From a virus, in the IMG/VR virus record IMGVR_UViG_3300044641_003944, positions 1-55,933 of that record: a stretch of 55,933 nucleotides of DNA, one strand, 5' to 3'. Made by a program: the position numbers and the translations under genes. Below are positions 1 through 55,933 of the stretch, piece after piece. Position 1 is the first letter of the stretch; every line of letters starts with the position of its first letter. The notes below the pieces were generated by a model that searched no databases, was not told the DNA's origin, and worked only from the letters and a program-made list of their open reading frames with translations.

Positions 1-3000
1 ACACCAACTACACAAAATATTGAAGAAGTACAATCTGATTTTAAATTGGTATCTGCTATTGTAGAAAATGGTACATCTGATTTTCCAACTCTTTTAGCAA
101 GAAGTTCTAACAAAGGATATGGATTTGAATCTCCTTATAATATTTTAGGAGCTGAACAAATTACATCATCAATAGCATCGGCATCTGCTGAAATTTTAAC
201 TGATATAAGTGAATCGTTTGGAGCTATATTAAGTATATTTGCAAATGGTACTGGTTCTTTTAACTTTGTATCAAATACAAAAAATGCTATTAAAGCAACT
301 CAATTAGAACCAACTGCAATTGGTATGTCTGTTTCAAATAGTATTACTGCTAGTGTTAGTTCATCATTTGAAACGGTAATATCAATTATATCTTCTGGAT
401 TAACAGCAGTTCCAAAAGTAACTTCATCAAACGAAGCCGCTATAAAAGTTTCTGGTGTAGAACAATTTACAACTGGATTATCATCATCTTTACAAACAAC
501 CAATAGTGTAAGTGCAAGTTTTAGCATAATTTATAATATTTTGGATAAAGGAACTGGTAGTGTAATATTACCAATACCTCAAAATCATCAAAAAAATTAT
601 ACAATAACTAATAATAATAGTTCATCGTATCAATGGCAAGGTGTGGGTTCTAATCCAACAATAACACTATATAGAGGTGAAACTTATAAATTTTATGTAA
701 GTGCATCTAGTGTATTTGGTGGTATCAACTATCCATTTTTTATTAGAACAAAACCTGTTAGTGGGATTAGTGAACAATTTGATTATGATAAGGGAGTGGT
801 AAATAATGGGGATAGTGTTGGTAATATAACATTTACTGTACCATACGATGCTCCTAATGAATTATATTATGTTGCACAAAATACTGATAATATGGCTGGA
901 AAATTCCATATTATTAATAATTCAGCAACTCCATTTGATTTAATATCAAATACATTAACATACCCACAAACAATAAGCGGTAGTACAGAATCAACATCTA
1001 ATATAGATAAGTTAAATGCTTACGAACTTCTTATTGGAAATAAATCTTTTATTGAAGAAGAAACAATTCAGTTTGTATCATCTTCTTGGTCTGATTTTGA
1101 ATATGTTGAATCAACTTGTCGTAGAGATATTGGATTCTTAATAGACGCAGTAGCTAATGACCTTATATATGGGGGAAACAATAATAGTATTACCGCTGGT
1201 AGGTTTTATTATGAATACCCATCAACAGCAACTACAACACAAAAAGACCCAACCAAAACTGCAGTTAAGTATGCAGCTGGTATGGTTCAAAAAATATTAA
1301 AAGGTGTAACTTTTGTTGAACCAAATAATGAAAGAGATGCCGTAGCAACTGCTATACAGGCAAATAGAGAATTTATACAAACTGAAACAATAACTTTCCT
1401 TTCATCATCTTGGAGTAACTTCTATTATAATGAAGCTAAGTGTAAGAGAGATGTGGGATATATTTTAGATGCGGTAGCAACTGATGCTAGATATGGTGGT
1501 AACGAAAGGTCTGTACAAGCAGGTCAATTCTATTACTTATATCCATCATTAGCAGTTGTTGATGGTGATGGTGATTCTGAAGGTCAATTAGGACAAACTT
1601 TAGATGGTGTACGTTTTGCAGCTGGTAATACTAATAATATAGTAGCTGGAATTACACACCAAACTGCATCATTGAATGTTAGAGAATCATATAGATTATT
1701 AAGAGAAAACAAAGAATTAATTCAAAACGAAACAATTCAGTTTATCAATGTAGCATATCCTCAATTAAAATATAACCAAGACAAATGTAAGAGAGATGTT
1801 GGTTATATAATTGATGCAATATCAACTGATTTATTATATGGTGGTATAGAAAGAAGTGTAACGGCTGGTAAATATTATTATGAATATCCATCGCAAGCTA
1901 CAAAAACTCAAAAAGTAGAAACTTCTGGTGGTATAAGATACGCTAAAATTATTTCTGACTTTATTGTTCAAAATATTGTTTTAGAAACTCCACGTATTAT
2001 TACTAATGATGAAAAATTAATTAAAGTAGTAAGTGGTAGTAGCAATATTACATCTTCATTTAGTGGTACTATTAATGAGCAAAATTCTATTAGTAGTTCA
2101 TTTGCTATTATTGAAGGAATTATAAAAAGAGGAACAGCAGCAGTACCATCCATATTAGCACAAAATAGTGATTTGAATTGGAGTGTTGGTCTTCCATTGA
2201 GCGTTACGGGTCAAACACAAATAACCAATTCATTTGTATCACCTACTGAAGTAGAAAAATTAGGAAATGGGTTTGATGTGGTAACATCTATACTTCAAAA
2301 CAATGGAGCTGAGCCTGTATTAACATCATCGGTAGAAGGACAAATTAAAGTAACAAATAATGAACAAATAACAGGTTCATTATCAAACTCATATACATCA
2401 TCAATATCAGCATCATTTGGATATGTTGTTGAAATTATAAGTGGTGGGTTATCAAAGTTAGACACAATCGTTTCTAATGCATCGGCAAGTATTAAAGTAA
2501 CAACAACTCCTCAATGGACAAGTGGTGTGGTTGGTACAAATTCACAAACAGCAAGCATTAGTTCTTCATTTGGAAGTATCATAAATGTAATTGTTAGTGG
2601 AACGGCAGCATTACCAACTTTAGTACAAAATACTAATACAAATAGAAAAGTAACTTCAACACCACAATTTATATCAGCATCTTATAGTGGTAGTTTGGAG
2701 GATATAGCATTTGTATCGCAATCTATTTCTAAAGTAACTCAAATAGTTGAAACCGGAAATGTAGACCTTTTTGCAAAAACAAATTATTCAGCAACTATTG
2801 CTGCTAGAGTTGGGGTGTATGAAATATTAAAACAAAACATTCCATTTATACAAAACGAAACAATTGCATATCTAAGTTCGTCTTGGGCTGGATTCCAATA
2901 TGATGAAGTTAAGTGTAAGAGAGATATTGGATTGATTGTTAGTGGAGCAGCTGAAGACCTTTTATTTGGTGCTAATTCCGCATCTATTGTAAACGGACAA

Positions 3001-6000
3001 TTCTATTATGAGTTCCCATCATTAGCAACTATTGGAAATGATGGTGACACTGGTGGGCAATTAAATCAAACTTTAGATGGTATTAACTATGCTAGTAGAT
3101 TAGCACAAAAAGTAATTACACAAGGTATAACGTTCAGTTTACCATCAACAGAAGTATCCGCATCAAACGCTTTATTATTCAATAACAAAGAGTTTATACA
3201 AAATGAAACTATTGCATATCTATCTTCTTCTTGGAGTGGATTTGATTATAACGAAACAACTTGTAAAAGAGATGTTGGTTATATTATTGATGCGGTAAGA
3301 ACTGATTTGGTATATGGTGGAAATGAAAGAAGTAGACAAGCTGGTTTATATTATTTCCTATATCCATCACAAGCTACTGGTTCACAATTATTGCAAACAA
3401 CCGATGGTATCAAATATGCATCACAAATCTCACAAAAGATAATTAGTGGTTCTATATTCCAATCTGCTGATTCTGATAAATTGGAAGTAAGTAGATTGAT
3501 GAGATTGAACAAAGGACTTATTGCTGATGAGGTTGTTGAGTATGTATCATCTTCTTGGAGCCAGGTTTCATATAATGAAGCTAAGTGTAAGAGAGATGTT
3601 GGATATATTATTGACGCAGTAAGAACTGATTTAGTTTATGGTGGTAATGAAAGAACATCTAATGCAGGTGAATTTTATTATCGATTCCCATCATCAGCAA
3701 CCGTTGGAGGAGAACCATCGGCAACTCAGCAATTAGACCCAACTGTAACTGGAGTTGAATATGCAAATCGTTTAGCACAAAATATAGTTCAAAATAAAGT
3801 ATTAGTTAATCCATCTACGGAAGTATTAGCAGCGGCTCAATTAGTAAGAACCAATAGAACATTCTTACAACAAAACGTAATACAATTTATTTCTCAAAAC
3901 TATCCTAATTTAGATTACATAGTTTCCAAATGCTTCAGAGATGTTGGATTCATTACTGATGGGGCTGTAACTGATTTGGTATATGGTGGAAACGAAAGAA
4001 GTATAAACTCTGGAAGATTCTACTTTAAGTTTGCTAGTAAAGCAACTGGTGACCAATTAGTTGAAACTGTAGCTGGTATTAACTTTGCTAAAGATTTGGC
4101 TAAGTTAGTAGCAATTGGTGGAAAGGCTGTTGAAGATGGATATGATAATGTTTCTAAAATAATAGCAAGCGGAAGTTCATCAGCTCCTACGTTGATAACA
4201 AATACTGAAAATGCAATTAGAAAAACAGTTGAGCAACAATTCACATCAAGTCAAAGTGTTCAATCATCTGATAGGCAATTAGTATCTGCATCATTTGCAA
4301 ATGTAATTACTATAATTTCAAATGGTACTGGTTCTATACCAACAATTGTAGAAAGTTCTAATAGAGGTATATTAGTAACAAGTGGTTCATATCAAATAAC
4401 ATCATCAATAACTCCATCTACAATTGATATTAATAAAGTTGTAAGTGGATTTGATATTGTAACTAATATAATTGAAAATGGTACGGGTTCATTACCTACA
4501 TTGGTTAAGAATACTCAAAATAATATTAAGAGAACTGATTCAATTCAATTCACTTCAACTGCATCAATTTCTAATACTATTATTTCAAGCTCTAATACGG
4601 CATTTGATAATGTATTATTAATTGTATCTGAAGGAACTGGTTCAACACCACAATTGATTAAGAACACTACCAATTTAGTTAAGGTAACAAACTCTACACA
4701 ATATATTGGACCGGCTGCAGTTTCTGCATCTAAAGTTAATAGTATTACTGGAAGTTTTGATACTATTATAAGAATATTGGAAAATGGATTGGGTAGTTCT
4801 CCTGTAATTTTAAACAATAATAATGCAAATATAAAAGTTACGGGTACTACTAACTATGTATCATCATCATACAATGGTACACAAACACAAGCATCATTTA
4901 TATCAGCATCTATTTCGATAGTTACTAATATAATTGCAAATGGAAGTGGCAGTTTACCAACTATAACTCTCTATACATCATCATTATCATCATCCGCTGT
5001 TTTAGATGCGTATAACATATTAAAGAATCATATACCATTTATTCAGGATGAAACTATTGCTTACTTAAGTTCTTCTTGGAGTACGGCATCTTATGATGAA
5101 CAAAAATGTAGACGTGATGTTGGATTGATTATAAGCGGTGCAGCTGAAGACCTTTTATGGAATTCTAATTCATCATCAATAGTGAATGGTAAGTTCTACT
5201 ATGAGTATCCATCACAAGCACAGGGTGCACAATTGAATCAAACATTAGATGGTGTAATTTACGCAAGTAGATTGGCACAAAAAATAGTATTGAATACACA
5301 ATTTGCTTTACCAACATCTCAATCCAATTTGGCTTATGATTTGTTAGTACAAAACAAGCAACTTATTCAAAATGAAACTATTGCTTACATTAGTTCTTCT
5401 TGGAGTACACATCAATATAATGAGATAACTTGTAAAAGAGATGTAGGATATATTTTAGATGCGGTGGCAACTGATATTAAGTGGGGTGGTAACGAAAGAA
5501 GTGTAAAAGCTGGGCAATTCTACTACCTATACCCATCTGCAGCAACTGGTTCTCAAATAGAAGAAACTGTAACTGGTATAACTTACGCAAAGAATCTATC
5601 TGATAGAATCCTAAGACGATTAATATTACAATCAGTTTCTCAAAATAAATTACAAGCTAAGCAACTTATTTTCAATAACAAAGAATTTATACAAAACGAA
5701 GTTATTGAGTATGTATCAGCTAGTTGGAACGGATTCCTATACAATGAAGATACTTGTAAGAGAGATGTAGGATTCATTTTAGATGCAGTGGTAACTGATG
5801 TGGTCTATGGTGGAAATGAGAGAGCCTTAGAAGCTGGAAGATATTATTACCTATATCCATCTGAAGCAACTACAACTCAATTAGGTCCAACCCTGAGCGG
5901 TATTAGACATGCAAAGGGAATGGTTGAAGAAGTATTGAATAATTCAGTATTTGTAACCGCATCTAATTCAGCACAAACGGCTTACAATTTATTATTAGAC

Positions 6001-9000
6001 AACAAACAATTAATACAAAACGAAACAATCGCATTTGTAAGTTCTTCTTGGAGTATGTTCAATTACAACGAAGCAAGTTGTAGTAGAGATACTGGATACA
6101 TTGTAGATGCAGTAGCAACTGATATTCTTTATGGTGGAAACGAAAGAGTAAGAGAAGCGGGTGAGTATTATTACTTATATCCATCGTTGGCAACGGTTGA
6201 TGGTGATGGAGATGCGGCTGGGCAATTAGGACAAACTTTAGATGGTGTAAACTACGCTAAAGGAATTTCTAAAAAGATAGTATCAAACATCCTATTACAA
6301 TCAGCAAGTATTTCACAATTAGCAGGTTGGAATGTATTAAGACAAAATAAACCATTGATTCAAAAAGAAACTATTGCTTATTTAAGTTCATCTTGGACTG
6401 GAGTTGATGGTTTCTATTATAACGAAGCAAGTTGTAGTAGAGATGTTGCTTACATCATTGATAATGTAGCAACTGATTTATTATATGGTGGAAACGAAAG
6501 AAGTTCTAAAGCTGGAGAATACTATTTCTTATATCCTTCAAAAGCAACGGTTGGTGGAGTACCATCGATTAATGCACAATTGGAACAAACTGTACAAGGT
6601 ATTAGATTTGCAGCAGGAACTGCACAAAATGTGTTATCAAATACATTATTAGAACAACCTACGCAATTCGTATCATCTTCAGTAAGTTTATTGAGAAGTA
6701 ATAGAGGATTTATCCAAAATGAAACTATACAATATATAGATGCATTCTTCCCTAGCTTAGTTTACAATAGAGAAAAATGTAGAAGGGATGTTGGATACAT
6801 TATTGATAACGTATCTACTGATTTATGGTATGGTGGAAATGAGAGAAGTATTATAGCTGGTGATTACTATTATCGTTACCCATCTTTAGCAACTAAGCAA
6901 GAGCAAGTAAGAGAAACTGTAGCTGGTGTTGAATACGCAAAAGCAGTATCAAAAGCAATTGTACAAAATGTATTATTACAAACTCCATCTTTGGTTTCAA
7001 ATACTGATGGTAATATTAAAGTAGGTAATGTAGCACAAATAACATCATCGTTATCAGCTACAAATACTCAAATATCAAATATTAGTTCATCTTTCTCAAC
7101 CGTAACAAAAATTATTGAAGGTGGTTTGGGTGTGTTACCAACTATTGTTTCTAATAACGAAGGTTTAATAAAAGTAACAAACGAAACACAAATAACATCA
7201 TCAATATCAGCATCATCTGCTGAAGTTGGTGTTGTAACAGCATCATTTGGATTGATTAGAGATATAATCTATTGGGGTTCTGCTTCATTACCGGATTCAT
7301 TAGCTAATAACTTCCAATATGGATTTAATAATAGTGTACCAACATTATTGCGTATTTCTTCATTCACTCAAACATTAGGAAGTGGTGAATATAATGCACA
7401 AACTTCAAGCGTAAGTTCTTCATTTGGTAATGTGATTAATGTTATCAACAACGGAACGGCTTCATTACCAACATTAGAAGCTAATACATCGGCAAGTGTA
7501 AGTGTAAGTGGTATTACTACATTCAAATCAACAACATCTGGTTCTGAATATCAAAAAAGTAGAATTGGAAACTTATTTGGTGTTGTTATGAATATAGTTG
7601 AGAGTGGTAAAAGTTCTATACCTGTATTATTATCAAATACATCAGCTAGTATTAAAGTAACAAATACTCCACAAATTATTAGTGGTAGTGGTAGTGATAG
7701 ATTGCAAGCAAGATTAGTATCATCATCATTTGGTATTGTAATAGATTCATTATTAAATAATGGTACTAGCTCAATTGCTTATGTTGGACCAACTGGAATT
7801 AATACAAATGCAAAAATAACATCTGCATATAATTTGTTATTAAATAACCAACAAATGATTATAGATGAAACTATAACTTATATGAGTTCGTCTTGGAGTG
7901 GATTTAATTACACTCAATCATTATGTGAAAGAGATTTAGGATTGATTATTAGTGGAGCAGCATTTGATTTATTGTGGGGTGGTAATTCGGCATCATTAGT
8001 AAATGGTAAATATTACTTTGAATCAGCATCACAAGCTACTGGTTCACAATTAGACCAAACAATTACAGCAATTAGATATGCTGGTGGAATTATTGAAAAG
8101 GTTGTTAGAAATACACCATTGGTACATATTTCAGCATCATTACAAACATCAGCATCTTATACATCATTAATTAAGAACAAAGGATTCATACAATCTGAAT
8201 CAATTGCTTATGTGAGTTCTTCTTGGGAAGGATTTATGTATGATGAAATTAAATGTGCTAGAGATATTGGTTATATTGTAGATGCGGTAGCAACCGATTT
8301 ACTATATGGTGGAAATGAGAGAAGTATTGTAGCTGGAAGATATTATTATGACTTCCCATCACAAGCTACTTCAACTCAATTAGAACCTACATTGACTGGT
8401 GTAAGATACGCTAAAGGAACGGCAATGAATGTTGTTGTTAATAAACAATTCTTCTCACCAAACTCAAATAACCAAACTGCTTATAACTTAATCAAAGATA
8501 ATAAGGAGTTCATTCAGGAAGAAACTGTAGCATTTGTAAACGCTAAATACCCTGAATTGGATTACATCGAATCTAAGTGTAGGAGAGATGTAGGATTTAT
8601 TGTAGATGCGGTAGCAACTGACCTTCTTTATGGTGGAAATGAAAGAAGTAACAAAGCTGGTGAGTTCTATTACTTATATCCATCTTTAGCAACTGAAAAT
8701 GAGCAAGTAGTTGAAACAACAACTGCGGTTGATTATGCTAGAAGATTAACACAAAATATTATTAATAGTGTAGTAATACCTACACCACAAATAATATCTA
8801 ATACTCAAAATAGTATTAAGGTAACAAATACACCTCAATATTTGAGTTCATCATTTAGTGGTAGTGTATATGAAGCATCATTGGTATCAGCATCAATTTC
8901 AATTGTAACAAATATTGTAGCAAATGGTATTGGTGTAGCAGGAAGTCCTGTAAATTATACAACACCATCAACTGCATCAAACGTTTGGTACGCTTACAAC

Positions 9001-11289
9001 TTATTAAAAGAGAATATCGGATTCATCCAAAACGAAACTATTGCATACATTAGTTCTTCTTGGAGTACGGCATCTTATGATGAGGCTAAATGTAAGAGAG
9101 ATGTTGGTTTAATTATTAGTGGTGCGGCTGAAGATATGTTATTTGGTGTAGATTCTGCATCGATTGTAAATGGTAAGTTCTATTTCGAATCAGCATCACA
9201 AGCAACTGGTGACCAATTAAATTATACATTGGATGGATTGTTTTACGCAAGTAGATTAGCACAAAAAGTGGTTAGAAACGTAGAATTTGTGACAGCATCT
9301 TTATTAGTATCTGCATCTTACGCATTGATGAGAAATAATAAATTATTTATCCAATCGGAATCCGTAGAATATGTTGATTCTTCTTGGGTTGGATTGGATT
9401 ATAATAAAGAAAAGTGTAGAAGGGATGTTGGTCATTTAATTGATGCAGTTTCAACTGACCTTTTATATGGTGGAAACGAAAGAAGTGCGATAGCTGGGGA
9501 ATACTATTTCAAATACCCATCAGAAGCTACAACGGGTTCTCAATTAGACCCAACGGTAGATGCTATTGATTACGCAAGTGGTTTAGCAACTAAAGTAATT
9601 CAAAGTTTAACATTTGTAACCGCTTCTCAAATAGTATCGGCATCGGTTGGATTGTTGAGAGGAAATAGAAACTTCATACAGGAAGAAACAATGGCATACT
9701 TAACTGCTAGTTGGAGTACTTTTGATTATGATAAAGTAAAATGTAGAAGGGATGTTGGATACATCATTGATGGTGTAGCAACTGATTTACTATATGGTGG
9801 AAACGAAAGAAGTGTAATGAGTGGTGAGTTCTATTATAGATACCCATCAAAGGCAATACTATTGGGTGATGGTGATGGAGCTGGACAATTAAAACAAACT
9901 GTTGATGGTATAAACTACGCAAGTAGAGTAGCACAAAAAGTTGTTAAGAATATTGAATTCATAACCGCATCATTACAAGCTTCAGCATCATTTGATTTAT
10001 TGAGAAAAAATAAATCATTTATAGCAGCGGAAACAATAGCTTATGTATCTTCATCTTGGAGTACTGTTTATTATAATCAAGCTTCTTGTTCTCGTGATGT
10101 TGGATACCTAATAGATGCAGCAGCAACTGATGTACTTTATGGTGGTAAAGAAAGAAGCGTAATAGCAGGAAACTTCTATTATCTATTCCCATCTAAAGCA
10201 ACAAATGCTGGAGTACCTTCTGAACAAAATCAATTAGACCCTACAATTACTGGTGTACGATATGCTGGAAGATTGGCAACTAAAGTTGTAGTAAATCCAA
10301 AATTTGTAGAAGCTTCTGGTTCTGCAATTGGTGGTAGTAAGTTACTACAATTAAATAAATCTTTAATTCAAAAAGAAACTATAACATTCTTAAGTTCTTC
10401 TTGGAGTACTTTACAATACAACGAAGCAAGTTGTTCTCGTGACGTAGGATTTATTATAGATGCGGTTAGAACTGACTTAGTTTATGGTGGTAATGAAAGA
10501 AGTATTGAAGCAGGTTCATACTACTACAAAATTCCTTCGGTAGCAATTAAAGAATCTTATACTGATAACGGTGGTGTTGGACAGAAAAAACAAACTGTTG
10601 ATGGTGTAAACTACGCAGGAGGTATATCTGAAAAGATTGTAGCACAAAAACAATTGTTAAGACCTGGTACCAAACGAATTGAAGCTACTAATAGATTAAG
10701 AGGAGCTAAAGAGGAATTAAAACAAAGAGCAATTGGATACACAAACGGAGCATTCCCTTACTTAGTTTATAACGAAGCAAGTTGTTCTCGTGATACCGGA
10801 TTAATTGTGGATGCTTGTTGTACTGATTTATTCTATGGTGGAAACGAAAGAGCAATCGCAGCAGCATCATCATATTATACAGGACAATACGGAAATGCAG
10901 ATGAGGTAATATTTAAACAAAGACTAGAAACTCTTGAAACTAATAGATATTTAAGAACTAGAGCAGAGTTTATAGCAGCTGGAGCACCTGTTGAATCATT
11001 TGGTTCTCTAATTGTGGCAACTGGTATTGACTACTCTTATAATGGTAGTGGTGTGACATTTAAAGCACTTCCTCCAAATCAGGGTGGTAGTGGTGTTGCT
11101 AATCCAGCATTTGAAATTACCGAATTGGGTGGTGGTAGAATCTTCTTTACCTCTGGTAACCAAGATGGTGACTTTAGAATTGGTACTGGTTTAAGTATTA
11201 ATCAGGCAACTGGTACTCTTGTGGGTAGAACATTTAGTAAATCTCTATTCTCATTAGTAACTCCGTTCTCATTGGCACTACAAATATAA
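1..11289 (+). CDS. Giant repeat virion protein (probable tail fibre), 5' end missing
   Basis: The frame is open through the left edge, so the true start lies outside; 3762 codons are visible. Two module families are seen. One is a short beta-type unit with an SSSF...II.NGTGSLPTLV.NT pattern. The other is a unit of about 90 residues carrying C.RDVGYIIDAVATDLLYGGNERS, then an aromatic strand (FYYLYPS) and a helix ending LAQKIV; I count 22 copies in five blocks. A cupredoxin-like domain lies at nt 590-930 with its copper ligands lost. The C-terminus (about 10920-11289) is a non-repeated domain ending GTLVGRTFSKSLFSLVTPF, a pattern I recall from T4-like cyanophage structural proteins. Proteins of this size and repetitiveness next to fibre genes are usually tail fibres or baseplate appendages; that role is inferred. 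No signal peptide or enzyme motif is seen. Confidence 0.75.
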   Translation, partial: TPTTQNIEEVQSDFKLVSAIVENGTSDFPTLLARSSNKGYGFESPYNILGAEQITSSIASASAEILTDISESFGAILSIFANGTGSFNFVSNTKNAIKATQLEPTAIGMSVSNSITASVSSSFETVISIISSGLTAVPKVTSSNEAAIKVSGVEQFTTGLSSSLQTTNSVSASFSIIYNILDKGTGSVILPIPQNHQKNYTITNNNSSSYQWQGVGSNPTITLYRGETYKFYVSASSVFGGINYPFFIRTKPVSGISEQFDYDKGVVNNGDSVGNITFTVPYDAPNELYYVAQNTDNMAGKFHIINNSATPFDLISNTLTYPQTISGSTESTSNIDKLNAYELLIGNKSFIEEETIQFVSSSWSDFEYVESTCRRDIGFLIDAVANDLIYGGNNNSITAGRFYYEYPSTATTTQKDPTKTAVKYAAGMVQKILKGVTFVEPNNERDAVATAIQANREFIQTETITFLSSSWSNFYYNEAKCKRDVGYILDAVATDARYGGNERSVQAGQFYYLYPSLAVVDGDGDSEGQLGQTLDGVRFAAGNTNNIVAGITHQTASLNVRESYRLLRENKELIQNETIQFINVAYPQLKYNQDKCKRDVGYIIDAISTDLLYGGIERSVTAGKYYYEYPSQATKTQKVETSGGIRYAKIISDFIVQNIVLETPRIITNDEKLIKVVSGSSNITSSFSGTINEQNSISSSFAIIEGIIKRGTAAVPSILAQNSDLNWSVGLPLSVTGQTQITNSFVSPTEVEKLGNGFDVVTSILQNNGAEPVLTSSVEGQIKVTNNEQITGSLSNSYTSSISASFGYVVEIISGGLSKLDTIVSNASASIKVTTTPQWTSGVVGTNSQTASISSSFGSIINVIVSGTAALPTLVQNTNTNRKVTSTPQFISASYSGSLEDIAFVSQSISKVTQIVETGNVDLFAKTNYSATIAARVGVYEILKQNIPFIQNETIAYLSSSWAGFQYDEVKCKRDIGLIVSGAAEDLLFGANSASIVNGQFYYEFPSLATIGNDGDTGGQLNQTLDGINYASRLAQKVITQGITFSLPSTEVSASNALLFNNKEFIQNETIAYLSSSWSGFDYNETTCKRDVGYIIDAVRTDLVYGGNERSRQAGLYYFLYPSQATGSQLLQTTDGIKYASQISQKIISGSIFQSADSDKLEVSRLMRLNKGLIADEVVEYVSSSWSQVSYNEAKCKRDVGYIIDAVRTDLVYGGNERTSNAGEFYYRFPSSATVGGEPSATQQLDPTVTGVEYANRLAQNIVQNKVLVNPSTEVLAAAQLVRTNRTFLQQNVIQFISQNYPNLDYIVSKCFRDVGFITDGAVTDLVYGGNERSINSGRFYFKFASKATGDQLVETVAGINFAKDLAKLVAIGGKAVEDGYDNVSKIIASGSSSAPTLITNTENAIRKTVEQQFTSSQSVQSSDRQLVSASFANVITIISNGTGSIPTIVESSNRGILVTSGSYQITSSITPSTIDINKVVSGFDIVTNIIENGTGSLPTLVKNTQNNIKRTDSIQFTSTASISNTIISSSNTAFDNVLLIVSEGTGSTPQLIKNTTNLVKVTNSTQYIGPAAVSASKVNSITGSFDTIIRILENGLGSSPVILNNNNANIKVTGTTNYVSSSYNGTQTQASFISASISIVTNIIANGSGSLPTITLYTSSLSSSAVLDAYNILKNHIPFIQDETIAYLSSSWSTASYDEQKCRRDVGLIISGAAEDLLWNSNSSSIVNGKFYYEYPSQAQGAQLNQTLDGVIYASRLAQKIVLNTQFALPTSQSNLAYDLLVQNKQLIQNETIAYISSSWSTHQYNEITCKRDVGYILDAVATDIKWGGNERSVKAGQFYYLYPSAATGSQIEETVTGITYAKNLSDRILRRLILQSVSQNKLQAKQLIFNNKEFIQNEVIEYVSASWNGFLYNEDTCKRDVGFILDAVVTDVVYGGNERALEAGRYYYLYPSEATTTQLGPTLSGIRHAKGMVEEVLNNSVFVTASNSAQTAYNLLLDNKQLIQNETIAFVSSSWSMFNYNEASCSRDTGYIVDAVATDILYGGNERVREAGEYYYLYPSLATVDGDGDAAGQLGQTLDGVNYAKGISKKIVSNILLQSASISQLAGWNVLRQNKPLIQKETIAYLSSSWTGVDGFYYNEASCSRDVAYIIDNVATDLLYGGNERSSKAGEYYFLYPSKATVGGVPSINAQLEQTVQGIRFAAGTAQNVLSNTLLEQPTQFVSSSVSLLRSNRGFIQNETIQYIDAFFPSLVYNREKCRRDVGYIIDNVSTDLWYGGNERSIIAGDYYYRYPSLATKQEQVRETVAGVEYAKAVSKAIVQNVLLQTPSLVSNTDGNIKVGNVAQITSSLSATNTQISNISSSFSTVTKIIEGGLGVLPTIVSNNEGLIKVTNETQITSSISASSAEVGVVTASFGLIRDIIYWGSASLPDSLANNFQYGFNNSVPTLLRISSFTQTLGSGEYNAQTSSVSSSFGNVINVINNGTASLPTLEANTSASVSVSGITTFKSTTSGSEYQKSRIGNLFGVVMNIVESGKSSIPVLLSNTSASIKVTNTPQIISGSGSDRLQARLVSSSFGIVIDSLLNNGTSSIAYVGPTGINTNAKITSAYNLLLNNQQMIIDETITYMSSSWSGFNYTQSLCERDLGLIISGAAFDLLWGGNSASLVNGKYYFESASQATGSQLDQTITAIRYAGGIIEKVVRNTPLVHISASLQTSASYTSLIKNKGFIQSESIAYVSSSWEGFMYDEIKCARDIGYIVDAVATDLLYGGNERSIVAGRYYYDFPSQATSTQLEPTLTGVRYAKGTAMNVVVNKQFFSPNSNNQTAYNLIKDNKEFIQEETVAFVNAKYPELDYIESKCRRDVGFIVDAVATDLLYGGNERSNKAGEFYYLYPSLATENEQVVETTTAVDYARRLTQNIINSVVIPTPQIISNTQNSIKVTNTPQYLSSSFSGSVYEASLVSASISIVTNIVANGIGVAGSPVNYTTPSTASNVWYAYNLLKENIGFIQNETIAYISSSWSTASYDEAKCKRDVGLIISGAAEDMLFGVDSASIVNGKFYFESASQATGDQLNYTLDGLFYASRLAQKVVRNVEFVTASLLVSASYALMRNNKLFIQSESVEYVDSSWVGLDYNKEKCRRDVGHLIDAVSTDLLYGGNERSAIAGEYYFKYPSEATTGSQLDPTVDAIDYASGLATKVIQSLTFVTASQIVSASVGLLRGNRNFIQEETMAYLTASWSTFDYDKVKCRRDVGYIIDGVATDLLYGGNERSVMSGEFYYRYPSKAILLGDGDGAGQLKQTVDGINYASRVAQKVVKNIEFITASLQASASFDLLRKNKSFIAAETIAYVSSSWSTVYYNQASCSRDVGYLIDAAATDVLYGGKERSVIAGNFYYLFPSKATNAGVPSEQNQLDPTITGVRYAGRLATKVVVNPKFVEASGSAIGGSKLLQLNKSLIQKETITFLSSSWSTLQYNEASCSRDVGFIIDAVRTDLVYGGNERSIEAGSYYYKIPSVAIKESYTDNGGVGQKKQTVDGVNYAGGISEKIVAQKQLLRPGTKRIEATNRLRGAKEELKQRAIGYTNGAFPYLVYNEASCSRDTGLIVDACCTDLFYGGNERAIAAASSYYTGQYGNADEVIFKQRLETLETNRYLRTRAEFIAAGAPVESFGSLIVATGIDYSYNGSGVTFKALPPNQGGSGVANPAFEITELGGGRIFFTSGNQDGDFRIGTGLSINQATGTLVGRTFSKSLFSLVTPFSLALQI
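1010..10920 (+). repeat. 22 Cys-Arg-Asp/YGGN modules in five blocks
   Basis: The protein-level repeats lie in blocks of 3, 4, 6, 3 and 6 units, at roughly nt 1010-1990, 2800-4130, 4990-6980, 7810-8780 and 8970-10920. Each unit has one Cys directly before a basic, Ser, Ala or other residue and RD, then a hydrophobic helix and a YGGNERS turn. The first unit of blocks 2-5 is a distinct subtype (GLI-SGAAEDLL, then SASIVNG instead of the NERS turn). Blocks are separated by the SSSF/NGTGSLPTL units. Confidence 0.85.
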
Positions 11290-11315
11290 AAAAAGAAAAT
11301 AAAAGATAAAATAAA

Positions 11316-12239
11316 ATGGCAGAAGTTTTTGTACCACTAAATCGATTCCAGTCAGTTGTAACAAATCTGACTGGTGAAGAAGATGAAATATATATAACAC
11401 CTTTAGGTGTATCATCAATTGTGCTATCAGCTCAAATTACAAATAATAGTTTGGTTACACAACCTGTAACTATTTTTGTAACATCAAATAGAGAATTACC
11501 TGTACCATCATTTGAAGGTCTTTATATTGGTTCTTCTTTTTATACTGGTTCTACATCTTTAGAAAATTTTAGTGGAAGTTTTGATAGCGCATCTGCACTT
11601 CTTACTTTGAATAGACAATTTATTCGTAAAGAAGTGGCAGCATACACATCATTTCAAAATAATTTGCAAGAAACTCCATTTACTTTTGTATCTTCTCGTT
11701 TTGAAGATTATGCATTAGGAGCAACTGATGCAGTTGCATACGATATAGCAAATTCAAAAACAATTAGAACGGATAAAGAGGCTAAAAATTATTTTTCAAA
11801 AAATGGTGTTAATACTATTAAAACTTTTTACGATGAAGAATATTCATCATCTTTATTTGCTTTAGATTATATCGGAAAATTAGCAGGACAAATTATAAAA
11901 AATCAATCAGTAACAGGTTCATCTGAAATTGGTAGATTATATCAAACAGCAGTAACTCAATCATTTAATTCAACGCTTGCTATAAGCGGTTCTGCATGGA
12001 GTGGTTCTAATTTTGTTATAACGGAATTATTGGGTGTTATAAGAGATACAATAGAAAATCCTAATTTGGTAGCACAACCACCCATAAAATTGGTAACAAA
12101 TGTAACTATACCATCTGCTGACTCACTTTCACCTGTTGTAAGTGGTAAATTGGTGTTAGAAGAAGGATATGGATTCATTGTATCGGGTTCAACTGACTTA
12201 AGTGTGATTCTTTCTTTACTTGAAAGTGCAAATGAATAA
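11316..12239 (+). CDS. Virion structural protein with nested RD-like module (307 aa)
   Basis: The start is the ATG after an A-rich leader (aaaagataaaataaaATGGC), 26 nt after the upstream giant gene, so the two are probably co-transcribed. The outer parts (about residues 20-55 and 260-305) match the 110-residue protein at 25291-25623: a YITP/YTTP turn, an IVLSAQITNN strand, then an IPS...GKLVLE-G half ending in LSLLE/VSVLE. Between them lies about 180 residues resembling one degenerate module of the giant upstream gene (NRQFIRKEVAAY, DAVAYDI, IGKLAGQIIKNQ). This suggests a beta-sandwich virion protein with an inserted helical domain. The structural role is inferred from context; no enzyme motif is visible. 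Confidence 0.65.
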   Translation: MAEVFVPLNRFQSVVTNLTGEEDEIYITPLGVSSIVLSAQITNNSLVTQPVTIFVTSNRELPVPSFEGLYIGSSFYTGSTSLENFSGSFDSASALLTLNRQFIRKEVAAYTSFQNNLQETPFTFVSSRFEDYALGATDAVAYDIANSKTIRTDKEAKNYFSKNGVNTIKTFYDEEYSSSLFALDYIGKLAGQIIKNQSVTGSSEIGRLYQTAVTQSFNSTLAISGSAWSGSNFVITELLGVIRDTIENPNLVAQPPIKLVTNVTIPSADSLSPVVSGKLVLEEGYGFIVSGSTDLSVILSLLESANE

Positions 12240-12258
12240 CGATATTATCATTGGGTAA

Positions 12259-12286
12259 TATTTATAAGGGATTCATTATATTTATA
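12259..12286 (+). promoter_or_regulatory. Tandem ATATTTATA candidate phage promoters
   Basis: Two copies of TATTTATA (12259-12266 and 12279-12286) lie 20 nt apart in the 67-nt gap before the 3759-residue fibre gene; the second ends 20 nt before its ATG. The same motif recurs before seven other starts. No TTTG is found 20 nt upstream, unlike the host-type promoters at 47478 and 47928. Confidence 0.5.
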
Positions 12287-12306
12287 AAAAAGCTGGAAAG
12301 TAACGA

Positions 12307-15300
12307 ATGGCAATTAGTAATCTATTAACAGGAAGGGTAAGGGTAGTTTCACCTAAAAATGTAACATCGGAAAGGTATCAGTTTTTGGATTTATCCCAAG
12401 CTGAACCAAATTTAGGTGTCCCAAATTTCTCCGCATCACTTTCTGGTTCTCCAGCTATTGTAGTATCGGATGACCAGGGTAATAGAGCATTTGTACGAAG
12501 TTTGGACTTAGATAGAGCAACTGGAGCATTTACAGGCTCATTTACTGGTTCATTTACTGGTTCTTATTTTGGAGATGGTTCTCAATTATTTAATTTACCT
12601 GGAGCAACATTTATAGCAAGTGGTTCGGCAACAGCATCATTTCAACAAGGTGATTTATTAATTAACACAAACACTAGAGTTCAGGGTGACCTTTACGTTG
12701 ATGATACAATTTATGCAGAAAGTTTAATTGTAAGTTATATATCATCTTCGGTAATATATTCATCTGGTTCAAACGTTTTTGGTGATAATTATAATGATAC
12801 GCAACAATTTACTGGTTCTGTATTAGTTAGTTCATCTATTATTGTAAATGATATAACTGCATCTCAATCAATTAGTGGTTCATTCACGGGTTCTTTCTTT
12901 GGAGATGGTAGAGATATATTCAATTTACCACAAGCTACTAGATTAGTAACAGGTTCGGTAACGGCATCAGTAACACCCGAAGATGGATTTAAAGTAGTTT
13001 CAATTGATAGTGGTTCAACTTTTACTGGTTCTCTTTTTGTAAGTGGAAATATGACCATACCGTCTGGTAGTGGTTTCTTTAGTGGTAGTGGTGAGGGATT
13101 ATTCAATATTCCATTATCTGCACTTAATATAGACTCATTAGTAGCTAGTAGAATTGCAAGTGGTAGCGTTACGGCATCAGTTTCTCCAACCGAAGGATTT
13201 AAAGTATTATCGGTTGCAAGTGGTTCAACTTTCACTGGTTCTCTTTTTGTAAGTGGAAACGTTGTAATACCATCTGGTAGTGGATTCTTTAGTGGTAGTG
13301 GTGAAGGATTATTTAACATACCTTTATCTGCACTTAATATTGATTCGTTGGTATCAACTGAATTGGCAAGTGGTAGTGTAACGGCATCCGTTTCACCTGT
13401 ATTTGGTTTTAGAGTTGCATCACAAGAAAGTGGTTCTCAATTTACTGGTTCGATTAATATAAGTGGAAGTTTATTTGTAAGTCCTTTTAGTGGTTCACTA
13501 CAATTAGCATCTGGTTCAAATTACTATGGTGAGGGACAGTATTTAAGAAACATACCTCGTTCGGCATTAACTGAAGATGCATTAATATCAAATGAAATTA
13601 AATCTGGTTCGATAACGGCATCGGTATCTCCTGATTTTGGATTTAAAGTACAAACTCCATTTACAGGCTCACAAATTGGTTCTCAATTCACTGGAAGTGT
13701 TGATGTAAGTGGAAGTGTTAAAGCATTTACATTTATTGGAGATGGTTCTCAATTAACAAATGTACAAGCAGCAGCTGCACCTAGAATAGAATCTGGTTCG
13801 GTAACTGCGTCTGTTTCACCTAATTTTGGATTTAGAGTAGAATCTGCACAAAGCGGTTCTGAATTTACGGGTTCAATTGAAGTAAGTGGTTCTATATTCT
13901 TAAATTCGGGTTCTTTTTATTCTGGTAGTGGTGAAAGATTATTTAATATACCAAGAGCAGCTTTAACACCAGACGCTTTGTTGAGTGTTGAGATTAAAAG
14001 TGGTAGTGTAACTGCATCGGTTTCTCCTCAATTTGGATTTAGAGTTGAATCTGCGGATAGTGGTTCTGAATTTACTGGTAGTGTTGATATAAGCGGTTCT
14101 ATATTCTTAAACTCTGGGTCTTTTTATTCTGGTAGTGGTAGGGGATTATTTGATATACCTCGTTCAGCACTTGCTCCTGATGCACTTATATCAAATTTAA
14201 TTGCAAGTGGTTCGGTTACTGCATCAGTAACTCCTGATTTCGGATTTACAGTAGATTCATTAGAAAGTGGTTCTAGATTTACAGGTTCTCTTTTTGTAAG
14301 TGGAAATATTGAAATTCTTACTGGTTCATTTAGTGGTAGTGGTAAGAATTTAAGAGAAATTCCATTAACAGCTATACCTGATTTAGACCTTTCAAAAATT
14401 GGTAGTGGTTCGGTAACAGCATCGATTAGACCTAATGAAGGATTTAGAGTAAATACATTCTCTACATTTACTGGTAGTATGCTAATATCGGCATCGGCTA
14501 TATATCTACCAAGCGAATCAATACAAACTGTATTTAACGTAACTAATAGTGGAATTAGTCAGTATGTTTTTAGCGGAGCAGCTATTGGTACTAACCCAAC
14601 ATTAACTTTAGTAAGAGGTATTACTTATACCTTTAACGTAAATGCACCTGGTCATCCATTTTGGATTAAAACAATACAAACAACTGGTACTGGAGATGCA
14701 TATAGTACTGGTGTAACAAATAATGGTGATGATGTTGGTGTAATTACATTTACACCAGCCAACGATTCACCATCACGATTATATTATATTTGTCAAAATC
14801 ATTCAGCGATGAATGGTGTGATTGATATAGTAGATGGTATATTACAAAGAGGTCCTGATGTTACAATTAGTGGTAGTTTATTCGTAAGTGATAGAATTGT
14901 AGCAAGAGAAGTAACGGCATCAATAAGTGCATCTTATATTCAAGGTGATGGTGCTGGATTATTTAATATACCACGTTCGGCATTCACTGGTGATTCATTT
15001 AGAATCGCATCTGGTTCTGTAACTGCATCTGTTTCTCCTGTATTTGGATTTAAAGTAGAATCTACTGAAAGAGGTTCTGAACTTTCTGGAAGTGTTAAAG
15101 TAAGTGGTTCAATCGTTGCATCATCTGTAACGGCTGTATCAATGAGTGCATTTGATATAAGTGGTTCTTTCCAGGGTGATGGTAGTAGATTAACCAATAT
15201 TGTAATTCCACCATTGGAAACTACACAAATAGCTAGTGGTTCGGTAACCGCATCGGCTATACCTGATAAAGGATTTGTTGTATTTTCACCAACCAATGGT

Positions 15301-18300
15301 TCACAATTTACAGGTTCTATTTTTATAAGTGGTAGTAGAGGTGTTGAACTTACGTCTGGTTCATCTTTTAGTGGTAGTGGTGCTAGGTTATTCGATATTC
15401 CTAGAACTGCATTGGCGCCGGACGCATTGGATACAAATAGAATTCTTTCTGGTTCGGTAACAGCATCGGTAACTCCTGATTTTGGATTTAGAGTTCAATC
15501 AACTGAAAAGGGTTCACAATTTAGTGGTTCATTATTCCTAAGTGGGTCTGTATTTTTAAGAACTGGTTCATTTAGTGGTAGTGGTAGACAATTATTTGAT
15601 ATACCAGTAGCTGCACTTTCTGATTTAGATACATCAAAAATATTTAGTGGTTCTGTAACTGCATCTGTATCTCCAAACTTTGGATTTGTAGTAACATCAG
15701 TAGCAAGCGGTTCTACAATTAACGGAAGTTTAGTAGTAAGTGGAAGTACTAGATTTAGAATGGGAGTATCCGCATCAGTATTTAGTGGTAGTGGTGCTGG
15801 TTTAACCGATATTCCATTTTCAGCACTTTCTCAAGAATTATTTAGAATCGCAAGTGGTTCTGTAACAGCTTCGGCATTGCCTGATAGAGGTTTTGTAGTT
15901 GAATCTGAATTGGTAGGTTCTGAATTTACTGGTAGTGTTGATATAAGTGGTAGTTTAATAATAACGGCAACTTCAGGCGCATTGGTATTAGGTTCATCAT
16001 CCGCATACTATGGTGAAGGTACTTATTTAAGAAATATTCCTAGAAATGCTCTTAGTGAAGATGCATTAATATCAACTGAAATCAAATCAGGTTCAGTAAC
16101 GGCATCGGTATCACCTAACTTTGGATTTGTAGTAAAATCGGCAGAAAGCGGTTCTGAATTTACTGGTTCGATTGATGTAAGTGGAAGTGTAACTGTAAAG
16201 AGTGGTTCATTCTTTATTGGTGATGGTAGATTCCTTAACAATATTACACTTGCTAACTTAGCAATTGATTCAACAAAAATATTTAGTGGAAGTGCAACTG
16301 CATCAATATCACCGAGCGAAGGATTTAAAGTAAATACTCATTCTAGATTTGATGGTAGTTTTATAGTATCATCATCAACAAGACCTACTCCTGATTATTT
16401 GTTAAATACTACATTTTTAGTAACAAATGATGGAAGTAGTGCTTATAATATAAGTGATACAATAATAAGTGGTTCTAATCCAACAATAACTTTAGTAAAA
16501 GGAGTAACTTATACTTTCAATGTAAATGCATCTGGACATCCATTCTACATTAAGACAGTAAATTCAATTGGAACTGCAAACGCATATAATACTGGTGTAA
16601 CAAATAATGGTGATGATGTTGGGGTAATAATTTTTACACCACCATCTGATGCACCTAACGTATTATATTATAACTGCCAACTACATTCATCTATGTTTGG
16701 TGTGATTAATATAGTTGATGAAATCACAACACCAGCAACAATCCAATTTATTGGAAATACTAAAATAGAAGGTAATTTAACGGCATCTATGTTTAGCGGT
16801 AGTGGTAGAGGGTTATTTGATATACCTCGTTCTGCCATAACAGAAGATTCGGTTAGAATAGCAAGTGGTAGTGTAACTGCGTCTGTATCACCTGAAAGTG
16901 GATTTTTAGTTGAGTCTGTTATTAGTGGTTCTACGTTTAGTGGTAGTGTTGTTGTATCGGGTAGTATGTTCTTGAACTTTACGTCTGGTGCACTTTATAT
17001 AGATTCATCCTCTGGACTTTATTCGGATGGACAATTCTTAAGAAACATACCTAGGTCAGCATTAACTGAAGATGCGTTAATATCTACTGAAATTAAGAGC
17101 GGTAGCGTAACAGCATCAGTAGCACCTGATTATGGATTTAGAGTAATAACCGATTCAACTTCATCAATTGATGAATTTGGTGTATATACTACACAAATTG
17201 GTTCTAGATTTACTGGTAGTGTTGATGTAAGTGGTAGTTTATTTATAAATGAAGTTAGTGGAGCAATATATTTACAATCATCTTCAAATTATTATGGTGA
17301 AGGTAGGTATCTAAGAAATATACCTAGGTCAGCACTAACGGAAGATGCACTTATTAGTACTGAAATAAAATCAGGTTCAGTAACCGCATCGGTAACACCT
17401 GATGAAGGATTTAGAGTTATTACTGATAGAACTGGTTCACAAATTGGTTCTCAATTTACTGGTTCTGTTAATATAAGTGGTTCTCTTATTTCAGATGATG
17501 TAACTGCTAGAGGGTTCTTCTTTGGAGATGGTAGATTTATTACCAATGTACAAGCGGCAGCAGCACCTTTAATAGCTAGTGGTTCAGCAACCGCATCAGT
17601 AGCAAGTGGAGAATCATTTGTAGTAATAACCTCAAAAACAGGTTCGCAAATTGGTTCTGAATTTACTGGTTCGATTGGAGTAAGTGGTTCGGTTTCCGCA
17701 TTTGATGTAACATCAACTGGATTCTTTTTTGGTGATGGTAGATTTATCACTAATGTAGTAGCAACCGCAGCACCATTCATAGCTAGTGGTTCAGCAACGG
17801 CATCGGTAGCAAACGGATTTGATTTTAGAGTAATAACTGCAGCAACTGGTTCGGAAGTTGGTTCTGAATTTACTGGTTCGGTTTCTGTAAGTGGTTCATT
17901 GACCGCTGATGATTTAACGGCAAGAGGATTCCTTTTTGGTGATGGTAGATTCATTACCAATGTACAAGCAGCAGCAGCTCCGTTGATAGCAAGTGGTTCG
18001 GCAACTGCATCCGTACAAAGCGGTGATACTTTTAGAGTAGTAACTGCACCTTTATCTGGTTCATATCGTTCTCAATTCACATCATCCGTAGCAATTAGTG
18101 GTTCAATAACTGCATCTATTTACTTTGGTGATGGTGGCGGATTATTTAACATTCCACCTGATGCGATTGAAAATTTAGAGTTAGCTAAAATTAACTCTGG
18201 GTCTGGATTTGCACAAATTGACCCTACTAAGTTAGAAGTAAACGTACCAATAACAGCATCTCGTTACGATGGAGATGGTAGTGGATTATTTAACATTCCA

Positions 18301-21300
18301 CCTGAAGCGTTGGATGACCTTAAGATTGATAGAATTCAATCTGGTTCGTTTGAAGCCGTAATTTCTCCAAATAGAGGATTGGAAATTGGAACTAGAACAT
18401 TCGTGTCTGGTAACTTAAGTGTTAGTGGTGGATTATTTGTGACTGGTGGAAATGTAACTGTATCTTCTGGTTCATCGTTTATTGGTGATGGTAGTGGTTT
18501 GACAAATATTAATATTGCAAACTTATCATTTGAAACATCTTTATTACAATCAGGTTCGGCAATAGCTAGAATATCTCCAAATTTTGGATTTGTAGTAAAT
18601 ACATCATCTTTGATTGATGGTAATTTAGTAGTATCAAATAAAATAACTGCAAGTAATTTAATATTTGCACCATTATTTACTGGTTCTTTCTTAGGTACTT
18701 ATAATTTCCAAGGAGTAGGTCCTACCGCATCCGCAGAATATGATATTTTAAGATTTGATACTGATAGAGGATATTTTGTACCTCAACCTGAAACATCATT
18801 AACTGAAACTGTATCATTCAATAGTGTAAGCGATTTAACTATCGTACACAACTTGGGAATTAGATACCCAATGGTACAGGTATATGCAACTGGTTCTGAA
18901 GACCAATTATTGCCTGGTCAAATTATTTCAATTGATGATGACACAATCCAAATTAAATTTGCTGGATTAACATCTGGACATGTTGTAATTGGTAGTGGTG
19001 GTTCTCTAATTAATGGAACAATAAATGGTGATAGAGTATTTGGACCAGTACTATCAGCATCTTATGCAGTAACTGCGGAATTTGCAAAAACTGTAGCTGG
19101 ATTTGATTCGGCATCATTAGCAAATTTATCAGCATCATTGAGTGATACTGCTCAATATGTAAGAAATAATCAAACATCATCAATGTCTGTATTTAGTGCA
19201 GTAAGTTCTTCTTACGCATTAACTGCATCTTATATTGAAAATTTAAGTGGATTAAATCTAACTGATTATGTAAGAAATGATAGAACATCATCAATGACAG
19301 TTTTATCAGCATCATTCGCTAGAACGGCATCTTACGCATTATTCGCACAAAATGCATCAAATGTAGATACAACAAACTTTGTTCAGAATTCACAAACTGC
19401 ATCAATGTTGGTTGGTACTGCTTCATTAGCATATACTGCATCTTACGCTCTTTACGCTCTAAATGCGGAAGGAGTAAATACGGCATCATTCTTACAAGTA
19501 AATAAAGACAGTAGTATTAACGCAAACTTAACTGTTAGTGGAAGTTTGGGAGTTAGTGGTAGTTTATTATTACAAAGTTTACAAACTGGTTCATCCGAAG
19601 ATGTTGTAATTTGGAATAGTGTAACAAAGAAATTAGAAAGAAGAAATATAGTAGCGGCAGTTGGTTCTTCTGGAACTGGTGGTACTTCTGGGTTAGATGG
19701 TACTGCTGGTTCATCTGGTTCTTCTGGAACTAGCGGAACATCTGGTTCTTCTGGAACAAGTGGTACTTCTGGTTCTGCTGGAAGTAGTGGAAGTAGTGGT
19801 ACAAGCGGACAAGATGGTTCTTCTGGTTCTTCTGGAAGTAGCGGTAGTAGTGGTTCGAGTGGTAGCAGTGGTTCTTCTGGAAGTAGTGGAAGTAGTGGTT
19901 CAAGCGGTAGCAGTGGAACAAGCGGTAGTAGTGGAACGAGTGGTAGTAGTGGAACGAGTGGTACAACTGGTTCAAGTGGTACTTCTGGTAGCAGTGGTAC
20001 TTCTGGTAGTAGTGGTTCAAGCGGTTCGAGTGGTAGCAGTGGTTCAAGCGGTACTACTGGGTCATCTGGCTCTTCTGGTTCATCAGGAAGTAGTGGAAGT
20101 AGTGGAAGTTCTGGAACAAGCGGTACATCTGGTACATCTGGTACATCAGGAACGTCTGGCACATCGGGAACTTCTGGAACATCTGGTTCAAGTGGAAGTG
20201 GTGGTTCATCGGGAACTTCTGGTACAAGCGGAACATCAGGAACATCAGGCTCTTCTGGTTCATCCGGCTCATCTGGTAGTGGTGGAACTTCTGGTAGTGG
20301 TGGAACAAGTGGTTCATCTGGAAGTGGTGGCACAAGCGGAAGCGGTGGAACATCAGGAACTTCTGGTACAAGCGGAAGTGGCGGAACTTCTGGTTCAAGC
20401 GGAAGTGGAGGAACTTCTGGTAGTGGTGGAACGACTGGTTCTGCTGGTACATCAGGAACTTCTGGGTCTTCAGCAACAGCTGGTACTGGTGGTACATCTG
20501 GTACTTCTGGAACAAGCGGAACTTCTGGAACAAGCGGAAGTGGAGGTACATCGGGCACAAGCGGAAGTGGTGGTACATCGGGTACTTCTGGTAGTGATGG
20601 TTTGAGTGGAACTTCGGGAACTTCTGGTACGTCTGGTACAAGTGGTAGTGGTGGTACATCGGGAACTTCTGGTACAAGTGGCACAACGGGCTCGGCAGGT
20701 ACATCAGGAACTTCTGGTTCATCTGGAAGTAGTGGTACATCGGGTACAAGTGGTGAAGATGGAACTTCTGGAACTAGTGGAAGTAGTGGAAGTAGTGGAA
20801 CATCAGGTACAACAGGTAGTAGCGGAACTTCTGGTTCTTCTGGAACATCTGGGTCATCTGGAAGTAGTGGTTCTTCTGGAAGTAGTGGTACTTCTGGTAC
20901 TACGGGTTCAAGCGGTACTTCTGGAACTAGCGGTACGTCTGGTACAAGCGGAACGGATGGTACAAGTGGTACATCTGGGTCAAGCGGTAGTAGTGGTACT
21001 TCTGGTACAACAGGTTCATCTGGGTCAAGCGGTAGCAGCGGTACATCGGGTACAAGCGGAACGGATGGTACAAGTGGTACATCTGGTTCTGCTGGAAGTA
21101 GTGGAACATCCGGAACAAATGGTTCGGCTGGAACATCAGGTTCGTCTGGTTCAAGTGGTACATCTGGAACTGATGGTACAAGTGGTTCAAGTGGTTCTTC
21201 GGGAACTTCTGGTTCAACTGGAACTGATGGAACTTCTGGAACAACAGGTTCTGATGGAACTTCTGGAACAAGTGGTTCTGATGGTAGCAGTGGAACAAGC

Positions 21301-23586
21301 GGAACTTCTGGAACAAGCGGAACTTCTGGTTCAACTGGAACTGATGGAACTTCTGGAACAACAGGTTCTTCTGGAACTTCGGGAATAGATGGTACATCTG
21401 GAAGTAGTGGTACAAATGGAACTACTGGTACTGCTGGTAGTAGTGGTACAAGTGGTACGCAAGGAACGTCTGGTTCTGATGGTACTTCTGGTTCATCTGG
21501 AACAAGTGGTTTGGATGGTACATATTTTGGTAGTAGTGGAACAAGCGGAAGTTCAGGAAGTAGTGGTACTTCAGGCACAAGCGGTACTTCAGGAACAAGC
21601 GGAACTTCTGGATTGGATGGAACTTTCTTTGGTAGTAGTGGTACTTCTGGTAGTGAAGGTTCTTCTGGAACTTCTGGTAGTGGAGGTTCTTCTGGAACTT
21701 CTGGTTCAACTGGTACTGGAGGAACTTCGGGAACAACTGGTACATCTGGTTCTTCTGGATTAAATGGTACATTCTTTGGTACAAACGGAACAAGCGGAAC
21801 TTCTGGGACAAGTGGAACAAGTGGTTCATCGGGTTCAACTGGTACAGCTGGTTCATCGGGTACTTCTGGTATATCTGGTAGTTCTGGATTGGATGGAACG
21901 TTCTTTGGTTCTTCTGGAACGTCAGGAACTTCTGGTTCTAATGGAACTTCTGGTTCAACTGGTACTGCTGGTTCAAGCGGAAGTAGTGGTACATCTGGTA
22001 CTTCTGGATTGGATGGAACTTTCTTCGGTTCAAGTGGAAGTAGTGGTAGTGCTGGTTCATCAGGAACTTCTGGTGCTGGTTCAAGTGGTAGCAGTGGTTC
22101 TTCTGGAAGTAGTGGTACAAGTGGTTTAGATGGTACATTATTTGGTTCAAGCGGAAGTAGTGGTTCATCGGGAACTTCTGGAGCCGGAACTTCTGGTAGT
22201 AGTGGTAGTACGGGTTCGTCTGGTTCAGCTGGTACTTCTGGTTTAGATGGTACATTCTTTGGAAGTAGTGGTACAAGTGGATTGTCTGGTACTAATGGAA
22301 GTACAGGAACTGCTGGTTCTTCTGGTACTTCTGGTATTAGTGGTACAAATGGTACTTCTGGAACTTCTGGTTTTGATGGTACATTCTTTGGAAGTAGTGG
22401 TACATCGGGTAGTTCTGGAACAAGCGGAACTTCTGGTTCAACTGGTACTGATGGTACAACAGGTTCAGCAGGTACTTCTGGTATTTCTGGAACAAGTGGA
22501 TTTGACGGTACATTCTTTGGTTCATCAGGAACTTCTGGTACTTCTGGTACTTCTGGTTCAACTGGTACTGCTGGTTCTTCTGGTTCAACTGGTACTGATG
22601 GTACTTCTGGTATTTCTGGAACAAGTGGATTTGACGGTACATATTTTGGTTCGTCTGGAACATCAGGAACTTCTGGTTCTAATGGAACTTCTGGTTCAAC
22701 TGGTACTGATGGAACTTCTGGTTCAACTGGTACAAATGGAACAAGTGGAAGTAGCGGTTTAAATGGTACATTCTTTGGAAGTAGTGGTACTAGTGGAGCT
22801 AATGGTTCTACTGGAGTAGCTGGTACTTCTGGTACTTCTGGTACAACACCTCCAAACTTTACGTCTGGAACTTCTGGAAGTGGAGGTACATCCGGCATAA
22901 CAGGAACTTCTGGTACTTCTGGTACAACACCTCCAAACTTTACATCTGGAACAAGTGGAAGTTCCGGACAAACTGGTACTTCTGGTACTTCTGGTACAAC
23001 TCCGCCTAACTTTACATCTGGAACAAGTGGAAGTGGTGGCACATCAGGACAAACTGGTACATCAGGAACTTCTGGTACAACACCTCCAAACTTTACGTCT
23101 GGAACTTCTGGTACAAATGGATTTAGTTTAAATGGTACAACCAATAATGGATTACTTACATATCAAGATGTTCCTGTTGCGGCTTTTGTTGAAAGTAATT
23201 TAACATTTGATGGTACTACTTTATCCATAACAGGAAACATAGTATCTTCTACACATATAACTTCAACTACATTTAGAGAAACTTATATTGATTTAGGAAC
23301 TGGAACAAGCGCAACATTAGACCTATCAACAGCAAATAATTTTAGAAGACAATTTAGTGGTACATCTACATTAACATTCTCAAACCCACCTGCCTCAAAT
23401 GCATTTGGATTTACATTTACAATGATAAACGCTGGTGGTTATTCAATAACTTGGCCTGCTAGTGTAGATTGGGTTAATGGAAGTGCTCCAATATTAACAT
23501 CAATTGGTACTGATGTATTATCATTCTTTACATTTAATGGTGGTACAACTTATTACGGATTTGTAGTTGGAAAAAATATGAGTTAA
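12307..23586 (+). CDS. Giant tail fibre with cupredoxin-like domains and Gly-Thr-Ser tract (3759 aa)
   Basis: Residues 1 to about 2450 contain around two dozen copies of a fibre unit (SGSVTASVSP.FGF, SGS.FTGS, ISGSLF, SGSG..LF.IPRSAL). Related GDGS.LTN units are typical of phage fibres built as trimeric beta structures. Two cupredoxin-like domains interrupt the array at about residues 738-843 and 1363-1471, each with His (GHPF), Cys, His and Met in the positions expected for type-1 copper ligands. Residues about 2452-3604 are Gly-X-Y triplets rich in Thr and Ser. The last 155 residues are a non-repeated domain with an LTFDGTTLSITGNIV strand and a hydrophobic C-terminus, probably the distal tip. 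The start ATG follows tandem phage-type promoter motifs. The role in host attachment is inferred from architecture and from its fibre-gene neighbours. Confidence 0.8.
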   Translation: MAISNLLTGRVRVVSPKNVTSERYQFLDLSQAEPNLGVPNFSASLSGSPAIVVSDDQGNRAFVRSLDLDRATGAFTGSFTGSFTGSYFGDGSQLFNLPGATFIASGSATASFQQGDLLINTNTRVQGDLYVDDTIYAESLIVSYISSSVIYSSGSNVFGDNYNDTQQFTGSVLVSSSIIVNDITASQSISGSFTGSFFGDGRDIFNLPQATRLVTGSVTASVTPEDGFKVVSIDSGSTFTGSLFVSGNMTIPSGSGFFSGSGEGLFNIPLSALNIDSLVASRIASGSVTASVSPTEGFKVLSVASGSTFTGSLFVSGNVVIPSGSGFFSGSGEGLFNIPLSALNIDSLVSTELASGSVTASVSPVFGFRVASQESGSQFTGSINISGSLFVSPFSGSLQLASGSNYYGEGQYLRNIPRSALTEDALISNEIKSGSITASVSPDFGFKVQTPFTGSQIGSQFTGSVDVSGSVKAFTFIGDGSQLTNVQAAAAPRIESGSVTASVSPNFGFRVESAQSGSEFTGSIEVSGSIFLNSGSFYSGSGERLFNIPRAALTPDALLSVEIKSGSVTASVSPQFGFRVESADSGSEFTGSVDISGSIFLNSGSFYSGSGRGLFDIPRSALAPDALISNLIASGSVTASVTPDFGFTVDSLESGSRFTGSLFVSGNIEILTGSFSGSGKNLREIPLTAIPDLDLSKIGSGSVTASIRPNEGFRVNTFSTFTGSMLISASAIYLPSESIQTVFNVTNSGISQYVFSGAAIGTNPTLTLVRGITYTFNVNAPGHPFWIKTIQTTGTGDAYSTGVTNNGDDVGVITFTPANDSPSRLYYICQNHSAMNGVIDIVDGILQRGPDVTISGSLFVSDRIVAREVTASISASYIQGDGAGLFNIPRSAFTGDSFRIASGSVTASVSPVFGFKVESTERGSELSGSVKVSGSIVASSVTAVSMSAFDISGSFQGDGSRLTNIVIPPLETTQIASGSVTASAIPDKGFVVFSPTNGSQFTGSIFISGSRGVELTSGSSFSGSGARLFDIPRTALAPDALDTNRILSGSVTASVTPDFGFRVQSTEKGSQFSGSLFLSGSVFLRTGSFSGSGRQLFDIPVAALSDLDTSKIFSGSVTASVSPNFGFVVTSVASGSTINGSLVVSGSTRFRMGVSASVFSGSGAGLTDIPFSALSQELFRIASGSVTASALPDRGFVVESELVGSEFTGSVDISGSLIITATSGALVLGSSSAYYGEGTYLRNIPRNALSEDALISTEIKSGSVTASVSPNFGFVVKSAESGSEFTGSIDVSGSVTVKSGSFFIGDGRFLNNITLANLAIDSTKIFSGSATASISPSEGFKVNTHSRFDGSFIVSSSTRPTPDYLLNTTFLVTNDGSSAYNISDTIISGSNPTITLVKGVTYTFNVNASGHPFYIKTVNSIGTANAYNTGVTNNGDDVGVIIFTPPSDAPNVLYYNCQLHSSMFGVINIVDEITTPATIQFIGNTKIEGNLTASMFSGSGRGLFDIPRSAITEDSVRIASGSVTASVSPESGFLVESVISGSTFSGSVVVSGSMFLNFTSGALYIDSSSGLYSDGQFLRNIPRSALTEDALISTEIKSGSVTASVAPDYGFRVITDSTSSIDEFGVYTTQIGSRFTGSVDVSGSLFINEVSGAIYLQSSSNYYGEGRYLRNIPRSALTEDALISTEIKSGSVTASVTPDEGFRVITDRTGSQIGSQFTGSVNISGSLISDDVTARGFFFGDGRFITNVQAAAAPLIASGSATASVASGESFVVITSKTGSQIGSEFTGSIGVSGSVSAFDVTSTGFFFGDGRFITNVVATAAPFIASGSATASVANGFDFRVITAATGSEVGSEFTGSVSVSGSLTADDLTARGFLFGDGRFITNVQAAAAPLIASGSATASVQSGDTFRVVTAPLSGSYRSQFTSSVAISGSITASIYFGDGGGLFNIPPDAIENLELAKINSGSGFAQIDPTKLEVNVPITASRYDGDGSGLFNIPPEALDDLKIDRIQSGSFEAVISPNRGLEIGTRTFVSGNLSVSGGLFVTGGNVTVSSGSSFIGDGSGLTNINIANLSFETSLLQSGSAIARISPNFGFVVNTSSLIDGNLVVSNKITASNLIFAPLFTGSFLGTYNFQGVGPTASAEYDILRFDTDRGYFVPQPETSLTETVSFNSVSDLTIVHNLGIRYPMVQVYATGSEDQLLPGQIISIDDDTIQIKFAGLTSGHVVIGSGGSLINGTINGDRVFGPVLSASYAVTAEFAKTVAGFDSASLANLSASLSDTAQYVRNNQTSSMSVFSAVSSSYALTASYIENLSGLNLTDYVRNDRTSSMTVLSASFARTASYALFAQNASNVDTTNFVQNSQTASMLVGTASLAYTASYALYALNAEGVNTASFLQVNKDSSINANLTVSGSLGVSGSLLLQSLQTGSSEDVVIWNSVTKKLERRNIVAAVGSSGTGGTSGLDGTAGSSGSSGTSGTSGSSGTSGTSGSAGSSGSSGTSGQDGSSGSSGSSGSSGSSGSSGSSGSSGSSGSSGSSGTSGSSGTSGSSGTSGTTGSSGTSGSSGTSGSSGSSGSSGSSGSSGTTGSSGSSGSSGSSGSSGSSGTSGTSGTSGTSGTSGTSGTSGTSGSSGSGGSSGTSGTSGTSGTSGSSGSSGSSGSGGTSGSGGTSGSSGSGGTSGSGGTSGTSGTSGSGGTSGSSGSGGTSGSGGTTGSAGTSGTSGSSATAGTGGTSGTSGTSGTSGTSGSGGTSGTSGSGGTSGTSGSDGLSGTSGTSGTSGTSGSGGTSGTSGTSGTTGSAGTSGTSGSSGSSGTSGTSGEDGTSGTSGSSGSSGTSGTTGSSGTSGSSGTSGSSGSSGSSGSSGTSGTTGSSGTSGTSGTSGTSGTDGTSGTSGSSGSSGTSGTTGSSGSSGSSGTSGTSGTDGTSGTSGSAGSSGTSGTNGSAGTSGSSGSSGTSGTDGTSGSSGSSGTSGSTGTDGTSGTTGSDGTSGTSGSDGSSGTSGTSGTSGTSGSTGTDGTSGTTGSSGTSGIDGTSGSSGTNGTTGTAGSSGTSGTQGTSGSDGTSGSSGTSGLDGTYFGSSGTSGSSGSSGTSGTSGTSGTSGTSGLDGTFFGSSGTSGSEGSSGTSGSGGSSGTSGSTGTGGTSGTTGTSGSSGLNGTFFGTNGTSGTSGTSGTSGSSGSTGTAGSSGTSGISGSSGLDGTFFGSSGTSGTSGSNGTSGSTGTAGSSGSSGTSGTSGLDGTFFGSSGSSGSAGSSGTSGAGSSGSSGSSGSSGTSGLDGTLFGSSGSSGSSGTSGAGTSGSSGSTGSSGSAGTSGLDGTFFGSSGTSGLSGTNGSTGTAGSSGTSGISGTNGTSGTSGFDGTFFGSSGTSGSSGTSGTSGSTGTDGTTGSAGTSGISGTSGFDGTFFGSSGTSGTSGTSGSTGTAGSSGSTGTDGTSGISGTSGFDGTYFGSSGTSGTSGSNGTSGSTGTDGTSGSTGTNGTSGSSGLNGTFFGSSGTSGANGSTGVAGTSGTSGTTPPNFTSGTSGSGGTSGITGTSGTSGTTPPNFTSGTSGSSGQTGTSGTSGTTPPNFTSGTSGSGGTSGQTGTSGTSGTTPPNFTSGTSGTNGFSLNGTTNNGLLTYQDVPVAAFVESNLTFDGTTLSITGNIVSSTHITSTTFRETYIDLGTGTSATLDLSTANNFRRQFSGTSTLTFSNPPASNAFGFTFTMINAGGYSITWPASVDWVNGSAPILTSIGTDVLSFFTFNGGTTYYGFVVGKNMS
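14518..14836 (+). other. Cupredoxin-like domain 1 inside the giant fibre
   Basis: The segment reads NPTLTLVRGITYTFNV, GHPFWIKT, a GVTNNGDDVG turn and ending YYICQNHSAMNG. The His of GHPF plus C-x2-H-x2-M are the candidate type-1 copper ligands. In plastocyanin the Cys-His spacing is also x2, while the Met lies two residues further on, so copper binding is possible but not shown. Confidence 0.55.
16393..16719 (+). other. Cupredoxin-like domain 2 inside the giant fibre
   Basis: This is a second copy of the domain at 14518, with GHPFYIKT, the same GVTNNGDDVG turn, and YYNCQLHSSMFG. All four candidate copper ligands are kept although the flanking residues have diverged, which argues that they are under selection. 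Confidence 0.55.
19662..23120 (+). repeat. Gly-Thr-Ser/Gly-Ser-Ser triplet tract with periodic interruptions
   Basis: About 1150 codons have Gly at every third position and Thr, Ser, occasionally Ala, Asp or Asn between. From about 21508 to 22782 eleven units of the form G(L/F)(D/N)GT(F/Y/L)FG break the register by one residue. From about 22847 to 23100 four GTTPPNFTSG units follow. The tract could form a collagen-like triple helix or a polyglycine-II-like bundle acting as a flexible or extended shaft. Confidence 0.9.
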
Positions 23587-23597
23587 TAATTATAGTT

Positions 23598-24500
23598 ATG
23601 AGTATAGCAAGAAAATTAATACCATCGGATTCAGCAGAAGTGTTTCCATTTGTATTTAGAATCCAAACAACAACAGCAAATACAGTATTTACTGTACCTT
23701 TGGTTGATTTTGGATTACTAAAACCAAATCTTACGATAAGTTGGGGTGATGGTACATCATCTCCTTTGATAACATCATCATCTTCTACCGATAGAATCAA
23801 AACATACACAACACCGGGTACATATACTATTACTATTAGTGGATTTATGCCAGGATTTTCGGTAAATAATAATATTAATATTAGAAATCTTATTATCGAA
23901 TTAGTACAATGGGGAATTGTTGGATTAAGAACTATAAATTTTTATGGTTGTCAAAATTTAACATCTATTCCTGGTAGTGCAACTCTTGATGATGTTGGTG
24001 GATATACTGGATTAGCAGAAGTTGTAAATTTCAACTCATTTTTTCAAGCAACTAGATTAGCAAATATACCAGCTGACCTTTTTGATTATTCACCAAATGC
24101 TACAACGTTTTCAAATACATTCGCATCGATATTAACATTGACAAGCGTACCAACTGGATTATTTGATAACGTACCTTCTGCAACTACATTTGCATCTTGT
24201 TTCTTTGCATGCACCGCACTTACTTCAGTACCATCAACATTGTTTGACCAAAATATAAACGCATCAAACTTTTCTGGTACTTTTAGAAATTGTAGAGCAC
24301 TTACAAATGTATTACAATTTACAAATAATGTAAACGCATTGATTTTTAATAACTGCTATAATATGAGTTCTACAACAAATGCACTTACAGGCACAGCACC
24401 TGAATTATGGAATAGAACCCCAACACCTTCTGGAACTGATTGTTTTAATAATTGTGTTAATTTAACAAATTTCGCAACAATACCTGCAAACTTTAAGTAA
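23598..24500 (+). CDS. Leucine-rich-repeat (BspA/DUF285-like) adhesin with PKD-like N-terminus
   Basis: The 300-residue protein has a PKD-like beta domain at about residues 40-90 (SWGDGTSS, then TYTTPGTYTITISG). From residue about 110 it has repeats of the form F..C..LTSVP..LFD, with Cys and Phe at regular spacing. That pattern is typical of BspA-like/DUF285 leucine-rich repeats, which bind surfaces in bacterial adhesins. It begins 11 nt after the giant fibre stop and is followed at once by a tail-fibre chaperone-like gene, so it is probably a receptor-binding tip protein. There is no signal peptide, consistent with assembly in the cytoplasm onto a virion. The receptor is unknown. Confidence 0.6.
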   Translation: MSIARKLIPSDSAEVFPFVFRIQTTTANTVFTVPLVDFGLLKPNLTISWGDGTSSPLITSSSSTDRIKTYTTPGTYTITISGFMPGFSVNNNINIRNLIIELVQWGIVGLRTINFYGCQNLTSIPGSATLDDVGGYTGLAEVVNFNSFFQATRLANIPADLFDYSPNATTFSNTFASILTLTSVPTGLFDNVPSATTFASCFFACTALTSVPSTLFDQNINASNFSGTFRNCRALTNVLQFTNNVNALIFNNCYNMSSTTNALTGTAPELWNRTPTPSGTDCFNNCVNLTNFATIPANFK

Positions 24501-24501
24501 T

Positions 24502-24945
24502 ATGTATTTAAGAATTATAGATGAAACGATAAATTATCCTTATACTATTAAGGAATTGAGAGAAGCCTATCCTAATGTAAGTTTACCTGCTGAATTATCG
24601 GATGAAATGTTGGCAGATTGGGATGTGTATGTGGTTACTCCAACTACAATGCCAAATGATTATACAAAAAATATTACCGAAGGAACTCCTGTTTTGACGG
24701 ATGGTGTATATTATCAAAATTGGATTCAAATAAATGCAACCGAATCTGAAATAAATTATAGATTAGAAAACCAATGGGAAGAAGTAAGAATAATTAGAAA
24801 TGAATTACTTAAAGAATCTGATTGGACTCAATTAAATGATATTTCTCAAACAATAAAAGATTTGTGGAGTACTTATAGACAAGAATTGAGAGATGTAACG
24901 AATCAGCAAAATCCGTTTAATATAGAATGGCCTGTAAAACCCTAA
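24502..24945 (+). CDS. Phage tail-fibre assembly chaperone-like protein (147 aa)
   Basis: The C-terminal half carries a characteristic pattern: W.EVR..RNELLKESDWTQL, then a helix with LWSTYRQELRDV, and a WPVKP end. This matches what I recall of the phage tail assembly chaperone family (Phage_tail_APC). Such proteins are often encoded beside receptor-binding fibres and help them fold or trimerise. The gene starts one base after the adhesin stop (TAAtATG), implying translational coupling and suggesting that the adhesin is the client. In some phages this domain is part of a virion protein, so a structural role is an alternative. Confidence 0.6.
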   Translation: MYLRIIDETINYPYTIKELREAYPNVSLPAELSDEMLADWDVYVVTPTTMPNDYTKNITEGTPVLTDGVYYQNWIQINATESEINYRLENQWEEVRIIRNELLKESDWTQLNDISQTIKDLWSTYRQELRDVTNQQNPFNIEWPVKP

Positions 24946-24961
24946 AAGATATGGAAGTTTA

Positions 24962-24969
24962 TATTTATA
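24962..24969 (+). promoter_or_regulatory. ATATTTATA candidate phage promoter
   Basis: TATTTATA in the 49-nt gap after the chaperone-like gene, ending 25 nt before the ATG at 24995. Confidence 0.45.
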
Positions 24970-24994
24970 CCTATAACAAAATAGTTAAGGTAAA

Positions 24995-25276
24995 ATGGTA
25001 ATACACAATCCTATATTTTCGGGTTCTATAATTCAAGATAGAAATAATGCTTTTGCGGATTTAAGTGGTTCGTTTACTGGTTCTTTAACTGGTTCATTTA
25101 AAGGTACAATTGATGTTCAACAAGCATCATTTGCAAATTTAAGTATAACTAATAAATTATCGGTAAGTGGTTCTTTAATAATGACCGGTTCTATGAATTT
25201 GAATGCCGGTGGATATTTAGTAGATGGGGTGAATGTATTAGATTCAGCTATCGCATTTGCAATAGCGTTGGGATAA
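24995..25276 (+). CDS. Small fibre-repeat protein (93 aa)
   Basis: The protein is almost entirely the fibre unit of the giant genes on either side: SGSFTGSLTGSFKGTID, then SVSGSLIMTGSMNL, with a hydrophobic end. It could be a minor fibre piece or a remnant of a fibre duplication. It has its own upstream phage-type promoter motif and an A-rich start, which favours a real gene. Confidence 0.6.
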   Translation: MVIHNPIFSGSIIQDRNNAFADLSGSFTGSLTGSFKGTIDVQQASFANLSITNKLSVSGSLIMTGSMNLNAGGYLVDGVNVLDSAIAFAIALG

Positions 25277-25290
25277 AAAAATAAAAAAAA

Positions 25291-25623
25291 ATGGCAAACG
25301 CATTTAAAAATAGTATAGCAAGTTCAATTGGAACAACTGGTGTGCCGGTTTACACAACACCAGCAAATACATCAACAACGGTAATTGGTGTTGGTGTGGC
25401 AAACGTAAATACAAACAATATTTCGGTTAGTGTAATGGTGAGAGATGTATCTGCAAATAAAGTTGCATACGTTGTTAAAGATGCGTTGATAGTGCCTGGT
25501 AGTTCTAATGTGTTGGTTGGTGGTGAACAAAAGTTAGTTTTAGAAAGTGGAGATTTTCTTTCGGTAACATCATCATTAGCTAATTCGGCAGATGTAATTG
25601 TTTCGGTATTGGAGATAACATAA
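25291..25623 (+). CDS. Small beta-rich virion protein (110 aa)
   Basis: Predicted to be mostly beta strands: VYTTPANTSTTVIGVGVANV, VSVMVRD, DALIVPGSS, GGEQKLVLESGD and VIVSVLEIT. The same framework surrounds the inserted domain of the 307-residue protein at 11316, so the two are paralogues. The start is the ATG after a run of A residues (aaaaataaaaaaaaATGGC). It lies between two fibre genes, so a tail-associated role is likely. No enzyme motif is seen. Confidence 0.6.
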   Translation: MANAFKNSIASSIGTTGVPVYTTPANTSTTVIGVGVANVNTNNISVSVMVRDVSANKVAYVVKDALIVPGSSNVLVGGEQKLVLESGDFLSVTSSLANSADVIVSVLEIT

Positions 25624-25635
25624 AAGTTTTAATGA

Positions 25636-28600
25636 ATGGAATATTTGGGTAAAAGTCCTAATGGGTTAAATCAACTAAGTTCATCCTTAGTTGGTTTGTT
25701 TGTAAGTGGTAGTAATATAGCACAATTTTCATCAGCATCAGTAAATGTTGTTGGTAGTGTTACTGCTTCTGGAATACAAGCATACGAAATAGATTCTTTT
25801 GGAAACTTACCATTGGAAATAAAATCTAATACTCAAATAACTGGGTCTTTAGCTGTATCATCTTCAATAACCGCATCTTTATTTAGAGGTGATGGTGCCG
25901 GATTGTTTAATATATCAGCCACATCTATTGGTGATATTGATAAAATAAAATCAGGTTCAGCAACTGCAATAATTTCACCAAATAAAGGGTTGGTAGTAAA
26001 TGTACCAACTTCAATTGATGGTGTATTGGCAGTAAACGGAAATTCAAACATAACTGGTTCAGTTGTAATAAGCCAAAACTTAAATGTGGCTGGAAAAATT
26101 ACAACAACTGAATTACATACAACATTTATATCATCTTCAGTAATATTCTCATCTGGTTCAAATAAATTTGGTGACAACGTTATTGATAGACAAGAAATAA
26201 CTGGTTCTTTAAACGTAAGTGGTTCTATATTTGTAGGCGGAAATACAATACCAACCGATAATACAACAAATGAGGTGTTGGTGTTGAATACTACAACTGG
26301 TAGAATTAGTAGAAGATTTGCAGCAGCAACTTCTGGTACATCAGGAACTTCTGGCACATCAGGAACTTCTGGAACATCAGGAACTTCTGGAACATCAGGA
26401 ACTTCTGGCACATCGGGAACTTCTGGAACAAGCGGAACTTCTGGTACATCAGGAACTTCTGGTACATCAGGAACTTCTGGTACATCGGGAACTTCTGGTA
26501 CATCGGGAACTTCTGGAACATCAGGAACTTCTGGTACAAGTGGAACATCGGGTTCTTCTGGTACTCGTGGAACAAGCGGAACTTCTGGAACATCAGGAAC
26601 TTCTGGCACATCGGGAACTTCTGGTACAAGTGGTACATCTGGTTCTAGTGGAACAAGCGGAGCTAGTGGTAGTAGTGGTAGTAGTGGAACATCTGGAACT
26701 TCTGGCACAAGCGGTACATCTGGAACTTCGGGTATAAGTGGTAGTAGTGGAACGAGTGGAAGTAGTGGAACAAGTGGTTCTTCTGGAAGTAGTGGAACGA
26801 GTGGAAGTAGTGGAACAAGTGGTTCATCGGGAACTTCTGGTATAAGTGGTACATCAGGAACTTCTGGTATAAGTGGTACATCAGGAACTTCTGGTACATC
26901 GGGAATAAGTGGAAGTGCTGGTACGTCTGGTACAAGTGGTATAAGTGGTACATCGGGAACTTCTGGTACATCAGGAACAAGTGGAACATCGGGAACTTCT
27001 GGATTAACTGGAGCCGGTGGTGGTACTGGAAGTTCTGGTTCAAGTGGTTCTTCTGGAACTTCAGGAACATCTGGAACAAGCGGAACATCAGGAACTTCTG
27101 GGACTAGTGGTATAGGTGGAGCAAGTGGTACTAGCGGAACATCAGGAACTTCTGGGACTAGTGGTACATCGGGTATAAATGGAAGTAGTGGAACATCCGG
27201 TACACGTGGAACTTCTGGTACAAGCGGAGCTAGTGGAACTGGTGGTACTTCTGGTACATCAGGAACTTCTGGGACTAGTGGTACATCTGGTACATCGGGT
27301 ACTTCTGGTACTTCTGGTACTTCTGGTTCACGTGGAACTTCTGGAACAAGTGGAGCCAGCGGAAGTGCAGGTTCATCGGGAACTTCTGGAACAAGTGGCA
27401 CATCCGGAACTTCGGGTATAAGTGGTTCATCGGGAACTTCTGGTACATCAGGAACTTCTGGTACATCAGGAACTTCTGGTAGTCGTGGTACAAGCGGAAC
27501 TTCTGGCACAAGTGGAGTAAGTGGAAGTGCCGGTACAAGTGGTACTTCTGGTACAAGCGGAACATCGGGAACATCTGGAACATCGGGAACTTCTGGAACA
27601 TCTGGAACTTCTGGAACATCTGGAACTTCTGGAACATCGGGAACTTCTGGAACATCAGGAGTAAGTGGTTCATCAGGAACTTCTGGTACAAGTGGAACAT
27701 CGGGAACTTCTGGAACAAGCGGTACGTCTGGAACATCAGGAACTTCTGGAACAAGTGGTGTAAGTGGTTCATCGGGAACTTCTGGTACATCGGGAACAAG
27801 CGGTACATCAGGAACAAGCGGTACATCAGGAACAAGAGGAACTTCTGGTACAAGCGGAACTTCTGGTACGAGCGGAACATCCGGTACATCAGGAACATCT
27901 GGAACAAGTGGTTCATCTGGAACGCGTGGGACTTCTGGAACTTCTGGAACTTCTGGTACATCAGGAACTTCTGGAACAAGCGGAAGTAGTGGTTCATCTG
28001 GATTACTATCATTAACTGGTACAACTGATAATGGTGTAATCACATTAAATGGAACTGCACCAAACGCAACTGTTGAAGCAAACTTAAAATTCGATGGTAG
28101 TACATTGACAGTAACGGGGGATGCTACAATTAGTGGTAACTTAACTGTAAGTGGTACAACAACTACAATTAATACCGAAACAATCCTATTAGCGGATAAT
28201 ATTATAACTCTTAACTCAAACTTCACATCTGGAGCACCAACTGAAAATGCTGGTATCGAAGTTAGGAGAGGTTCATCTGCAACTGTACAATTTTATTGGG
28301 ATGAAACCAATGATAGATGGTATGCAGATAATACATTACAGGTTGTAGGCAACGTAATCCTTAGTGGTACAATAGATACTGGACAGGGAGCAACGGAAGT
28401 TCATTTAATGAATCAGAATCTTCGTACAACTGATAACGTAACACATGCTACAATTACAGCAACAAATGGTGTAAGTGTAACTGGTGGAAACCTTTCAGTA
28501 AGTGCTGGTAATATAACTATAAGTGGTACAATAGATACTGGACAAGGTGCAACCGAAGTTCATTTAATGAACCAAAACGTTAGAACTTCTGATAACGTAC

Positions 28601-31600
28601 AATTTGCAACAGTAAACGCATCTAATTTTAGAGATGGTAATGGTGCATTCAACGTAAACTTAGGTAGTGGTGGTTCTGAAGGTAGAGGTTTAGTTGCTGG
28701 ATATAGTGGTGGATGGTATGGTGGTATCGGGTATAACGTAAGACATACAGGTACATCTGGTACTTTAATAGCACCATTAACCGATACGGCAACATATCTT
28801 AATTTTAGTCAAGGATTTACTTTCTATAATGACCAAACAACTACTGCTGGTAGAACTATTGGTTGGACTCAAATCGGTAGATTAGATAGTGCAGGTACAT
28901 TTACAATTCCTGGTAACTTAGTTGCGGCACAGGTAAATACTGGACAAGGTTTAACTGAAGTTCATTTAATGAACCAAAATGTTAGAACAACTGATAGTGT
29001 AACATTTGCTAATATAAGTGCTGCTAATACAACTGTTAATAATTTAATTTTACCACAAAATCCGGTAGGAACAACTTATGGAAATGGTGTATCAACAACA
29101 CCACCATATATGATTTCCCAAACCGTTGGTGATAATGATGGTTGGCGAATTTTTGGTGAAACATCTACAACAAATGCCGTAAGAATGGTATTTGAATTGA
29201 TTGATGATATTGAAACTGCATTTACTGACCAATGGGCGTTTAGAAATAAATTAACATACGGTGGTTATACTGCAAGAAATGAATTCCAAATATCAGGAGA
29301 TGGAGATGCATTAGCTCGTACATCGATGAGGGCTCCAATTTTTTATGATAGTGATAATACTGGATATTATGGTAATTTTGCAGCAACATCCGAATTAAAT
29401 GCCGCAAATCTATATGGAACTTGGGCTTGGAGAAATGGAGCACAACAAAACTTCTACACATCAGCTGGAAATTTAAGAGGATATATTCAGGCAACTGATA
29501 CCGATGATGCACACTTCATTATAGCTACATCCGGTGGTGAAGATATATCATTTAGAGATGGTGGACTGGCGGGATCTGTGAATATGGTAATTAGAGGAAA
29601 TGGTACGGTTCAGGCATACGATGATTTCAGAGCACCAATATTCTATGATTCGGCAGATACAACATATAGAATTGATGCAAATGGCACATCTGTTGTTGAT
29701 ATAATGGAATTTGGTGGTGATATATCAACTAACACTTCAAATGGTTCTAAAATGTTTGGTATGTTTATACCGGATGGTAAATATCAAACTCGTAATTGGC
29801 ATGCTGGTGATGGTGGATATGTTTGGGGTGGAATGCAATATAGAACAGGATTATCGGATTCTCCAATTGGTTCATACGCACATAGCGGAAACTTTGCCGC
29901 TTGGGCAGGATGGAGACAAAACGGATGGGTGCCAATTGATAGAACAAAAACATATAAAGTTTCTGCTTGGATAAGAACAACATCTGGTAATCCATATTGC
30001 TATCTTTCATTTACGCAAGCTGGATTTGATTATTCTCAACCTGATAATGGTGGTTGGGGACAACCTTATTATTGGAGTGGTGTGGCACCATCTTCTTGGA
30101 CAGAATACACAATGACTATTGGACCTGCTGGGTCTGGAGCTCAATATACTTGGTATTCATACGCAAGATTCATGCAGTTAGGCTTCCTACATAACTATTT
30201 GTATAGTGGATATAGTGGAAATGCGGAATTTGTAGGATTTAAAATTGAAGAAGTTGATAATACATTAGCTAATAATACTGTTGTATTAGGACCTATTTAC
30301 GCAACTCAATTTATTGATAATAATGATGGTAGTTTCTTAGTTGACCCTAATGGTACTTCTAGACTTAGTGTTTTAACACTAACATCTACATTCAATTTAC
30401 CAAACAACGCATTAGTATCAGTAAATAATGAGCCGGATACTTGGGGTGCTAGATTTAGAACAACAACATCTACATCAAACTTAGGTTCGGCACTTAAAAA
30501 TATTATTTGGACAGGTGGGGGTAGTTCCGAAGGTTTTGCAGTTTCTGGAGTAGGAACTGGTGGATATGCATTAGAAGTAAGAAATGATGGTATAGCTTGG
30601 GCTAGGAGTTCATTTAGAGCACCTGAAATTTACGCTGACCGTTTTTATGATGATGATGGAACATTTGCATTTAGATTTGCACCAAATACTGGTGTATCTA
30701 GAGCGATAAACTTGGCAAGTAGTACATCAGACCCATCAAGTGTTGGTTCAGCATCTGGTATCACATCTGGACAAAGAAGTGATGGACAACCATACTATAT
30801 GCTTTATGTACCATCTGCTTATAACAATGGATATAGTACACATACTCGTTTAAGATTAAATTGGCATACTGGTGTTGAAATAGGAGCTGACCCATCGTAT
30901 GGTGGTACTAGATTCTTTAACGGAAACTTACCAATTTACGGAAGTGAAATAATGTCAATCGGTGCTGGTGATTCTAATATAAGAATTACAAACACTTTAT
31001 TTGTTCCGTATATTGCAGATAGAGACAATACGGCATTCTATCTAAACCCTGCTGATACGGGAAATTCTATTAATATAGCAGGTTCATTACGAGCAGCTAA
31101 TTATAATAAACCGGCTATTATGTCTGTGTCAAGCGGAACATCTTCAGCTGGGGCATCATTTGGAATTCAACAAGAAACGGCTGAAGGTTGGACAGGTATA
31201 TTTGTAGATTATGAACCATATACTGGATGGGGATTCTACCATGATAATCCAAACAACCTATTTTCGTTTACTTCTGAAGGTTCAACTGGGCAAATTCGTT
31301 CATTTACTGTACCATCGAGAGTAAGTGGTAATAGAACGGCTTATGAGAAACTTAGAATTGACCAAAATAATGGTGATATAATTGTTGGTAGAGATGGTTA
31401 TGCACAATCATCATTTAGAGCACCAATATTCTATGATAGTAACAACACAACATATTATATAGACCCTAATAGTAACTCTGTTATAAGAGGTAGATTGGAT
31501 GTTCAGGCTGGACATGGTAATACAAATATAAGATTAACTGCAATAGGTGGGGAGATGGGTTCTGGTGTACAATCTACTATGCAGTGGTGGGTATCTGAAC

Positions 31601-33948
31601 CGGGTGTAACTTGGAACGATGGTGGTTTTGGATATAACGTACAAAACGATGGTGGTTCTCCTTCTGGATTTGGTAGATTGAATACGGGATTAGGACAGGC
31701 TTACATGAGATTCAGTACAGCTGGGCATTTATATTTTTATAACACAAATACTTCTGGTACTAGATATTCTACTATGGATATGTATGCTAGTAATTACATA
31801 TATGTTCATAACTATTTAGAAGCAGGTAGTTCATTAAGAGCACCAATATTCTACGATAGTAATAATACTGGATTTTATACTGACCAAGCATCTACATCTC
31901 GATACAATGAGATAAGAGCTAACAAAATGCGTGCTGATACCAATGGTGCTATGAGTGATGACCAGGGTTGGTGGACGCATGACCCGTATGGATATGGGTG
32001 GGGTAAACCACATGGTTCATTCCGTACATTGGAGGTATCTACATCTGGTAATTTCAGTACTGAACCAATGTTGTTCCGTATGCACCAGTGGGGTTCTGGA
32101 GCAGCAGAATTCTGGAAACCACAAGGTCTTACTCTTTTCTTGAGAGAAACTCCAATTGGTGGTAATATTAAGCACAGTAACTGGTTTACTCGTTTTTATG
32201 TACAAAGATACATTGAAACGGATGAATCAATGAGAGCGCCAATTTTCTACGATAGTGATAATACTGGATATTATGTAGACCCTACCGGCGAAACAAACTG
32301 GCAAGGATTAACTTTATATGCAAAAAATAGAATTGGTTTAGCCGCTAAGGAGCAGTATAGAAGAAGTGATTACACTGGTGATACTAACCACTGGACTGGT
32401 GCTAGAGGATGGGGTACTACTTCATTCAATGACCAAATGAACTGGGGTTCTGGTTGGGGTGATTCTTGGGGTAGTATTGGACAATCTCCTGGCGATACTT
32501 CTCATTATTTAACGGCACAAGTATATCACTATTCTTATTCTGGAGTTGGATATGGGTGGCAATTAACTGGTGGTGTTACTGATTCATTGTGGTGGAGACA
32601 TAGCTGGCCATCTAATAGCGGTTGGTTCAAAATCGCAATGTATGATAATAATGCATCAGCGGGTGGTGCGTTATGGGCAGGTATATTTTATGATTCAAAT
32701 GATAGTGGATATTATTTAGACCCAAATACTACATCAAATGCTGCATTAAGAATTAGAGGTGGTACATTACATGGACCTAACCCAAGTTGGGGAAAATATT
32801 TAGCAGTTGGTACAAACGGACATTGGACCGGTGGTTATGCTAGTGTTGCTGTAACCAATGGTAACCTTCACTTAGATTCTGAAGGTGGGTATGGTATGTA
32901 CCTACAATGGTATGTTGGTGGTAGCACCTATGTAAATGGTGATATACGTGCAAACATATTCTATGATTTGCAAAACACCTCATATTATTGTGACCCTACT
33001 GGATATTCTCAATTTAGTAGTGGTGAGTTTAACAACTATATGAGAGCAGCTCGTATAGACTTCATTGGTACGGGTGGTAACTCTGGACAAGGTACAAATG
33101 CATACTCTATCTTCCAAGAAGGTGGTGGATGGGGTTATCCTTATCCGGATTTAAGAATTGCATACCATACTGGTATCAAATTAGGAGCAAACGGACCTTC
33201 TTATGAAGGAACAAGAGTTTACACCGATTATGATATGAGTGATTTAGCAATCCAATTGTGTGGACCATCAAACTATTCATTTAAGTATAAATGGATGTGG
33301 ACAAATGATACTGGATATTATTCTAGTGTAAATGGGGCACACTGGTATCCAAATAACATCACCTATGGTGCTTGGAGAATGGATGGTAATCGAAATGGTT
33401 GGTATGGACACGTAATTGATTCGGCGTATTTACCTCACTATATGTGGGAGAGTGGTAATGGTGGAATATATTTACAAAATGCCGGAAGATGGGTATTATA
33501 TCATTCATTGGGAAATAACTGTACCGGATTGGGTACATCAGCAACATCTGGCGCATACGGTATATATGTAGATAAAGGTGTTTACACTACTGGAAACGTT
33601 GTAGCTTACTCCGATAGACGTGCAAAAGAAAATATTGTAACTATTGATGATGCATTAAGTAAATTAATGCAATTAAGAGGTGTTTATTACAATAGAATAA
33701 AAGATGAAGATAAAGTAAGACAATTGGGTGTAATTGCACAAGAAGTTAATGAGATAGTTCCTGAAGTAGTAACTTATGCAGAAGATGTTGATGAATACGG
33801 AGTTGCTTATGGTAATTTAGCTGGATTATTTATAGAATCTATAAAAGACCAACAAGCAATTATTGATAAACAATCTGAAGAAATAAATTTATTAAAAGAT
33901 GAATTACAAAAAATTAAAGATTTAATATTTAATACTAATAAAGGATAA
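25636..33948 (+). CDS. Giant tail fibre with C-terminal S74 intramolecular chaperone (2770 aa)
   Basis: Residues 1-230 are fibre units shared with the 3759-residue fibre (GDGAGLFNI; FISSSVIFSSGSNKFGD). Residues about 232-789 are Gly-Thr-Ser triplets. A conserved fibre segment follows (ISGNLTVSGTTTTINTET, then LLADNIITLNS and YWDETNDRWYADN). About ten units of the form RAPIFYDS.NTGYY.DP.GTS run from about residue 1230 to 2440, alternating with long Trp/Tyr/Gly-rich insertions. The C-terminus from about residue 2655 is a peptidase-S74 chaperone domain: SDRRAKENI with candidate nucleophile Ser2659, VIAQEV, YGNLAGLFIESIKDQQ, and a final coiled coil. S74 domains drive trimer folding and then cut themselves off, so mature fibre should end near residue 2658. 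The gene begins 13 nt after the preceding stop. Confidence 0.85.
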   Translation: MEYLGKSPNGLNQLSSSLVGLFVSGSNIAQFSSASVNVVGSVTASGIQAYEIDSFGNLPLEIKSNTQITGSLAVSSSITASLFRGDGAGLFNISATSIGDIDKIKSGSATAIISPNKGLVVNVPTSIDGVLAVNGNSNITGSVVISQNLNVAGKITTTELHTTFISSSVIFSSGSNKFGDNVIDRQEITGSLNVSGSIFVGGNTIPTDNTTNEVLVLNTTTGRISRRFAAATSGTSGTSGTSGTSGTSGTSGTSGTSGTSGTSGTSGTSGTSGTSGTSGTSGTSGTSGTSGTSGTSGTSGTSGTSGSSGTRGTSGTSGTSGTSGTSGTSGTSGTSGSSGTSGASGSSGSSGTSGTSGTSGTSGTSGISGSSGTSGSSGTSGSSGSSGTSGSSGTSGSSGTSGISGTSGTSGISGTSGTSGTSGISGSAGTSGTSGISGTSGTSGTSGTSGTSGTSGLTGAGGGTGSSGSSGSSGTSGTSGTSGTSGTSGTSGIGGASGTSGTSGTSGTSGTSGINGSSGTSGTRGTSGTSGASGTGGTSGTSGTSGTSGTSGTSGTSGTSGTSGSRGTSGTSGASGSAGSSGTSGTSGTSGTSGISGSSGTSGTSGTSGTSGTSGSRGTSGTSGTSGVSGSAGTSGTSGTSGTSGTSGTSGTSGTSGTSGTSGTSGTSGTSGTSGVSGSSGTSGTSGTSGTSGTSGTSGTSGTSGTSGVSGSSGTSGTSGTSGTSGTSGTSGTRGTSGTSGTSGTSGTSGTSGTSGTSGSSGTRGTSGTSGTSGTSGTSGTSGSSGSSGLLSLTGTTDNGVITLNGTAPNATVEANLKFDGSTLTVTGDATISGNLTVSGTTTTINTETILLADNIITLNSNFTSGAPTENAGIEVRRGSSATVQFYWDETNDRWYADNTLQVVGNVILSGTIDTGQGATEVHLMNQNLRTTDNVTHATITATNGVSVTGGNLSVSAGNITISGTIDTGQGATEVHLMNQNVRTSDNVQFATVNASNFRDGNGAFNVNLGSGGSEGRGLVAGYSGGWYGGIGYNVRHTGTSGTLIAPLTDTATYLNFSQGFTFYNDQTTTAGRTIGWTQIGRLDSAGTFTIPGNLVAAQVNTGQGLTEVHLMNQNVRTTDSVTFANISAANTTVNNLILPQNPVGTTYGNGVSTTPPYMISQTVGDNDGWRIFGETSTTNAVRMVFELIDDIETAFTDQWAFRNKLTYGGYTARNEFQISGDGDALARTSMRAPIFYDSDNTGYYGNFAATSELNAANLYGTWAWRNGAQQNFYTSAGNLRGYIQATDTDDAHFIIATSGGEDISFRDGGLAGSVNMVIRGNGTVQAYDDFRAPIFYDSADTTYRIDANGTSVVDIMEFGGDISTNTSNGSKMFGMFIPDGKYQTRNWHAGDGGYVWGGMQYRTGLSDSPIGSYAHSGNFAAWAGWRQNGWVPIDRTKTYKVSAWIRTTSGNPYCYLSFTQAGFDYSQPDNGGWGQPYYWSGVAPSSWTEYTMTIGPAGSGAQYTWYSYARFMQLGFLHNYLYSGYSGNAEFVGFKIEEVDNTLANNTVVLGPIYATQFIDNNDGSFLVDPNGTSRLSVLTLTSTFNLPNNALVSVNNEPDTWGARFRTTTSTSNLGSALKNIIWTGGGSSEGFAVSGVGTGGYALEVRNDGIAWARSSFRAPEIYADRFYDDDGTFAFRFAPNTGVSRAINLASSTSDPSSVGSASGITSGQRSDGQPYYMLYVPSAYNNGYSTHTRLRLNWHTGVEIGADPSYGGTRFFNGNLPIYGSEIMSIGAGDSNIRITNTLFVPYIADRDNTAFYLNPADTGNSINIAGSLRAANYNKPAIMSVSSGTSSAGASFGIQQETAEGWTGIFVDYEPYTGWGFYHDNPNNLFSFTSEGSTGQIRSFTVPSRVSGNRTAYEKLRIDQNNGDIIVGRDGYAQSSFRAPIFYDSNNTTYYIDPNSNSVIRGRLDVQAGHGNTNIRLTAIGGEMGSGVQSTMQWWVSEPGVTWNDGGFGYNVQNDGGSPSGFGRLNTGLGQAYMRFSTAGHLYFYNTNTSGTRYSTMDMYASNYIYVHNYLEAGSSLRAPIFYDSNNTGFYTDQASTSRYNEIRANKMRADTNGAMSDDQGWWTHDPYGYGWGKPHGSFRTLEVSTSGNFSTEPMLFRMHQWGSGAAEFWKPQGLTLFLRETPIGGNIKHSNWFTRFYVQRYIETDESMRAPIFYDSDNTGYYVDPTGETNWQGLTLYAKNRIGLAAKEQYRRSDYTGDTNHWTGARGWGTTSFNDQMNWGSGWGDSWGSIGQSPGDTSHYLTAQVYHYSYSGVGYGWQLTGGVTDSLWWRHSWPSNSGWFKIAMYDNNASAGGALWAGIFYDSNDSGYYLDPNTTSNAALRIRGGTLHGPNPSWGKYLAVGTNGHWTGGYASVAVTNGNLHLDSEGGYGMYLQWYVGGSTYVNGDIRANIFYDLQNTSYYCDPTGYSQFSSGEFNNYMRAARIDFIGTGGNSGQGTNAYSIFQEGGGWGYPYPDLRIAYHTGIKLGANGPSYEGTRVYTDYDMSDLAIQLCGPSNYSFKYKWMWTNDTGYYSSVNGAHWYPNNITYGAWRMDGNRNGWYGHVIDSAYLPHYMWESGNGGIYLQNAGRWVLYHSLGNNCTGLGTSATSGAYGIYVDKGVYTTGNVVAYSDRRAKENIVTIDDALSKLMQLRGVYYNRIKDEDKVRQLGVIAQEVNEIVPEVVTYAEDVDEYGVAYGNLAGLFIESIKDQQAIIDKQSEEINLLKDELQKIKDLIFNTNKG
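26329..28002 (+). repeat. Second Gly-Thr-Ser tract, with an 18-nt DNA period
   Basis: About 558 codons of Gly-X-Y triplets, mostly GTS, with scattered Arg, Ala, Ile and Val substitutions. At the DNA level long stretches alternate ACT TCT GGN with ACA TCN GGA, giving an 18-nt period for a 9-nt coding unit. Confidence 0.9.
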
Positions 33949-33951
33949 ATT

Positions 33952-34383
33952 ATGGCACTCTTAAGAGATTACGAACTACCAGGAACTGGATTAATTGCAC
34001 CAAATGCATATCATGTTGTAACAAATGTAAAGGTTGAAAAACGAATGGCGGATTTCAAACCACCAGTAGATAATTCAAGACCAGACGGCCTTACTGTAAT
34101 GAACAGAACTTTAGAAACAGCAGTTCATTGGAAATCTGGATATATTGCTGAAATAGCAGTAACGATTTGGAAAGATAAAGAGGCAAGAGATACTGACGCA
34201 AATCCAATTGGATTTATAGGAAAAAATCCATCTGATAATAAATATGGCGTAAGTATTGGTACTGATGGTATGGACCATAAATGTGTATTTATTTTAGATG
34301 TGCCATCGGAATTAGACCATGTAGCACAAGCATATAGACATCTACTAACTACTGATTATTACAGTGGTTCTTTGGAAGTTTAA
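33952..34383 (+). CDS. Hypothetical structural protein (143 aa)
   Basis: I do not recognise this family. The ATG lies 3 nt after the fibre stop with an AAAGGA element about 7 nt upstream, one of the few Shine-Dalgarno-like starts in the window. The sequence is soluble, mixed alpha/beta, with a central FIGKNPSDNKYGVSIGTDG stretch and no signal peptide, membrane segment or catalytic motif. Its position between fibre and sheath genes suggests a neck, tail or connector component. Confidence 0.6.
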   Translation: MALLRDYELPGTGLIAPNAYHVVTNVKVEKRMADFKPPVDNSRPDGLTVMNRTLETAVHWKSGYIAEIAVTIWKDKEARDTDANPIGFIGKNPSDNKYGVSIGTDGMDHKCVFILDVPSELDHVAQAYRHLLTTDYYSGSLEV

Positions 34384-34398
34384 AAAATAAATTACATA

Positions 34399-34406
34399 TA
34401 TTTATA
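34399..34406 (+). promoter_or_regulatory. ATATTTATA candidate phage promoter
   Basis: TATTTATA in the 43-nt gap, ending 20 nt before the ATG at 34427. Confidence 0.45.
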
Positions 34407-34426
34407 GAATATAAAACAAAATTATT

Positions 34427-34828
34427 ATGGCATTAACATACGAATGGAAATTAACGGGTTTAAAAAAACAAAATGGTGAAAACTTAAATGATGTAGTTGT
34501 TGGTACAAATTGGAAGCTGACTGGCACAGACGAAGATGGATACCAAGGAACATTTAATGGAGCAACACCATTTAGTATAAGTTCAGTAAATCCAACAAAT
34601 TTTACAGAATATAATTCATTGACAGAAGAACAAGTATTAGGTTGGGTAATGAATCATGTAAGTGGTTCATCTAACACAAATTACATGTCTCATATCAATG
34701 AAGTGATTTTAAGAGATATAAATTCTAAAAAATGGACTAGAATGGAAGTGATGGAAACCGATTTACCTTGGTCACCAACATCAGGAAGTTCAGTAACTCC
34801 AGAAATAAGTGGTTCGGCTCCTGTATAG
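34427..34828 (+). CDS. Small conserved T4-like phage protein (133 aa)
   Basis: The N-terminus (TYEWKLTGLK, then VVVGTNWKLTGTDEDG) and the LTEEQVLGWVMNHV helix resemble a small family I recall next to structural genes of T4-like cyanophages; its function is unknown. It is a compact soluble protein with no membrane segment. A phage-type promoter motif precedes it and a terminator follows directly, so it may be a one-gene transcript just before the sheath gene. Confidence 0.6.
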   Translation: MALTYEWKLTGLKKQNGENLNDVVVGTNWKLTGTDEDGYQGTFNGATPFSISSVNPTNFTEYNSLTEEQVLGWVMNHVSGSSNTNYMSHINEVILRDINSKKWTRMEVMETDLPWSPTSGSSVTPEISGSAPV

Positions 34829-34854
34829 TAGAATAGTTAAATTTTAAACTTTAT

Positions 34855-34892
34855 AAATATCCAAAGCATTATATTATGTTTTGGATATTTTT
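34855..34892 (+). terminator. Rho-independent terminator before the sheath gene
   Basis: An 11-bp stem (34855-34865 with 34880-34890, core ATATCCAAA/TTTGGATAT) encloses a 14-nt loop and runs into TTTT. It insulates the sheath promoter that follows at 34897. Confidence 0.65.
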
Positions 34893-34896
34893 GTTA

Positions 34897-34904
34897 TATT
34901 TATA
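34897..34904 (+). promoter_or_regulatory. ATATTTATA candidate promoter for the sheath gene
   Basis: TATTTATA just after the terminator, ending 54 nt before the sheath ATG. The longest leader of the set; an A-rich leader follows. A TATAAATA element on the same strand at 34852-34859 overlaps the terminator stem and is a weaker alternative. Confidence 0.5.
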
Positions 34905-34958
34905 TGTGTATTTCATAACTAGCAAATACAAACTTAAAATACAAATTGTAGAAATAAA

Positions 34959-37286
34959 ATGGCAGAAAGAATCGTATCACCTGGCGTATTCACAAGAGAA
35001 AATGACCTTTCCTTCTTAGCGCAAGGAATTGGTGAAATTGGAGCAGCATTTATAGGACCTTTTAAGCAAGGACCTGCATTTGTTCCAACTATTGTTAGAA
35101 CGCAATCAGAGTTTGAAGAAATCTTCGGAACTCCTGATGGAACTTATTATACTGAACACGCAGTACAAAACTATTTAAGAGAAGCTGGAACTGCTACCAT
35201 CGTAAGAGTTGGTGGTATTGGTGGTTACACCCAAGTTGCACCTTTAGGTATTTTTGCTTCTGGTTCATCTAACCAAAGTTTAGGTACTAAACTAATTGGA
35301 GTATTATATTCAACGCAAGTTGGAGATGAAGGTGTTGGATTTGCATCATCAACAATAGTTAGTAACGATGCAACCGATGGTTCATTTGTAATTAATACAT
35401 TGGCTGCAGGTGTAAACGTATCTGCATCTATTTTACCAACCGCTACTAACGATTTAGCAGATGTGTTTGGTGAATCTCCATTTGGTTCAAAGGCTGGTTA
35501 TGCATACACTTACTTTGAAAATATTGCAGCTTTATATACTGGTTCTTTGGGAAACAATATTGTAGTATCTACTAATTCATTACCATCTCAAGTATATGGT
35601 GATATTAAAACTGCAAGAACTCCGTATGTTAAATCTCAATTAATTAGTGGTGAAAGATATGACCTTTTCCGTTTTGTAACTTTAGGACATGGTACATTAT
35701 ATAATACTAAATTTAAAATTGGTATCTCTAATGTAAAAGCAGCTGGTGAAGATGGTTCAACTGATTACGCAACATTTACTGTAACAGTTCGTTCATTTGT
35801 TGATACCGATAAGAGAAAGAGTGTTGTTGAAACATTTAACAATGTAAACTTAGACCCTGCTTCTCCAAACTATATTGCTAAAAGAATTGGTGATAGATGG
35901 AATGAAATTGCATCTGATGGAAAAATAACTGAAAATGGTGATTATACAAACAGATCAAAATTTGTAAGAGTTGAAATGGCACAAAATAGTGTTGGAAATC
36001 CAATTTCAGCAGCACCATTTGGACATGGAGCATATATAAACCCAATTACAGCAGATAATGATTCGGAGGCACAACAAATACCAGCGGTAGTTTATCAAAC
36101 TGGTTCTCTAGTTAATACATCATCATCTCCAATATATTTTAGTGGATTTGATTTTGAAACAATTGGAGTGGCCGATGATAATAAACAATATTTAAAACCA
36201 ATTCCTGAAAGTGCACAAATTGGAGCAAACCAAATATTTGCGTTTGATTCTAATGGTGGATTGAGCTTAGGAGCTCTTACAGGTTCTGCATCTACTGATA
36301 TGGTTAAGAGACAATTCGTTCTTGGATTCCAAGAAGGTTTTGATGGATTGAACCCAACGGTAAAGGCTAATTTAGGTTTAGATATAGAAGCGGCAAACAC
36401 ACAAGGTTTCAACTGCGCAAATGCAGGAACAACAGGTACACAGGCATACACTAAAGCAATTAACGCTATATCAAACGCAGATGAATATGATATTAACTTA
36501 GTTGTAACTCCTGGTATCATCCGTTCTTTACACCCAACTATTACTAATAGAGTAATTGATATGGTTGAAGATAGACAAGATTGTTTCTATATTGCTGATT
36601 TTGTAGAAGCAGATGCATCTATAACTGAAGTAACTGAAAAAGCAAATGAAGTAGATTCTAACTATGTGGCAACATACTACCCTTGGATTAAGACGGTAGA
36701 TGCTAATACAAACAAATTAATATCAGTTCCACCATCAGTATTGATGCCGGCTGTATTCGCTGCAAACGATAGATTGGCAGCTGAATGGTTCGCACCTGCT
36801 GGTTTAAATAGAGGTGGTATCATCGGAGCAGTTAGTGTATTGAATAGATTAACACACTCTGAAAGAGATACTCTTTATGAGAACAAAGTGAACCCAATCG
36901 CAGCATTCCCTGGACAAGGTATTGTAGCATTTGGACAGAAGACATTGCAAGATAAGGCTTCAGCATTAGATAGAATCAACGTAAGAAGATTACTTATCAC
37001 TGTTAAGAAGTTCATCGCTTCAACATCTCGTTTCTTAGTATTCGAACAAAATACTTCTACAACTAGAGGAAGATTCTTAAACACTGTAAACCCTTACTTA
37101 GAAGCAATTCAACAAAGACAAGGTTTATACGCTTTCAGAGTTGTAATGGATGAGAGTAACAACACACCTGATGTAATTGATAGAAACATATTAGCAGGAC
37201 AAATTTTCTTACAACCGGCTAAGACCGCTGAATTCATCGTAATTGATTTCAACATCTTACCAACTGGAGCAAGTTTTAACGCTTAA
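34959..37286 (+). CDS. 18: Tail sheath protein (T4 gp18-like)
   Basis: The 775-residue protein opens with ERIVSPGVFTRENDLS and a VRTQSEFEEIFG segment, the standard N-terminus of contractile-tail sheath subunits. It ends with the conserved core (residues about 690-770) carrying the FLN.VNPYLE, GLYAFRVVMDE and ILAGQIFLQPAKTAEFIVI elements. The sheath polymerises around the tube and contracts to drive it through the cell envelope. T4 gp18 is 659 residues, so this version has extra sequence in the middle, the surface-exposed variable part in the family. It is followed after 54 nt by the tube gene, the usual order. Its own promoter and A-rich leader fit high late expression. Confidence 0.95.
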   Translation: MAERIVSPGVFTRENDLSFLAQGIGEIGAAFIGPFKQGPAFVPTIVRTQSEFEEIFGTPDGTYYTEHAVQNYLREAGTATIVRVGGIGGYTQVAPLGIFASGSSNQSLGTKLIGVLYSTQVGDEGVGFASSTIVSNDATDGSFVINTLAAGVNVSASILPTATNDLADVFGESPFGSKAGYAYTYFENIAALYTGSLGNNIVVSTNSLPSQVYGDIKTARTPYVKSQLISGERYDLFRFVTLGHGTLYNTKFKIGISNVKAAGEDGSTDYATFTVTVRSFVDTDKRKSVVETFNNVNLDPASPNYIAKRIGDRWNEIASDGKITENGDYTNRSKFVRVEMAQNSVGNPISAAPFGHGAYINPITADNDSEAQQIPAVVYQTGSLVNTSSSPIYFSGFDFETIGVADDNKQYLKPIPESAQIGANQIFAFDSNGGLSLGALTGSASTDMVKRQFVLGFQEGFDGLNPTVKANLGLDIEAANTQGFNCANAGTTGTQAYTKAINAISNADEYDINLVVTPGIIRSLHPTITNRVIDMVEDRQDCFYIADFVEADASITEVTEKANEVDSNYVATYYPWIKTVDANTNKLISVPPSVLMPAVFAANDRLAAEWFAPAGLNRGGIIGAVSVLNRLTHSERDTLYENKVNPIAAFPGQGIVAFGQKTLQDKASALDRINVRRLLITVKKFIASTSRFLVFEQNTSTTRGRFLNTVNPYLEAIQQRQGLYAFRVVMDESNNTPDVIDRNILAGQIFLQPAKTAEFIVIDFNILPTGASFNA

Positions 37287-37307
37287 TACGAATTTAAGGT
37301 AACTTGA

Positions 37308-37315
37308 TATTTATT
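37308..37315 (+). promoter_or_regulatory. ATATTTAT candidate promoter for the tube gene
   Basis: TATTTATT (one mismatch to the motif), ending 25 nt before the tube ATG at 37341. Confidence 0.4.
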
Positions 37316-37340
37316 AATATAAAAATAAAAGGATAATAAA

Positions 37341-37835
37341 ATGGCAGAAATACTAGAGTTTGATAAGATGTTCTATACGAACTTCGAACCTAAGATGAAA
37401 AATAGATATGTGATGGAAATGACAGATGTAGGCATTCCAGCATATATGGTTAAGGCGGCAGCTAGACCTTCAATTAACTTTGAACCCGTTGTGTTAGACC
37501 ACATCAACATTAAAAGAAAGTTGCAAGGTAAGGGTGAGTGGCAAGATATTACCATTACATTATATGACCCGATTGTTCCATCTGGAGCACAAGCTGTAAT
37601 GGAGTGGATACGTTTAGGACACGAATCTATAACTGGTAGACGTGGATATGCAGATTTCTATAAAAAAGATATTGATTTCTATATGCTAGGTCCTGTTGGT
37701 GATAAAATCGAACAATGGAAACTAAAAGGTGCATTTATTGTATCTGCAAACTTTGGTGATGTTGCATTTGATTCAAATGAAGTAGCAACTATTGAATTAA
37801 CATTGGCTTACGATTACGCTATACTTGAATTCTAA
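37341..37835 (+). CDS. 19: Tail tube protein (T4 gp19-like)
   Basis: The 164-residue length equals that of T4 gp19 (163). The family pattern is visible: FEPKMKNRYVMEM near the N-terminus, a VKAAARPSI strand, ITLYDPI, a central RRGYADFYKKDI helix, and LTLAYDYA at the end. Stacked rings of this protein form the tail tube through which DNA passes. The gene follows the sheath directly and ends in a strong terminator, so the sheath and tube are probably one late unit with an internal promoter. An AAAGGA element lies about 11 nt before the start. Confidence 0.93.
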   Translation: MAEILEFDKMFYTNFEPKMKNRYVMEMTDVGIPAYMVKAAARPSINFEPVVLDHINIKRKLQGKGEWQDITITLYDPIVPSGAQAVMEWIRLGHESITGRRGYADFYKKDIDFYMLGPVGDKIEQWKLKGAFIVSANFGDVAFDSNEVATIELTLAYDYAILEF

Positions 37836-37865
37836 AAATATTCCTTACGGAAGCTACCGAAGGAC

Positions 37866-37895
37866 AACCCTCATCAGAAATGGTGGGGGTTTTTT
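37866..37895 (+). terminator. Rho-independent terminator after the tube gene
   Basis: A 10-bp stem AACCCTCATC (37866-37875) with GGTGGGGGTT (37882-37891, two G-U pairs), a 6-nt loop and a T run to 37895. Confidence 0.85.
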
Positions 37896-37919
37896 ATTTC
37901 CAATTTTTTAAAAACTATG

Positions 37920-37927
37920 TATTTATA
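37920..37927 (+). promoter_or_regulatory. TATTTATA candidate promoter for the baseplate operon
   Basis: TATTTATA after the tube terminator, ending 28 nt before the gp26-like ATG at 37956. Confidence 0.5.
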
Positions 37928-37955
37928 TATACAAACTTAAAAAAGATATAAAGTT

Positions 37956-38771
37956 ATGGCAGAAGTTAATATTGCACAACAAAATCCAACCCCTACACAG
38001 GTTGAAAAAGGTAAATTTGATTTTCCTACAGAAGTAATCGAATTACCATCAAAAGGATTACTATATCCAGAAGGACATCCTCTTAGAAAAGGTACTTGTG
38101 AATTAAAGTATATGACAGCAAGAGAAGAAGATATTCTTGCAAATACAAACCTTATTAAGAAAGGTATTGTATTAGATAAATTGTTTGAATCAGTAGTTGT
38201 TGAACCGGGTGTTAATCCAAATGATATTTTTATTGGTGATAAAAACGCTATCCTAATGGCAACTCGTATTTTGGGATATGGGGCTGATTATCAAATAGAA
38301 ATGACAGATAAATTTTCATCAGAAAAGCAAGCTGTTACTATTGATTTGGGTAAAGTACAAACTAAAGATTTTGATGAATCTATATTGAATCCAAAAAATA
38401 GATATAGTTTTAAGTTACCAACAATGGGTACTCAACTTATTTTTAAATTATTAACACATGGTGATGAGCAAGAAATAACTAGAGAAGTACAAGCTTTAGA
38501 AAAATTAAATAAGAATTCAGGCGCTTCATTTGATGTAACAACTCGTTTGAAATATATGATTGTTTCAGTTGATGGCAATGAAGATAGAGGTTTTGTAAAC
38601 AGATGGATAACTAACTCATTCTTAGCAAAAGATACTAAAGCATTTAGAGCTTATGTTAAAGAATTATCACCTGATTTGGATATGAAATTCCAATTTACAT
38701 CAGATGTTACTGGCGAGACGGAGGCGCTGGATATACCATTTGGGATTAACTTTTTTTACCCTTCCAACTGA
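37956..38771 (+). CDS. 26: Baseplate hub assembly protein (T4 gp26-like)
   Basis: The 271-residue protein carries the signature block of the T4 baseplate family at about residues 28-75: ELPSKGLLYPEGHPL, then LKYMTAREEDILANTNLIKKGIVLD split by short variable residues. In T4 such proteins act in hub assembly. It is longer than T4 gp26 (208). It ends FGINFFYPSN-TGA, and the last codons overlap a different frame that continues for another 200 nt. A run of seven T residues lies four codons before the stop, suggesting that some ribosomes shift +1 to make a longer form, as tail-assembly chaperones of other phages do. Confidence 0.8.
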   Translation: MAEVNIAQQNPTPTQVEKGKFDFPTEVIELPSKGLLYPEGHPLRKGTCELKYMTAREEDILANTNLIKKGIVLDKLFESVVVEPGVNPNDIFIGDKNAILMATRILGYGADYQIEMTDKFSSEKQAVTIDLGKVQTKDFDESILNPKNRYSFKLPTMGTQLIFKLLTHGDEQEITREVQALEKLNKNSGASFDVTTRLKYMIVSVDGNEDRGFVNRWITNSFLAKDTKAFRAYVKELSPDLDMKFQFTSDVTGETEALDIPFGINFFYPSN

Positions 38772-38970
38772 TTATAAAATAATTCTTCATTCTCAAATTT
38801 GGGAAATGGTTCAATTTGGTAATGGATTTACTTGGTCAGAGGTTTATCACATGCCATCATACCTTCGTAAATTTTATTTTAATAAGTTAATAGAACTTAA
38901 GAAAAAAGAAGCAGAAGAACATAAAAAGGCTCAGTCAAAAATGAAATCAAATAAAGTGAGGATACGTTAA
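38704..38970 (+). CDS. gp51-like baseplate assembly segment, probably a +1 frameshift extension of the gp26-like gene
   Basis: The frame is open from before 38704; its only upstream ATG (38704) would give an unnatural MLLARRRRW start lying inside the gp26-like gene. From the T run onward the protein looks genuine: TLPTDYKIILHSQIWEM, GFTWSEVYHMPSYLRKF, then a Lys/Glu-rich helix. No good start codon lies near the junction; the next ATG is about 38806. I therefore think it is translated mainly by +1 frameshifting at 38751-38757, giving a fused protein of about 340 residues. In T4 the hub-assembly genes 26 and 51 are neighbours, so this may be a gp51 equivalent; that identity is an inference. Confidence 0.55.
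   Translation: MLLARRRRWIYHLGLTFFTLPTDYKIILHSQIWEMVQFGNGFTWSEVYHMPSYLRKFYFNKLIELKKKEAEEHKKAQSKMKSNKVRIR
38751..38757 (+). promoter_or_regulatory. Candidate +1 frameshift site (T7 run)
   Basis: In the gp26-like frame the codons are AAC TTT TTT TAC ... TGA. A ribosome with tRNA-Phe on the second TTT can slip forward one base, still pair with TTT, and continue ACC CTT CCA ACT GAT in the next frame. The zero-frame stop is only four codons on. Confidence 0.5.
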
Positions 38971-38985
38971 TATCCTCACTTTTTT
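38953..38985 (+). terminator. Rho-independent terminator containing a stop codon in its loop
   Basis: A 12-bp perfect stem (38953-38964 with 38971-38982, core GTGAGGATA/TATCCTCAC) has the loop CGTTAA and is followed by T residues. The loop holds the TAA stop of the gp51-like frame. Confidence 0.85.
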
Positions 38986-38994
38986 ATTTGCCGA

Positions 38995-39002
38995 TATTTA
39001 TA
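38995..39002 (+). promoter_or_regulatory. ATATTTATA candidate phage promoter
   Basis: TATTTATA directly after the terminator, ending 19 nt before the ATG at 39022. Confidence 0.5.
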
Positions 39003-39021
39003 CAATATAAACATTCTAATT

Positions 39022-39231
39022 ATGGAAAATAATAAAAAACAAGTTAAAGAAGGTATATTCGATGCAGCTGATAAATTTGTAACTAAATTTTTTGATGGTT
39101 TGTCAAATGGAGCTGCTAATAGCATTATTAGAAAAGCTGAACAGGCTAAATTACCAAAAGAAGCAATCGATAGGATGAAAAAAATGGAAAAAGATGCAGA
39201 AGAATTTAGAAAATTTTTAGATTCTTTATAA
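39022..39231 (+). CDS. Small helical protein (69 aa), unknown
   Basis: I do not recognise this protein. It is highly charged and almost wholly helical (FDAADKFVTKFFDGL, then IIRKAEQAKLPKEAIDRM and a final EEFRKFLDSL coiled coil). It has its own promoter motif and ends 22 nt before the tape-measure gene. Small helical proteins just before tape measures are often assembly chaperones; that is only a positional guess. Confidence 0.6.
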   Translation: MENNKKQVKEGIFDAADKFVTKFFDGLSNGAANSIIRKAEQAKLPKEAIDRMKKMEKDAEEFRKFLDSL

Positions 39232-39253
39232 TCTACATTAGATAATTTTATAA

Positions 39254-42049
39254 ATGGCAAAAGCAAAAAATACACAAAAGGGACAACAGCTAGAATTATT
39301 CCCTACACCCGCCGCAGCACCTGCTGCACCTGCTGCTGCTGCGCAAGAACTTAAACTTTCTGAAAGAATTGCACAAAAAAGAGCAGAAATTAATAAATTA
39401 CTAGAAAAGGGTGAAGAAATTACTGAAGCTGAATTAGAGTTAGTTAGAAAAGAAGAAATTGCTTTAGCAAAATTAGAAAAACAACAAAAGAAAGTATTAG
39501 AGGGTAGGCGTACCAATGAACAGAAACAACTAGATATAAATTCAGCAGTAAAGGAAGAATTAGGTTCTCTGGCATCAATCAGTAAAGTATATGGCGGTTT
39601 AACAACAGCCCAATCAAATACTTTAACTACACATCAAAAATCATTAACGGCGGTATTAGCACAAGAAAGCGCAACCCAAGAGCAATATGAATTTGCTCAA
39701 AATCATGTTGCGGAAATGTCAAAGATGTTTGCATTGCAACAGCAGCTTGCTCAATTGGGTCCTGAACAAGTAGCTGAACGAGAAGCAATAAATGCAAAAA
39801 TTGACGTTCAGAATGATAAAATGGAGCAATCTATTGCACATGCAAAGGGTATGGGTTATATAACCGAAGACCAAGCTAAGGCGATGAACGATGGACGAGT
39901 TGCTGCACTGAAAAACAACTCAATAGCGGAAAAGTATGCAACAATTAGTGCAGAGACAAAAGAAGTAATAGAGGGACAGATTCAGGCGTATGAAGCCATA
40001 AAAAAATCAATTAGGGGTGTAATTGGTACTGTCAAATTACTTACTATGGGATGGGCAGGTGTTGCTAGAATAACATTGATGGGTGCTGGGGCAGCTATCT
40101 CAAAAGTAGGAAAAACAATCAGAGAGATGGGTGGGTACTTGGGGGGTGCAACTATATCTGCTACTGCGTTGGGAACTGTATTTGATTCCGCTAATGATGT
40201 TGCTAAGGGATTATCAGAAGAAATGGGTGGTTTGAATGATGTATCATTTCAAGCTCAACTCAATACAAACCTTATGGCCACTAATATGGGTATAAGTGGA
40301 ACTGAAGCAGCAAAATTAACTGGTAATCTAGCTCGTTTAAATGGTAATAGTATTGAAACTGCACAAAACCTAGCAAATGGAGCCAAAGAAATGGCAAAAA
40401 CTGCCGGAGTAGTCCCAGCAGCTGTAATGGCTGATATGGCAGCATCTGCTGAAGAATTTGCACTATTTGGTAAGGATGGTGGAAAGAATATGCAAGAAGC
40501 CGCAGTTCAAGCCGCTAAGATGGGTGTTAGTTTAAAAACTATGGGTGGCGTTGCCGATAACCTTTTAGATTTTGAAACTTCTATTAATAGTGAATTGGAA
40601 TTGGGGGCAATGCTCGGTAAAAATATTAATTTAGATAGAGCAAGGGCATTAGCATACGAAGGAGATATAGCAGGAGCTACTCAAGAAACATTGAATGCAT
40701 TAGGTGGTGTTGATGAGTTTAATAAAATGGATTATTTCCAAAAGAAAAAAACAGCCGAATTATTAGGTACTTCCGTTGAAGAATTACAAAAAATGGTTAC
40801 CCAACAGGAAGAAGCAGCAACATTAGGTGGGCAAATAGATGGAACATTCAATTCAATGACGGAAGGATTAACTGCATTAACAACAGGCCCTTTAGGTGGA
40901 TTTGTTTCTGGGTTGAGTGGTGCAATTGGACAAACATCGGAAATAGCAGGTAACTTTAAATCAGCTGGTGATTTTGCAAAAGAGACGTTTGGTAAAGCAA
41001 AAGATTTTTTTGGAGGAAAAAAACCTGATGTACCTGACTTACCAAAAAATTCTACAGAATCAATAACAGATTCAGTTACATCATCTGGTGATTCTGGTGG
41101 TAAAGTATCAGGTCCTGGAGAAAAAGCTGGTGATGGTCTAAAAAGTTTAGCAGAAGGTTTAGAAAAAATGGGTACTACAAAAGTATTATTTGGTGCATTG
41201 AACTTAATACCAACTGCATTGGGTTTACTTCTTATGGTAGTTGGTATTCCATCATTAATGGCAATTGGTGCATTTGGTCTTAATGCTGGAATGGGATTAC
41301 TATATCTTGCTGAAGGCTTAGAAAAAATGGGCACTACACAGGTATTATTTGGTGCATTGAATTTAATACCAACTGCATTAGGATTTGCTTTAATGACACT
41401 TGGTGTAATTGGATTAGCAGGTGTTGCACTTTTAGGTGCACCAGCTGGGGCAGGATTAGTCGCATTAGGTAGTGGATTGGCATCATTTGGAGCAACGGCT
41501 GGGACTGTAGGATGGTTGGGAGTTGCCGTAATTTTGGCATTAGGAGCCGCTTTTACATTATTTGCATTTGGATTGAGTTTATTAGCACCATTAGTTGAAT
41601 CAATTGGAAACGCAATTGGTAGTGTTGTAGAATCAATAGCAGCCGGTATTGTTATGATTGTTTCAAGTATAAGTGATTTATTGGTTAATGTATTACCATT
41701 ACTTAATTTAGAAGCAGCGGCTGGAATTCTAGCGATGGCAGCTTCATTTACGGTATTAGCAGGTTCATTGGCATTGTTAAGCACTATGGGATTAGCAGCC
41801 ATTCCTGTATTATTAGCGGTTGGTGCAGTTGGTGCAGTTGGAGCAAGTATATTTGGTGGTGGTGAAGAAGGAGCCGAAGGGGCTGATGGTGGTGGTGATA
41901 GAACTGGTGAGTTAATTGATGAGATAAAAGGATTGAGAGCAGATTTAATAGCTGGTAAAATAGCCGTAAATATAGATGGCCAAAAGGTTACTTCTAATGT
42001 AGGTAAAGTTGTATCTAGAATTAGTTCAAATTCATACGCTAAAGTATAA
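39254..42049 (+). CDS. Tape-measure candidate / baseplate hub protein (931 aa)
   Basis: The N-terminus is Ala/Pro-rich, then a long helical coiled-coil region (about residues 35-260) full of Gln, Glu and Lys. Hydrophobic Gly/Ala-rich segments occupy about residues 250-300 and 640-880. Residues about 630-720 hold a tandem duplication of LAEGLEKMGTT.VLFGALNLIPTALG. This layout (long helices, then membrane-like stretches) is typical of tail tape-measure proteins, which set tail length and enter the host envelope. In T4 that role belongs to gp29 of the baseplate hub. At about 1.5 angstrom per residue the length would allow a tail near 140 nm. Neighbouring baseplate genes support the call; no lytic domain is visible. 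Confidence 0.7.
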   Translation: MAKAKNTQKGQQLELFPTPAAAPAAPAAAAQELKLSERIAQKRAEINKLLEKGEEITEAELELVRKEEIALAKLEKQQKKVLEGRRTNEQKQLDINSAVKEELGSLASISKVYGGLTTAQSNTLTTHQKSLTAVLAQESATQEQYEFAQNHVAEMSKMFALQQQLAQLGPEQVAEREAINAKIDVQNDKMEQSIAHAKGMGYITEDQAKAMNDGRVAALKNNSIAEKYATISAETKEVIEGQIQAYEAIKKSIRGVIGTVKLLTMGWAGVARITLMGAGAAISKVGKTIREMGGYLGGATISATALGTVFDSANDVAKGLSEEMGGLNDVSFQAQLNTNLMATNMGISGTEAAKLTGNLARLNGNSIETAQNLANGAKEMAKTAGVVPAAVMADMAASAEEFALFGKDGGKNMQEAAVQAAKMGVSLKTMGGVADNLLDFETSINSELELGAMLGKNINLDRARALAYEGDIAGATQETLNALGGVDEFNKMDYFQKKKTAELLGTSVEELQKMVTQQEEAATLGGQIDGTFNSMTEGLTALTTGPLGGFVSGLSGAIGQTSEIAGNFKSAGDFAKETFGKAKDFFGGKKPDVPDLPKNSTESITDSVTSSGDSGGKVSGPGEKAGDGLKSLAEGLEKMGTTKVLFGALNLIPTALGLLLMVVGIPSLMAIGAFGLNAGMGLLYLAEGLEKMGTTQVLFGALNLIPTALGFALMTLGVIGLAGVALLGAPAGAGLVALGSGLASFGATAGTVGWLGVAVILALGAAFTLFAFGLSLLAPLVESIGNAIGSVVESIAAGIVMIVSSISDLLVNVLPLLNLEAAAGILAMAASFTVLAGSLALLSTMGLAAIPVLLAVGAVGAVGASIFGGGEEGAEGADGGGDRTGELIDEIKGLRADLIAGKIAVNIDGQKVTSNVGKVVSRISSNSYAKV

Positions 42050-42051
42050 CG

Positions 42052-44535
42052 ATGGGAAAAAGTATTGAAGAATTATTTAAAACAAAACAATTGGTAGATG
42101 GTAAAACAGCTGCCGAAAAATACGAAATTCGTAATAGTAAAGATATAGAATTACGTGCATCTACGGGTGCTATGAATTTACCATTCAAAGGAGCACAAAT
42201 ACTAAGAAGAAATTTATCATCAAGAACAAGAGAAACCCGATTAGAAGAAGAAGTAACAGGATTAAGAATTATATCTAAGCTAGCAGGCCCTATTATATAT
42301 GGTACTGATATTTTTAAATTAAGTACACAAAAAACTGAAATGGTTTCCGTAATGAAAGATTCGGTAAACCCAAACAATTCAGCAGATAGTGGTCTTTTGG
42401 GAAACGCATTTGAAAAGGGAAAAACAAAAGGATTAGAATTATTAAGTAAACTAGGCGTACAACTTCCACAAAAACTAATACCAACTCGTATATTTTTAAA
42501 TAAGGAATTTAAAGCAGGTAAAGAGCCAGATACTATGGCTACACTTGCTAAAATAAAAGGAGATGGTGCTGGTAATTTGGCTGGAAAGTTTTTAGCTCAA
42601 AATGCAAAAGGAACTCCTAAACAAATAGGTAACCAGGTATTAGGTGGTGGTATTGGTTTATTAAAAGGTGAAGTTAAGAAAAAATTATTTGGAGCACCAA
42701 AGCAAGGTGCACAAAATCTTGCCAAAAAAGGAGATACTGAAGTTCAATACGATAGTACTGCAAAATATTCCGATACTGTAAACCCAATTGATGAAGATTA
42801 TTTCAAAAGAAATGACCTTTCATCTATATTAGTGGCACAAGATACAAAAGAGAATGCTGACCAGGCTGTTAAAAAAAGAGTTGATGAAATAGTCCCTAAA
42901 GGAAAATCTATAAATGCTTCAAAAAATCCATTTGCTAAGTTAGGTGAAAAAATTGGAGATATTAAAAAAGAAGGTGAGCAAAAATTATCACAAGCAAAAA
43001 AAGTAGGACAGCAAGAATTATCAGCTGGTAAAAAAGTTGGTGATACTAAAAGTGGAGGTTCATCTACTGGGGCGGATTCGATAATTAGATATTCTGATAC
43101 TGTTGATGAAACACAGGATGATGCAAAATTAAGAAATGACCTTTCTACTTTACTTCTATCAAAAAAACAAAAGGAAACAGAATCTCCTGATAATAAAAAG
43201 CAAATTGATGCAATAAAAGGTAATCTGGGGGCTTTAAATGTAAAGCAAAATCCATTCGCAAAATCATCAGATAAAGTTAAATCAGCAGATGGTGACACAA
43301 AAAATGGTTTACAATCTGGTAGAAAATTAGGACAGCAATCGATTGCAACTGGTAAAAAAATTGGTGAAACTGCTGATACGGCTGCTGGTGTAATTATATA
43401 CTCTAATACCGTAGATGAAACACAGGATGATGTAAAATTAAGAAATGATTTATCAACAAAATTACAAGCATTAATGCAAGCAAGTAGTGCAGTAACTGCC
43501 CAAGGGGGTACTATTTCTGGTCTATCAAGATCCGATGTTACTCAAAATATGTATTCAACGAAAAAAAATAAAAGTACAAAACTGGGTAGAAAAGATGTAC
43601 CATCGGTATCTTTAAAAACAAAATATGGTATAGAAAGTTCAAATAAGTTAGATTTTTTAAATGAAAAAACAACATACACATCTGACCCCCTTAAACTAAG
43701 TGATGGTACGACATTAGATGACCATGATTTTATAGTACTTAAATTTAAATCAATAGCAACTGGAGAAGTGGCAAGTTTTAGAGCAACTGTAACTGGAATA
43801 TCTGAAACAGTATCACCTTCATGGGATAGTGCAAAATTTATAGGTTCTCCGTTTAATTATTATACATACTCAAGTATAGAAAGAAGTGTAAGTTTTAATT
43901 TCAAAATGTATTCAACAACCCCTACACAACATATAGCATGTTGGCAACGATTAAACTTTTTAACTGGTTTGACATATCCGCAAGGTTATTCGGGACCATA
44001 CGCAACTCCTCCTTTTGTAGAATTTACATTGGGTAGTCTTTATAAACGTAAAGCCACCTTTATTGAATCTTTATCATATACTATGGATGACAACGGAGGA
44101 TGGGAAATAGGTAATACTTTAGGATTACTCAGTGAAAAAGTAAAAGTCAATGGTAAAGATGTTTCTATGAAAGATTATAAGTTACCAATGGTTGTAGATG
44201 TTTCAATAACTTTAAAAATATTGGAATCAAAAAGTACAACTGATAGTAAACAATTTTATGGATTTTCTAGATTGGGTGCAAATAATTCAGTTAAGCCAAC
44301 GGATACTAAAGGAAACACATCAACTAATGCACAAAAATCAGGCGATGCAAATATATCAACGGACTCAACTAAAGTTGAATCATCAGAAACTATCAAACAA
44401 AGTAACGTAAAAAGTTTGAATAGTAAAGAAACTAATAAACAAACTGATAATAATTCTGCAATCCCTAGCTTCATAAAATTTGATGGTTATGGTGGTGGTG
44501 ATTTTGGTGGCGGCGGAGCTGGTGATAGTTTTTAA
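42052..44535 (+). CDS. Baseplate tube-cap/initiator-like protein (gp48/gp54-like) with internal repeats
   Basis: It starts 3 nt after the tape-measure stop. Residues about 230-490 hold three related units: YSDTV..., a RNDLSS/RNDLST helix, then NPFAK... and a Lys/Gly/Gln-rich GQQ...GKK-G-T linker. The third unit is cut short. Residues about 540-740 form a globular beta domain with VSPSWDSAKFIGSPF, YSSIERSVSFNFKMYS and LTYPQGYSG. This resembles tail-tube initiator and cap proteins of T4-like phages as I remember them. The C-terminal 90 residues are polar and end in a Gly-rich GYGGGDFGGGGAGDSF tail. The order after the tape measure fits T4 (29-48-54). Which of 48 or 54 it represents cannot be settled here. 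Confidence 0.6.
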   Translation: MGKSIEELFKTKQLVDGKTAAEKYEIRNSKDIELRASTGAMNLPFKGAQILRRNLSSRTRETRLEEEVTGLRIISKLAGPIIYGTDIFKLSTQKTEMVSVMKDSVNPNNSADSGLLGNAFEKGKTKGLELLSKLGVQLPQKLIPTRIFLNKEFKAGKEPDTMATLAKIKGDGAGNLAGKFLAQNAKGTPKQIGNQVLGGGIGLLKGEVKKKLFGAPKQGAQNLAKKGDTEVQYDSTAKYSDTVNPIDEDYFKRNDLSSILVAQDTKENADQAVKKRVDEIVPKGKSINASKNPFAKLGEKIGDIKKEGEQKLSQAKKVGQQELSAGKKVGDTKSGGSSTGADSIIRYSDTVDETQDDAKLRNDLSTLLLSKKQKETESPDNKKQIDAIKGNLGALNVKQNPFAKSSDKVKSADGDTKNGLQSGRKLGQQSIATGKKIGETADTAAGVIIYSNTVDETQDDVKLRNDLSTKLQALMQASSAVTAQGGTISGLSRSDVTQNMYSTKKNKSTKLGRKDVPSVSLKTKYGIESSNKLDFLNEKTTYTSDPLKLSDGTTLDDHDFIVLKFKSIATGEVASFRATVTGISETVSPSWDSAKFIGSPFNYYTYSSIERSVSFNFKMYSTTPTQHIACWQRLNFLTGLTYPQGYSGPYATPPFVEFTLGSLYKRKATFIESLSYTMDDNGGWEIGNTLGLLSEKVKVNGKDVSMKDYKLPMVVDVSITLKILESKSTTDSKQFYGFSRLGANNSVKPTDTKGNTSTNAQKSGDANISTDSTKVESSETIKQSNVKSLNSKETNKQTDNNSAIPSFIKFDGYGGGDFGGGGAGDSF

Positions 44536-44546
44536 ATATATTAATT

Positions 44547-44834
44547 ATGAGTAGATACGAAAATAATCCTATTAAAAAAACTTTTGATGGTAAAGAAGTA
44601 TATAGAAGAAAAATATATCCAAATATTCCGTTAAAAGATACCGATGTATATGTAATGACGGAAACTGGTGACAGATTGGATACATTGGCATTTCAATATT
44701 ATGAAGATTCATCATTATGGTGGATAATTGCCGCAGCAAATAATATACACGATGCCCCTATGGGATTGCAAGATGGTACTATACTAAGAATACCATTAAA
44801 CTATATTCAAATAAACAGTAATTTTATAAAATAA
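44547..44834 (+). CDS. LysM-like baseplate wedge protein (gp53/tail protein X-like)
   Basis: This 95-residue protein has a LysM-like core: a VMTETGDRLDTLAFQYYEDS strand-helix, a WWIIAAANNI helix, and an ending GTILRIPLNYI strand. That is the pattern of tail protein X and of the LysM fold in T4 gp53, where it serves as a baseplate assembly module rather than a cell-wall binder. It lies between the tube-cap and hub-like genes with 11-nt and 3-nt gaps, so it is in one transcript with them. Confidence 0.7.
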   Translation: MSRYENNPIKKTFDGKEVYRRKIYPNIPLKDTDVYVMTETGDRLDTLAFQYYEDSSLWWIIAAANNIHDAPMGLQDGTILRIPLNYIQINSNFIK

Positions 44835-44837
44835 TTT

Positions 44838-47117
44838 ATGTCAAGTTTTCCTAATTTATCAAATTTAGCGGGTTATGTAAAATCTGCATTAGATAGAAGA
44901 ATTGGTAATGTTCAAAATGTATCACAATTAAATGCTTGGGTTAGAGTATCTTCTGGTGTTGGTGGGGGACTTATGTTATTATCTAATCCCAATTTTGCAT
45001 TATTTAGAGCAGCTGGTGAAGGTTCTATCTATGGGGATGGTAAATCAAGTGGTACTTTGGGAACTAGTTGGGGCGGTGCAGCAATTTATGCGGAAACAAG
45101 TGATTCTGGATTTAGACCTAAACCAAATATTACATCAATCGAAATCGATGAGGGAGCTGGTACATTAAGTAGAAAAGCATCGTTTACCATAACATGCTAC
45201 ACTAAAGGACAATTGGATACTTTGTGTGAATATTTTTTAGAACCGGGATATTCTATTTTTTTAGAATGGGGTTGGAATGTACCTGAATCACTAAAAGCAT
45301 ACAGTTCCACATTAAATTCTACTACGGTAGCAAATTTTCAAAGTTTTAAAAAAGTAAATGAAGCAAGAGCAAATTCAAAAGGTACTTATGATAACTATTT
45401 GGGATTTATAACCGGAGGCGGTATTTCATCTAATGGGGATACTTATGAAATATCTGTTAAATGTACTGGATTCACAGAACTACCTGCATATTTTATGGGA
45501 GCCGATAATTCAGAAGATTCGGAAAATGAGGAAAAAATAACAGAACCAGAATATAGTACTGCACAAATATCAGCTGAAACTAATTTGGGTAAAAAAAGAT
45601 TTATGATGGCTTTTAATAGATTGCCATCGAATAGAAGAACTACTAGAGTATCATCTCTAATAGTAAACCCATTGGTAGCAAACCCTTCTAATTTTATAAA
45701 TGTTGATGAAACTGTAAAGGCAAAAGTAAATGAATGTGTTGGTGGAACTGAATTGCTTGGAATATCAATAAATGATGAAGAAGCAAATGTAGGTGGAGTG
45801 ACTCAAGAATTCCCATCAGGAACGGAAATTATAAAAGATGAATCCTTTATACGATTTGGTACTTTAATGGAAATACTTAATCAAATTGGTATGGAAGGGT
45901 TTATGATAGGTGGGAAGGTAATAAAAACCACAATAAACACAAAAACCACAGTTTGTTGTGCATTTCCAAAAATATTTAGTACTGATAAGAAAAAACTATT
46001 TATACCAAATAAAACCGCTCCTTTATTCGATTTAGTTAAAGCAGCAAATAGTCCAACTGATAATGGTGTAAGTGATGCGGCAACAGATGATTGTTCTGTA
46101 GTTAATGTAAATGATTCAGCCAATCTAATTATGTTTCCAGCAGCAGGAACGATAGCAAATGGTATTGCTAATGGTAAGGTTGTTGTTAGTAATAAAATAG
46201 ATGGTTCATTTGAAGCATTGACTAAACCAAATGGGCAGTGGGGGTTTTTGGATGACCTTTATGTAAATTTAGATTTTGCAAAAGGGGTATTAGAAACCAA
46301 AAACTTTTCTATAAGAAATGCATTATATCAAATATTAAATGGAATGTCAGCAGCGGCTGGAGGTCTATGGGATTTTCAAATAATGTCTGATGAGGATGAT
46401 ACAGAATTAAGAGTTGTTGATATGAATTTAACACCAACTGGTGTACAAGAGCCATATCAATTTATATTGGCTGGAGTTAATTCTATTTTTATAGATGCAT
46501 CATTGGATATGGATATTAGTGGTGCAAAGATGAATCAAATAATTGGTAATAGATTAGGACAGACAATTAATGGAAGTCAAAAAGATGTTAAATCAAAAGA
46601 TAAAAAAGGACTATTTACCAATAAAGATGACCAAATTTTAAAAGAAATAAAAAAAAGGGAAGAACCACCTCCACCAAAAGATGCTACGCCACCTGAAGGT
46701 CCTACTGATGATGAACTTGAAGAAGCAAAAATCAAAAACTTACAATTGTTTTTAGATAAAATTGGATTGATGCCTAGACCACATCTTGATGATAAATACC
46801 CATTTGAGGCAGACTTGAAAAAAAGTGTGTTTACAGTCGCATATAATGACCAAGCAGTTTTTGAATTTTTCAAAAATCAAAACGATAAAAAGGCAGTACA
46901 AACTGAACCAGGTGGAGTTGGACCTATTATGCCAATTAAATTTACATTTACAATACATGGATTGAGTGGTATTAAGAGAGGTGATAAATTTAAAGTATTG
47001 GGATTACCTAAAAATTATGAATCAACTGGGTTTTTTCAAGTAACATCCGTTAAACATACGATAACCGATATGTTATGGAAAACTGATATAGAAGGAAGCT
47101 TTAGACAATCAAGATAA
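44838..47117 (+). CDS. Baseplate hub protein (gp27/gp44-like)
   Basis: The 759-residue protein has an N-terminal region with SIEIDEGAGTLSRKASFTITCYTKGQ split as in hub domains (a beta barrel with LEPGYSIFLEWGWN). A long middle region follows, with a Pro/Glu linker at about residues 610-640. The C-terminus has FTIHGLSGIKRGDKFKVLGL and FQVTSVKHTITDMLW, a pattern common at the end of contractile-tail hub proteins. Hub proteins sit under the tube and carry the spike. T4 gp27 is 391 residues, so this one is much longer and may carry additional baseplate modules. No lysozyme motif is visible. Confidence 0.6.
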   Translation: MSSFPNLSNLAGYVKSALDRRIGNVQNVSQLNAWVRVSSGVGGGLMLLSNPNFALFRAAGEGSIYGDGKSSGTLGTSWGGAAIYAETSDSGFRPKPNITSIEIDEGAGTLSRKASFTITCYTKGQLDTLCEYFLEPGYSIFLEWGWNVPESLKAYSSTLNSTTVANFQSFKKVNEARANSKGTYDNYLGFITGGGISSNGDTYEISVKCTGFTELPAYFMGADNSEDSENEEKITEPEYSTAQISAETNLGKKRFMMAFNRLPSNRRTTRVSSLIVNPLVANPSNFINVDETVKAKVNECVGGTELLGISINDEEANVGGVTQEFPSGTEIIKDESFIRFGTLMEILNQIGMEGFMIGGKVIKTTINTKTTVCCAFPKIFSTDKKKLFIPNKTAPLFDLVKAANSPTDNGVSDAATDDCSVVNVNDSANLIMFPAAGTIANGIANGKVVVSNKIDGSFEALTKPNGQWGFLDDLYVNLDFAKGVLETKNFSIRNALYQILNGMSAAAGGLWDFQIMSDEDDTELRVVDMNLTPTGVQEPYQFILAGVNSIFIDASLDMDISGAKMNQIIGNRLGQTINGSQKDVKSKDKKGLFTNKDDQILKEIKKREEPPPPKDATPPEGPTDDELEEAKIKNLQLFLDKIGLMPRPHLDDKYPFEADLKKSVFTVAYNDQAVFEFFKNQNDKKAVQTEPGGVGPIMPIKFTFTIHGLSGIKRGDKFKVLGLPKNYESTGFFQVTSVKHTITDMLWKTDIEGSFRQSR

Positions 47118-47118
47118 T

Positions 47119-47490
47119 ATGTTAGATATTAACCGATATAAAAAAATAAATAGTCCTGATGTACTTTATGATAGTATAAAGATAAAAACTCATGTGGCAA
47201 CACCAACCCAAACCGATTATAAAAGAGGGTATATTACAAGATATTTCATACAAAAAGCAAATGATACCGAATCAGCTATATATGAAGTTGATTATATAGG
47301 GTTTAGTAAATTTATAGACAACCCATTTTATACACATGTAAATTTAAATTGGAGAATAATTGGTACTGATGAACAAATAAAAGATTCAAATTTTAAAGCA
47401 ATACGTTTATTAACTCCAAAAATACCAAAACTTCAACTATATCTTCCAAACTTATTGCAGTTTAAGCAAAAAAATGATTTGGAAGTTTAA
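47119..47490 (+). CDS. Baseplate-associated protein (123 aa), unknown
   Basis: It starts one base after the hub stop (TAAtATG), so translation is probably coupled. The central motif DYKRGYITRYFIQKAND and a WRIIGTDEQIKDSN segment resemble conserved small proteins in the baseplate region of marine T4-like phages as I recall them; the function is not known. It is soluble and mixed alpha/beta. It is the last gene of the baseplate operon before the tmRNA promoter. Confidence 0.6.
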   Translation: MLDINRYKKINSPDVLYDSIKIKTHVATPTQTDYKRGYITRYFIQKANDTESAIYEVDYIGFSKFIDNPFYTHVNLNWRIIGTDEQIKDSNFKAIRLLTPKIPKLQLYLPNLLQFKQKNDLEV

Positions 47491-47509
47491 TTATTTTTTT
47501 GTATATTTG
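47478..47509 (+). promoter_or_regulatory. Bacteroidota-type promoter of the tmRNA
   Basis: TTTG (47478-47481), 20 nt, then TATATTTG (47502-47509): the -33/-7 consensus of Bacteroidota housekeeping promoters. The -7 box ends 13 nt before the mature tmRNA 5' end, leaving a short leader to be trimmed. A TATTTATC sequence at 47510 resembles the phage motif but is less regular. Confidence 0.7.
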
Positions 47510-47522
47510 TATTTATCAATAT

Positions 47523-47908
47523 GGGGGTGACTCGGAATTGATTACAATGAGAATTGTAGTATCACATGTAGTGGGATGGTTCTCCAACCACTTTAATCTC
47601 GGAATCAACAAATAAACGCAGAAGAATTATCTTCTTGGACCTTCGAAGATGCTATGGCATTCGTAGGTGCTGATTACGCTGTAGCAGCCTAATCAAACTC
47701 GGGTCGGTGCACATATAACCTAGGAACAGAAGTGTTTACAAAGGCTTTATTCGTTGAGCCCAAATCAATGAATTGGTGGAAACGCTGAACTAACCATTCG
47801 GCCCCAATTATTTTGGAAAGTGAATAAGATTAAACTTTATCCTAAACATGTGAGACGTTGGTATTATGGTTACTTTGTAAGACATGGGTTCGAATCCCAT
47901 CACCTCCA
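47523..47908 (+). ncRNA. ssrA: Transfer-messenger RNA (tmRNA)
   Basis: The 5' end GGGGGTG pairs with CACCTCC (47901-47907) to make a 7-bp acceptor stem with a G3-U pair, the alanine identity element; the discriminator is A47908 and CCA is not encoded. A T arm with 5-bp stem ATGGG/CCCAT and loop TTCGAAT lies at 47884-47900. Helix 2 is seen as TCACATGT (47562-47569) with ACATGTGA (47846-47853). The tag frame starts at GCA 47618 and stops at TAA 47690: 24 codons, beginning AEELSSW and ending GADYAVAA, the hydrophobic end expected of a protease tag. tmRNA plus SmpB rescues ribosomes stalled on broken mRNA and marks the product for degradation. No SmpB gene is in the window, so host SmpB is probably used. 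The tag is longer than the usual 8-15 codons. Confidence 0.93.
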
Positions 47909-47912
47909 CAAC

Positions 47913-47950
47913 AATCCCGAACTATTATTTGGTAGTTTGGGATTTTTTTT
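47913..47950 (+). terminator. Rho-independent terminator of the tmRNA
   Basis: A 12-bp stem AATCCCGAACTA (47913-47924) with TAGTTTGGGATT (47933-47944, one G-U pair), an 8-nt loop and a T run. Its loop and right arm also contain the -33 element of the next promoter. Confidence 0.9.
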
Positions 47951-47959
47951 GTATATTTG
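47928..47959 (+). promoter_or_regulatory. Bacteroidota-type promoter of the polymerase gene
   Basis: TTTG (47928-47931), 20 nt, then TATATTTG (47952-47959). The ATG at 47965 is 6 nt after the -7 box, so transcripts from here would be leaderless or nearly so. Confidence 0.65.
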
Positions 47960-47964
47960 TGAAT

Positions 47965-49245
47965 ATGAAAATTGTTGAGTCTATTGGCGAATTGAACGAA
48001 TTGAAAGTTTTGTTGGAAACCGAAGTATCCATTTGGTATCCAATATGGGTAGATAATGATAAGCACCCACAAAACACTCATATATCGTTCGTATTCGTTA
48101 GAACCTTATCGGACAAGTACATACTACCACAACAACATACAGACGCTGTATCGCTATCTAATGAACAAATAGAAAGTGTGTTGAATACTGCCGGTGAAAA
48201 ATGGGTTTTCCAAAAGAAAAAGCTACTACAATCTTTTACAAATGTAAGGGAAGGCTTGAATGATGTTGATACCGCTCACTTCTTAAAGACCGGTGAACCA
48301 ATAGATTACTCTCAACCACTACAACACTTAGTAGCTCCCCTTTTACATAGGGGTTACAAAGAAGACATCATTCAATCTATTCCCATTCTTAAACTTGCGG
48401 AAGCAATAGAACCACAATTACTAAAACATACAAATCAAAAGAGTAAAACTTATAATTGGTATAACGATATATTCTTACCTACCCTTTCAGATATTGAACG
48501 ATTTGGGATTCGGGTCGATGGAAAAAAATTTATTGATAGATGGCCTCAAGCCTATAAGCAATTAAAAGGAGATTGTGTGTTTACGGAATACAATCCATTT
48601 ACGGTGACAGGTAGACCATCCAATAGACATGGTGGTGTGAATTATGCCGCCCTCAATAAAACCGATGGTAGTAGAGATGTGTTCGTTTCCGATGGGATAT
48701 TTCTACAAATGGATTATAACGCATATCACCCCCGTCTAATCGCTAAGTTGGTTAAGTTCGATGCGCCGGATGGTAATATGCACCAATGGTTAGCCGAACA
48801 ATATGGTTGTAGTGTGGATGAATCGAAGGGAATTACGTTCCAATTACTTTATGGTGGTATCGATGATGAGTTCCGCCAAATCCCATACTTTGATAAAGTG
48901 GCTGATTATATAGATGAGTTGTGGATTGAAACACAAAGAAGGGGATACTTACAAACACCACATAGAGAGATACCCCTAAGTTGGATAGAACAACCAAATG
49001 CTCAAAAAGTATTTAACTATCTACTACAAGCGGTAGAAACTGAAATGAATATTGATAAGATGATGAAGATATTAGAATGTATTAAGGGAAGTGGTATTGA
49101 GTTTTCCCTATACACATACGATTCATTTCTTTTTGATGTTCCTGTTGATGTTGATAAAGGGCTTATTAAGAAATTGAAAGAAATAATCGAAGAAGGGGGG
49201 TTTCCTATCAAAGCTAGTTGGGGAAAAACTTACGGAAAACTCTAA
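47965..49245 (+). CDS. Compact family-A DNA polymerase
   Basis: The 427-residue protein shows the three catalytic motifs of family-A polymerases: motif A QMDYNAYHPRLIA (Asp250), motif B SKGITFQLLYGG (Lys288, Tyr nearby), and motif C TYDSFLFDVP (Asp386) where VHDE is usual. FTVTGRPSN before motif A is the typical substrate-binding turn. The two carboxylates for metal binding are present, so it is probably active. The first 150 residues contain no clear DEDD 3'-5' exonuclease motif (a WYPIWVDNDKHP segment may be a degenerate remnant). I reject an upstream in-frame ATG at 47884 because it lies in the tmRNA. The gene uses more C-ending codons (ACC, CCC, GCC) than its neighbours, suggesting separate origin. 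It could serve replication, repair or recombination. Confidence 0.8.
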   Translation: MKIVESIGELNELKVLLETEVSIWYPIWVDNDKHPQNTHISFVFVRTLSDKYILPQQHTDAVSLSNEQIESVLNTAGEKWVFQKKKLLQSFTNVREGLNDVDTAHFLKTGEPIDYSQPLQHLVAPLLHRGYKEDIIQSIPILKLAEAIEPQLLKHTNQKSKTYNWYNDIFLPTLSDIERFGIRVDGKKFIDRWPQAYKQLKGDCVFTEYNPFTVTGRPSNRHGGVNYAALNKTDGSRDVFVSDGIFLQMDYNAYHPRLIAKLVKFDAPDGNMHQWLAEQYGCSVDESKGITFQLLYGGIDDEFRQIPYFDKVADYIDELWIETQRRGYLQTPHREIPLSWIEQPNAQKVFNYLLQAVETEMNIDKMMKILECIKGSGIEFSLYTYDSFLFDVPVDVDKGLIKKLKEIIEEGGFPIKASWGKTYGKL

Positions 49246-49251
49246 AGAATA

Positions 49252-49259
49252 TATTTATA
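49252..49259 (+). promoter_or_regulatory. ATATTTATA candidate promoter of the nuclease and giant gene
   Basis: TATTTATA just after the polymerase stop, ending 25 nt before the nuclease ATG. It would also drive the giant gene that overlaps the nuclease stop. Confidence 0.5.
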
Positions 49260-49284
49260 CTATATACAAAAATAGTGTCATAAT

Positions 49285-49887
49285 ATGAAAAAAATCAGTA
49301 CCCTTATCGGTTTCCTACTTGTTTCTTTAATTTCGTTTGGGCAAGATGTTAGAATTAAAAACGAAGTATTTGAAGTTCTTTATTCACAATCATTAGAACA
49401 ACCTTTAGTAATTAAATATCGTTCAACTAATAGACCTACAAATGTGAACAGAGGTACTATGGATTTTTACAAAGAACCAAACATTAAAACATCAGATGCG
49501 GAAGATTACGCTAAAAATATATACGATAAAGGACATGGTGCACCAGCTGCAACATTCTCTGATAATATGGTAAACCTAAAACAAACATTCTCATACTTAA
49601 ATTGTATAATGCAAGACCAATACCTTAATAGAGGTGAGTGGAGATTGTTAGAAGAACAAATCCGTAAATGGGATGATACTGAAAATATAACTGTACTAAT
49701 AAAAACATTCTTTGATACTCCAGTAAAAAGAGTGGCAACTGGAGCAGCAATTCCATCTTACTTACAAAAACACATCTATTTTGAAACACAAAAGAAATGG
49801 AGATGTTATGTATTTCTAAATCAAAAACCAAAATTTCATTGGGATGAATTAGAAATGATATGCGAAGCTGAAGACCACAAATTTTAA
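49285..49887 (+). CDS. Secreted DNA/RNA non-specific endonuclease (NucA/EndoG-like)
   Basis: The first 20 residues form a signal peptide (MKKISTLIGFLLVSLISFGQ), of a style common in flavobacteria. The catalytic segment DKGHGAPAA (His84) matches the DRGHMAPAA motif of Serratia nuclease and endonuclease G. YLNRGEWRLLEEQIR (Asn115) matches the Mg-binding NxGxWxxLE helix. These enzymes cut DNA and RNA in the periplasm or outside the cell. At 200 residues it is near the lower size limit for the family. It could scavenge host nucleic acid, destroy extracellular DNA around the lysing cell, or block a competing phage's DNA during entry; none of these is shown. The stop overlaps the next start (TAATG). 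Confidence 0.85.
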   Translation: MKKISTLIGFLLVSLISFGQDVRIKNEVFEVLYSQSLEQPLVIKYRSTNRPTNVNRGTMDFYKEPNIKTSDAEDYAKNIYDKGHGAPAATFSDNMVNLKQTFSYLNCIMQDQYLNRGEWRLLEEQIRKWDDTENITVLIKTFFDTPVKRVATGAAIPSYLQKHIYFETQKKWRCYVFLNQKPKFHWDELEMICEAEDHKF

Positions 49888-52800
49888 TGAATATGAATTT
49901 ATCTGAATTAATAAACGAAATACTATCCGAATGGGCATATAGAGTTGAAAATGGTATGCCTGACCCAAAGAACCCAACCCATTTAAAGGAGTTGGGTATT
50001 GTACTTTCTGAAATGGGATTATCTCATATCAAAGATACATTGGTTGAAAACCTTTTGGTGGAAACGGGAAAAACTCCACAAAAAGTTGTTGAAGCTGAAA
50101 AGGGTAACTTTACAAATCCTGCTCTTAATAAATCTATTAAGTATAAAAATGATAAAGGTGAAGATAAGGAAGGATTGGTTGGTAACCTGTTAAGATTACC
50201 AAAAGAGCATCCTGGTAGAAAAGCAGCGGAAGCAACATTACCTGCCGATGGTACGCCGGAAAGAGATTCTATTAATAAAGATTTGGGTGGGGAAGGTCAA
50301 CCTAAAAAGCCTGAAGATGGAAAGGGCAAAGAAGGTGGAGAATCAGGTGGTGGAGAAGATGAAAAAATGAAACAAGCGGCGGCAATGTTTGACCCAAAAG
50401 TAGACCCAGCTATGGCTGCTAGAATGAATAAAGAAAAAGAAGTTCAAGCTCAATTAGCAAAAGATGCTGAAGCACAAAACGAACCACCCCCAACTCCAAA
50501 AAACCAAACAACAAACAAACAATTAGCAAAAGCAGCTGGATTTGATAATGTTGGTAGTTGGTATAATGACCTTAATAAGAAAGCAATGTCTGATGATCCT
50601 GAAGTGGCATCAAAGGCGGAAAAAGATTTAGATACATACGAAAAAAATAAAGTAAAAGATGCTCAATCAACTGATGATTTTAATCCAATAGATAGTAAGG
50701 ATGTAGCAAAAGAAATGCCACAAGCTGACCCAGAAACATTTGGAGGAGATAGTGATATACCGGATGGTATAGAACCTGAACAATTGCAAAAATTCAATAC
50801 TGATATTAGTAAAGTAGCACAGCAAGTAGCTGATGCAAAGGCTAAAGGAGAACCAGCACCAAACATTAACTTATGTGATGTGACTGTTCCTGGTACTAAC
50901 TTATATTGTGATGATAATTTGGGTATTCCAAGAGACCAAATGCCACAATTCAAAGGTACTGCTCAACCTGGTAGTAGAGCAGCTGGAATGGATGTGGATG
51001 CAAGTGGTGAGGTAGACACTGAACCTGTATTCAAAGAAATGTTAAAAGAGAAAGGTATTAAGACATTACAAACGGAAATACCTGCTGATAAATTAAAAGC
51101 AACTCAGCAAGATTTAGTTGGTGCAAAAGTAGTTGGTATGATGGGTGTTTTAAAAGACCCAAATCACCCAGCTTTTGAAAAAATTACCGCACCAATATAT
51201 GTGAGTAGGGATGGTCACGTAATTGATGGACATCACCGTTGGGCGGCAATCGTAGCTCATAATGCAGCAAATCCAGACAATCAAATACCAATGAAAACAA
51301 CGGTATTGGATATGGATATTAAAGATGCAATTCCAATGGCGAATAAGTTTGCAGAAGATATGGGTATTGCGGCTAAGAAAGCAGATGCAAATAAAGAAGC
51401 ACCAACCGAACAACCATCAGAACCAGCAAAAAGAGAACCTGCCAATAATGATCCTGAATCTAAAGCACAGCAATTTAAAGGAAAATCATCTGGTGAAAAT
51501 ATCCAAACAATGGAAATGGAAGGTGGTGGATTCGTATATGGAACGAAGCACGGAAACACCGCAATGGTTGATGATATATTAGATGATGTTAAATCTAAAA
51601 TACCAAAAGAAAGATGGAAGGATGTTGTATTCGTAGGTGAGGGAGGTGCAACTGGTGATAGTGGTGAAGTGGAATTTAACGATGAAATGGATTACGCAGC
51701 TCCAAAGTTCAAAGAAATGGGTGCTGGTGTGGATACATGGGATGGTGATGATATGGATGTACATAATGACCAATCTAAATTATACCAAAAGCAAAAAGAA
51801 AAAACTGGATTTAACGATTCTCAAGTTAAAGCTGGTAACTGGGCTAGTATGATTGGGCAGGGAGAAGGTACTGATACAATGTCACCAAACGATTATTTAG
51901 ATGATGAAGGTAAACAATTCTTAAGTGATGCTGCAAAAGAGGCTGGATTCCCACCAATAGAAAATTGGAATGAACCAACCGAACAGGATAAAGATACTCT
52001 TTATAGATTATCATTCCCAGAAGATAATGGTGATAAACCAACAAAGATAAATGATATTCAAGTTGCATTTAATGATGCAAGAGATGAAAATTTAATTGAA
52101 AAGAATAAAGAACTAACTGCACAGGGTAAAATACCTATTACGATTGCAGGTGAGAGTCATGTTGACTTAGTCGATAAAATGACAAGAAAACAAAAAGGAG
52201 CATCAAGCGAAAAATTACCTGAACCAGAAGCCCCATCAGAAGAAGATGGTGGTGTTGTATATAGTGTGGGTGGTGGATATTATTCGGATAAGCCTGATGG
52301 GCCTGCACAATATGTGGCAACTGAAAATGTAATTCAAAAAGTATTAATTGAAGGTGATATTAATTTTTCTTATTTATTGTTTGAAGCAGCAGTAACTAAA
52401 AAAACTTCTAAAGGTAAGGTTGTAAAATTAAGAACAATCAAACCAAAAGACCAAAATAAAGCAACTGCAGCAGCTGCGGCAGCAAAACCACAGCCACCTG
52501 CTAAAATTGTACCACCGGGAGTAAAACAAAAACCACCGGTTATCGCACCACCAGAGGTAAAACCAAAATCACAAGCACCTGCTAAAATTGTACCTCCTGG
52601 TGTAAAACCAAAGGCATCAGTTCCACCTCCACCACCGCCTCCACCGCCGCCACTTCCTAAGAAGAAAGCAGGAGCTGTGCCACCTCCACCGCCACCTCCG
52701 CCACCAACGGTGAAGAAAGCAGGAGCTGTGCCACCGCCACCGCCACCACTTCCTACGAAAAAAGCAGGAGCTGTGCCGCCTCCACCGCCACCTCCGCCAC

Positions 52801-55800
52801 CAACGGCGAAGAAAGCAGGAGCTGTACCACCTCCACCGCCACCTCCTCCGCCGCCACTTCCTAAGAAGAAAGCAGGAGCTGTACCTCCTCCACCGCCACC
52901 TCCGCCACCTCCACCGCTTCCTAAAAAAGCAGGAGATAAAAGTGGTTGGGATGGATATGAAGAACCTGAATGGATAAAAAATGCTCCAAAAGGTTGGGAT
53001 GATGATGCGGTTAAAAATAAGAGTGCTTGGGGTGATGAACCAATGCAAGAACCTGATTGGATGAAAGGTGGTTCTTCGTGGGATAAAAAGCCAATGCCTA
53101 AAGGTGAAACTCCACCTCCTGGTACTAAAAAAGCTGGAGCAATTCCACCACCGCCTCCACCGCCTCCACCGGGAGCTAAGAGTGCAAATAATAACGAAAA
53201 TATACCACCAACCGATAAACAAGCAAATGAACAAATAGCTCAAGAAAGAAAAGGTTTAACTCATGAGGAAAATCAAGTTTATGAATTCTTAGAAGGAATG
53301 CCTGAAGAGCAAAGGGCAGAGGCAATTCAAAAAGCATTGGATGATAGAAGTTTGTTGCAAAAAGGATTGCAAGATACAATGGTAGGCGGTTGGTTTAAGA
53401 AGAAAGGGAAAATGTTGTCTAATGTATATGATGGAATAAAGCAATGGTATAAAACAGGTAAAGTTGGTACTACTAAAGATTGTAGTGGTGCACCAGCTGG
53501 ACCTCATGCAAATAAGAATGAAAATATAAAAGAAGATTCACAAAATAGACAAGACTATTTAGCATCTTTAGATAAGACGGGTAAAAAGAAAAAGAAAGCT
53601 GATGATAGTGATTGTATGGATGTGCATGTTGAGGACTATCAAAAAAGAGATAAAGATGGTAACTTAATGTACAAAAAAGAACCTGTATATGAAAGTGGAG
53701 AAAAACCAGACCCAAAAAACTTTGGACCAGATGGTGCATATTTCGGTGGGTTGGGAACTGGATACATAGGTCCTAGAAAAACTGGAACTGAATATGGTAA
53801 TGCTTCTAAAGAAGATGCATTTAAAGCAAGTGAATTAGATTCTAAAACAGGATACTTTAAGAGAGATGGAAAATACTATGGTGTAGATGGTGAGGAAGTA
53901 AATGCGAAAGGACAAAAATTAGATGCAGAGGGTAATACAACACAAAAGACAGAAAGATGTTTCTTTTGTTTTCCTCCGGGAAAAAAGGTCCCAGTTACGC
54001 AAAAAGTTGCTGATTTGGAAGATGGTTTAACCGCTGAACAAAAACATGCAGCTCATCATTCGGAACATGCTCAACATGAAAGAAAGCATGCGATGTGGCA
54101 TTTAGGAATAGAAGCTTCATTGATAGTTGGTGGTGCATTAGCTGGCCCTATGATATTAGCTAAGATGGGAGTCGGTGGAGCAGCTGCTGGAGCTGGTTCG
54201 CATGGTGTAGCACAAGCAACTTCACAAGCCGCAACAGCCGCAGCTGAACATCACGGAGCATCTGCATTTGCAGCACACGTTTTAAAAGATTTTGGAAAGC
54301 ATGCATTAGCAGAAACATTAGGAGTAACGAACCCTTATGCAGCAGCAGGGAGTGGGTTGGCAGCAAGTGCAGTTACTGGTGGTGTATTAGAATCATTTTG
54401 GAAAGATGTAGAAAAGTATAATTTATTATCGGAAGATATTGATGGAGAAATGGATGAGAATAAAGGTAAAGATTTCTTAGAAAAAATTATGGTATTGATG
54501 ATGGAGAAAATGAAAACTTACAAAATGACTCCTCAGCAAAAGTTGGAAAGTATAAGAAAGTATAAATTTGAAAAAGCTGAAAACGAAAAGAAAAAACAAA
54601 AACAAGATAAATTAAAAGATTTGGCTAATTTACTAAAAGAAAAAACAGCAAAGTCAAAACAAAATTCTATAAATCATTTTGTTGAATTTGCAGCTAAACG
54701 ATTAAATTTAAAAGAAACTCCAAAAATTAATTTAATGAGTGGAAATGAATTTAAAAATGAATTGGCAGCTTTGGGTGGGTATGACCCTTCTTCAAAAGAA
54801 ATATTTGTTGCAACCGAAGGAAGATTGACAGCTGATATTTTAAGAACTATTGCACATGAAATGGTACATAGAAAGCAAGAAGAAAAAGGATTCCTTAAGA
54901 ACATTGATAAAGATGGTTCAGCTGGGTCTAAAATAGAAAATCAAGCCAATTCAATTGCTGGAATTTTGATGAGAGAATATGGTAAGATAAACAAACAAAT
55001 CTATAACGAAAATACAAAAAAACAATTAGAATTAGTAAGTAATTTATTATTAGAGAAGGTTAATCGTTTTATTGATGAGGCTAAACCAAAGAAAGATGAT
55101 CCTGATGTAAAATATATAGATGGAAAAGGAAAAGAACATACAATCAAATTTTCATCAGCAATTAAGTATGATGAAAAACATCCTGCTTATATAGCAGCTA
55201 TGAAATTAAAAGATACTGGAGATAACTCAAATGATACCCAAACTGTTCAAGGTGCAGGATTGTTTGATGACCCAGAATATCAAAAAAGAATGGGAGCTGA
55301 AGTACCACCAACACAAACAACACCAACTGATTCAGAAGAAAATCCGGAAGGATTGTATGACCCTAATGATAAATTACAATCGGCAGTTGTTGATGCAAAA
55401 AATCCAAAAGAATTATTTTCCGCATTAGATGAATTAGGTAAAGATGAGGAAGATATAATGTTGGATAAGGTTAAAGCTGGGGCAGGTGGTCCTGTTGCAT
55501 CAACTGGTGAAACTCTTTGTACTGAAGCTCAAACTAATATGATACAAGGTAGATATAATCCGAAGGAAGTTAGGAGTTCTACGGAATATAAAGCCGAATT
55601 GGCAAGTGTTAGAAATGTAATGAGTGGTACTGATAAGAGAGCAAAAACTGCTCTTACTAAGGAATTGGATAATATTTGTGACAAAATGGGGTATTATAAA
55701 GAAGATGGTAACCCTGATTATGAATTAGCAATGGCTATGAAAGCCGAAGCAGATTTGTATATTAAACAAAATTTACCAGCTTTCAAAAAAACAAATGTAG

Positions 55801-55933
55801 CAAAAACTAAATTTAAAAAAGAAGAAGATATGGTAAGTTGGATGAAAGCATCATTCTATTCATCATATTCTTTAATAAATAATGGACCTGCTGATTGGGA
55901 TAGAAAAAAGGGTAATGGTAGAGTAATGAAAGC
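49887..55933 (+). CDS. Giant polyvalent-type protein: ParB-like, TraB-like, polyproline and zinc-peptidase domains (3' end missing)
   Basis: I translated this frame through to the right edge and found no stop: at least 2015 codons. The start is ATG 49887, overlapping the nuclease stop; ATG 49893 is in the same frame. Domains in order: a short N-terminal helix block (ILSEWAYRVENGMPDPKNP, residues about 10-50); a charged linker; a ParB-like motif, VSRDGHVIDGHHRWAA (DGHHRW at 447-452); a TraB/EreA-like region with GTKH (552-555), VFVGEGG (Glu585), RDEN (732) and IAGESH (to 758); polyproline repeats (913-1016); a Trp-Asp segment; a second proline run; a CFFCF cluster; a His-rich then Ala/Gly-rich hydrophobic stretch (about 1375-1500); and HEMVH (1657-1661) with Glu1684 in ENQAN as likely third zinc ligand. 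Large multi-enzyme proteins of this kind are known in phages as polyvalent proteins, probably delivered with the DNA. Confidence 0.75.
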   Translation, partial: MNMNLSELINEILSEWAYRVENGMPDPKNPTHLKELGIVLSEMGLSHIKDTLVENLLVETGKTPQKVVEAEKGNFTNPALNKSIKYKNDKGEDKEGLVGNLLRLPKEHPGRKAAEATLPADGTPERDSINKDLGGEGQPKKPEDGKGKEGGESGGGEDEKMKQAAAMFDPKVDPAMAARMNKEKEVQAQLAKDAEAQNEPPPTPKNQTTNKQLAKAAGFDNVGSWYNDLNKKAMSDDPEVASKAEKDLDTYEKNKVKDAQSTDDFNPIDSKDVAKEMPQADPETFGGDSDIPDGIEPEQLQKFNTDISKVAQQVADAKAKGEPAPNINLCDVTVPGTNLYCDDNLGIPRDQMPQFKGTAQPGSRAAGMDVDASGEVDTEPVFKEMLKEKGIKTLQTEIPADKLKATQQDLVGAKVVGMMGVLKDPNHPAFEKITAPIYVSRDGHVIDGHHRWAAIVAHNAANPDNQIPMKTTVLDMDIKDAIPMANKFAEDMGIAAKKADANKEAPTEQPSEPAKREPANNDPESKAQQFKGKSSGENIQTMEMEGGGFVYGTKHGNTAMVDDILDDVKSKIPKERWKDVVFVGEGGATGDSGEVEFNDEMDYAAPKFKEMGAGVDTWDGDDMDVHNDQSKLYQKQKEKTGFNDSQVKAGNWASMIGQGEGTDTMSPNDYLDDEGKQFLSDAAKEAGFPPIENWNEPTEQDKDTLYRLSFPEDNGDKPTKINDIQVAFNDARDENLIEKNKELTAQGKIPITIAGESHVDLVDKMTRKQKGASSEKLPEPEAPSEEDGGVVYSVGGGYYSDKPDGPAQYVATENVIQKVLIEGDINFSYLLFEAAVTKKTSKGKVVKLRTIKPKDQNKATAAAAAAKPQPPAKIVPPGVKQKPPVIAPPEVKPKSQAPAKIVPPGVKPKASVPPPPPPPPPPLPKKKAGAVPPPPPPPPPTVKKAGAVPPPPPPLPTKKAGAVPPPPPPPPPTAKKAGAVPPPPPPPPPPLPKKKAGAVPPPPPPPPPPPLPKKAGDKSGWDGYEEPEWIKNAPKGWDDDAVKNKSAWGDEPMQEPDWMKGGSSWDKKPMPKGETPPPGTKKAGAIPPPPPPPPPGAKSANNNENIPPTDKQANEQIAQERKGLTHEENQVYEFLEGMPEEQRAEAIQKALDDRSLLQKGLQDTMVGGWFKKKGKMLSNVYDGIKQWYKTGKVGTTKDCSGAPAGPHANKNENIKEDSQNRQDYLASLDKTGKKKKKADDSDCMDVHVEDYQKRDKDGNLMYKKEPVYESGEKPDPKNFGPDGAYFGGLGTGYIGPRKTGTEYGNASKEDAFKASELDSKTGYFKRDGKYYGVDGEEVNAKGQKLDAEGNTTQKTERCFFCFPPGKKVPVTQKVADLEDGLTAEQKHAAHHSEHAQHERKHAMWHLGIEASLIVGGALAGPMILAKMGVGGAAAGAGSHGVAQATSQAATAAAEHHGASAFAAHVLKDFGKHALAETLGVTNPYAAAGSGLAASAVTGGVLESFWKDVEKYNLLSEDIDGEMDENKGKDFLEKIMVLMMEKMKTYKMTPQQKLESIRKYKFEKAENEKKKQKQDKLKDLANLLKEKTAKSKQNSINHFVEFAAKRLNLKETPKINLMSGNEFKNELAALGGYDPSSKEIFVATEGRLTADILRTIAHEMVHRKQEEKGFLKNIDKDGSAGSKIENQANSIAGILMREYGKINKQIYNENTKKQLELVSNLLLEKVNRFIDEAKPKKDDPDVKYIDGKGKEHTIKFSSAIKYDEKHPAYIAAMKLKDTGDNSNDTQTVQGAGLFDDPEYQKRMGAEVPPTQTTPTDSEENPEGLYDPNDKLQSAVVDAKNPKELFSALDELGKDEEDIMLDKVKAGAGGPVASTGETLCTEAQTNMIQGRYNPKEVRSSTEYKAELASVRNVMSGTDKRAKTALTKELDNICDKMGYYKEDGNPDYELAMAMKAEADLYIKQNLPAFKKTNVAKTKFKKEEDMVSWMKASFYSSYSLINNGPADWDRKKGNGRVMK
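52623..52935 (+). repeat. Six polyproline repeats, formin FH1-like
   Basis: Six tandem units of 6-10 consecutive prolines followed by (L/T)(P/V/A)KKAGAV or close variants. CCA, CCT and CCG codons are mixed. A further run of about ten prolines is at 53146-53175. Runs of this length normally stall ribosomes unless EF-P is present. Confidence 0.9.

What the first reader, a model, noticed from the sequence alone, without database searches (positions are those of the whole stretch)
49887..55933. Uninterrupted giant frame fusing ParB-like, TraB/EreA-like, polyproline and zinc-peptidase modules
Seen: one open frame of at least 2015 codons to the window edge, with DGHHRW (ParB-like), GTKH...VGEGG...RDEN...GESH (pattern of TraB/GumN/EreA-like proteins), polyproline, a hydrophobic stretch and HEMVH plus downstream Glu. 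Known: phage polyvalent proteins combine ParB-like, zincin and other effector domains and are thought to enter the cell with the genome. Inference: this is a new polyvalent architecture, possibly a virion-delivered host-takeover protein. The TraB-like plus ParB-like plus FH1-like combination is one I do not recall being described.
Basis: partly seen in the sequence, partly recalled or inferred. Interest (0 to 1): 0.82.

Follow-up and report, generated by a model that had tools for sequence, protein, structure and literature searches.

The report
Phage multi-module effector with nuclease tip
A virus of bacteria carries one giant gene that strings together several enzyme-like parts, ending in a part that resembles a DNA-cutting enzyme; the parts are swapped between related viruses and may be loaded into the virus particle and delivered to the host together.

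Summary
The frame is real. It runs past the window edge to 2447 codons in a longer contig, identical over the 16,047 bases compared. The ParB-like module is well supported by sequence and fold. The "TraB-like" module is supported at fold level: ChaN, EreC, HopBA1 and BcR135 (TIKI/EreA/ChaN fold) match it, and GxxH-E-R-GxxH is invariant in the 41 sequences I aligned; but it has no Pfam TraB match. The zincin case is weaker. FH1-like is unsupported: proline runs occur in 3 of 44 proteins.

The C-terminus, mostly beyond the window, resembles restriction endonuclease MspI, with invariant D-x18-N-x-K, and is replaced by other tips in relatives. The N-terminus is a ~60-residue tag ending in [LI]xE in 24 of 26 sequences, like predicted prohead-protease sites of these T4-type phages; LLxE sites also lie mostly between modules.

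Best reading: a polyvalent protein packaged in a T4-type head, cut by the prohead protease, injected as separate effectors. Packaging, cutting and all activities are inferred. The TIKI-fold module had no match in 50,697 phage records or in one pattern scan of bacterial and archaeal genomes.

The parts
49887..55931 (+). The giant frame; residue r starts at 49887+3(r-1). Continues to residue 2447 in L001:10001-17344
49887..50066 (+). N-terminal tag, residues 1-60, ending NLLVE (LLxE); candidate capsid-targeting propeptide
   Evidence: HMM of 26 tags finds N-termini of this protein class only, among 4,706 six-frame stop-to-stop frames
51000..51389 (+). ParB/sulfiredoxin-like module, residues 372-501 (drawn as 75 before and 55 after DGHHR)
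51450..52211 (+). TIKI/EreA/ChaN-fold ('TraB-like') module, residues 522-775; H555, E585, R732, G755-x-x-H758
52374..52388 (+). Inter-module site LLFE|A (residues 830-834)
52623..53171 (+). Proline-rich linker, residues 913 to about 1095; not conserved
54084..54392 (+). Hydrophobic module, residues about 1400-1502; candidate membrane-insertion segment
   Evidence: hydropathy; similar stretches by eye before the zincin in L062, L063, L064
54423..54434 (+). Inter-module site LLSE (residues 1513-1516)
54633..55106 (+). Zincin-like module, residues 1583-1740 (end set by my alignment); HEMVH 1657-1661, Glu 1684; LLKE at 1582 and LLLE at 1720 lie near its edges
55464..55931 (+). Start of the MspI-like tip (residues 1860-2015 here; 2016-2447, with D2059, N2078, K2080, only in L001)
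49285..49887 (+). Neighbour directly upstream: DNA/RNA non-specific endonuclease with a signal-peptide-like N-terminus (by eye); overlaps the giant frame by one base
   Evidence: PF01223 6.1e-20, phrog_14168; a similar gene in the same place in L002, L003, L004, L013

Best explanation
It is a polyvalent (multi-effector) protein of a T4-type phage. The ~60-residue N-terminal tag brings the precursor into the prohead. The phage's gp21-type prohead protease cuts after the tag and at LLxE sites between modules, leaving separate effectors in the head. They enter the host with the genome: a ParB-like NTPase/nuclease, a TIKI-fold hydrolase (possibly a protease), a zincin with a hydrophobic companion, and an MspI-like endonuclease that attacks host DNA. 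Shown: the frame, module boundaries, swapping, conserved residues, fold resemblances. Inferred: packaging, cutting, injection, every activity and every target.
For: The same N-tag stands before different cargo in 26 tag sequences; 24 of 26 end in [LI]xE (my count on that alignment; some are near-duplicates). Predicted sites in relatives agree: two gp23-type capsid proteins have QLLDE|A with Glu at 61/62, T4 gp23 loses 65 residues; three gp21-type proteases start MKSLLIE, MNKNLIIE, MSKLLIE, T4 gp21 has LIE-9. LLxE in 44 non-redundant proteins: 56 outside drawn cores against 13.5 by shuffling, 3 inside against 3.8; LLxD outside 11 against 11.4. Protease in 3 of 10 and gp23 in 4 of 10 records searched. 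ParB. TIKI fold: ChaN Z 7.7, EreC 5.1, HopBA1 4.8, BcR135 4.7; H, E, R, H invariant in 41 of 41 aligned. Tip: MspI Z 7.2, rmsd 5.0, 214 residues; BsaWI 5.2; best unrelated row 3.7; D, N, K invariant in 24 of 24.
Against: No virion proteomics, no cleavage data. The LLxE counts rest on related proteins that repeat the same sites; other patterns depart as strongly: LLxK is 22 inside cores against 4.9 and 11 outside against 18.9, and reversed ExLL is 34 outside against 13.1, so shuffling overstates significance. 15 of 44 proteins have no LLxE (my count). Two of the three 'core' sites lie at the edges of the zincin as I drew it. Fold Z values are under 8, which the tool calls middling; unrelated rows reach 4.7 and 4.4 beside HopBA1 and BcR135, and a Tetrahymena subunit of unknown kind ties with ChaN. 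Foldseek against PDB gave nothing below 0.001 for either model, and no nuclease in the tip's top 50 that I recognised apart from a Cas12 protein. Profile comparison with TraB, ChaN and Ere alignments was not significant. No protease was found on the 95-kb contig, which begins inside gp23.
Confidence: 0.45

Rival explanations
1. A polyvalent protein that is packaged and injected as one chain, or processed only by its own zincin, as proposed for P1 DdrB; the LLxE motifs are ordinary helix ends.
For: Iyer et al. describe ParB plus zincin in one chain, autoprocessing as a likely theme, and an uncut N4 virion RNA polymerase (PMC5512222 passages). The window protein has a zincin motif. LLxK and ExLL counts show that such motif counts can deviate for other reasons.
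Against: Of 44 non-redundant proteins only the window's has the whole zincin module (L269 has a 33-residue partial hit), yet 29 of 44 have an LLxE site (my count).
Confidence: 0.28
2. A structural or scaffold-associated head protein whose enzyme-like folds are relics; the tips serve assembly, not attack.
For: In the branch with a nucleotidyltransferase-like start the gene lies near terminase- and portal-like genes (by eye) and a prohead protease; some ParB homologues in F116-like phages are annotated as structural.
Against: Catalytic-type positions are invariant (D, N, K of the tip in 24 of 24; H, E, R, H of the TIKI-fold module in 41 of 41), which relics would hardly keep; stand-alone 245-312-residue versions exist.
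Confidence: 0.1
3. An early intracellular protein, made after infection and never packaged; modules act on host or competitor DNA in the cell.
For: No proof of packaging; downstream genes are a GH19 endolysin and a RecA-like gene (by eye), not head genes.
Against: Shared N-tag with [LI]xE ends; several short TIKI-fold proteins begin with tags such as MIRLKSLLKE or MIKLMDILLE; [LI][LIVF]xE within the first 25 residues occurs in 35 of 238 phage ORFs against 13.8 by shuffling and 13.3 from internal windows.
Confidence: 0.15

Closest known systems
Polyvalent proteins, e.g. P1 DdrB and F116-like PLxRFG proteins (Iyer et al. 2017, PMC5512222)
   Same: Giant multi-module phage protein; ParB-like domain plus zincin; module shuffling; ParB region about 32% identical to F116-like proteins
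   Different: TraB and EreA occur 0 times in that main text; MspI-like exchangeable tip; T4-type tag and LLxE sites
T4 internal head proteins IPI-III and Alt with capsid-targeting sequence
   Same: T4-type head genes in relatives; N-terminal segment ending in a predicted prohead-protease site; [quoted passage not shown]
   Different: Tag about 60 residues, against the first 10 of IPIII; several modules in one chain; no sequence relation to T4 IPs was tested
TIKI/EreA/ChaN superfamily (ChaN, EreC, BcR135, HopBA1, RRSP of MARTX toxins)
   Same: Predicted fold; His-Glu 30 apart (28 in EreC and RRSP), then Arg and a second His in the order given for RRSP
   Different: No significant profile match; lacks the Glu that stands three (EreC) or two (RRSP) residues before the first His; has a phage-specific NWASM block
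Restriction endonucleases MspI, BsaWI, AgeI
   Same: Predicted fold of the tip (Z 7.2, 5.2, 2.4); D-x18-N-x-K, close to MspI D99/N117/K119 (MspI residues recalled)
   Different: 588 residues with a large helical part; rmsd 5.0 to MspI; no sequence match; no companion methyltransferase was looked for
Ejection proteins of giant phages (phiKZ, SPN3US)
   Same: Head-packaged proteins cut after Glu by a gp21-type protease (PMC9026906 passages)
   Different: There separate proteins lose propeptides; here one chain would give several effectors

Membership tests
Polyvalent proteins (Iyer et al.) | Several biochemically different domains in one phage-encoded chain | tested here: met
   ParB-like by sequence and fold, plus TIKI-fold, zincin and nuclease-like modules
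Polyvalent proteins (Iyer et al.) | Injected with the phage DNA | not testable with these tools
   needs virion proteomics and injection assays
ParB/sulfiredoxin superfamily | Fold and DGxHR box (box recalled) | tested here: met
   DGHHRW; Noc Z 7.3 over 90 residues and many ParB/sulfiredoxin rows; BFVD ParB/sulfiredoxin entry 59% identical, E 2e-18
Pfam TraB_PrgY_gumN (PF01963) | Profile match above cut-off | tested here: not met
   no TraB hit in 9 of 9 members at E up to 10; 0 of 3 relative phage records at E up to 1
TIKI/EreA/ChaN fold superfamily | Parallel beta-sheet core shared by ChaN, EreC, BcR135, HopBA1 | tested here: inconclusive
   four of these structures among the 50 rows, Z 4.7-7.7, all over model residues 170-436: a coherent set that favours it, but each Z is under 8 and unrelated rows reach 4.7
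TIKI/EreA/ChaN fold superfamily | His-Glu pair, Arg and second His | tested here: met
   invariant in the 41 sequences aligned: 29 of A2 and 12 chosen; no superposition on EreC done
Zincin metallopeptidases | HExxH with downstream Glu | tested here: met
   4 of 4 aligned sequences, the window's included
Zincin metallopeptidases | Profile or fold match | tested here: inconclusive
   DUF6782 E 0.001, 18.8 bits against cut-off 27; no PDB sequence hit; not folded
PD-(D/E)xK nucleases, MspI-like | Nuclease fold | tested here: inconclusive
   MspI Z 7.2, rmsd 5.0, and BsaWI 5.2 stand above all other rows, but Z is under 8 and Foldseek's top 50 hold no restriction enzyme
PD-(D/E)xK nucleases, MspI-like | D...NxK active-site pattern | tested here: met
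   D200, N219, K221 of A5 invariant in 24 of 24; D200 just before strand 201-207, N219 in strand 212-220, K221 just after it
PD-(D/E)xK nucleases, MspI-like | DNA cleavage | not testable with these tools
   -
T4 capsid-targeted internal proteins | N-terminal segment ending in a predicted prohead-protease site | tested here: met
   sequence pattern only, 24 of 26 tags
T4 capsid-targeted internal proteins | Presence in the head and actual cleavage | not testable with these tools
   -

The most novel reading that the evidence does not exclude
A phage polyprotein: one precursor is packed into the prohead, cut by the maturation protease at LLxE sites between modules, and delivered as a set of effectors whose last member is an exchangeable nuclease warhead (MspI-like here; other tips with D...SxK or HNH-like motifs in relatives), alongside a TIKI-fold hydrolase for which the annotated phage records searched gave no match.
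Probability: 0.32. Interest if true: 0.87.

Novelty: new variant of a known kind. Interest (0 to 1): 0.65.

Why it matters
If true, maturation of a T4-type head would double as the release step for a multi-effector weapon, and LLxE would give a simple testable rule for finding injected effectors in uncultured phages. It would also bring the TIKI/EreA/ChaN fold, known from a macrolide esterase, a heme-binding protein and injected effectors, into phage biology, and show phages exchanging nuclease-like ends much as polymorphic toxins do (the comparison with polymorphic toxins is recalled).

Tried and rejected
FH1-like formin analogy: dropped, proline runs are not conserved. Pfam TraB membership: not met. 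Profile-profile comparison of the phage module with TraB, ChaN and erythromycin-esterase alignments: probability 0.4-0.9%, 3-4% and 0.1%. The best stretch for TraB and ChaN is the R...GxxH end. Six control comparisons with the tip and zincin alignments gave 0.0-0.2%, so Ere is no better than controls. The method is blunt here: TraB against ChaN gave 83.7%, but TraB against Ere only 0.1% and ChaN against Ere 0.4%. Rows dropped because their plain translation had stops: 7 of 20 TraB, 7 of 20 ChaN, 1 of 5 Ere; I gave it 20 of the 25 TraB loci listed, plus YbaP and three YbaP relatives. PDB sequence searches with the TIKI-fold, zincin and tip alignments: no meaningful hit. NCBIfam and PADLOC on tips: no convincing match, and no NCBIfam hit over its cut-off. 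Bacterial and archaeal genomes: 55 pattern matches, none a relative of the TIKI-fold module. Annotated phages: no match for that module or for two N-tag-plus-tip proteins; with residues 1468-2447 as query, 3 Synechococcus records match the zincin region at 31-35%. Foldseek PDB for both models: nothing below 0.001. VIA rows 8bqs_DQ, 8b6h_DQ and 7w5z_E (Tetrahymena respiratory chain) tie with ChaN; I did not find out what that subunit is. PMT and BcR136, which PMC7979712 lists with this fold, are not among the 50 rows, as far as their titles show. Paper searches gave no description of this protein in the rows listed; mostly returned host-range papers and is a poor test. I saw listings, and passages of seven papers (PMC5512222 also abstract and outline). 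PMC7824862 has TraB 0, TIKI 0, EreA 0.
Full report
What is there. The window is part of a T4-type myovirus: tail sheath, tube, baseplate and long fibre genes precede the finding, a fragment of a gp23-type capsid gene lies at the start of the longer contig, and a GH19 endolysin and a RecA-like gene (my reading of the translation) follow. The frame at 49887 is open to the window edge. A 95-kb contig, identical over the 16,047 bases compared, extends it to 2447 codons. Even GC3 and uninterrupted frames of 1,230-2,136 codons in complete multi-module relatives argue for one gene.

Relatives. Protein search of IMG/VR gave 14 loci with the window protein as query, 46 with the TIKI-fold module, and 103 relatives with a broader alignment, of which the best 80 were kept as 79 loci. 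Taking one protein per locus, complete at both ends and started at the first ATG, gives 111, reduced to 44 at a k-mer cut. By my count of those rows 31 of 44 have both ParB-like and TIKI-fold modules: 19 in the order ParB then TIKI (one of these with a second ParB), 12 in the reverse order. The other 13 have the TIKI-fold module without ParB: 5 behind a nucleotidyltransferase-like start (seen as GRFQPFHKGH; tested by Pfam in L011 only, PF01467 2.1e-08) and 8 as short proteins.

ParB-like module. With the whole window protein as query 66 of 50,697 phage records match; the 40 listed all match within residues 344-529, mostly in Pseudomonas phages of the F116 kind. In Epa33 this lies in an annotated structural protein of about 3,800 codons. 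phrog_2859 matches at 5.6e-17. The predicted structure of residues 337-778 (mean pLDDT 84) gives sulfiredoxin, Noc and ParB rows (Z 5-7.3), and BFVD gives a ParB/sulfiredoxin entry at 59% identity.

TIKI-fold module. In 41 aligned sequences (29 of A2 and 12 chosen) the residues that are H555, E585, R732, G755 and H758 here are invariant. The second-look structural alignment places ChaN (Z 7.7), EreC (5.1, 5.0), HopBA1 (4.8) and BcR135 (4.7, 4.6) on this module. The EreC paper names ChaN, HopBA1, BcR135, BcR136 and PMT as sharing its fold (PMC7979712, passages), and the RRSP paper compares RRSP with PMT, HopBA1, Bcr135 and ChaN as TIKI superfamily proteins (PMC6254334, passages). The order His-Glu-Arg-His matches RRSP (H3902, E3930, R4001, H4030), with spacings 30 (His-Glu) and 26 (Arg-His) here against 28 and 29. 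Z under 8 may be chance for a single row, and unrelated rows reach 4.7 and 4.4; a coherent set of relatives is stronger evidence. Sequence profiles do not confirm it, so I call it TIKI/EreA/ChaN-fold and not a TraB family member.

Zincin. HEMVH and Glu1684 sit in a block conserved in L062-L064 and distantly in Synechococcus phages. Pfam hits stay below cut-off. Likely, not proved.

C-terminal tip. It starts inside the window; its catalytic-type part lies beyond it. As a family it has 38 loci. Of 26 loci examined, 21 have complete frames: 19 of 653-796 residues with N-terminal segment, linker and tip, and 2 (L105, L113) of about 1,400 with ParB and TIKI modules. The model (mean pLDDT 81) gives MspI Z 7.2, rmsd 5.0, over 214 residues, BsaWI 5.2 and AgeI 2.4; the best unrelated row is 3.7. 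BsaWI cuts W/CCGGW (PMC4652773, abstract in the listing, passages); that MspI and AgeI also recognise CCGG-containing sites is recalled. Invariant in 24 of 24: E16, D200, N219, K220, K221 of A5 numbering, that is D2059 and N2078-x-K2080. That MspI uses D99, N117 and K119 is recalled. Among 29 proteins whose C-termini I compared there are 8 tip groups by blastp. By eye: the MspI-like group; three groups with D...SxK patterns (one of only two near-identical sequences); an HNH-like pattern (LDHH) in L027/L049, also two near-identical sequences; a ligase-like EKTDGQ end in the nucleotidyltransferase branch; and two groups in which I recognised nothing. None of these motif readings has database support.

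N-terminal tag and cut sites. An HMM from 26 tags finds N-termini of this class only, among 4,706 frames (two internal stretches of class members have i-E 16 and 55). The branch with the nucleotidyltransferase-like start and the short proteins were not hit and begin differently. The tag ends in [LI]xE in 24 of 26. In relatives two capsid proteins have QLLDE|A with Glu at 61/62, near the 65-residue cut of T4 gp23 (PMC9958956, passages), and the gp21-type protease (PF03420 in 3 of 10 records) begins with LLIE or LIIE, as T4 gp21 has LIE-9 (PMC9026906, passages). Counts in the 44 proteins, outside and inside drawn cores, with shuffled expectation: LLxE 56 (13.5) and 3 (3.8); [LI][LI]xE 151 (41.8) and 5 (17.1); LxE 336 (215.7) and 85 (79.8); controls LLxD 11 (11.4) and 2 (5.5), ExLL 34 (13.1) and 6 (4.0), LLxK 11 (18.9) and 22 (4.9). 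The LLxK row shows that related proteins alone can push a count fourfold, so I take the layout of the sites, tag end and module joints, as the argument and not the size of the excess. In 38 non-identical proteins LLxEA occurs 19 times against 1.0 by shuffling, LLxE 54 against 15.3 and ExLL 41 against 16.0. [LI][LIVF]xE in the first 25 residues occurs in 35 of 238 phage ORFs against 13.8 by shuffling.

Reading. The simplest account is a head-packaged polyvalent protein, as Iyer et al. propose for the class, with T4-type targeting and possibly prohead-protease cutting into modules. Packaging, cutting, injection and target attack are inferred. ParB plus zincin is known; the TIKI-fold module, the MspI-like exchangeable end and the LLxE layout are what is new here within the searches named.

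Noticed in passing
window 47523-47911 (+): The phage carries a tmRNA gene: ARAGORN call with a tag peptide ending AVAA, Rfam tmRNA 86.8 bits against gathering 47.
   Followed up: partly
window 49285-49887 (+): A secreted-looking non-specific DNA/RNA endonuclease (hydrophobic start, Bacteroidota-like by eye) precedes the giant gene, also in L002, L003, L004 and L013.
   Followed up: partly
L062:6099-10460, L063:5005-9255, L064:6246-10364: Giant proteins with nucleotidyltransferase-like start, hydrophobic module, zincin and a ligase-like EKTDGQ stretch lie upstream of terminase- and portal-like genes (all by eye).
   Followed up: no
L040, L042, L050, L053, L054, L256, L257, L267, L285-L289; L273 and L280 with ParB: Stand-alone or short versions of the TIKI-fold module, several starting with tags such as MIRLKSLLKE.
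   Followed up: partly
L027:9060-10319, L049: Tip with LDHHVPYS...ENWDLMETPLNQ, an HNH-endonuclease-like pattern by eye without a database match.
   Followed up: no
BFVD A0A3G4ZS86 (Edafosvirus): An uncharacterised 288-residue giant-virus protein aligns over 239 columns of the ParB-TIKI model, E 3.7e-3; possibly a TIKI-fold protein.
   Followed up: no
L001:17382-17831; L002, L003, L004, L013; L005, L007, L008, L010: A short conserved gene (MKTQLLCTF...) follows the giant gene in the first set and precedes it in the second; function unknown.
   Followed up: no
window 1-11289, 12307-23586, 25636-33948: Three very large fibre genes of about 2.8-3.8 thousand codons, the last two with collagen-like matches.
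   Followed up: no
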